Shown in pieces: positions 1-39,659 of a stretch of DNA of 39,659 nt. The stretch is from Anaerolineales bacterium (GTDB taxonomy: Bacteria; Chloroflexota; Anaerolineae; Anaerolineales; E44-bin32): contig SOJU01000099.1 in assembly GCA_004376465.1 (NCBI GenBank), positions 1 through 39,659 on the forward strand. The letters are read 5' to 3'. The notes under the pieces were generated by a model. That model saw nothing but the letters and a program-made list of their open reading frames with translations. It was not told the origin of the DNA and did no database searches. The position numbers were made by a program, and so were the translations under genes. How positions within the stretch are numbered: the first letter of the stretch is position 1; every line of letters begins with the position of its first letter.

Positions 1-2
1 TT

Positions 3-578
3 GTGCTTTTCTCAGGGAAGGTACATTTATGCAAACTCAGCCCATCGGGGCAGGTGCAAATCATATCCATCATTGAGCCGGTGATCATGTTCAATGAATT
101 GACGGCGATAGACGGTGGACCCAACCCTTTCACCGCGGTCGCGGTAGGAGCGTGTCTAACATGGAACATTGGCTATGATGACTTCCACTCTTTAGTCATG
201 CGCTACCCTGACCCAGCTATTGGCATAGCGATGATGCGCGTGCTGGCGAGACGCACCAGGCATCTCATCGACCGCTGTGAGGACCTATCATTCCGATCCG
301 TGCTTGCGCGGACAGCCAAGATACTTCTTGAAATGAGCGATAATGGTACAAATGCAATCGATCGCAGTGAGTATCCGATTAAAGATGTGGCAGCAAGTAT
401 AGCCACCGTACCGGAGACACTCAGTCGCTCCTTTAGCGTCCTCAGCGAACGCGGCTTGATAAACTGCACCCGAAAGAAAATCACTATCCTGCAGCCCATT
501 GAACTATCTGTTGCCGCGCAACTAGAACCTTACCCTTTCAATAATTGCGCCCCTGAGCTTGACCGCCAGCATACCTGA
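3..578 (+). CDS. Crp/Fnr-family transcriptional regulator, 5' truncated by window edge
   Basis: Cyclic-nucleotide-binding-like region followed by a C-terminal winged HTH (YPIKDVAASIATVPETLSRSFSVLSERGLI), typical of Crp/Fnr proteins. The ORF is open at the window edge. Confidence 0.85.
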   Translation: MLFSGKVHLCKLSPSGQVQIISIIEPVIMFNELTAIDGGPNPFTAVAVGACLTWNIGYDDFHSLVMRYPDPAIGIAMMRVLARRTRHLIDRCEDLSFRSVLARTAKILLEMSDNGTNAIDRSEYPIKDVAASIATVPETLSRSFSVLSERGLINCTRKKITILQPIELSVAAQLEPYPFNNCAPELDRQHT

Positions 579-694
579 GGCTTTTTCCTGCGGACCGGTA
601 AACCCTGAATAGAGCAGTCGCAAGACCCAATATCCATAACGTAATACAATTTGCCCATTGTTAAAGACTATCAGCTAAAAATGTGGCAAACTTA

Positions 695-712
695 TTGTGA
701 GCGGTATCACAA
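695..712. promoter_or_regulatory. CRP/FNR-family operator-like palindrome TTGTGA-GCGGTA-TCACAA
   Basis: Perfect 6+6 inverted repeat with 6-nt spacer matching the CRP-type consensus TGTGA-N6-TCACA, about 41 nt upstream of the likely ATG at 754 and downstream of a Crp/Fnr gene. Confidence 0.6.
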
Positions 713-753
713 GTTGGCTTATTACCATAAAAATAATCCTTGGAGTAGTGATA

Positions 754-2223
754 ATGAAAGCAATAACAAAACGATTTCAATATTTCTTCCTGTCGACCAA
801 AGGATTGGCTCTGGTTGCCATTGCCCTGTTGTCCCTCGTCACCGCCATTTGGGGCACACTCTCCGGCCCATTGGCCGAGATGGGCATCAACGATATAACC
901 GTCCGGGTGTTGGGCATGGATTTAGTGCCTGCCGAACGGGAAGGTCGCTTGATCATGCTATATCACAGCATCGCCATGACCGTGGTCGCTATTCAGGTGT
1001 ATTTCATAACCGGCATCATGGCAATGAAAAAGCATGAGCGGGCAACGATTAACGCCACAGTGACCGTTGGTTATATGTTTGCGCTGATCTTCGGCATGCT
1101 GTTTGGTTATTTCGGACACAACTGGATTTACCATGGATTGTTTATTGCCGGCCAAACACTCATGTACTTCGGCGGGATACTTTTAGCAGCAGCATTATGG
1201 CCTTGGAAGAAGGAATACTACATCCAGGACCCGAAGTCAGAATACGCCCACACAAAAGGCGGAATGGACCTGGAACGAGCGGCTTTCTTCGCAATGGCCG
1301 TCACAACTTTGGGCTCAGCCTTACTGGGTGCGATCGCTGGCGCTAACTTCGGCAACGGCTTCGTGACATTCTTGGCCGAAGACACGGTCCGCGATCCGAA
1401 CAAAGCAGTCCTGGCCCGGGCCGTCATCGGACATCTTCACATCATGGTCGCTCTTACAGGGGTAGCTATAACCCTGATTGTGGGCAAATGGTATGACTTC
1501 AAAGGCATCCTGCACAAGATCGCCATGCCGAGTATGATTTTTGGCTCAATCATTCTCGCTCTTGGCTGTGCTTTAATGATACCGGCCCAGTATTATGCCC
1601 ACCTTATTATTTATGTCGGCTCGACATTCGTCTTGGTCGCGGGATTGCTCCTGGTTATCTACGGCTGGGGCAGGTTAGTCAGAGACCGTCTGGCAGAGCA
1701 AGGGATCGAAAAAGCATCCTTTGGCCAAAAATTCAAGGCCTTGTTCCATGACCCCGTGAAGTGGGGCGCAACCTGGCAAATGGTGTATATGAATTTCTGC
1801 GTCACCTTTGTTGGCCTCTTCATGGCCGCCAAATTGGATGATATTATTCGCCGCCTTCCACTGCGCGAAGAACGGATAACCCTGACCGGGCACTGGCATG
1901 TCCTTGCTGCGATTATCGCCACCATCATGCTCCTCTACTTCGTTGATCTTATGGGGCTGAAAGGAAAAGCACGCAAGTGGTTCGGATGGCTGGTGATTAT
2001 CTCCTCGGACCTGGCGTTTGGGGCCGCAACTATCTTTGCACTGAAGCGATTGTTCGTCAGCGAGTCGGACCAACAACCTCTGGTGGACACCCTTGATCTA
2101 CTTACCGAGATTGGACTAGGACTCCTGCTGATCGTCATCGCCGCCTTCCTGGTTTGGAGGCTGATTGATCTTTTCAAGAAAAATGGCCGCTGGGCGAAAG
2201 AACTGTCCGAAGTGGACCTATAG
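754..2223 (+). CDS. Polytopic membrane protein, distantly heme-copper oxidase / NO reductase subunit I-like
   Basis: About 12 hydrophobic segments; His-containing helices YHSIAMTVV, GHNWIYHG, GHLHIMVALTGVA, GHWHVLAA. The HxH helices resemble HCO/NorB helices. Start at 754 (ATG with GGAG upstream) preferred over GTG 697. Confidence 0.5.
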   Translation: MKAITKRFQYFFLSTKGLALVAIALLSLVTAIWGTLSGPLAEMGINDITVRVLGMDLVPAEREGRLIMLYHSIAMTVVAIQVYFITGIMAMKKHERATINATVTVGYMFALIFGMLFGYFGHNWIYHGLFIAGQTLMYFGGILLAAALWPWKKEYYIQDPKSEYAHTKGGMDLERAAFFAMAVTTLGSALLGAIAGANFGNGFVTFLAEDTVRDPNKAVLARAVIGHLHIMVALTGVAITLIVGKWYDFKGILHKIAMPSMIFGSIILALGCALMIPAQYYAHLIIYVGSTFVLVAGLLLVIYGWGRLVRDRLAEQGIEKASFGQKFKALFHDPVKWGATWQMVYMNFCVTFVGLFMAAKLDDIIRRLPLREERITLTGHWHVLAAIIATIMLLYFVDLMGLKGKARKWFGWLVIISSDLAFGAATIFALKRLFVSESDQQPLVDTLDLLTEIGLGLLLIVIAAFLVWRLIDLFKKNGRWAKELSEVDL

Positions 2224-2282
2224 ATAACTGAGAGAAGGAATATATCCAACTTGCATCTAATTCTGGGCGAGGAGATACCCTA

Positions 2283-3185
2283 ATGAAACGTACATTTTTC
2301 TTCCTTTTGTTTGTCACATTATTGACGGCGGGCTGCGCATCTTCCACGGTTGAAGCTACCCCTCCGCCGCAGATCGATACCGGTGTCGATCCGGATAGTT
2401 GGGCGCTCATTCCCGCTGGCGAGTTTCTTGCGGACTTCACCAATGAAGAAATCTTGGTGGATTACGACTATCAAATGATGGTTACCGATGTGACCAACGC
2501 TCAATTCGCCGATTTCCTCAACGCGGCGTTGAAGGACGGGACTATCAAAATAGTGGGCGATGAAATCATGGGGTATTATCCGGGCGATATATTCCGCGAG
2601 TACCGGCACGAAGAAGAATACGCCGCTGGAGATTATCCACTCATGCCGTTGGACGAAGAAGCTGCTCTGAGACTGGATTTCGACGGGACGACGTTTACCG
2701 CCAAACCTGGCTATGAGAACCACCCCATGGTTATGGTCACCTGGTTTGGAGCCAATGCGTATTGCCAATACTACGATGGACGTCTGCCCTCGGCAATTGA
2801 GTGGGAAAAAGCAGCCCGCGGCGCCGACGGACGACCTTTTCCATGGGGCAACGAAGCCCAACAAACCAACGCCAACTACTATCACAGCAATGACCCGTTC
2901 GAGGATGTGATCGGTCGAATGGGCGACACAACCCCGGTGGGTTTTTACAACGGCCAGACGCATCTCGGCTTCGAAACGGAAGATTCCCCCAGCCCCTATG
3001 GTCTATACGACATGGCTGGAAACGTTTATCAATGGGTCGGCGATGTAATCCCTTACCAGCATTATCGCTTGCTGCTGGGCGGCGCCAAGGATGTGTACGC
3101 CGTCAGGATTCGGGTTTGGGTATCCAACAATGTGGAGCCGGTTTATTTCAGCCCCAACGCTGGGTTCCGCTGCGCACAGGACTAG
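2283..3185 (+). CDS. SUMF1/formylglycine-generating-enzyme-fold lipoprotein
   Basis: Lipobox LLTAGC; FGE-family motifs GRLPSAIEWEKAARGADGRPFPWGNE, YDMAGNVYQWVGD, NAGFRCAQD. Confidence 0.85.
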   Translation: MKRTFFFLLFVTLLTAGCASSTVEATPPPQIDTGVDPDSWALIPAGEFLADFTNEEILVDYDYQMMVTDVTNAQFADFLNAALKDGTIKIVGDEIMGYYPGDIFREYRHEEEYAAGDYPLMPLDEEAALRLDFDGTTFTAKPGYENHPMVMVTWFGANAYCQYYDGRLPSAIEWEKAARGADGRPFPWGNEAQQTNANYYHSNDPFEDVIGRMGDTTPVGFYNGQTHLGFETEDSPSPYGLYDMAGNVYQWVGDVIPYQHYRLLLGGAKDVYAVRIRVWVSNNVEPVYFSPNAGFRCAQD

Positions 3186-3249
3186 TGTTCGTGATCTGAG
3201 GAAAGTGGGTTGCTGGCGGGTGAGATCAACATCCGCCCGCAATCCCTAA

Positions 3250-4176
3250 ATGAGAAACAAAAAAACACAAGAAAAGACAATGACCTACTTAAAAACTGCT
3301 AATCAATCAATATTGAAAACACTGACCGCGAAAATCCGCCTTTACTGGCAGATGACCAAAATCCTTCAAACCGGTCTGCTGCTCTCCACCGGGTTGGCGG
3401 GATACATGAGCGCTCGCTGCCCAGTCCAGACCTGGCAAACGCTGCTCGCGTTGACTGGCAGCCTCTTTCTGGCGATCAGCGGCAGCACGGTCTTCAATAT
3501 GGTCTACGATCGAGACATCGACGCCCGAATGCCGCGCACTCAAAAACGCCCACTCCCCAGCGGTAAGGTCGGCGTGGCAGAGGCGCTTGTTCTGGGCAGC
3601 GTGTTAAGTGTCATCGGCATCGGGTGGGCCGCCTTCCTATCACCGCTTTATGGCTTGATCGTGTTCGCCGGTCTGTTCTTCGATGTCGTCGTGTATACAA
3701 TTTGGCTCAAACGCCGCACGCCATGGTCGATCATCTGGGGGGGAATCGCCGGGGGGATGCCGGCTCTCGCCGGCCGCGCTCTTGGCTTAGGAGCGATCGA
3801 TTGGGTAGGATTGATGTTTGCGCTGGCAGTGCTGCTATGGATCCCCACCCACATCATGACCTTCAGCCTGCGGTACCGTGAGGGCTATGCAAAAGCTGGC
3901 GTTCCCACCTTCCCTTCAGCCTATGGGGAGCGAACTACGGGCATCATCATCGCCCTGTCGAGCATCGCCACCGCGATCGCCATGGCATTCGCCGCGTACG
4001 GGATCGGGATAACATGGGGCTATATGAGATTACTCATCATCCTCAGCTGCGGCTTGCTTGCCTTAGCCATCAGCAGCATGGTACATCCCTCGTTTAAAAT
4101 GAATTTTAGTCTCTTCAAATTCGCTTCTCTATATATGCTGAGTTCAATGCTTTTGGTTGTCCTCGGCGTCCTGTAA
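3250..4176 (+). CDS. cyoE: UbiA-family prenyltransferase, protoheme IX farnesyltransferase (heme O synthase)-like
   Basis: NMVYDRDIDARMPRTQKRPLPSGKV matches the CyoE/CtaB signature (NxxxDxxxDxxMxRTxxRPL); multiple TM helices. Confidence 0.8.
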   Translation: MRNKKTQEKTMTYLKTANQSILKTLTAKIRLYWQMTKILQTGLLLSTGLAGYMSARCPVQTWQTLLALTGSLFLAISGSTVFNMVYDRDIDARMPRTQKRPLPSGKVGVAEALVLGSVLSVIGIGWAAFLSPLYGLIVFAGLFFDVVVYTIWLKRRTPWSIIWGGIAGGMPALAGRALGLGAIDWVGLMFALAVLLWIPTHIMTFSLRYREGYAKAGVPTFPSAYGERTTGIIIALSSIATAIAMAFAAYGIGITWGYMRLLIILSCGLLALAISSMVHPSFKMNFSLFKFASLYMLSSMLLVVLGVL

Positions 4177-4781
4177 TGAAGAGGATCACCCCGCTAGACA
4201 GAATTGCTCTCCTGATTACCGGTTTACTCGCTGCATACCTGATCGTGATGGGAGTTGAGGGTCTCCCCGTCCTGGCCACATGGGCATATAGCATCGCGTT
4301 CGGCGTGCTGTTGATTGCCAGTCTGCTCATGATCATCAACGGCTTCGATGTTCTTGACAGCCCTTGGGTCGTCATCATCGCCGCCATCATCCCCTTAAGC
4401 CTTTCGCTCGGCATGGTTATCGAAAACCTTCCCCCGGACTGGCATCTGGCTTATCTCGTCTTCGTTGTGATCGGCTTCCTCGCCATCCTGCTGACGCGCT
4501 TTCTCGTCCCTGAACGTGCGGCGACGATCGTGCTTGCCGTCGTGCACGGCATCGCCGGGCTCTTAATCGTCGGCTTGCCCATTGCTCTCGTGCTGCAGGG
4601 CGTAAAGGCACCGATATATTTATTCATGAGCGTGGGCGGAGCGCTGATCGGAATCGGCGGCCTGCTGCTCGCTTTCCTGAAGACCGGCAAACCCATCCTC
4701 TCCGCCGAGAAAATCTTAACTCTCCTTCCCTGGATTCTACTCCTGATGAGCGCGGCATTCGTGCTCGGACTGGGCGCTTAA
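4176..4781 (+). CDS. Integral membrane protein of unknown function
   Basis: 201-aa ORF, start codon overlapping the stop of the upstream gene; about 6 hydrophobic helices. Confidence 0.65.
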   Translation: MKRITPLDRIALLITGLLAAYLIVMGVEGLPVLATWAYSIAFGVLLIASLLMIINGFDVLDSPWVVIIAAIIPLSLSLGMVIENLPPDWHLAYLVFVVIGFLAILLTRFLVPERAATIVLAVVHGIAGLLIVGLPIALVLQGVKAPIYLFMSVGGALIGIGGLLLAFLKTGKPILSAEKILTLLPWILLLMSAAFVLGLGA

Positions 4782-4784
4782 GCT

Positions 4785-5243
4785 TTGTCTCGCCTCGAAC
4801 GTTTTAAGCCAGCCGCAAGTAAGGCGTGGCTTATCGCCTCAGCCGGTATTATGTGGAGCGGTGTTGGCTTAATGCTCTGCAACCTGGCTTATGGCTGGCT
4901 GCGACCCGTAGCGTTTCCTCAGGTTTTATGGATGACTCTGGCTGGAGTCCTGCTCGCTTCAGCCATCTTCTACTTCGGTTTCAGCAAGCTCGCCAAGAAG
5001 AACATCCGGCGGATTACCGACATGGTCGGAGATAAGATCTGCATATTCGCTTTCCAGGAATGGACGAGTTATCCCCTCATTGTCGTTATGATTGGATTGG
5101 GACTCTCGCTCCGAATTTTGTTACCCATACCAAAACCGTACCTGGCGATCCTCTATATCGGCATTGGCGGCGGTTTATTCCTGGCTAGTTTGTGTTACTA
5201 CAAACATCTTCTGCGCCCCCAAGACCACGTTAGCTCCTCCTAA
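4785..5243 (+). CDS. Small integral membrane protein of unknown function
   Basis: 152-aa ORF (TTG start) 3 nt after the preceding stop; four hydrophobic segments. Confidence 0.55.
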   Translation: MSRLERFKPAASKAWLIASAGIMWSGVGLMLCNLAYGWLRPVAFPQVLWMTLAGVLLASAIFYFGFSKLAKKNIRRITDMVGDKICIFAFQEWTSYPLIVVMIGLGLSLRILLPIPKPYLAILYIGIGGGLFLASLCYYKHLLRPQDHVSSS

Positions 5244-5710
5244 ATGTACGTTTTCCTGCTCTCCCTCACTTATTCGGGTGACCAAGCCGAATTAAGTCAC
5301 ACAGCTACACCCGGCTCCCGTTTAGGTAATCAATACTTGACGCTCGGCAAATACACGCACCGTCGTTTGTGATAAGCTGAACAATGTGGAGGGTTTGTTG
5401 CCTTTGCACGCATCGTGCTTGTGTAATTTGTTCCGAGAAGCTCGAAACAGGGTATGAAAACGAGATCCTCCATTCAGCTCAGTAGTGTTTTATCACTCTT
5501 GGTTTTTCGGTTGGAGGAGAACTCTCGTAAATACCGGTTTTTTTACTTGTTTGCCTCGGTTAATTGAGTTCTTGCTCTGACCAAACAAAATCGCGCTTTA
5601 AAGCGCTAATGATTAAGGAGGGTGAAGAAAATCAGTAGAGCTATGCAACAAAGGTCTTACGTAAAAAACCGGTTTTTAACAAATTACGAAGAGGAAAAGA
5701 GGAGAATGCA

Positions 5711-6703
5711 ATGCTCAAGAAACCAACGTTTTCTCTCGTCGTAATTGGCGCCTTGCTCTTGTTGGTGCTGGCTATCGGTGCTTGTGCACCTGCTGCGACG
5801 CCAGAGCCACCTCCACCGCCGCCAACCGACGTACCGCCACCGCCCCCTCCAACAGCGACTCCAGCGCCAGATCATTCTGCATTTGAAGCTGCTGTTGCAG
5901 GCAATGCGCACAATCAGTACGATATCGGTCATGGACCGAACACGTGGTGCACTCGCTGTCACTCCCCCCAGAACTGGGATCCGGAAGCTGTCCAGGGACC
6001 TGGGGAAGGCGAATGCTTCACGTGCAAATTCCCACATTTAGAAGAGATGAGTGTGGCCTCAGGGAATCCTTTCGTTCCCGAAGAGGAGTGGGTCGGCATG
6101 CCTTGCGAAACCTGTCACGTAGTTGATGGAAACGGATACGTCACTCCTGGGATCGCCTGGCTCAATCCGGTCTCGATGGATTACGTTGCAGTAAGCAATT
6201 CAACAGAGTTGTGTGAGAAATGCCACGTAACCACCACCGGCAACGCCTTCGGCTCTGCTGTGGATCATAAGGTAACTCTTGGCGGAAGCGCCCACCTCAA
6301 CTATGGTGGTTTCCTCGGGGAAGTACCCCCGCCCAGCTACTGCGCCGATTGCCATGACCCACACACGCTCGCACCACCACAATGTGTCGACTGCCACGAA
6401 GACGTGACGACTTCAGACACCCACATGAAGGGTTATAACGCCCTTATGCTAGACAAGCTGACCTGTATGGCTTGTCACGATGCCTCCGGCTTGGATGTAG
6501 GACCTCCACCGGATGGTGAGGGTGGTCCATGGGTAACCCAGGAAACCTCTGTTGGGCGTGCTGGACCGACCACGGAATTTGTGCTCTCGCACAGCATCGT
6601 CTACACGGTCGCTTGCGACCGCTGCCACTTCGAAGAGAATACCTTCGAATTGACCGTCTTTACCGCAGATGGTTCCGTACCAGCGCCTCCAGCAGAAGAT
6701 TAG
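5711..6703 (+). CDS. Octaheme c-type cytochrome lipoprotein with one CxxCK motif
   Basis: Lipobox AIGAC, Pro-rich linker, heme motifs CTRCH, CFTCK, CETCH, CEKCH, CADCH, CVDCH, CMACH, CDRCH; purine-rich RBS upstream. Confidence 0.85.
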   Translation: MLKKPTFSLVVIGALLLLVLAIGACAPAATPEPPPPPPTDVPPPPPPTATPAPDHSAFEAAVAGNAHNQYDIGHGPNTWCTRCHSPQNWDPEAVQGPGEGECFTCKFPHLEEMSVASGNPFVPEEEWVGMPCETCHVVDGNGYVTPGIAWLNPVSMDYVAVSNSTELCEKCHVTTTGNAFGSAVDHKVTLGGSAHLNYGGFLGEVPPPSYCADCHDPHTLAPPQCVDCHEDVTTSDTHMKGYNALMLDKLTCMACHDASGLDVGPPPDGEGGPWVTQETSVGRAGPTTEFVLSHSIVYTVACDRCHFEENTFELTVFTADGSVPAPPAED

Positions 6704-6824
6704 CCGGGGCAGGTTATACCATCGGAGCTCGAAACATTCCGCGACATCATCCTATCAAAACCAATGCGGAATGGACCGTCTTCCTGGCTGACAATTGCGC
6801 CGGGAAGGTGAAGGTAAACGGTAT

Positions 6825-6857
6825 CCTGTGGGGTGAGGAGACTCCTCACCCCACAGG
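6825..6857. terminator. Strong hairpin CCTGTGGGGTGAGGAG-A-CTCCTCACCCCACAGG between the two octaheme genes
   Basis: Perfect 16-nt inverted repeat around 1 central nt; no T-tract follows, so it may be a processing/stability element rather than an intrinsic terminator. Confidence 0.5.
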
Positions 6858-6971
6858 TATATAAACTAGAATCTAAGGACCGTAGGTTTTAAAAAAATGG
6901 ATAGAAGAATGTCTCTCTTTTCAATAATCTCTGACCGGGGCCAGAACTCTCGTGGTCTGAATGCTCGGGCG

Positions 6972-7853
6972 ATGACGCAATTCTTCACCCAATGCTTGAT
7001 TCTATTATTCCTGATCGGCGGATTAGCAGCCTGCCAGTCTTCTGACTCTCCTACAGCTTCCTCGCCTGACGCCCAGGCCACACAACCATCTGGGGGTGGA
7101 GAAGCAACAAGCGAAGACCCTGTAGATGAACAGGAGACACCTTCAGCGAGCGAAATCGAACAAGCCTGGCAGTCCAGCCCTCATGCGGATACGTATGTCG
7201 AAGGGGACAACAACGTTTGCGCTCGCTGCCATGCACCCGCCGTCTTCGTTCCATCCATAGACGATATCTCAGAATCATGTTTGGTTTGCAAATTCGAGAT
7301 AGCTCCCCCGCCTGCCACCATCGCTCAGGAAGAGTGGACCAATATCGAATGTAATGTTTGCCATCTTGTCAATAAAAATGACGAGGTTGAGCCTGAATAC
7401 GCCTGGCTTTTATTCCTGCTAATCAATGAATATGAGCAGGTGGATTCGTCCACAGAATTGTGCGGAAAGTGCCACAATGATCCTGATCTCAATCAGCCCG
7501 GTCATACAACTGTTGTCGTGGGCGGAGCACATGCAGATTATTCCTGCACGGACTGTCACGACGCCCACAGCACGATAGCATCATGCGGCGCTGCTGGATG
7601 TCACGACGACATGGGCGCGGATATTCCCGGGCACGACGAAGCGCACGAGTCGGTATCCTGCGTGGCTTGCCACGACGCCGGCGATATGGCGATCGGCCCA
7701 GACGAGGATCTAGGCACCTGGACCACATTCCTACCTCCGGATTCGGAAGGGGTTTCCTACCCCTTCACCTCTCACAACACTCAACTAGAGGCCAGTTGTG
7801 ACCGCTGCCATTATCCCAATAACCCCTGGGGTTTTTCGGAGGATGTTAAGTAG
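6972..7853 (+). CDS. Second octaheme c-type cytochrome lipoprotein with CxxCK motif, paralogue of 5711..6703
   Basis: Lipobox GLAAC; motifs CARCH, CLVCK, CNVCH, CGKCH, CTDCH, CGAAGCH (CX4CH), CVACH, CDRCH in the same order as the upstream gene. ORF can extend to ATG 6897. Confidence 0.82.
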   Translation: MTQFFTQCLILLFLIGGLAACQSSDSPTASSPDAQATQPSGGGEATSEDPVDEQETPSASEIEQAWQSSPHADTYVEGDNNVCARCHAPAVFVPSIDDISESCLVCKFEIAPPPATIAQEEWTNIECNVCHLVNKNDEVEPEYAWLLFLLINEYEQVDSSTELCGKCHNDPDLNQPGHTTVVVGGAHADYSCTDCHDAHSTIASCGAAGCHDDMGADIPGHDEAHESVSCVACHDAGDMAIGPDEDLGTWTTFLPPDSEGVSYPFTSHNTQLEASCDRCHYPNNPWGFSEDVK

Positions 7854-8106
7854 CGATTAGAGGACACAAGCGCTCGGCTAACCACCATGGCGATGGAATT
7901 ATCCGGGGCAATTGAAGATTTTATGAAAGCGGAAGACAGTTTTCGTCCCGGGTTCGATATCGAGTGATTGCCGCTCACGCTAGGAAACTGGAACTTCTGA
8001 CGCAGCACATCAACAGTGGAATTCCGAGCGGTTTTCACGAATTGACCGTTCATAACAAACCAAGTATCTCAAACTAAATATCATCGATGCATACAGGAGA
8101 AAAGAG

Positions 8107-8805
8107 ATGAGAACCTCAACTGGAAAAACCCTTAGGATCATCGCCATCATCTTCATGGGCCTCACCGCGGCGATGAACATCGTCAGCGGCGTCGGCACCA
8201 GCTGCGCCGCGTTCTTAACCAAGCAATACCCACCGTTCTGGGACATACTAGTAGCGGAACTCCAGTGGTTGTGGCAGTCCTTCGTCTTTGTGACTCTTCT
8301 GGTCGGCCTCGCCGGGATCTGGTCAGTTGTCCAACTCGTGCGTGGCAAGAGTAACGCCTACCGCAACGCCATGATCCTATTAATCCTGGGAACGATAGTG
8401 AATGGAATCCACGTATATTATTCCCAGACCATACTCGGAAGCGTTATCCCTATAGCCATAACCCTCCTAACCAACGTCATCACCCTGGTGCTTTTTATCA
8501 TTTTTGGGACACCCGGGTTGCGCGATCAGATCATGTTCGATGGTGAGGGCGATCCCATATCTGGGGCGACCGCCAGCGGATTAACGGCGATCCTCGTCGG
8601 GATGATTCTCCTCTCGACTTCGTCCTGGGCCGGGCCTTCGCATACATTTGCTGATGGGGTGAACCTGGTCCATGTCCTGCGAATACCCCTCCTCGCCGGA
8701 GGCTCCATTTTAACGATGGGCGGCCTGGCCACATTGCTGTGGACCGCGCTGGATATTACCTTCCCAAGGGAGATACGGCGCTCTGCAGAGGATAAAAAGC
8801 AATAA
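8107..8805 (+). CDS. Conserved-looking integral membrane protein, unknown function
   Basis: 232-aa ORF with about 6 hydrophobic segments, good RBS (ggagaaaagag) before ATG. Confidence 0.6.
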   Translation: MRTSTGKTLRIIAIIFMGLTAAMNIVSGVGTSCAAFLTKQYPPFWDILVAELQWLWQSFVFVTLLVGLAGIWSVVQLVRGKSNAYRNAMILLILGTIVNGIHVYYSQTILGSVIPIAITLLTNVITLVLFIIFGTPGLRDQIMFDGEGDPISGATASGLTAILVGMILLSTSSWAGPSHTFADGVNLVHVLRIPLLAGGSILTMGGLATLLWTALDITFPREIRRSAEDKKQ

Positions 8806-8852
8806 CGCCAGACAGAAACTGCGATCTGACACAGCTACACTTTCATAAGGAC

Positions 8853-8912
8853 CAACCCCCGCCCGCGCTTGTCGATATTAAACAGCAAAGGGTGGGGGTT
8901 GCTTAATTTTTC
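8853..8912 (+). terminator. Intrinsic terminator-like hairpin after the first operon
   Basis: caacccccgccc ... gggtgggggttg stem with one G-U pair, followed by ctTAATTTTTC. Confidence 0.55.
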
Positions 8913-9095
8913 TGACCCCATGATGCAGCCTGCGTACGAATTCCTCAAGCGCTGGCAATTAGGTCAGCGATCCGGAAAGCGACCGGCATCTGCGCCGGTC
9001 GCCCAGACGGATCCTCTCGTCGCCACGCAGCATCTGTTGTGGTGAATTCAGCAGGTCTGTTGGATAGAGGTTGAAGCTGTCTCTCAAGTGGGCTG

Positions 9096-9938
9096 TCAAT
9101 CAGGTTTGGACGATCGCCCTTCGCCCAAATTGAATAAACTCAGCAACGCGAAAGCCCCCGCACCGAAAAAACCAATCAGCGCTGGACCGATCAATCCCAT
9201 CTGCAGCGCGGCCAGCGTGTTACCGGCCACCGAGCTGGCATAAAAACCAGAAGCGAGCATCAGGAAGCTTTGATCGGATGTTTCACGCACCTTATGCGCC
9301 TGACGTCCCGATAGCCATTGATAAAGGATGAAGATGGTGAATGTCGTGACCAGCCAGCCCAGATAATTATGCAGCGGCACACCGAAATATGCGCCGTCGA
9401 CCTCCCAGACCCAGTGGCCCATCTGCACCATGATTGGATCTATCACCAGGTCCCAGGCCGTCATGACCACCGCGGCTAGAGCCGCAACGCGCAAGCCGTG
9501 CCAATGGTCTTCTGCTGATCGATGACCCAGGATGGTTTCAGCGATCACGAGCGATGGATAACTTACCATGAACCACGCAAACGGGATTAAGTAGGGAACC
9601 AGGCCCAGGAAGCGGGGGCCAAGCTGGTCCGTGTAGTGATAGGGACCATAAATCCACCCTGTTGCAACCCCAACGCTTTCAAAAAGCAGGCTCACAGTGT
9701 AGGTCAATGCGAATAGGATGAAAGTATTGCGCCAGCCGATATAGGTCAATGCATGGGTGATGGCAAAAGCTGTGGCGATCAATGTGAGCAAGGGAACGGA
9801 GTACCCGTGTACTCTCGGAAAGCCGAGCAGTGGTCCGAGGCTGGCGTATGCAGTAAATACAGCGTAGAGAACAAGCAGGCTTATCGCCGCGATTCGTAGT
9901 GGGCGCATTCTCAGACCACTCTTTCGATAGCGTTTCAA
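9096..9938 (-). CDS. cruF: Carotenoid biosynthesis protein, CruF/DUF422-like
   Basis: Motifs ESVGVATGWIYGPYHYTDQLGPRFLGLVPYLIPFAWFMVSYPS and WDLVIDPIMVQMGHWVWEVDGAYFGVPLHNYLGW match the DUF422 hydratase family. Confidence 0.8.
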   Translation of the reverse strand: MKRYRKSGLRMRPLRIAAISLLVLYAVFTAYASLGPLLGFPRVHGYSVPLLTLIATAFAITHALTYIGWRNTFILFALTYTVSLLFESVGVATGWIYGPYHYTDQLGPRFLGLVPYLIPFAWFMVSYPSLVIAETILGHRSAEDHWHGLRVAALAAVVMTAWDLVIDPIMVQMGHWVWEVDGAYFGVPLHNYLGWLVTTFTIFILYQWLSGRQAHKVRETSDQSFLMLASGFYASSVAGNTLAALQMGLIGPALIGFFGAGAFALLSLFNLGEGRSSKPD

Positions 9939-9969
9939 ACCATCTAACTACGTTCGTTCTCCCGACCAA

Positions 9970-10134
9970 TCACGCCTGCCCCGCTTCGATCTCATCCAGC
10001 AGCGCTTCATCCTGCCGCAGGCTGCGAAAGCGCAAGATGATGTTGACGATGTAAAGGCCGATTGTCCCGAGGATTACGGCATAGCCGGCGATCATATAAT
10101 TCAAGGTGTCCGCTGGTCCTTCCTGAAACATCAT
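9970..10134 (-). CDS. ccmD: CcmD-like small heme-exporter protein (54 aa)
   Basis: Not in the supplied ORF track; translated by hand: MMFQEGPADTLNYMIAGYAVILGTIGLYIVNIILRFRSLRQDEALLDEIEAGQA. One TM plus charged tail, immediately downstream of ccmC. Confidence 0.75.
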   Translation of the reverse strand: MMFQEGPADTLNYMIAGYAVILGTIGLYIVNIILRFRSLRQDEALLDEIEAGQA

Positions 10135-10215
10135 AGTGTCTGCTCCTGTTGTATTCTCTGTACTTCTCGTGTCCTCATTCGCCTGGATGGCTATGTGCGT
10201 GGGTTTCTGGTTTTC

Positions 10216-10917
10216 TCAGGACGAGAGGGCAGTTAGCTTGCGCTCCTCGATCTTCTCCTTCTGCTGCTGCAGCCGCAGTCGATACCAGAGCAAGGTGATA
10301 TAGATCAGCGTAAATGTGAATAGGCTAAAGAAGAATGCCACCCGCATTTCCGCGTTCATGTCGAAGGCGCCCAACGCCGTGGGGTCGGAGCTCCCAACGA
10401 CGACAGGGTGGATCGTGCGAAAGATGCGGATCGAGGCGAAGGTAATCGGTACGCTGATGAAGCCCACGATGCCATACACAGCGCCAAAGCGGGCACGCCG
10501 ATCGGGGTCTTCAATCCCCTGCCGCAGCATGATGTAGGCGATATAGATCAACAGCATGATCGTCGCCGTTACGAGCCGTGGATCCCAGGTCCACCAGGTA
10601 TTCCAGATCGGCCGGGCCCAAATCGAGCCTGTCACGATATTAATAAAGGTGAAGACAACGCCAATTTCTACCGACGCTACAGCAATCCGATCCCAGCGTT
10701 GTTCACCGCGAGCCAGATAAATCCCCCCGACGATGGCTGTGACGAGAAACGCAAGCGCTCCCACCCATCCTGCGGCGACGTGAAAATAAAACACACGCTG
10801 CACATCGCCCATGATCGCCTCTTGAGGCGCCCAGATGAGCACGAGGTACAATGCGACGATGAATACTGCGCTGGTCAACCATGTCAACACTTTTAGAGCT
10901 TTAGGCGTGCGTTCCAT
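10216..10917 (-). CDS. ccmC: Heme exporter permease CcmC
   Basis: WGxWW-type motif variant (WNTWWTWDPRLVTATIMLLIYIAYIMLR), six TMs, ccm operon context. Confidence 0.9.
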   Translation of the reverse strand: MERTPKALKVLTWLTSAVFIVALYLVLIWAPQEAIMGDVQRVFYFHVAAGWVGALAFLVTAIVGGIYLARGEQRWDRIAVASVEIGVVFTFINIVTGSIWARPIWNTWWTWDPRLVTATIMLLIYIAYIMLRQGIEDPDRRARFGAVYGIVGFISVPITFASIRIFRTIHPVVVGSSDPTALGAFDMNAEMRVAFFFSLFTFTLIYITLLWYRLRLQQQKEKIEERKLTALSS

Positions 10918-11008
10918 GACATTCCTCCACTGATGCTACTTCGCCGTCCAGCGACCTGGACATAAAATCGTCTTTGTTTCAAGACATTACCCACACAGGG
11001 TTGCTCTC

Positions 11009-11749
11009 TTATTCCTCGACGATGAAGTCAAAGACCATGAAGGCGACGGCGATGAAGATTACGTCGTAGGCAATCATTACATTTATCCAGGGCATGATCT
11101 CCGCCATCTCAAAACCCATGAGAAAGCCATTGCTCGCCTTTACAGCCGCGAGCAGAAGCGGGATCAGCACCGGGAAAAGCAGTATTGGCAGCAGCACATC
11201 CCGCGTGCGCGCCTGGACAGCCATCGATGCCAACAGCGTGCCAACCGCAGTATAGCCTATCGATCCAAGAAGGATCACAAGGATCAAGCCCGGTTGAAAG
11301 AGATTTACATTATAAAGCACGCTATACATCGGCAGGATGATCGCTTCGACAATAAGCATGAAGAATAAGTTACCGATCGCTTTTCCAAAAAATATAGCGT
11401 TGCGGTCCACCGGCGCAAGCAGCAGACCGTCGAGACAGCCGCGGTCCTTCTCAATCGCCATCGAGCGGTTGAGCCCCAGGGTGCCTGCAAAAGCGAAGGT
11501 GACCCAAAGCACGCCCGAGGTGACGGCCTCGCGGGTGCGAATATCCAATTCGAGGGCGAAGTTGAAGATCAGGATCACCAGCGCGGAAAAAACCAGCATC
11601 GCCCCAATCAATTCGCGGCTTCGGAACTCGGCGGCGAGGTCCTTCCAGACGATGGCAGCGATCGAGCGCAGATACGCCCGCAGCGAACCATCCGCTCTGG
11701 TTTCGATCTTCTGCACAACAAGATCCGTCGTTGGAGGCATTTCAGACAC
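11009..11749 (-). CDS. ccmB: Heme exporter permease CcmB
   Basis: Six TMs; KDLAAEFRSRE and IEKDRGCLDGLLLAPVDRNAIFFGKAIGN typical of CcmB. Confidence 0.9.
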   Translation of the reverse strand: MSEMPPTTDLVVQKIETRADGSLRAYLRSIAAIVWKDLAAEFRSRELIGAMLVFSALVILIFNFALELDIRTREAVTSGVLWVTFAFAGTLGLNRSMAIEKDRGCLDGLLLAPVDRNAIFFGKAIGNLFFMLIVEAIILPMYSVLYNVNLFQPGLILVILLGSIGYTAVGTLLASMAVQARTRDVLLPILLFPVLIPLLLAAVKASNGFLMGFEMAEIMPWINVMIAYDVIFIAVAFMVFDFIVEE

Positions 11750-12440
11750 GGGTCACCGCTCGATAAAGTTCTGTGAGTTGTATGGGGTCGAGAGCGTCAG
11801 TGCTCTCGGATGCAGTGATGATCCCTTTCGAGAGAATGTCCACCCGATCTGCAAGATCGGCAGCCCGGGAGATGTCGTGAGAGGTCATGACCACCGTTCG
11901 ACCTGTGGAGGCGATCTCTCGTAGGACCTGATCCAACATCGCCGCGGCTTCTTGATCGAGACCGGTATGCGGCTCATCAAAAAGCAGGATATCGGGTCGA
12001 TGAAGGATTGCACGGCCGATCGCCAGGCGCTGTTGCATCCCACGCGAGAATTGACGCACCAGATCTCGCCGGCGAGGGTTGAGACCTATCAGATGCAGCA
12101 CCTCATCTATCCGCCGGTCAAGCTCACCAACGCCATACATCCAACCATAAAAGCGCAGGTTCTGCTCAGCGGACAGATCACCGTACAGTAAAGGTTGATG
12201 GGATACAACGCCCAGCCGCCGTCGGACAGCTGCAGCTTCTGCTGGTAGTTGATGACCGGCCACAATCACCTCGCCCATTTTGGGGCGGGAGAGGGTGGCA
12301 AGGATGCGCAGAAAAGTCGTCTTCCCGGCTCCGTTAGGGCCCAACAAAGCGACGAACTCGCCTTTCGAAACCTGAAAATCCAAGCCGCGTAGAACGGGTT
12401 TTGGACCGAACGTCTTTACCAGACGCCTAACCTTAATCAT
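11742..12440 (-). CDS. ccmA: Heme exporter ATP-binding protein CcmA
   Basis: Walker A GPNGAGKT, signature FSRGMQQR, Walker B ILLFDEPHTGLD. Start MIKVRRL at 12440 preferred over 12458. Confidence 0.9.
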   Translation of the reverse strand: MIKVRRLVKTFGPKPVLRGLDFQVSKGEFVALLGPNGAGKTTFLRILATLSRPKMGEVIVAGHQLPAEAAAVRRRLGVVSHQPLLYGDLSAEQNLRFYGWMYGVGELDRRIDEVLHLIGLNPRRRDLVRQFSRGMQQRLAIGRAILHRPDILLFDEPHTGLDQEAAAMLDQVLREIASTGRTVVMTSHDISRAADLADRVDILSKGIITASESTDALDPIQLTELYRAVTRV

Positions 12441-14274
12441 GCTCCGCCGCCGACTCAAGGAGTGCTTTTAAGGTACGCTTGAGCTCCATACGACGTTCCT
12501 TGTAGGCCGTTTCTGTGACCTCTCCTGCCTCAAAACTATCATCTAACGCGGCGATTGCTCGCATCAGCGCTTCGCTATCGCGGGGTTCCTCTGGCGCGGT
12601 TTTATCGTCGTAGTCAACGGTTGACTCCTGTCCTTGCGACCACTTCCACCAAATAAAGAAGAGGGCGATTAGGGTTAGGCCCAATGCAGTGCCACCGACG
12701 ATGAGATTGGTTGTCGAAGAAGAATCCGTCTGTGCAGGGTGCCTGCCCGAGAGGCGCAATTCCAGTACTTCGCCCCGTTCAAGCGGTTCCATCCTGTAAC
12801 TTTCCATGACCAACCCGCCCATATCGCGCGCGCCCACTTCGCTCAACCCCTCACCACTAATGGATGGGGGGCCCTGCGTCTTCAAAATGACGATCGCTTC
12901 AACTGGGTAGTCTACGGGCTGCTGATACTCCAGGCTGCGTTCATAGGGCAGCGTGAAACTAAAGTAGATCTCTACTGCCTCCCCAGGAATGAACGCCTCG
13001 TGCATCACAAAGCCGTCCGCGTCTTCTGTGAAACGCATCAACTCGGTCGAATCAGCGAAATACAGATTACTAAAACCTTTCGGCAACGGCACCCGAATAT
13101 CATTAACCCCATCTGGTTCAGCAATCGTTCGGTCGCCGGTATTCGTCATGAGCAGTAATTCGGAAACTTCAACCACACCTTCGATGGAGTAATCGAAGAT
13201 CAAATGCAATCGGTCTACAACGAGCAGGCTGTCATCCGTTGTGGTTTCGAAAACCGTTAAGGGAAGTTCAAGTGAGAGGTTGTCCTCCAGCATATGTCCT
13301 GCAGTGTTGAAATACCGCACCCCTTGATACTCCGTTAATGCACCAAAGAAACGGTCAGGGACGATCTCCAAATCCTGGACTTCAAACTTGCCGTCGGCAT
13401 CGACCGGGATTTCCTCTTCGAATACCAGTTGATTCCCATCGAAGGCAATAAATGTAACCATCAAGCCGTGCGGGAGATCCGCTCCCTCCGTTCCATTTTC
13501 GATTGAACCGTAGACAACCCCATTGCTCACGTCAGAGATTGGTCCCGCTGTTGCTGTTTCCTCGCTAAACGCGAGTGTGCGCACATAAGCTGCTGCGGCA
13601 AAGCGTTCGCTTTCGCTAAGTGCTCCCTCCAGCGCAGGCATCGAGCCTACACCCTCGGTAATCACTTCGTAAAAATCATCGAGCGAGTTATTGGTGAATA
13701 GCGCCACATCTCGCAGGTCCACATCAGGCGCCAGGGCTTCCCCGCGCTCACCATGGCAGTCGACACAAATCTCTTGATAAACAACCGCACCCTGCTCGAG
13801 TTGGTCTGACGAAACGCTCAGTGATAGCGCGTAGGCGACAACATCCCAGCGCTGCGTATCGGTCAAATTCACGAAGGGAGGCATGAGCCGCTCCATCCTT
13901 CCCTGTGTGACGGTAAGATACCAATCGGAAGGCAGCACGCTAGAGGCGAATTCAGGATCTCCTAACAGAGGAGGCCGGACATCCAGATTCGCGGACATCG
14001 AGCCCTCCCCCAACCCTGCGGAGCCATGGCAGGGCTCACAGTTTTCCAGATAAATTTGCTCCCCCTGGTTCGGATCCGGTGGCGTCTCCGGGGTTGAGCG
14101 CTCTTCCACCTTTGTTGCCTGTGTCTCTGGTGCGGGGCGCTGCTGCGTCGCTTGAGGTATTTGTTCAGCAGCCTGGCGAGTCGCCAGCTCCGGGGGCGGG
14201 GTGACATCCTCGGAGAGTGAACATCCTGTCACTACGAGAAGGATACTTAGGAATAGGAAGACATTTCGTTTCAC
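12433..14274 (-). CDS. Diheme cytochrome c lipoprotein with large C-terminal extracytoplasmic region and TM anchor
   Basis: Lipobox VVTGC; CEPCHGSAGLG and CVDCHGERG; C-terminal TM LIVGGTALGLTLIALFFIWWKW. Confidence 0.8.
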   Translation of the reverse strand: MKRNVFLFLSILLVVTGCSLSEDVTPPPELATRQAAEQIPQATQQRPAPETQATKVEERSTPETPPDPNQGEQIYLENCEPCHGSAGLGEGSMSANLDVRPPLLGDPEFASSVLPSDWYLTVTQGRMERLMPPFVNLTDTQRWDVVAYALSLSVSSDQLEQGAVVYQEICVDCHGERGEALAPDVDLRDVALFTNNSLDDFYEVITEGVGSMPALEGALSESERFAAAAYVRTLAFSEETATAGPISDVSNGVVYGSIENGTEGADLPHGLMVTFIAFDGNQLVFEEEIPVDADGKFEVQDLEIVPDRFFGALTEYQGVRYFNTAGHMLEDNLSLELPLTVFETTTDDSLLVVDRLHLIFDYSIEGVVEVSELLLMTNTGDRTIAEPDGVNDIRVPLPKGFSNLYFADSTELMRFTEDADGFVMHEAFIPGEAVEIYFSFTLPYERSLEYQQPVDYPVEAIVILKTQGPPSISGEGLSEVGARDMGGLVMESYRMEPLERGEVLELRLSGRHPAQTDSSSTTNLIVGGTALGLTLIALFFIWWKWSQGQESTVDYDDKTAPEEPRDSEALMRAIAALDDSFEAGEVTETAYKERRMELKRTLKALLESAAEHD

Positions 14275-14738
14275 GCTTGCCCCTCCGCTTCAGCCAGCGT
14301 GTTACCGCAGCGAATGCAGAATAAATCATCCGCCTTAACTTCAGACCCACAGGAGGGACAGAAGCCACCGTCCCCATCTTCCTTCTCGCTCCTGATCTGA
14401 GCTATGGCTGCTTCGATCTCGTCGTCTATTTCGTTCCCTTCAGGGGACACATCACCACCTGCTTTCAGGATATCGATCCGACTTAAGATCCCCGCTCCTT
14501 CTTTCATCAGGGCTTGCCGCTGCTCCCGGTAATCCTTCTCCAGGATCTTCCCGGTATTGAAGTCCATTTCCAGCTCCTGCAGACTATTCAGCACTCGATC
14601 GCGGCCGGCTTGAAGCTCAGAGGACAGCCGTTCCGTATCGGTTACGCCCTTACCTCGATGCTGTATTAAGGGGAGGGCGACAAACGCTACCGTCAGCAGC
14701 GTCAACGCCAGCCCAGCGAGTATCGAGCCTATATCCAT
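14271..14738 (-). CDS. CcmI-like N-terminus fused to zinc-ribbon domain
   Basis: N-terminal TM plus coiled-coil (LQELEMDFNTGKILEKDYREQRQALMKE) and C-terminal CPSCGSEVKADDLFCIRCG zinc ribbon; in ccm operon. Confidence 0.65.
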   Translation of the reverse strand: MDIGSILAGLALTLLTVAFVALPLIQHRGKGVTDTERLSSELQAGRDRVLNSLQELEMDFNTGKILEKDYREQRQALMKEGAGILSRIDILKAGGDVSPEGNEIDDEIEAAIAQIRSEKEDGDGGFCPSCGSEVKADDLFCIRCGNTLAEAEGQA

Positions 14739-14836
14739 AGTTGTACCTTCTCCTCGTTCATCTCACCTCGTCCCATTACTGCGCGCCTTGATCCGCCTAT
14801 TTCGTGATGGGAAACGTGCAATCCTCAAAGCGACTT

Positions 14837-15421
14837 TCATTTATGCTCAGCCATCACCGTTTCGATTTGATTGACGATCTCGTCAAGCGATAAATAGGGT
14901 CCAATCTTCACAGCTGCCAATCGACCATCAGGGCCGATGATGTAAGTCTCCGGTACACCGAGCATGCGGAATGCCTGCGAGATTCGTGTCCCCAGATCGG
15001 GACCATTCGGGTATGTAATTCCAAATTTCGCCAGGTAGGCGCGGGCTTCAGTTTCCGTATCCACGTAGTCCACACCCAGAAAAACTACACCCTGATCCTT
15101 GTACAGCTGGTATGCCTGTTCCAATTCAACAGCCTCTTGCTCGCAAGGTTTGCACCAGGACGCCCAGAAATTGACGACAACAATCTGACCACGGAGATCG
15201 GCGAAGTCGATCTCGTCTCCGTCGAAAGTACTCAGGACCAAATTGGGAACACGATCTCCAACCCTGATAGAACCTCGTTGGGAGCGAACTAAACCTATGC
15301 CCAGGACGGCTAGAAGCCCCAGAACGAACACCCACACGAGCACAACGCCCCATTTCGGCCGCGGTGTTTTCCCGGGTGATTCTTCGTTATTCTCAGTTGT
15401 TGAGTTATCGATAATTTCCAT
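14837..15421 (-). CDS. ccmG: TlpA/CcmG-type thioredoxin-like thiol:disulfide protein
   Basis: VVNFWASWCKPCEQE active site; N-terminal TM; LGVPETYIIGPDG. Confidence 0.9.
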   Translation of the reverse strand: MEIIDNSTTENNEESPGKTPRPKWGVVLVWVFVLGLLAVLGIGLVRSQRGSIRVGDRVPNLVLSTFDGDEIDFADLRGQIVVVNFWASWCKPCEQEAVELEQAYQLYKDQGVVFLGVDYVDTETEARAYLAKFGITYPNGPDLGTRISQAFRMLGVPETYIIGPDGRLAAVKIGPYLSLDEIVNQIETVMAEHK

Positions 15422-15438
15422 ACGGCAAACCCTCGCTC

Positions 15439-15927
15439 TTATTCATCCCGCCGGCGCAGTTCCTGCTCCAATTGGGCAATATAGGGATCCTCACTCTCTA
15501 CAGTCACACCCTTACCCTTGGGCGTAGGTGGCTCAACCTTCCAGGCCCGCATAACCATGAATAGGATGAATGCTCCGATTGCGAACAAGACCGGGGGCAG
15601 GATGTAAACAAGTGCATTGAAACCCTCCGCTGGCGGTTCGGCCAACACCCGTGGCCCATACTGGTCGACGAAGTAGTCTTTGATCTGATCATCGCTCCAG
15701 CCCAACACCAGCTTCTCGCGGATGGTGGCTCGCCACTGTTCGCATGCTTGCGTCGGACATACGTCCAACGGAATGTTTTCACACACCGGGCAATAGAGCT
15801 CACGGGCGATGACGTTGACATCATCGTCGGTAGGACCGCCGTCTTGTGCGAAAGCGGGAAGTGCGAACACCTGTGAGAGCAGAATAAATCCCAGTGTCAT
15901 TCCCATCACCGTTTGAAGCTTACGCAT
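15439..15927 (-). CDS. ccmH: Cytochrome c maturation protein CcmH
   Basis: ARELYCPVCENIPLDVCPTQACEQWRATIREKL (CPxC motif), DYFVDQYGPRVLAEPP, C-terminal TM. Start MRKLQ at 15927. Confidence 0.88.
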   Translation of the reverse strand: MRKLQTVMGMTLGFILLSQVFALPAFAQDGGPTDDDVNVIARELYCPVCENIPLDVCPTQACEQWRATIREKLVLGWSDDQIKDYFVDQYGPRVLAEPPAEGFNALVYILPPVLFAIGAFILFMVMRAWKVEPPTPKGKGVTVESEDPYIAQLEQELRRRDE

Positions 15928-15941
15928 TACTAAACCTCTCC

Positions 15942-17993
15942 TCACGTTCGGGTGCTCTTTGATGCGGACGGCGTTTTGTTCGCCCGCCTCCGACCACTGA
16001 TGACCCAAACCGCCACGATGGTTCCAATGCTGAATACAACGCCACCGATCCAGATTAAATTGACCAGCGGGTTATGGTAAACCTTGAAGGTCGCATCGCT
16101 CTGGGAATCCGGGTCCAAACCCACCAGGATCACATAGAAATCGTCCGCCAGCGTGGAACGCGTCCCTGGTATGGTCACCGCTTGTTGAGAGTCGTAATAG
16201 TAATCCTTGCGCGGGTATAGTTCGTCCACAAGTTTCCCGTCTTGATAAACAGAGACGACGGCTCGGGCGACGTTGCGGCCATCGTTAGTGTCAAATACCG
16301 CAATGTCGTCATAGGTCATCACGTAGCGTCCGAGCGTAACTTGCTCACCCTTAGAAAGCGTTGCTTGAGTCTCAGTCTGGTATACCTCAATTCCGATGAT
16401 GCCAAACGCCATCAGAACCACACCAAGATGGATAATATAGCCCCCATAGCGTCGGGGATTTCTCCCCACCAGACGCCATAAAGCCAGCGGTAGGTTTTCG
16501 CCGTGCTGCCGTCGGCGCGCCATTACCCCTCGCCAGAATTCGTACAGCGTTACAAATGCAACTAATGACGCCGCCGTATACCCCAGGAGGGCTGTCGGAT
16601 TGTGAATCCCGCCGAAATACAGGGTGATGGGAACCAGCAGAGAGACGAGAGCGGGCTTCCACAGTGCTCGCCCGATCGTCTTCCAGGTGCTGCTTGCATA
16701 TGCGGAAAGAGGGGCGATAGCCATCAAGATTAGCAGCCCAAGACCGAGCGGTCCATTTGCCCGCTCGTAGAAGGGCGGGCCAACCGTGATTTTCTGACCC
16801 GTTACCAATTCGGATATCAGCGGGAAAATCACACCCCAGAAGCTAACTGCCAGGATACCCATGAAGAGAAAGTTGTTCAGCAGAAAGAGCGCCTCGCGTG
16901 AGAACACCGAAGTTAGGAAATTTTCGCCCTTCAGCATCTCCCAACGGTTAATCAACAGGCTGAGTGAAACGATAAATGTGACCCCGATGAAAACGAAAAA
17001 CATCGGCCCGATGGCGGACTTGGCGAAAGCATGCACAGAGGAGAGCACACCGGATCGGGAGAGAAACGTTCCGAAGAGCACTAGAGCGTAGGTTAAAATG
17101 ATCAGCACCACATTCCAGTGCTTGAGCATGCCTCTCTTCTCTTGGACCATTACAGAGTGCAAGAAGGCCGTCCCCGCGAGCCATGGCAATAAGGCGGCGA
17201 TTTCCACCGGGTCCCAACCCCAGTAGCCACCCCAGCCGAGCACGTCGTAAGCCCAACGTCCGCCCAGTATTAGCCCAAGCGAGAGGAAGATCCAGGCAAC
17301 CAGCGTCCAGCGGCGGGTGATGCGTATCCAGCGGTCGTCGCTGCGACGAGTGATCAACGCGGCCATCGCGAAGGCGTAGGGGATTACGTAGGCGACAAAC
17401 CCCAGATAAAGCGCCGGGGGGTGGATGATCATACCCGGGTGGCGCAGAAGAGGATTCAAACCCCGACCGTCAGGCGGATTGAGCGGAACAGCGCCCGTAG
17501 GCTGCAGCATCGCCGTCACCTGCTGTCCATCCGCAGAAAGCCACAATCGAGCAAAGGGATTCTCAAAGAAGACCACCAGGCTGAGGAAGAAAGCCAGGGT
17601 GATCATCGTGACCATGATGAACCAAGGAAGCAGTTCGCGATCACGATCCCACTTGCGCAAGCTGGCAGCGCTTGTAAACGCCGCCATTAGCCACGCCCAG
17701 AAGACCAGAGAACCCTCTTGTCCACCCCATAGGGCGGTCACTTTCAAGTAAGTGGGCATGGAATTGCTCGTCACCGAGGCCACAAAGCCAATCTCGTAGT
17801 GACCCGTAGCGAGCAGCCATATGATGGCTGCTGAGGCGATGGTTAATAGCGGCCAGGTCAATAGCATTGCGTAACGGCCGCTCTCCACGAATTCCGGCTT
17901 GCGCTTTAACGCGCCGTATGCTGCTGCACCCGCGCCATATAGCGAAGCCAAGAAAGTAAGTACCAGCACATAATAACCAATGTTCGCAACCAC
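15942..17993 (-). CDS. ccmF: Heme lyase CcmF/CcyK family
   Basis: WGGQEGSLVFWAWLMA, HPPALYLGFV, GWGGYWGWDPVEIAALLPWL motifs; about 15 TMs. Confidence 0.95.
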   Translation of the reverse strand: MVANIGYYVLVLTFLASLYGAGAAAYGALKRKPEFVESGRYAMLLTWPLLTIASAAIIWLLATGHYEIGFVASVTSNSMPTYLKVTALWGGQEGSLVFWAWLMAAFTSAASLRKWDRDRELLPWFIMVTMITLAFFLSLVVFFENPFARLWLSADGQQVTAMLQPTGAVPLNPPDGRGLNPLLRHPGMIIHPPALYLGFVAYVIPYAFAMAALITRRSDDRWIRITRRWTLVAWIFLSLGLILGGRWAYDVLGWGGYWGWDPVEIAALLPWLAGTAFLHSVMVQEKRGMLKHWNVVLIILTYALVLFGTFLSRSGVLSSVHAFAKSAIGPMFFVFIGVTFIVSLSLLINRWEMLKGENFLTSVFSREALFLLNNFLFMGILAVSFWGVIFPLISELVTGQKITVGPPFYERANGPLGLGLLILMAIAPLSAYASSTWKTIGRALWKPALVSLLVPITLYFGGIHNPTALLGYTAASLVAFVTLYEFWRGVMARRRQHGENLPLALWRLVGRNPRRYGGYIIHLGVVLMAFGIIGIEVYQTETQATLSKGEQVTLGRYVMTYDDIAVFDTNDGRNVARAVVSVYQDGKLVDELYPRKDYYYDSQQAVTIPGTRSTLADDFYVILVGLDPDSQSDATFKVYHNPLVNLIWIGGVVFSIGTIVAVWVISGRRRANKTPSASKSTRT

Positions 17994-18078
17994 GTTTTGT
18001 CTCTCCTCTTAAGACATAAGTTTAACTATACGTAAGGCAACACTCACCATGAGGAAACTAGCACCGCAGGGGGTAGAT

Positions 18079-18585
18079 TTATCCGTCTTCGGCTTGCAAG
18101 GGGACATCACCTTCATAGCGGGTGGGGCACTTGAGAAGTAATTCATCAGCATGGAAGATGCCGTCCTCGCCCATTCTGCCCGTTACAATCGCCTGGGCTT
18201 CATCACGGAGCAGATCCGGCATGACACCGATGTATTCCACCTCTAGCCGTGTGGCTCGCGGATCTTCCAACGCAATGTGCAGCGCCTCGGCCAGTCCGCC
18301 TGCTTTCTCAATCTCATCCAGATCCGCGGGCACGTTGGCTATTGTGAAACGAAGCGTTAGATTCTTGACATCGTACTGAATCGTGTCGCCATCTACGACG
18401 CCAGAGATCTTAATATCCCGATCTCCTAAGTCATCACCCCTGGCAAATAATTCGTCAATCGTCAAATAATATTGCGCGGCTGCTTGAGTCGAGGAGGCAA
18501 TCAAATACACAATCGCCGCGACGATCAAGAAACCACCCAGGAGAAATTTGCCTTGACCAGTACGTTTTTTGGTTACTTCGCCCAT
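18079..18585 (-). CDS. ccmE: Heme chaperone CcmE, CXXXY-type
   Basis: Single N-terminal TM, OB-fold CcmE region (LFARGDDLGDRDIKISGVVDGD...GVMPDLLRDEAQAIVTGRMGEDGIFHADELLLKCPTRYEG); start MGEVTKKR at 18585. Confidence 0.85.
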   Translation of the reverse strand: MGEVTKKRTGQGKFLLGGFLIVAAIVYLIASSTQAAAQYYLTIDELFARGDDLGDRDIKISGVVDGDTIQYDVKNLTLRFTIANVPADLDEIEKAGGLAEALHIALEDPRATRLEVEYIGVMPDLLRDEAQAIVTGRMGEDGIFHADELLLKCPTRYEGDVPLQAEDG

Positions 18586-18989
18586 TCCCGTTACCTCCAG
18601 ATAATCGACCGCTGTTCCCCTTGCCATGACAGAGCGGCGCATTGTATCACTAAACATGGCTTCTTTTGCAGCACCACCGCGATGCAGTAAGTGACGCGCC
18701 AATAAAAGAACCGCGGGGGTCCAAGTGAATATCTTCACATGAATTCATTAAGGGTATATGAACCTCAGACTAAAAGAAGATGAGAGGCTGCTGATCAAAA
18801 AGTTAATGAAGGATTGTAGACAAAAGCGGTATTATATATCTCGTGACACTCGACTTTGCGTCACAAAATCCTTCAGCGAACTATTTTTTCCGGTTGGACT
18901 CGCCCGTCTCCAGGATAAGTGAGGCCGCTGAAGATGCCGGGGCGATTACAATTTAGAGAACACCCTTTTAGTGTTCGAGGTTAGTCTAA

Positions 18990-20564
18990 GTGATTCAACA
19001 AAACCAAAATGGCACTCAAAAAGATCCGGTAACCACAAACACATCATCGGACTCTACCCCTATCCGCTCCTTCTTTCCCTGGGTTCCAAGTCTGCGCTTC
19101 ACCGTGACCATGGCAATCCTTATACCGATCGCCTTGGTTTTGGTCGCTTCAACACTCGTGGAATACAATCGCCATCGTCAGCGAGATCTGGCAAGTATGT
19201 CCCTGCTCGCCTCACAGACTGGCCAGGTTATCGAGCAAGTGCTCCATCGTGAAATGCTGCACTCTGATTTCGAAGCGATCCAGTCGATCTTCGACACGCT
19301 CAGTGAAAACGAGTCCATTCAAGAGCTATTATTGCTCGACACTAACGGCCGTGTCATCTTTTCGCCGGGCAATGAAACTACTGGGGTTATATTCGATAAC
19401 CAGGACCCCTCATGCCTGCCCTGCCACAGCCTGCCCCCTCAGAGTCGACCACCAGGAGTCATCATTGACCTTCCCCAGGGACAGAATTCCTTCCGGAGCA
19501 TGCAACCCATCGAGAACCAACCTGAATGCACCCAGTGCCACGACCCAGATCAACGCCTGTTAGGTTTGCTACTGACCGATTTATCCATCGCCCCCATTCA
19601 GGACGCGCTCGCCAAGGACTTGCGTGATGCCTTGCTCTGGTGGGCTGGTACGGGTGCCGTAATTGTCTTGCTGGTTAACCTAATAATCAATCAAACCGTG
19701 CTCAGCCGCCTTCATAAAATGTCGGGGGCAATAGCGAGGTTTGGAGAAGGGAAAATTTTTGAAGCCCTTTCCGAAACTCCGCGCGACGAAATAGGACGTC
19801 TGAGCGCCGTGTACAATCGCATGGTTCGGCGCATTCGAGATCGAGATAATGAGAATGTTGTCCTGACACATAAGCTGCAACAACGAATGAGCGAACGCGA
19901 CCATCTTCTACGGCGGTTAATCAACAGCCAGGAGCAGGAGCGAATGCGCTTGGCACGTGAACTACATGACGACCTTGGTCAGCAATTGAGCAGCATAACG
20001 ATCCAACTCGAGCTTGCACAACGAGCCCTAACTGAGGACGCGGATCAAGCAAAGTTAAGCATCTCCCAAACACAGAGCTTGATCGCCGAAACGACGGATC
20101 GCATGTATGACGTGATTATGGGATTACGTCCCTCTATCCTGGACGACCTCGGTTTAGGACCTGCATTAAAGAACCTCGCCAAGCGGACGCTCGAACCAGC
20201 TGGTATCCAGTATGATGTGACGATCGAAGGTTTAGAGAAGGGTCTTCAGCAGGAAAAGGAGACCGCCATGTTTCGGATCTTTCAGGAGGCGCTCAATAAC
20301 ATCGTGCGCCATTCCGAGGCCACCTACGTAGAGATGCATATAAAACTAGTCGATGGTATGGTAAAAGGGTTCATCCAAGATGATGGGGTAGGTTTGGATC
20401 CAGCACCACATCCTGCCAATGAGCATAATGGAACCGGATTTGGACTCCTTGGTATGCGTGAACGAGCCGAGCTGTGCGGAGGGAATCTCGTGATCAGCAC
20501 CGTTGTTCCACATGGCACAAGGCTTCGAATTCGGATTCCTTTTGTCGAGGGCCAAAATGCCTGA
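18990..20564 (+). CDS. Sensor histidine kinase (NarX-like, HisKA_3/HATPase_c) with two CxxCH motifs in sensor domain
   Basis: TM - sensor (SCLPCH, ECTQCH) - TM - HAMP - LARELHDDLGQQLSS H-box - HATPase. Starts GTG 18990. Confidence 0.9.
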   Translation: MIQQNQNGTQKDPVTTNTSSDSTPIRSFFPWVPSLRFTVTMAILIPIALVLVASTLVEYNRHRQRDLASMSLLASQTGQVIEQVLHREMLHSDFEAIQSIFDTLSENESIQELLLLDTNGRVIFSPGNETTGVIFDNQDPSCLPCHSLPPQSRPPGVIIDLPQGQNSFRSMQPIENQPECTQCHDPDQRLLGLLLTDLSIAPIQDALAKDLRDALLWWAGTGAVIVLLVNLIINQTVLSRLHKMSGAIARFGEGKIFEALSETPRDEIGRLSAVYNRMVRRIRDRDNENVVLTHKLQQRMSERDHLLRRLINSQEQERMRLARELHDDLGQQLSSITIQLELAQRALTEDADQAKLSISQTQSLIAETTDRMYDVIMGLRPSILDDLGLGPALKNLAKRTLEPAGIQYDVTIEGLEKGLQQEKETAMFRIFQEALNNIVRHSEATYVEMHIKLVDGMVKGFIQDDGVGLDPAPHPANEHNGTGFGLLGMRERAELCGGNLVISTVVPHGTRLRIRIPFVEGQNA

Positions 20565-21204
20565 AACGATTAAAATTCTCGTCGCCGACGATCACACACT
20601 CATGCGATCAGGGTTGAAGCTGCTTCTGGAAGGCGAATCCGATTTCGAAGTAGTTGGCGAAGCGACAACTGGCGAGAAGGCCGTGAGTCTGTGCATGCAA
20701 TTGCAGCCAGATGTGGTTCTCATGGATATCGGAATGCCCGAGATGAACGGTCTCGAGGCCACCCGATTAATTAAGGAGGAAAATCCCTCCATTCACATCC
20801 TGGTGCTCACAATGCATCGGTCAGAGGAATATTTCTTCCAGATGCTTGAGGCTGGAGCTTCAGGTTATGTACTTAAGGGTGCCGAAACTGGTGAGCTCAT
20901 CCACGCCATTCGAGCTGTCGCCCAAGGGGATGTGTTCCTCTATCCTTCGATGGCGCGCCGCCTGGTTCAGGAATATCTTGCACGTTTGGAAGTTGGTCCC
21001 TCTTCTGAGCCCTCGCTCACCCCGCGCGAGCGTGAAATCCTACGGCTAATTGCCGGGGGTTACTCAGGCAAAGAAATTGCGGAGAAACTCGTTATCAGCC
21101 CAAGCACTGTGCATTCGCATAGCACCAACTTGATGGCTAAGCTCCATCTTAACACCCGACACGAACTGGTTCGCTACGCTCGTGACCACGGCCTGCTCCC
21201 CTAG
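20557..21204 (+). CDS. NarL/FixJ-family response regulator
   Basis: Receiver ILVADDHTLMRSGLK...DVVLMDIGMPEMNGLEA plus LuxR HTH LTPREREILRLIAGGYSGKEIAEKLVISPSTVHSHSTNLMAKLHL. Overlaps kinase stop. Confidence 0.95.
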   Translation: MPETIKILVADDHTLMRSGLKLLLEGESDFEVVGEATTGEKAVSLCMQLQPDVVLMDIGMPEMNGLEATRLIKEENPSIHILVLTMHRSEEYFFQMLEAGASGYVLKGAETGELIHAIRAVAQGDVFLYPSMARRLVQEYLARLEVGPSSEPSLTPREREILRLIAGGYSGKEIAEKLVISPSTVHSHSTNLMAKLHLNTRHELVRYARDHGLLP

Positions 21205-21250
21205 CACAACCATCCACCCGACCAAGCCTAATCCATTCTCGCCTCGAATG

Positions 21251-21278
21251 AAACGCCAGCCAAGTTGGCGTTTTTTTT
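21251..21278 (+). terminator. Intrinsic terminator
   Basis: aACGCCA gccaagt TGGCGTttttttt hairpin plus T-tract 47 nt after the response regulator stop. Confidence 0.8.
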
Positions 21279-21348
21279 GACTCATTTGGCGGTCACCATG
21301 ATTACAGATTGTGAGAGATAGCACTAGGATGTAAATCGGTGAGTATCT

Positions 21349-21696
21349 GTGATGAAGAGCTGCTTAGTGTTTGTCATCTGGACCAACCCGCTTTTTCTTG
21401 AGTCAATCCGTGCCTTGTTGAAAAATCCCGAAATCCAACTCGTTGGTGCGGGTTCGAATTTCTCGCAGGCACAAAAAGAAATTTCGGCTCTTCAACCCAA
21501 TGTCGTCATCATCGAAAGCAGTTCGGATGGTCCTCCTACCGACTGCGAGACGCTCCCGATTCTAAAATCGGGGTCGAGAGTAATCCAGATGAGTTTGGAT
21601 GATAACGAACTCAACATCTTTCAGCATCAGCACCGTACTCTTGCAGAGGCTGAGGATCTTCTAACCATGATCCTTGAAGAAGGAGACCTGAAATAA
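21349..21696 (+). CDS. Degenerate receiver-like (pseudo-REC) protein
   Basis: FVIWTNPLFLESIRALLKNPEIQLVGAGSNFSQAQKEISALQPNVVIIESS resembles a REC alpha/beta pattern but lacks the acidic pocket. Confidence 0.5.
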   Translation: MMKSCLVFVIWTNPLFLESIRALLKNPEIQLVGAGSNFSQAQKEISALQPNVVIIESSSDGPPTDCETLPILKSGSRVIQMSLDDNELNIFQHQHRTLAEAEDLLTMILEEGDLK

Positions 21697-21698
21697 CC

Positions 21699-22241
21699 AT
21701 GGGTCAAGATCGCACCCGTACGGTTCGTTCTCGCATCTTGTGGCCTTTTCTCATGATTGCGATTCTCCTCATGGTCGTGTTTGCTGTTTTAATAAGCCGG
21801 CAGATTGCTACGGCGGCTCCAGAGCAGCCGATAGCCTTCAAACACCAAGTACACGCCGAAGCTGAAGTCGAGTGCCTGTTCTGCCACCCCAATGCACTTC
21901 GATCTGACATCGCCGGTATCCCCTCCGTGGCTCGATGCGTTGGCTGCCATCAAACCATCGCAAATGATAGCCCCAATGTAAAACTCGTTTTTGATTATTG
22001 GGAGAGGAACGAACCTATCCCCTGGCAGGCTGTGAACAATATGCCCGACTTTGTTTTTTTCAGTCATCAACCCCACCTCGGTGCCGGTGTGACTTGCGAG
22101 ACCTGCCATGGCAACGTGGGTGAAATGGTGGTTGTCAAGCCAATTATTAGCATGGACATGGGCTGGTGCCTTGACTGCCATTTAGACCAGCCGCAGGAAA
22201 ATGTCGCCAGACTCACCGATTGTTTAGCTTGTCATAAGTGA
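21699..22241 (+). CDS. actA: ActA-like pentaheme cytochrome c (alternative complex III)
   Basis: N-terminal TM; five CxxCH (CLFCH, CVGCH, CETCH, CLDCH, CLACH); followed by actB/C/D/E homologues. Confidence 0.85.
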   Translation: MGQDRTRTVRSRILWPFLMIAILLMVVFAVLISRQIATAAPEQPIAFKHQVHAEAEVECLFCHPNALRSDIAGIPSVARCVGCHQTIANDSPNVKLVFDYWERNEPIPWQAVNNMPDFVFFSHQPHLGAGVTCETCHGNVGEMVVVKPIISMDMGWCLDCHLDQPQENVARLTDCLACHK

Positions 22242-22253
22242 GATTGGAGCGAG

Positions 22254-24467
22254 ATGGGAAAAGAGATATCGCGCCGAACCTTTTTGAAAGTCGCTGCTGG
22301 TGCTGCAACCGCGAGCGGGTTGATCCCCCAGGTGCGTCGTATAGCCCTTGAACCTTTTGTGCGTCCGCCAGAGGAAGAGCTGCCGGGCAGAGCAACCTGG
22401 TTTGCCTCAACCTGTCGCCAATGCCCTGCCGGTTGTGGGATTATCGTGCGCGTCATCAACGGCCGGGCGCGCAAGATTGAAGGGAATCCCAACCATCCTT
22501 TAAACCACGGTAAGTTGTGCGCACGCGGTCAGGCCGGACTTCAGGTGCTCTATAACCCCGATCGACTCCACAACGCCGTTCGCCAATCCGGAGGCCGCGG
22601 TTCACGCATCTTTTCACCGATTCCTTGGAGCGAAGCCCTCGACGAACTCACCGCGGCGCTTCAATCTCTTCGAGACCCTCAAGCGCTGGCTGTTCTCGCC
22701 GGTCAACCTTCTGACCACCTTTACACAATATTGGCTTCTTTTCTCGAGGTTGTCGGTGCACCGCCGGCCGTGATCTTCGATCTTCATACTGCGCTTGATG
22801 GGCGCGCGGAATGCGCTTCCTTGTCCTCACGCTGGTTCGGCGAGCACCAACTGCCAATTTATGACCTCGCGCATGCACAAGTGGTTTTTTCTTTCGGCGC
22901 CAACCTGCTGGAAACCTGGATGTCGCCTGTTGCGCAAAGCGTAGCCTACGGTCAAATGCGGCAAAGTCGCCTCGGTGGGCGCGGCGTGTTCGTCCAGTTC
23001 GAACCACGCCTATCTGCTACAGGTGCCTCGGCAGATGAATGGATCCCTGTACCCCCAGGAACCGAGGGGATCATCGCCCTGGCCCTTGGACGGATCATCG
23101 TCGAGGAGAATCTCGGCCGTGCTGGGAAACACAGTGATCATGCGCATCTATACCGCAACGTCAGCGTCGCTGACGCAGCCCAAGCTTGCGGCTTACCGGT
23201 TGAGGAACTTCGCAGGCTAGCTCACCTTTTCGCCGAAACCGATCGACCGCTGGCAATTCCCGGCGGTCAATTGACGGGTCATACAAACAGCAAGCAGGCG
23301 ATGGACGCGGTGATGGCCTTGAACGTGATCATGCGCCGCCTCGGTCGACATGGCGGCGTGTTCACACCGCAACCTGTCCCAGCCGAGCGCTTCGCATCAC
23401 CAGCCCCTACATCGAATCTCACCGAGATCCTGGACCTCGTCGAGAGGATGCGTTCGGGAGACATAGAGATCTTTTTAATTCACGGTGCTAACCCCATCTA
23501 CGAACTACCAGCTTGGGTTGGCTTTAAAGAAGCACTCGAAGAAGTCCCTCTCGTCATCTCTTTTAGTCCATTCGTTGACGAGACCGCGGTGCAAGCCGAT
23601 CTCATCCTCCCCGATCACACCTACCTTGAAGGGTGGGGATATCAAGTCGTGTCACCTGGCGCCGACCGGCCTATAATCAGCGGGCAACAGCCTGTCACCC
23701 AACCGCTCCACGACACTCGCTCGACCGCCGACATTCTGCTTTCGCTGGCCAGCCGCCTGGGTGGCGCCGTCGCCCGTGCCCTGCCCTGGGAGGATGAGGC
23801 TGGTTTCCTTGAAGAAAGCAGCGCTCAATTACACGACAATTCCATAAGTACCTACGACGCACGCACTCCCGCAGGGTTTTGGAGCCTTTGGCGTCAACAT
23901 GGCGGTTGGTGGTCCAAGCGAGCGATCAAACGCGAGCCCGAAGCCGTCGGCATGCCCAAAGGGGCTATGGCTGTACCCGCAGCAGCGTTCCAGGGTGATA
24001 AAGGCACTTACCCGTTCCACTTAATGCCATATTCCTCACTGACCCTCAGCGACGGCCGGGGCGCGAATCAGCCCTGGCTCCAAGAAGCTCCTGACCCGAT
24101 GACAACGGCTCGCTGGAATACGTGGATTGAGATTAATCCGGAGAGCGCGCGTTCTCTCGCCATTAAAGACAATGACATGGTCAGAGTTACTTCTGCTTAC
24201 GGAAGTTTGCAGGCGGCTGTGGTTGTCTATCCTGGAATCCGGCCCGACACCGTTGCCATCCCCACCGGGCAAGGTCACAGCGATTACGGCCGCTTCGCTA
24301 CAACGCGGGGCGCAAACGTGATGGACTTGCTGACTCCATCACCCGCGGAGCAGGGGAACAAATTCGCATTCTGCGCCACGCGTGTTCGTATCGAAAAGGT
24401 AGGTCAAGTGAAACCTTTGGCAAGATTGGAGGATCTCGATGGCGAAGGCCGTGAGAGTATCCGCTAA
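22254..24467 (+). CDS. actB1: ActB1: molybdopterin-oxidoreductase-like subunit of alternative complex III, Tat signal
   Basis: ISRRTFLKVAAGAA Tat motif; STCRQCPAGCGIIVRVINGRARKIEGNPNHPLNHGKLCARGQAG; molybdopterin-family organisation. Confidence 0.85.
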   Translation: MGKEISRRTFLKVAAGAATASGLIPQVRRIALEPFVRPPEEELPGRATWFASTCRQCPAGCGIIVRVINGRARKIEGNPNHPLNHGKLCARGQAGLQVLYNPDRLHNAVRQSGGRGSRIFSPIPWSEALDELTAALQSLRDPQALAVLAGQPSDHLYTILASFLEVVGAPPAVIFDLHTALDGRAECASLSSRWFGEHQLPIYDLAHAQVVFSFGANLLETWMSPVAQSVAYGQMRQSRLGGRGVFVQFEPRLSATGASADEWIPVPPGTEGIIALALGRIIVEENLGRAGKHSDHAHLYRNVSVADAAQACGLPVEELRRLAHLFAETDRPLAIPGGQLTGHTNSKQAMDAVMALNVIMRRLGRHGGVFTPQPVPAERFASPAPTSNLTEILDLVERMRSGDIEIFLIHGANPIYELPAWVGFKEALEEVPLVISFSPFVDETAVQADLILPDHTYLEGWGYQVVSPGADRPIISGQQPVTQPLHDTRSTADILLSLASRLGGAVARALPWEDEAGFLEESSAQLHDNSISTYDARTPAGFWSLWRQHGGWWSKRAIKREPEAVGMPKGAMAVPAAAFQGDKGTYPFHLMPYSSLTLSDGRGANQPWLQEAPDPMTTARWNTWIEINPESARSLAIKDNDMVRVTSAYGSLQAAVVVYPGIRPDTVAIPTGQGHSDYGRFATTRGANVMDLLTPSPAEQGNKFAFCATRVRIEKVGQVKPLARLEDLDGEGRESIR

Positions 24468-25179
24468 AGAAAAACAAGATGAAAACCGCCGCCGCTGGGG
24501 AATGGTAATCGACCTCGATCGATGCACCGGCTGCCAGGCGTGTGTCGTCGCCTGCCACGCCGAAAACAACGTTCCTGTGGTCGGAGAGCAGGAAGCTGCT
24601 CGTAGCCATTCCATGCACTGGATCCGTATCGAACGCTATTGGGAAGGTGAATATCCCAACGTTAAAGCGCGTTTCATGCCTGTCCTCTGTCAGCATTGTG
24701 GCGAAGCTCCCTGCGAACCGGTCTGCCCCGTCTTCGCCACATACCACACACCTGAGGGGCTCAACGCTCAGGTCTATAACCGCTGTATTGGGACGCGTTA
24801 CTGCGGCAGCGCCTGCCCCTACAAAGTTCGTGTTTTCAACTGGTTCAGACCGGATTTTCCTGAACCGCTTGAGCAACAGCTTAATCCGGATGTCTCGGTT
24901 CGACAGCGGGGCATTATTGAAAAATGCTCTTTCTGCGTGCAGCGCATCCGCAGAGTGGAGTTAGACGCCGACGCCTCTGGTCGCGAGGTTGAGGATGGCG
25001 AGGTGCAGCCTGCTTGTGTGCAAAGCTGCCCACCTTCAGCGCTGATTTTCGGAGATCTGAACGATCCGGAAAGCGAAGCCAGCCAGCTCGCCCGCAGCCG
25101 TCGAGCCTTTCGACTTCTTGACTTCCTGGGAACCGACCCTGCCGTCATCTATCTCAAGGGAGGCGAGACGAATGTCTGA
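24439..25179 (+). CDS. actB2: ActB2: ferredoxin-type Fe-S subunit of alternative complex III
   Basis: Fe-S motifs CTGCQACVVAC, CQHCGEAPCEPVCP, CIGTRYCGSACPYK, CSFCVQRI...CVQSCPPSA. Confidence 0.9.
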   Translation: MAKAVRVSAKEKQDENRRRWGMVIDLDRCTGCQACVVACHAENNVPVVGEQEAARSHSMHWIRIERYWEGEYPNVKARFMPVLCQHCGEAPCEPVCPVFATYHTPEGLNAQVYNRCIGTRYCGSACPYKVRVFNWFRPDFPEPLEQQLNPDVSVRQRGIIEKCSFCVQRIRRVELDADASGREVEDGEVQPACVQSCPPSALIFGDLNDPESEASQLARSRRAFRLLDFLGTDPAVIYLKGGETNV

Positions 25180-26611
25180 TCGCGAACACATGGCAGGGGA
25201 TTCAGACGTGCCCGAGGGGCAGATCGAGTTGAGCGAAGAGTACCGTGAACGTTTGTTGCTCGCTCAACGAACAGACGCAGAGATCAATGCTGCCGTTCTG
25301 CGGCCAATGATGGAAACGGGCCCCAAGTTCTGGATAACGGTCGCGATCTTATCGGCCATTATTCTCTGGGGTCTTTACGCTTGGGGATACATGATTTACT
25401 GGGGGATGGGCACGGCGGGCATCAACAACCCTGTGTACTGGGGTCTCTTCATCGCCACCTTCGTTTTTTGGGTGGGCATCAGTCATGCGGGGACGATGAT
25501 CTCAGCAGTGCTGCGCATCTTTAAAGCCGACTGGCGTCGACCGATAACGCGCGGAGCGGAGGCGATGACCGCCTTTGCCCTGTTGATGGCTGGTCTCTAT
25601 CCATTCATCCACCTGGGGCGCGTCTGGAAGTTCTACTGGATGCTCCCTTACCCCAATAACCGCTTTATGTGGCCAAACTTTCAGTCACCGCTCATGTGGG
25701 ATATGGTGGCAATCTTCACCTACCTGATCGGCTCTTCTCTTTACCTATACCTGGCGCTCATCCCTGATATGGCTATGGCACGTGACCACAGTGTGGGCTG
25801 GCGATACAAGCTATATCGCACCTTAGCACTTGGCTGGCGCGGCACTGAAGGCGAGTGGCACAAGCTCCATCGCGCCTTGAATATATTTTCGGTCATCATC
25901 ATCCCGGTCTTTCTGTCCGTGCACTCCATCGTTGCCTGGGACTTCGCAATCACTCTCCAGCCGCGCTGGCACAGCACCATCTTCGCTCCCTATTTCATCA
26001 TGGGCGCGGTCTACTCTGGGCTCGCAGCCCTGGCGACCATCCTGGTCATCGTCCGCAAGTCGATGCGCCTGGAGGAATTCCTGCGCCGCGAGCATTTCGA
26101 TGCGCTGGGCAAATTGGTAATGGTCGCCGGTCTGGGATGGATCTACTTCTGGTTTGCGGGTTTCATCGTCGAATGGTACGGCAACGACCCTGTCACCCGC
26201 GAGTTGATACACGATGAGGTAGCCGGCAAACTAGCGCCCTTATTTTGGTTGCAGATGACGGCGAACATTCTGCCTGTGATTTTCCTGGCCTTCCGCAAGA
26301 TCCGCACCAATCCTAAGTGGCTTCTCGGATTCACATTGCTGATCAATGTGGGCATGTATACAGAGCGTGTATTGATCGTAGTGGGCAATATGCAACGCAA
26401 TTATTTGCCCTTCGATTGGGGCACATACAAACCCACATGGGTCGAGATCAGCATAGTGGCTATGACCTTCGCCGGTTTCATCTTGCTCTACATACTCTTT
26501 TCGCGCATCGTACCCTACGTGCCCGTATGGGAAATCAAAGAAGGACGTTTGCGCTACAGCCTGCGTCGCATCGGCCGTCTTTGGGTGCCCACCGCCGCGG
26601 AAATCGATTAG
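25172..26611 (+). CDS. actC: ActC: NrfD/PsrC-like quinol-interacting membrane subunit
   Basis: About 10 TMs; ISHAGTMISAVLRIFKADWRRPITRGAEAMTAFAL typical of ActC/NrfD. Start MSDREHMAG at 25172. Confidence 0.9.
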   Translation: MSDREHMAGDSDVPEGQIELSEEYRERLLLAQRTDAEINAAVLRPMMETGPKFWITVAILSAIILWGLYAWGYMIYWGMGTAGINNPVYWGLFIATFVFWVGISHAGTMISAVLRIFKADWRRPITRGAEAMTAFALLMAGLYPFIHLGRVWKFYWMLPYPNNRFMWPNFQSPLMWDMVAIFTYLIGSSLYLYLALIPDMAMARDHSVGWRYKLYRTLALGWRGTEGEWHKLHRALNIFSVIIIPVFLSVHSIVAWDFAITLQPRWHSTIFAPYFIMGAVYSGLAALATILVIVRKSMRLEEFLRREHFDALGKLVMVAGLGWIYFWFAGFIVEWYGNDPVTRELIHDEVAGKLAPLFWLQMTANILPVIFLAFRKIRTNPKWLLGFTLLINVGMYTERVLIVVGNMQRNYLPFDWGTYKPTWVEISIVAMTFAGFILLYILFSRIVPYVPVWEIKEGRLRYSLRRIGRLWVPTAAEID

Positions 26612-26620
26612 GAGGCTCCG

Positions 26621-27145
26621 ATGGAAGATACCAAGCATCTGATGGGGCTTTTCCGCGATGGTACCGAAACTGCGCAAGTTATCGACAGCTTGTATGAGCT
26701 AGGAATGGAAGATCGCCAGGTCACTGTAATGACCGGTGTTCCTTACCCAGAGCGATCTTTGGGACGGCACGTGGAATGGCTCCGACTTCCAAATATCGTG
26801 CTTGCTGGCGCTCTGGTCGGCTTTTTTCTGGGACTCTTCCTGGCGGTAATTACGCCCCATCTTTACCGTCTGGACATAGGCGGCCATCCCACAGTTGGCT
26901 TTCCTCCTGCTGCTGTGATCACCTTCGTTTTCACCATGATGGCCACTATCGTTTCGACCTTTCTGGGCGTGCTCTGGGAAATGAACTTCCCGGAGTTTGG
27001 CCCCAAGCACTACGATAAACGGGTGACCGATGGCTATTTAGCCGTCCTAGTTGAGCATGACCCCTCAGAGGAGGGCCAAGTGCGAAAGATTTTCGAGCAG
27101 CATGGCTGTGACTCCATCCAAAGATCAGAGAGGCAACCGCTGTGA
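26621..27145 (+). CDS. actD: ActD: DUF3341-family membrane subunit
   Basis: Two TMs, GHPTVGFPPAAVITFVFTMMATIVSTFLG pattern of DUF3341; operon position. Confidence 0.85.
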   Translation: MEDTKHLMGLFRDGTETAQVIDSLYELGMEDRQVTVMTGVPYPERSLGRHVEWLRLPNIVLAGALVGFFLGLFLAVITPHLYRLDIGGHPTVGFPPAAVITFVFTMMATIVSTFLGVLWEMNFPEFGPKHYDKRVTDGYLAVLVEHDPSEEGQVRKIFEQHGCDSIQRSERQPL

Positions 27146-27660
27146 ACATGCGTACCCGACGCGGTCTGATCATCATCGCACTTCTGCTCTCACCATTCAT
27201 TATCGGTTTACTCCTGACCTATCAATGGGTTCGCATCCCCTTCGATACCGACATGGCGGAGAACATGGCGGTGGATTACCAAGAAGGACCTCGACTTAGC
27301 CCACCGCAAGGTGCAATCCCCATCCAGGGTGAAGCCGTCCTTGGGGATGAGTTCCCAATAAACCCAATCACCCCCGACGACACCTCGCTGCAACGTGGTC
27401 AGATTCTCTACGATGTCCACTGCGCGCTCTGTCATGGCTTGCAGGGTCTCGGCGACGGACCGCTTGCGGAGCACTTCCAGCGCATCCCCGTCGACCTGGC
27501 GGGCTCGGCAGCCGTAAACGAATTCGACGGTTCCCTCTATCTGGTTATCCTGCAGGGGTTTGGTCAGATGCCATCCCTTTCGGAGAACCTCACCATACGC
27601 GAACGCTGGGACGTGGTCAACTATGTTCGCACCCTCACCGAACCGACGGGTATCAAATAG
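27142..27660 (+). CDS. actE: ActE-like monoheme cytochrome c
   Basis: GTG start overlapping actD stop; N-terminal TM; CALCHGLQGLGDGPLA; GQMPSLSENLTIRERWDVVNYVRTL. Confidence 0.85.
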   Translation: MNMRTRRGLIIIALLLSPFIIGLLLTYQWVRIPFDTDMAENMAVDYQEGPRLSPPQGAIPIQGEAVLGDEFPINPITPDDTSLQRGQILYDVHCALCHGLQGLGDGPLAEHFQRIPVDLAGSAAVNEFDGSLYLVILQGFGQMPSLSENLTIRERWDVVNYVRTLTEPTGIK

Positions 27661-27672
27661 GAGTCTGCTTCT

Positions 27673-28728
27673 ATGGAGAAACGAAAATCAACCATCGGGA
27701 TCGGTATATGTCTCATGGTTCTGGGTATCGGCGTCGCCGCCTGCGCTCCACCAAAGACTGGCTTGCCACAGGGGCCGACGGCTATTCCGACGCTGGCCCC
27801 AATTACAGAAATCGTCGGACAGCTAGAGTCCACGCCAACACAGTCCTTCGCACATCTCAGCTACCCAGCTCGCCCGCCGTCAGCTCAAAGCGGACAGGGC
27901 ATCTATGACACAAATTGCGCTCAATGCCATGGGGCCGATGGTAATGGCGTCGTCCCTGCAGCGCGTAATTTCCGAGATCTGGATTACATGCGCGGGGAGA
28001 CCCCAGCTAGCTTCTTCACTGCCATCGCCGAAGGCCGTGGAGAGATGCCAGCTTTCGATAACACGCTCACATCAGATGAGATCTGGGATAGCGTCTTCTA
28101 CGTCTGGCGTTTGAGTACCAACGCCGAAACCCTCACCCAAGGGCAACAAATCTTCAATGAAAATTGCGCCTCTTGCCATGGCGGGGACGGCGCTGGCCTC
28201 GTGCTCGGATCTGCCGATTTCACAGATCCGCGCCAGACGGGGAGCCTTGCACCGCGCGATCTTTATCAGACGATCACACAAGGTCTCGGCTCCATGCCTG
28301 CCTGGCAGTCACGTCTTAGCCAGGATGAACGTTGGGATGTAATCGACTATCTGCGCACCTTCACCTATGACCCTGCTCTCGCCGAGGAAGTAGTCACCGT
28401 CGCTCCGCAAACCCCCACTACAACACTCGATGCTTGCGATCCGGAGCAAGAGAACCCACTCACGTGGGAAGATCGCACAGCCATCGAGGCCGGGCAGGTG
28501 ACATACGAGGCTCAATGCGCTCTATGCCATGGACAGGATGGAAGCGGCGGTTTGCCGAACACTCCAGATTTCACATCCGGGGAAGCACAGGACAAGCTGC
28601 ACGAATCCCCTGGCAACTTCTACTGTGCGATCAGCGAGGGCGTAGGCGCGATGCCTTCTTTTAGCAACCAACTCAGCCAGGAATCCCACTGGCAAGTGCT
28701 CACATACCTGGGCTCACTCGCACCATAA
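27673..28728 (+). CDS. Triheme cytochrome c lipoprotein (three cytochrome c domains)
   Basis: Lipobox GVAAC; CAQCHGADGNG, CASCHGGDGAG, CALCHGQDGSG each followed by a GxMP motif. Confidence 0.88.
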   Translation: MEKRKSTIGIGICLMVLGIGVAACAPPKTGLPQGPTAIPTLAPITEIVGQLESTPTQSFAHLSYPARPPSAQSGQGIYDTNCAQCHGADGNGVVPAARNFRDLDYMRGETPASFFTAIAEGRGEMPAFDNTLTSDEIWDSVFYVWRLSTNAETLTQGQQIFNENCASCHGGDGAGLVLGSADFTDPRQTGSLAPRDLYQTITQGLGSMPAWQSRLSQDERWDVIDYLRTFTYDPALAEEVVTVAPQTPTTTLDACDPEQENPLTWEDRTAIEAGQVTYEAQCALCHGQDGSGGLPNTPDFTSGEAQDKLHESPGNFYCAISEGVGAMPSFSNQLSQESHWQVLTYLGSLAP

Positions 28729-28843
28729 GTGAGTCGCAAGCCGGACTATCGATTGAAAGGAGGTTCAAATGTGCAACAGCGATTCGTTTGATTAAATAAA
28801 AAGGGGATCCGATCTCAGAAAACCCAAATTAACGGAGGAGAAT

Positions 28844-30313
28844 ATGAAAGGCAAGACAATCTTAATAGCACTAACTATGCTCGTTGTGGGGCTTCTTGCT
28901 ACTGCCTGCTCCCAGCAAGCGGATTCAACGCTGGCGCCAGCAACCGAGGCTCCAGTCGAACCGCCGAAGGTTAAAGTAAGTGGATCCGTTACGGACGGCG
29001 GACAGCTTTACGATAAATGGTGGAAAGTCGCAGGCGTTGACGAGCCCGCAGAGGACCATCCGCTCTGGGCTACACAGGACACCAACACCCGCAGCGGTAA
29101 GGATACTTGGCGCTGCAAGGAATGCCACGGCTGGGATTACATGGGCGCAGAAGGCGCCTATGGTTCCGGGTCTCACTTCACCGATTTCGCTGGCGTCTTC
29201 GATGCCAGCGGGATGAGTGATGGGGAGCTGCTTGGCTGGCTGGATGGTTCTACAACCGGCGACCACGATTTCTCGGTGATGGGTGAAGAAGCCCTCGGCA
29301 GCATGGTTACCTTTTTGCAAGATGGTCTGGTTGATCTGCGCGAGTACATCGACTATGACACGAAAACCCCGCTGGAAGCCGATGCCAATCATGGCCAGGA
29401 ACTCTACGACAACACCTGCACCGCATGCCACGGCCTTGACGGCCGCTCGATCAACTTCGGCGGCGATGATGACCCCGAGTACGTCGGGACTATCGCTATC
29501 GGCAATCCCTGGGAGTTCGCCCATAAAGTGCGCGCCGGCCAACCCGGCACCGATATGCCAGCCTCGATCGACAGCGGCTGGAGCATGCAGGACGTCATGG
29601 ATGTACTTGCCTTCTCCCAGAGTCTACCCGTCGAAGCCCCCGGGGCCGTATCCGTTGTTTCGCGCGGTGGTCGGCTGTACGACAAATGGTGGAAAGTGAC
29701 AGGCGTAGACGAGCCCACAGAAGACAACCCCGTCTGGGCTCGCCAAACTACCAACACCCGCAGCGGTAAGGATACTTGGCGCTGCAAGGAATGCCACGGC
29801 TGGGATTACATGGGCGCGCTAGGTCCCTACGGATCTGGCTCACATTTCACCGGTTTCCCGGGTGTGTTCTTCGCCCAGGACAAATCCCTAGAAGACATCG
29901 TTGCTCAGATCAGCGGGAACGTTGATCCCGACCACAACTTCTCCGCCATGGGTGAAGCAGCTATGACAGATATGGCTACCTTTATCAGAGAGGGCCAAAT
30001 CGACATGCGAGATGTCGTCGACTATGGCTCCGGTATCCCTGTCGGCGGCGACGGCGCGAACGGTGAAGAGCTCTTCACCAGCACCTGTGTCGCTTGCCAC
30101 GGGGAGGACGGCACCATGATCAACTTCGGGAGTGATGACGATCCCGAGTTTGTCGGCACTATCGCAATCGATAACCCATGGGAGTTCGTCCATAAGGTAC
30201 GGGCCGGTCAACCCGGCAGTCGCATGCCTTCGGCGATCGATCTGGGTTGGGATTTGCAGTATTTGATCGACCTGCTCACATTCGCCCAGGATCTGCCTGT
30301 TGAAGCACCATAA
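28844..30313 (+). CDS. Tetraheme cytochrome c lipoprotein with internal tandem duplication
   Basis: Lipobox LLATAC; CKECHGWDYMGA, CTACHG, CKECHGWDYMGA, CVACHG; two ~223-aa repeats. Confidence 0.88.
   Translation: MKGKTILIALTMLVVGLLATACSQQADSTLAPATEAPVEPPKVKVSGSVTDGGQLYDKWWKVAGVDEPAEDHPLWATQDTNTRSGKDTWRCKECHGWDYMGAEGAYGSGSHFTDFAGVFDASGMSDGELLGWLDGSTTGDHDFSVMGEEALGSMVTFLQDGLVDLREYIDYDTKTPLEADANHGQELYDNTCTACHGLDGRSINFGGDDDPEYVGTIAIGNPWEFAHKVRAGQPGTDMPASIDSGWSMQDVMDVLAFSQSLPVEAPGAVSVVSRGGRLYDKWWKVTGVDEPTEDNPVWARQTTNTRSGKDTWRCKECHGWDYMGALGPYGSGSHFTGFPGVFFAQDKSLEDIVAQISGNVDPDHNFSAMGEAAMTDMATFIREGQIDMRDVVDYGSGIPVGGDGANGEELFTSTCVACHGEDGTMINFGSDDDPEFVGTIAIDNPWEFVHKVRAGQPGSRMPSAIDLGWDLQYLIDLLTFAQDLPVEAP
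29081..29148 (+). repeat. 68-bp direct repeat copy 1 (second copy 29750..29817)
   Basis: accaacacccgcagcggtaaggatacttggcgctgcaaggaatgccacggctgggattacatgggcgc is identical at both sites, offset 669 bp. Confidence 0.9.
29750..29817 (+). repeat. 68-bp direct repeat copy 2
   Basis: Identical to 29081..29148. Confidence 0.9.
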
Positions 30314-30338
30314 AAATAGGTTTTGATCTCTGTTGTTT

Positions 30339-30367
30339 AGGCGGGCCAGGTTCACCTTGGCCCGCCT
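30339..30367 (+). terminator. Terminator-like hairpin after the tetraheme gene
   Basis: AGGCGGGCCA ggttcacct TGGCCCGCCT, 26 nt after stop; weak T-content downstream. Confidence 0.6.
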
Positions 30368-30616
30368 GCGCTTAAATTTGTTTCCAACCCACCATTCCCC
30401 AAAATATGGATTTCATACTACTCATCAGATCGACACGCAACCCCTAGGCGCGCACAGTACCTACATGGCCATCCAAGAATCAGGTAAATTGTATATAATT
30501 AGGATGTAACGGGAGTTATTTGGGTCACTTTACAACGTGACATTCTTCCCGCTCCCCGCATGACATGTCGCTCTATCCGCCCAAGCCTTGTGTTTTTCTG
30601 CACAAAGTTAATGTAG

Positions 30617-30645
30617 AATGGGTGGCGCTACCCATTCGAGTGGGT
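30617..30645. promoter_or_regulatory. Overlapping inverted repeats AATGGGT-N6-ACCCATT and ACCCA-N6-TGGGT
   Basis: Read directly in the long intergenic region upstream of the nonaheme cytochrome gene. Confidence 0.45.
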
Positions 30646-30778
30646 TGTTTGTCCTATGTCTTTTGGGAAATAGCGGGGTGCATCGGATGAGATGAGAGTG
30701 GGGGATAGGTTATCACACAATCCTTAACGAACTCGCGATGGAAGTAGGAGATGTTAGAATGTTAGCACTTTTTCGGGT

Positions 30779-31933
30779 ATGGATCTATCAACAAATCGTG
30801 GAGGCGCTTGTATGAGAAGTCGCCTGATTATTCGAGTCGCATTTATCCTCACGTTCAGTCTGATCTCCTTTTCACCTCTCGGGGTGAGCGAAGCAGTCGC
30901 TGACGGCGGGGATGCCCTCCCTCACCAGCAAGGCCTCGATAATGACACCTGTCTGACCTGCCATGACGTTCCCGGCATGCAAATGGAGCTCCCCTCAGGG
31001 CAGGTCCTTTATCTGACCGTCGATAGCGTATCTTACATTACTTCATCTCACGGCCATGAGGGCATTGCTTGTGTCGATTGCCACATAGGCTTCGATGGTT
31101 TTCCTCATGAGTCCATCTCGGCTCGCTCGATACGGGAATTCACCCTCGATCAATATACCCTCTGTGCTGAATGTCATGAGGATAAGTACGACGCTACACT
31201 CGATAGCGTTCACCAAAAGTCACTCGCGGGTGGAAACCTCGAGGCTGCCGTGTGCACCGACTGTCACGATCCTCATAGGACGCAGCCTCCTGATGTCCCA
31301 CGGAGCCGGATCCCCCAGACATGCGAGCGCTGTCACTCCCAGATTTATGACGTATATAAGGAAAGTGTTCACGGGGCCGCTCTCATCGGTGAGGGCAATC
31401 CAGATGTCCCTAGCTGCACCGATTGCCACGGCGTGCACGACGTCGAAGGTCCTACATCGAGCTCTTTCCACCTCTTCTCGCCCCAAATCTGCGCCGACTG
31501 CCACGCAGACGAAGAACGGATGGAGCGCTACGGGGTAAGCGCCGACGTATTCGAAACCTACGTCGCAGATTTCCACGGCACAACCGTGATCCTGTTTGAG
31601 GAGACCGCACCAGATCAGGAAACTAATAAGCCGGTTTGCATCGATTGCCACGGAGTCCATGACATGCTCAAAGTAGATGACCCGGAGAGTCGGGTCATTA
31701 AAAACAATCTGTTGACGACATGCCAAAAATGTCATCCCGACGCCGACGAGAATTTCCCCAGTTCGTGGTTGAGCCACTATAAACCTAGCCCGGAGAACAA
31801 CCCTGCCGTCTTCTATGTGGATCTCTTCTATAAGATTCTTATCCCGGGGGTGATCGGCGGTATGGTTCTATTCGTCGCTAGCGATGGCATTCGCCGGCTC
31901 ATTGAACGACGCGAGGGGGTGAGCGATGAGTGA
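30779..31933 (+). CDS. Nonaheme c-type cytochrome with signal peptide and C-terminal TM anchor
   Basis: Nine CxxCH (CLTCH, CVDCH, CAECH, CTDCH, CERCH, CTDCH, CADCH, CIDCH, CQKCH); C-terminal ILIPGVIGGMVLFVASD. True start likely MRSRL at 30812. Confidence 0.85.
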   Translation: MDLSTNRGGACMRSRLIIRVAFILTFSLISFSPLGVSEAVADGGDALPHQQGLDNDTCLTCHDVPGMQMELPSGQVLYLTVDSVSYITSSHGHEGIACVDCHIGFDGFPHESISARSIREFTLDQYTLCAECHEDKYDATLDSVHQKSLAGGNLEAAVCTDCHDPHRTQPPDVPRSRIPQTCERCHSQIYDVYKESVHGAALIGEGNPDVPSCTDCHGVHDVEGPTSSSFHLFSPQICADCHADEERMERYGVSADVFETYVADFHGTTVILFEETAPDQETNKPVCIDCHGVHDMLKVDDPESRVIKNNLLTTCQKCHPDADENFPSSWLSHYKPSPENNPAVFYVDLFYKILIPGVIGGMVLFVASDGIRRLIERREGVSDE

Positions 31934-33080
31934 AAAACGCTCTAAATACCTTCGTTTCGCAATCCCTGAACGTACCGAGCACTGGCTTTTCGTCATCACC
32001 TTCGCCACACTTGCTGTGACCGGTCTGGTACAGAGGTTCGCCTCTCTCGAGATAGCACAGGGAATTATTATGCTGCTTGGCGGGATCGAGACGGTGCGCG
32101 TCATCCATCGCCTGGCTGCGACAATGATGATGTTCGAGACCATTTATCACATCGGTGTTGTCGGCTACAAGGTATATGTGCGTCGTTCACCAATGAACAT
32201 GCTACCGGGATTGAACGACATTCGAGTCGCCTGGAAAGCGTTACTTCACAATCTCGGATTCGTAAAAGAGAAGGTCCAGCAGGGTCGCTACACCTTCGAA
32301 GAAAAAGCCGAATACTGGGCTGTTGTCTGGGGTACAGTTATCATGGCGATCACCGGTTTCGCGATGTGGAATCCCATCGCCACCACCCGCTTCCTGCCCG
32401 GTCAAATCATCCCGGCGGCGAAAGCCGCGCACGGTGCCGAGGCGGTTCTCGCCGTTTTGGCGATCATCGTCTGGCATTTTTACCACGTTCACCTGCGAAG
32501 ATTTAACACAAGCATGATCAGCGGGCACCTCGACGAGCAGGAAATGTTGGAGGAACACCCACTGGAGTTGGCCGATATAAAAGCGGGTACTAAAAAACGC
32601 GTCGCACCGGATATCCTACGCAAGCGCCGGTGGATTTACTTCCCTCTTTATGCGGTTATTGCCGCTATTCTGCTTGCGGGGGTCTATGCCTTCGTAACCA
32701 TCGAGGAGACATCCATCACGACATTGCCGCTCGCGGAACGAGTTTCCATCTATGTACCCCTAACCCCGACTCCCTTGCCGACTGCGCTGCCGACAAAGTC
32801 CCCACAAGAAATCGGGGCTACGTGGGATGCGGGTATCGGCGCACTCTTCCAAGAGAAATGCGGTCTATGCCATTCGGATCCCTCCGGCTTGGGTAATCTT
32901 GACCTAAGCGACTATCAGCCGGCTCTCACGGGAGGCGTGAGCGGTCTGTTGTTAATTCCCGGCGACTCCGCAAACAGCTTACTAATCATCCGCCAGACCA
33001 CCGGTGACCACCCCGGACAGTTTAGCGTTGAAGAACTCGCTCGCGTCCGAGACTGGATCGATGTTGGCGCGCCGCAATAG
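31926..33080 (+). CDS. FdhI/b561-type membrane cytochrome b fused to C-terminal monoheme cytochrome c domain
   Basis: Four-helix cytochrome b with TEHWLFVITFATLAVTGL, HRLAATMMMFETIYHIGVVGY, WHFYHVHLRRFN; C-terminal CGLCHSDPSG...IPGDSANSLLIIRQTTGDH. Confidence 0.82.
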   Translation: MSEKRSKYLRFAIPERTEHWLFVITFATLAVTGLVQRFASLEIAQGIIMLLGGIETVRVIHRLAATMMMFETIYHIGVVGYKVYVRRSPMNMLPGLNDIRVAWKALLHNLGFVKEKVQQGRYTFEEKAEYWAVVWGTVIMAITGFAMWNPIATTRFLPGQIIPAAKAAHGAEAVLAVLAIIVWHFYHVHLRRFNTSMISGHLDEQEMLEEHPLELADIKAGTKKRVAPDILRKRRWIYFPLYAVIAAILLAGVYAFVTIEETSITTLPLAERVSIYVPLTPTPLPTALPTKSPQEIGATWDAGIGALFQEKCGLCHSDPSGLGNLDLSDYQPALTGGVSGLLLIPGDSANSLLIIRQTTGDHPGQFSVEELARVRDWIDVGAPQ

Positions 33081-33114
33081 TGCCCAGGGCTGAGCGCCGA
33101 AGGAGACAAACATC

Positions 33115-34806
33115 ATGATGCGACGGATTCGAACATGGCTGCAAGGATTCTTCTTCCCACCACCTGGAAGCCGCCGAATCGTGCGCCTCCTACCCTATAT
33201 CATCCTTGGCGTTCTAAGCCTCGTTGTGCTGGTTACGGGCGCCTATGCCTGGGAATATACAAATTCGCCCGAATTCTGCGGCACGGCTTGCCACACAATG
33301 CCGCCGGAATACACCTCGTACTTAGTCTCGCCCCATGCTCGGGTAGATTGCGTCGAATGCCATATCGGGCGCGATTTCATCGCTACGCGGATAACCCGCA
33401 AGGCAGGCGATATTAAACACATTGTCTCTCTGGCCTTCAAGCAGTATGAATTCCCCATCCAAGCCGACGATTTGAGGCCCGCGCGGGACACCTGTGAGCA
33501 CTGCCATTTCCCAGAGAAGTTCTCGGACGACAGTTTACGTGAGATACGGACTTTCGCCAGTGACAAAACCAATACGCCGTCGAGCATCTTCCTAACCCTG
33601 AAAACCGGAGGGGGAACGCAGCGCGAAGGTCTCGGTCGCGGTATTCACTGGCACATCGAGAACAAAATATATTACCTGCCTGTCGATTCGGCCGAGCAGG
33701 AGATTCCCTTCGTTCGGGTTATCCAAGATAACGGTTCCCAAATCGACTTCGTCGAACTGGGTTTCTCTGTGAGTGCCGAAGAGATCGATACAGAATCCCT
33801 CCAAGAGATGGACTGCATCACCTGCCATAACCGGATCACGCATTTGGTTCTGAGACCCGAAGACGCGGTCGACGAAATGCTCGCACGCGGCCTCATCTCC
33901 CCACTCATCCCTGAAATCCGTCGAAAAAGCCTTGAGGTGCTGGATGCGCCATACGAAACAAAAGCTGCTGGACTGGAAGGTATAGAAGGGCTCTTAACGT
34001 TCTACCAGAAAGATTACGCGGAATATTATGCCATTAATAACAAGTTTGTTAATCAGGCAATCGATGCGCTCCTCGATTACTACCGCATTTCAGTTTTCCC
34101 GGAGCAGAAATCGGATTGGAATTCCCACAACGACAATCTTGGACATCAGGATAGCCCAGGATGCTTCCGATGCCACGACGGAGAACACCTGAACGAGCAG
34201 AACCAGGCAATTCGTCTTGAGTGCAACATCTGTCATTCTATTCCCGTTGTTGCCAAACCCTCTGATTTCATTACCAAGATCGAAATCAGCCGTGGACCGG
34301 AACCCGAGAGCCACCTCAATCCTAATTGGATAGCGCTTCACCGAGACGTATTCGACACCTCCTGCTCCAATTGCCATACTGTCGACAATCCAGGCGGGAC
34401 AGACGACTCTTCTTTCTGCTCAAACAGCGCCTGCCATGGAAATGTTTGGGAGTATGCCGGATTCGACGCGCCTGGCCTAAGAGAATTACTGCAGGCGCAA
34501 CTGCCGCCGGTGGCAATAACACCTACAGAGGCCGGACCCTTAACTTTTAATGCTACGATTGGTCCATTGTTTGAGTTGGAATGCGGTTCGTGTCATGGAG
34601 AAGGCGGCATCCAGAGTTTAAATCTAACCGAGTATGCAGCCGCCATGCAAGGTGGGATCAGCGGTCCCGCCATTATCCCTGGGGATGCCAACTCCAGTCT
34701 TGTCATACAACGGCAAACTGGAGACCTGCCGCACTTCTCGCAGTTCTCTCCGGAGGACTTGGCATTACTTATTGAGTGGATAAACGCTGGAACTCCTGAG
34801 GAATAA
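33115..34806 (+). CDS. NapC/NirT-like N-terminus fused to further multiheme regions and a C-terminal monoheme domain (nine heme sites)
   Basis: N-terminal TM then FCGTACHTMPPEY (CX3CH), CVECH, CEHCH, CITCH, CFRCH, CNICH, CSNCH, CSNSACH (CX4CH), CGSCH. Confidence 0.8.
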   Translation: MMRRIRTWLQGFFFPPPGSRRIVRLLPYIILGVLSLVVLVTGAYAWEYTNSPEFCGTACHTMPPEYTSYLVSPHARVDCVECHIGRDFIATRITRKAGDIKHIVSLAFKQYEFPIQADDLRPARDTCEHCHFPEKFSDDSLREIRTFASDKTNTPSSIFLTLKTGGGTQREGLGRGIHWHIENKIYYLPVDSAEQEIPFVRVIQDNGSQIDFVELGFSVSAEEIDTESLQEMDCITCHNRITHLVLRPEDAVDEMLARGLISPLIPEIRRKSLEVLDAPYETKAAGLEGIEGLLTFYQKDYAEYYAINNKFVNQAIDALLDYYRISVFPEQKSDWNSHNDNLGHQDSPGCFRCHDGEHLNEQNQAIRLECNICHSIPVVAKPSDFITKIEISRGPEPESHLNPNWIALHRDVFDTSCSNCHTVDNPGGTDDSSFCSNSACHGNVWEYAGFDAPGLRELLQAQLPPVAITPTEAGPLTFNATIGPLFELECGSCHGEGGIQSLNLTEYAAAMQGGISGPAIIPGDANSSLVIQRQTGDLPHFSQFSPEDLALLIEWINAGTPEE

Positions 34807-34823
34807 AGAGAGCGAGAAAGATT

Positions 34824-35303
34824 ATGGACGATAAGCAGCAACTTAAACGACGAGATTTTATGAGCATCGCCACATGGGCGATTGGTATATTGATCGGTGC
34901 AGGGATGGGACTACCGGCAATTGCATACATCATCGGTCCCGCACTTCGAGAAGATGAAGCCTTTGGGTGGATTCGCCTCGGTTCAATATCCAAGGTTGAG
35001 TTGGGAATACCAACCCTCTTTAAAGCCAAAATCGAACGGCAAACCGGTTGGATCGTGAATGAGGAAGAGATTACAGTCTATGTTCTGACTGAGAACGGAA
35101 GAGATTTTATTGCTATGTCCAATATTTGCACACACCTTGGATGCCGGGTTCGGTGGATCAAAGACCAAGACCAGTTCTTCTGCCCCTGCCATAACGGTGT
35201 CTTCAACAAGGCAGGAGGGGTAGTCGCTGGTCCCGTTCCACGCCCGTTGGATCGGTTCGAAGTGAAGGTTGAAGACGATCAACTCTTCATATTGGGAGGA
35301 TGA
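34824..35303 (+). CDS. petC: Rieske [2Fe-2S] protein
   Basis: Tat-like KRRDFM, N-terminal TM, CTHLGCRVRW...FFCPCHNGVF Rieske motifs. Confidence 0.93.
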   Translation: MDDKQQLKRRDFMSIATWAIGILIGAGMGLPAIAYIIGPALREDEAFGWIRLGSISKVELGIPTLFKAKIERQTGWIVNEEEITVYVLTENGRDFIAMSNICTHLGCRVRWIKDQDQFFCPCHNGVFNKAGGVVAGPVPRPLDRFEVKVEDDQLFILGG

Positions 35304-35304
35304 G

Positions 35305-35964
35305 ATGGTTACACAAATCAGTGAGTGGCTTGATGAGCGATTGGGTTGGCGATCGGTTTGGGAAACGATCTTCCTGCGAAAAGTCCCCAAGGTAAATTGG
35401 TCCTACACGCTGGGAAGCGCCACGCTCTTCGCGGCTGTCAACCAGGCTGTGACTGGTATTTTGTTGACCATCTACTACGTCCCTTCGCCGGATCAAGCCT
35501 ACGCTAGTGTTCAGTACATCACAACGCAGGTCCCTGCCGGATGGCTAATTCGCGGACTCCACCATTACGGTGCCAGCGCCATGATCCTTTTAACCGTGTT
35601 GCACATGGTGAGAGTCATATTCTACGGCTCTTATAAGTATCCTCGTGAGATGACCTGGTTCACCGGAGTCGGTCTTTTGCTCATTGTTTTTGGTTTCGGT
35701 TTTTCGGGCTACTTATTGCCGTGGGATCAAAAAGCCTTTTGGGCGACGACGGTGGGCACACGCATTGCCGAAGTGACTCCGCTCGTTGGGGACGCGATTC
35801 TGAGAATCATGCGCGGCGGCAAGGAACTCACTGCCATTACTCTGGCTCGCTTTTTCGGCGTACACGTTTGGTTCCTTCCAGCAACCCTGATCATCCTGAT
35901 TGGGATCCACTTATACCTCGTCATCCGCATTGGAATCAGCTCCGTTCCCACGCGAGAGGAGTAA
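35305..35964 (+). CDS. petB: Cytochrome b N-terminal domain (b6-type)
   Basis: GLHHYGASAMILLTVLHMVRV, GFSGYLLPWDQKAFWATTVGT, FFGVHVWFLPATLIILIGIHL. Start at 35305. Confidence 0.93.
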   Translation: MVTQISEWLDERLGWRSVWETIFLRKVPKVNWSYTLGSATLFAAVNQAVTGILLTIYYVPSPDQAYASVQYITTQVPAGWLIRGLHHYGASAMILLTVLHMVRVIFYGSYKYPREMTWFTGVGLLLIVFGFGFSGYLLPWDQKAFWATTVGTRIAEVTPLVGDAILRIMRGGKELTAITLARFFGVHVWFLPATLIILIGIHLYLVIRIGISSVPTREE

Positions 35965-35967
35965 GCC

Positions 35968-38067
35968 ATGGACGAGCAGAAGAAGCGAGAATATTACGAG
36001 AAATATCAAAAGGATAAAGAAAAGGGCATTTTCTTCTTTCCGGACCTGCTCTTCAAAGACGCCGTCGTATCCCTCCTTCTTTTCGTCGCATTGATTCTGC
36101 TCGCATACTTCGTTGGTGCACCCCTCGAAGAGCAAGCCAATCCGGCCGACACGACCTATACCCCAAGACCTGAATGGTACTTCATCTTTCTTTTCCAACT
36201 GCTGAAATACTTCCCAGGGTCAATGGAGGTAATCGGCGTAATCGCTATCCCGACCATCGCCATTCTAGTCCTAGCCGCTCTTCCTCTTCTGGATCGTGGA
36301 CCGAAGCGGCATTTCCTCAATCGCAAACTGTGGGTAGGCATCACCGCCCTGCTGATGGTCGGAGTTACAGGGCTTACTATCGTGGCCTTCCTGGAAGCAC
36401 CTCCTCCTTTTGATGCGTTTCGGGGTGATGAAACAGCCGCTCTTTACGCCGAGAACTGCGCAGGCTGCCATGGGCCTGCCATCAGCACCTCGTCAGGCAC
36501 AAACCTGCATACATTGATCGCAGAGGGCGAGCATGAAGGGATGCCGGCATGGAGTGCTGATCTCACTTCGGATCAAATTGACGCCCTCGCGGGCTTCATC
36601 CTCTCACCCCTTGGGAGCCGGTTGTTCGCGGACAACTGCGGAACGTGTCATCAAGCGGATCAATTGGTCGCAAGCAATCCGCTTGAGCTTAAACAAGCAT
36701 TGGAAGAAGGTGATGGGTATTCCGGCCATGAGGGAATCGCCGTCCCTGTTTGGTCCGACACCATGGCCCCGGAAGAGCGCACATCCCTGGTCAATTTCCT
36801 CATCGCACCAGACGGCCAACGACTTTTTTCGGTTAACTGCGCACCCTGTCATGGACAGTCGGTCGGCTTCGCAGGAACCGAAAGCGATCTTCGTTCTTTA
36901 ATCAGCCTGGGCGGATTGCACCTGGCCATGCCGCCCTGGCAAGAGTCTATGAGCGATGGGGAGATCGACCTTTTAGCGAAGTACGTGGTCGCCCCCGCCA
37001 CGGTTCCGGAAGCTCTGCCTGAATACCAACAACTCTGTTCCTCATGCCACGGTGATCGTGTTCCCAAGAGCGACGACTTCGATCAGGCTCGCGAGATCAT
37101 CGCCGGCGGCGGATCTCACCAAACCATGCCGATCTGGGGGAATATTCTGACTCCTCAGCAACTGGAAGCTTTAGTCGCGTACACATTAAGTGCTGCCAAT
37201 GGTACCCCGGCGGCGATCGGTCAAGCCCTGTACTCGCAATACTGCTCCGCATGCCATGGAGACTTCGGTGAAGGTGGGGCAAACCCCGCACTCTCGGGCG
37301 ATATCATTGCCCCCATCAGCACTGCGGAGTATCTCAAAACACGTGATAACCTGACATTACGCTCCGTCATTTCGCAAGGCCAACCAAACTTCGGTATGTC
37401 CCCCTTTGGAAGCACTTCCGGCGGCCCGCTGGACGAAGATGAGATCGACGCCATTGTGACCTTTATCCGCACCTGGGAGGACAACCCCCCTGTCGAGCTC
37501 CCGCCGGAGATACAAACCACCGCTATGCCGCTAAGCGGCCCCGAAATCTATACATCCTTATGCGCCCAATGCCATGGCGAGGCTGGGGAGGGAGGAATTG
37601 GTCCATCGCTTCTTGACGCATCACTTCAACAAACTTCTGACCGTGAGATTTTTGAATCCATCAGCATCGGCCACCCAATCACATCGATGATCGCCTGGGG
37701 TGAGATCCTCACTTCAGATCAAATCACCCAGATTGTCCGACACATTCGGAATATTACATCTTCCGAGCAATCACCCCCCGCGGGCGAAGTGTCCTTCTCC
37801 ACTGATGTGTTGATGATCATGGAAGCAAAATGCAACATGTGCCATGGATTGCTGGGGGGATGGGATGGCACGACCTATCGTTCGGTTATGGATTCTGGCG
37901 ACAACGCCCCTGTGGTAATCCCGGGCGATCCCGAGGGGAGTCTGTTGGGCCTGAAGATTCTGGGAGCACAAACTAAGGGCACCGTTATGCCCCCCGGCGG
38001 AAAGATGGACGCCGATGATATTCAGATAATCCTGGATTGGATCACTGCAGGCGCGCTAGATAACTAA
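35968..38067 (+). CDS. Cytochrome b C-terminal (subunit IV-like) domain fused to seven cytochrome c heme sites
   Basis: PEWYFIFLFQLLKYFPG (PEWY motif) plus three TMs, then CAGCH, CGTCH, CAPCH, CSSCH, CSACH, CAQCH, CNMCH. Confidence 0.9.
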   Translation: MDEQKKREYYEKYQKDKEKGIFFFPDLLFKDAVVSLLLFVALILLAYFVGAPLEEQANPADTTYTPRPEWYFIFLFQLLKYFPGSMEVIGVIAIPTIAILVLAALPLLDRGPKRHFLNRKLWVGITALLMVGVTGLTIVAFLEAPPPFDAFRGDETAALYAENCAGCHGPAISTSSGTNLHTLIAEGEHEGMPAWSADLTSDQIDALAGFILSPLGSRLFADNCGTCHQADQLVASNPLELKQALEEGDGYSGHEGIAVPVWSDTMAPEERTSLVNFLIAPDGQRLFSVNCAPCHGQSVGFAGTESDLRSLISLGGLHLAMPPWQESMSDGEIDLLAKYVVAPATVPEALPEYQQLCSSCHGDRVPKSDDFDQAREIIAGGGSHQTMPIWGNILTPQQLEALVAYTLSAANGTPAAIGQALYSQYCSACHGDFGEGGANPALSGDIIAPISTAEYLKTRDNLTLRSVISQGQPNFGMSPFGSTSGGPLDEDEIDAIVTFIRTWEDNPPVELPPEIQTTAMPLSGPEIYTSLCAQCHGEAGEGGIGPSLLDASLQQTSDREIFESISIGHPITSMIAWGEILTSDQITQIVRHIRNITSSEQSPPAGEVSFSTDVLMIMEAKCNMCHGLLGGWDGTTYRSVMDSGDNAPVVIPGDPEGSLLGLKILGAQTKGTVMPPGGKMDADDIQIILDWITAGALDN

Positions 38068-38132
38068 AAAAGGGGAAATCCTTTTGACCATTCCTGCGCC
38101 CGAGAAACAATTGCGACCAGCCAAGTCGAAGC

Positions 38133-39602
38133 ATGTTCTCGAATATTAGATCTTCAATTCACAATAGGAGACACAGCCTCCGAGCCCGATTGGCCTTGGG
38201 AGTCGCTTTTCCTGTTATGATGATGCTCGTCGGCATGTCGGTGATCCACTATTTTAGAGAACTTCGTCTCATCGAAGTGCAGATGAGACAAACGGCAACG
38301 CGGATTGGCGAGGTCACTTTGGGAGGCATCCGTCACATCATGCAGGAGCCGGGCAAAGGCCACCTCAATCAAATTCTCACCGATGTCAGCGAAACAAAAG
38401 ACATCAACCAGATATTGCTGATCGATCTCAGCGGTCGTATAGCTATTGATACCACTGGTTTATCCTTAGGCGAACGCCGAGCAAAGACCGATTCGGGTTG
38501 TATCGAATGCCACAGTGTCCCCGCAAATCTCGCTGCCCGTTCCATCATCCTTGCCTCTCCACCGCAAACACTCCGCATCGCTTCACCTATTTGGAACGAG
38601 CCAGAGTGTCATACTTGCCACGATCCCGCATCCGTGCATCTGGGGGTCTTGCTTCTAGATATGTCCTTGCTGGAAGCCCGGGGAAATATTCAGGATGATC
38701 TAAAAATCGAAATAGCCATCTCTATGTTATTCACTATTCTCGTCACCACGGCAGTTTACCTCCTCGTCGATGTTCTCGTTGTACGCAGGATTACAGGCTT
38801 CAAAGACCCCTTAGAGGCATTCGCAAGCGGTGTGTTCGCTGAACGTTTAATAGTCCCGTCACCTCCAAGGGACGAACTTGATGCACTTGCTGCTTCCGTC
38901 AATCAGATGGCTGTCGAACTTGAGCAGCACCTTGAAGAGCGGGAACAGCAACGGCTACTTCGTTATCACGCCATCGTCGATGAGCGCGAGCGGATTGCGC
39001 GCGAAATTCACGATGGAGTCGCCCAATTGATGGGTTATGTCAACACCAAATCCAGCGCCATTCGCTTATTAATCCAGGACCAAAAACACAGCGAAGCCCT
39101 TGAACAACTGGAACAGCTCGCCCGCTCTTCTCAAGACGCGCTTCAAGAGTTGCGCATCTCCATACTCGGTCTGCGCTTGAGCGATCCCCACGAAGATGGT
39201 TTCTTTAACTCAGTTGAGAGCTTCACGGTTCAATTCAGTGAACTGACGGGGATCAGTGTTGACTTGAGACTTTCTCCCAGCGATCGTTTTCCATCTCTAA
39301 GCCCAGAGATCGAACTTCATATCCTGCGGATAATCCAGGAAGCGCTCATTAACGTCCAGAAGCATGCCCACGCCCAGCAGGCTTGGGTCCATCTCTCCGA
39401 TAACACGCATGTCCTGGAGATTACCATTGGCGATGACGGGCGGGGTTTCGACCTAGAAAATACGTCAAATGACGGCCAGCCTCACTTCGGGCTCGCTATT
39501 ATGCGGGAGCGCGCCGAAGGTATTGGTGCTACATTCTTTCTGGGTACGGAGCCCGGCTCGGGAACTCGCGTGACCGTGCGCCTTCCCCTGGAGGACAGAT
39601 GA
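38133..39602 (+). CDS. Second sensor histidine kinase (HisKA_3) with two CxxCH motifs in sensor domain
   Basis: TM - sensor (GCIECHSVP, ECHTCHDPASVHLG) - TM - HAMP-like - IAREIHDGVAQLMGY H-box - HATPase; parallels 18990..20564. Confidence 0.9.
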   Translation: MFSNIRSSIHNRRHSLRARLALGVAFPVMMMLVGMSVIHYFRELRLIEVQMRQTATRIGEVTLGGIRHIMQEPGKGHLNQILTDVSETKDINQILLIDLSGRIAIDTTGLSLGERRAKTDSGCIECHSVPANLAARSIILASPPQTLRIASPIWNEPECHTCHDPASVHLGVLLLDMSLLEARGNIQDDLKIEIAISMLFTILVTTAVYLLVDVLVVRRITGFKDPLEAFASGVFAERLIVPSPPRDELDALAASVNQMAVELEQHLEEREQQRLLRYHAIVDERERIAREIHDGVAQLMGYVNTKSSAIRLLIQDQKHSEALEQLEQLARSSQDALQELRISILGLRLSDPHEDGFFNSVESFTVQFSELTGISVDLRLSPSDRFPSLSPEIELHILRIIQEALINVQKHAHAQQAWVHLSDNTHVLEITIGDDGRGFDLENTSNDGQPHFGLAIMRERAEGIGATFFLGTEPGSGTRVTVRLPLEDR

Positions 39603-39659
39603 CCATGCGCGTTTTGGTCGCAGATGACCACTCTCTCTTCCGTGACGGTTTAGTCAGCC
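39599..39659 (+). CDS. Response regulator, 3' truncated by window edge
   Basis: MTMRVLVADDHSLFRDGLVS; start overlaps kinase stop. Confidence 0.85.
   Translation, partial: MTMRVLVADDHSLFRDGLVS

Follow-up and report, generated by a model that had tools for sequence, protein, structure and literature searches.

A conserved family of small multiheme cytochromes, mainly from Chloroflexota, with a CxxCK motif at the second heme site

The window analyzed here is a stretch of 39,659 nucleotides from an uncultured Chloroflexota bacterium (contig SOJU01000099.1), which carries on its forward strand two tandem genes for octaheme cytochromes, named OCC1 and OCC2. OCC1 (5711..6703) encodes 330 amino acids, starting with a lipoprotein signal in which the lipid-bearing Cys is residue 25 (5783-5785) of the lipobox LAIGAC, and containing heme motifs in the order CTRCH-CFTCK-CETCH-CEKCH-CADCH-CVDCH-CMACH-CDRCH. 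The reading frame of OCC2 is open from 6897, the start listed originally, although translation probably begins at the ATG at 6972 (gene 6972..7853), which yields MTQFFTQCLILLFLIGGLAAC and thereby a normal lipoprotein signal. Its heme motifs read CARCH-CLVCK-CNVCH-CGKCH-CTDCH-CGAAGCH-CVACH-CDRCH, the sixth being of the CX4CH and not the CxxCH type. The first-pass annotation had described the pair as paralogous lipoproteins with eight heme motifs each and a CxxCK motif at the second site, and our data agree: signals were found in both, the motif search placed CFTCK of OCC1 at 6014..6028 and CLVCK of OCC2 at 7278..7292, and the proteins share 33% identity over 240 residues (E 5e-29), which makes them homologous.

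Upstream and on the same strand, the window opens with a gene for a CRP/FNR-family regulator (3..578, truncated by the contig start; Pfam cNMP_binding and HTH_Crp_2), whose cluster c2 recurs at loci organized like the window (type A). It is followed by the genes for a 508-residue membrane protein (cluster c3; 697..2223), an FGE/SUMF-domain lipoprotein (2283..3185; PF03781, 1e-31), the heme O synthase CyoE (3250..4176; TIGR01473 above cut-off) and two small membrane proteins that recur in related loci, namely c6 of the c3 module (4176..4781) and cluster c7 (4785..5243). Directly after OCC2 lies c1, a membrane protein of 232 residues (8107..8805) that is present at most type-A loci and also in c3 modules devoid of OCC genes.

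Adjacent orthologues of OCC1 and OCC2 were found in three further species of this genus and in another genus of the same family. Scanning GTDB contigs yielded 21 loci, all from Chloroflexota apart from one uncultured archaeon, and further loci came from searching 396 genomes of the class, while a plasmid collection gave no match. After merging at 90% identity, 52 members were retained, and site 2 reads CxxCK in all 49 non-redundant members that possess it and CxxCH in none of the 52, keeping in mind that the searches were seeded with the family's own conserved stretches and could miss remoter relatives with CxxCH at this site. The Lys, whose conservation the first-pass annotation had suggested checking, is thus invariant. 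The three remaining members lack the site altogether, L027 having lost heme 2 and L033 and L081 hemes 1 and 2. Three clades can be discerned in the tree: OCC1 (support 99/99), OCC2 (100/99) and OCC3 (100/100). The OCC3 proteins (L026 8775-9767, L029 8961-9947, L031 8955-9947, L032 2305-3321 and others) have nine heme motifs, of which the first two are both CxxCK. The archaeal protein (L035, 8195-12337) measures around 1380 residues and contains around 36 heme motifs, spread over three repeat units that all include a CAKCK; the units align along the family, and every one of them has CxxCK at site 1 and lacks site 2. In the literature that was consulted, mostly papers available without subscription, we found no description of the family or of a well-characterized family of the same architecture, and CxxCK was named for NrfA and the octaheme nitrite reductases only. 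The OCC proteins therefore form a genuine and conserved family that, as far as we could establish, is undescribed.

The likeness to NrfA, ONR, OTR, HAO and MccA that had been proposed for the pair was not recovered. None of 38 members searched matched the NrfA profile (PF02335), and no OTR or HAO profile from Pfam or NCBIfam was found among the families matched. The AF2 model of OCC2 is of fair quality (pLDDT 86, pTM 0.78); its longest helices span about nine residues and none is near the C-terminus, the long C-terminal helix bundle of the NrfA/HAO/MccA superfamily being absent from the model. Foldseek returned no solved relative (best E 2.9), and the HAO-like protein at the top of its matches, with a TM of 0.17, is meaningless. 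Profiles and fold together rule out the known octaheme enzyme families. All 38 members matched Pfam Cytochrome_C7 (PF14522; 35.7 bits for OCC1 and 30.9 for OCC2 against a gathering cut-off of 24.8), which suggests a loose membership of the c7/c3 superfamily only, PF14522 being a short three-heme domain. Beyond c3/c7, the best profile matches were with the DmsE-type decaheme cytochromes (23 of the 38) and domains II/IV of MtrC/MtrF (17), next to NrfH (12) and, weakly, c554 (3). The family profile aligned with the c3-type tetraheme 2a3m (1.5e-6) over hemes 5-7, including the CX4CH site, and with 6r2q (7e-7), an entry listed under another name that we take to be the MtrCAB complex with MtrA as chain A. 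Single-sequence searches of the PDB gave weak matches to cytochrome c3 and nonaheme proteins only. The similarity to MtrA/DmsE stays far under the family cut-offs (TIGR03508: 21 bits for OCC1, cut-off 192), and OCC1 and OCC2 have eight hemes and not ten; the lipid anchor and the CxxCK motif set them apart from these decahemes, and the same features, together with the heme number, from cytochromes c3/c7, which they resemble in mass per heme. The protein mass per heme amounts to 4.04 kDa for OCC1 and 3.65 kDa for OCC2 (4.65 and 4.27 kDa with heme), which places both in the class of peptide-minimized electron-transfer cytochromes, with less than 5 kDa per heme, as compared to more than 7 for catalytic ones (PMC7096707). 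Considering these 3.7-4.0 kDa per heme and the similarity to c3/c7, MtrA and DmsE, without any enzyme-family match, the scaffold is of the electron-transfer type, bearing a kind of heme whose known examples are catalytic.

The number and distribution of His residues provide a clue to the state of heme 2. Mature OCC2 has seven His within its heme motifs and seven free ones for eight hemes, so that the free His equal exactly its seven CxxCH-type hemes. One of these, at mature position 124 (7503..7505; corresponding to His186 of OCC1, 6266..6268), disappears together with the CxxCH motif of heme 1: it is present in 35 of the 39 members with CxxCH at heme 1, and absent in all 11 with CxxCK and in both members that lack the heme (Fisher p 3e-7 at a three-residue tolerance, a statistic that ignores kinship). 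Four members with CxxCH lack the residue, and the rule is therefore not absolute. The tree implies at least two independent changes from CxxCH to CxxCK at heme 1, on the stem of OCC3 and in L080_1495 inside another group (96/97), with the loss of heme 1 as a third event. The matching position is likewise without His in the archaeal units, whose site 1 is CxxCK. Heme 1 thus probably has its distal ligand at position 124, and hemes with Lys ligation in this family probably have no distal His. Although heme 2 is missing from L027, all free His are retained there, and hence none of these seems to serve heme 2. Heme 2 appears to lack a distal His of its own, an argument from co-variation and not from geometry, and given the vanishing distal His and the seven free His of OCC2 for seven CxxCH hemes it is probably open.

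A proximal Lys without distal His is the active-site arrangement of NrfA and the octaheme nitrite reductases, and where the function of a CxxCK heme is known, it is catalytic. The first-pass annotation took the proteins for a new class of octaheme enzyme, possibly a nitrogen-oxide, hydroxylamine or sulfite reductase, whose two copies could be specialized or form a heterodimer. We regard this as possible, albeit unlikely on balance. The invariant Lys in 49 of 49 members, the seemingly missing distal His, the FNR-type control described below and the position of the heme are all in line with it, as in MccA, OcwA and c554 it is likewise heme 2 that is atypical, active or open. What disagrees is the absence of an enzyme-family or fold match, a mass per heme far under that of catalytic cytochromes, and the fact that L027, L033 and L081 drop heme 2 yet keep the rest. 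NrfA has a distal Arg, Tyr and His at its open heme; in an alignment of 37 OCC members, no Arg beyond those within heme motifs is invariant, and Tyr100, present in 34 of 37, is the only nearly invariant Tyr. The part of that proposal that stands is the invariant Lys, the heme 2 seemingly without distal His, the lipoprotein signals and the apparent novelty of the family, so that two of the findings named beforehand as refuting it, homologues with CxxCH at the site and a known family of like architecture, did not turn up; the likeness to an enzyme gave way to a mass per heme and weak similarities that point to electron-transfer cytochromes. The differences with individual systems are likewise clear. 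NrfA, TvNiR and GsNiR share the CxxCK heme, apparently without distal His, with OCC; nevertheless this is site 1 of 5 in NrfA and site 4 of 8 in the TvNiR-type enzymes, which have an NrfA-like core, as opposed to site 2 of 8 in OCC, and OCC is much smaller per heme. MccA/SirA, OcwA and c554 have their open atypical heme at site 2, in MccA with a CX15CH motif, and OTR has a Lys-ligated active heme, although all of its motifs are CXXCH; these are larger proteins than OCC.

The genomes of the hosts, mostly drafts, do not support a fixed role in nitrite conversion either, as nitrite pathway genes are absent in most of them. NrfA was above cut-off in none of 8 genomes, and in a set of 12 genomes NarG was found in 3, Cu-NirK in 0 and NosZ in 1. 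A constant partner from ammonification (DNRA) or denitrification was not found among the host genomes searched (8 and 12, respectively). At the other extreme, the proteins could be pure electron carriers in which heme 2 is six-coordinate (Lys together with Met, Lys or another ligand) and the Lys just tunes the potential. The electron-transfer scaffold and the dispensability of heme 2 in L027 fit such a role. We nevertheless consider it improbable, since none of the 49 members has drifted to CxxCH and the Lys-ligated hemes lose their distal His instead of swapping it.

Two kinds of gene neighborhood can be discerned, in which one and the same cytochrome family adjoins different terminal enzymes. 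Type A comprises the window, L015-L025, L028, L030, L102, L106 and L107, short contigs revealing part of the arrangement only; its genes encode a CRP/FNR-type regulator, c3, the FGE lipoprotein, CyoE, the small membrane proteins, OCC1-OCC2 and c1. Type B (e.g. L029, L031-L034, L103-L105, L108, L109 and L111) contains DmsABC-type molybdoenzymes, sometimes in several copies, with DmsD, a radical SAM protein, the monoheme protein c9 and OCC3 and/or another OCC, and in many cases a sensor-regulator pair as well. In L026, c9 and such a pair are present without Dms genes in the vicinity. In L111 (282-18917) and L103 (9637-17073) successive DmsABC-type gene sets lie beside the OCC genes, L111 having four DmsA-like reading frames. 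This linkage to c3 or Dms modules, and the fact that no barrel or porin gene was recognized among the recurring neighbors, make it highly improbable that OCC belongs to an MtrA/DmsE-like extracellular electron conduit for the reduction of minerals or partner cells, even though the similarity to DmsE and MtrC/F, the lipid anchor and the giant multiheme protein of the archaeon would suit one.

The c3 protein has no match in Pfam and no sequence match in the PDB. In a Foldseek search with its AF2 model (pLDDT 80), the top 21 matches were all heme-copper oxidases or supercomplexes containing one, with cbb3 at a TM of 0.56 and a probability of 1.00 and NorB lower (0.99), at E-values of only 1e-3 to 1e-1. 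Since an hhalign comparison with one COX1 gave no signal, the connection to the oxidases is drawn from the predicted fold, and c3 is possibly an unrecognized heme-copper-type terminal enzyme of Anaerolineales. The protein contains the His pairs GHLH and GHWH and invariant His at 90, 146 and 302, and is not recognized by Pfam COX1. Homologs occur in L016, L017, L019, L020, L024, L025, L030 and L053-L062, always with heme O synthase near and usually with the FGE lipoprotein. Of 8 OCC genomes searched for COX1, 7 gave no match, among them CP070708, a chromosome in a single contig. CyoE is nevertheless encoded in the c3 module, and the c3 protein may be where heme O is used. Modules with c3 and without OCC are widespread, which rules out OCC as its obligate partner.

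Exact sites of the FNR/FixK/DNR type (TTGAY-N4-RTCAA) precede OCC1 in 8 of 13 type-A loci, with a total of nine in 3.8 kb of sequence before OCC1 against 0.02 expected, and further sites precede c3 or the regulator gene; in type-B loci none was found. The window has an operator-like site, TTGACGCTCGGCAA (5337..5350), one mismatch away from the dyad; L023 has the identical site and L021 an almost identical one. The locus regulators examined lack the N-terminal Cys cluster of FNR. An FNR/FixK/DNR-like regulator would probably turn on the type-A pair, an anaerobic induction against which it counts that the window's own site is mismatched and lies 370 bp upstream of OCC1.

On balance, we think it most likely, with about even chances of being correct, that the OCC proteins are electron-transfer cytochromes whose Lys-ligated hemes, one in OCC1 and OCC2 and two in OCC3, are probably open. 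OCC1 and OCC2 would be small lipid-anchored proteins, c3/c7-like at hemes 5-7 and weakly similar to MtrA, MtrC and DmsE in the rest, with hemes 1-2 as a separable N-terminal add-on. At the outer face of the membrane they probably pass electrons to anaerobic terminal oxidoreductases or receive electrons from them, the partner being the heme-copper-oxidase-like c3 module in type A and the DmsABC-type reductases in type B. Heme 2, bound via CxxCK and probably five-coordinate, could bind a small ligand or be the point of electron entry or exit. Several facts count against this electron-carrier reading: that a motif so difficult to mature is invariant suggests a role beyond wiring, c3 can do without OCC, considering the many modules that lack it, and with DmsC present in type B, DmsAB should not need another donor. 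A more far-reaching and rather doubtful reading is that OCC constitutes a new minimal class of heme enzyme, in which an NrfA-kind open heme with Lys ligand arose independently on an electron-transfer cytochrome, was doubled in OCC3 and was paired, under FNR/DNR-type control, with an unrecognized heme-copper-oxidase-like enzyme in type A. CxxCK is usually seen as the hallmark of ammonifying nitrite reductases; its invariance on a small electron-transfer scaffold would either break this rule or imply that catalysis by Lys-ligated heme arose more than once. The co-loss of the distal His predicts an open heme, which is directly testable.

The family also poses a question of maturation. Adjoining the OCC genes, the reverse strand of the window (9096-18738) carries a CruF-type carotenoid gene and then the genes of a cytochrome c maturation system, which read as CcmC, B, A, G, H, F and E and include the sole CcmF and the sole CcmC match of the genome; a second, NrfE-like or dedicated CXXCK lyase was not seen in this draft, which is 81% complete. 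A comparable case is reported for Shewanella, in which CxxCK sites are likewise matured with no lyase of their own. Elsewhere in the window, two histidine kinases (18990-20564 and 38133-39602) have two CxxCH motifs each in their predicted outer domain, and similar heme-motif kinases occur at type-B OCC loci (L026). The genes at 21699-38067 on the forward strand read like an alternative complex III (pentaheme, molybdopterin-like, FeS and NrfD-like proteins), followed by more multiheme proteins, a Rieske protein and a cytochrome b.
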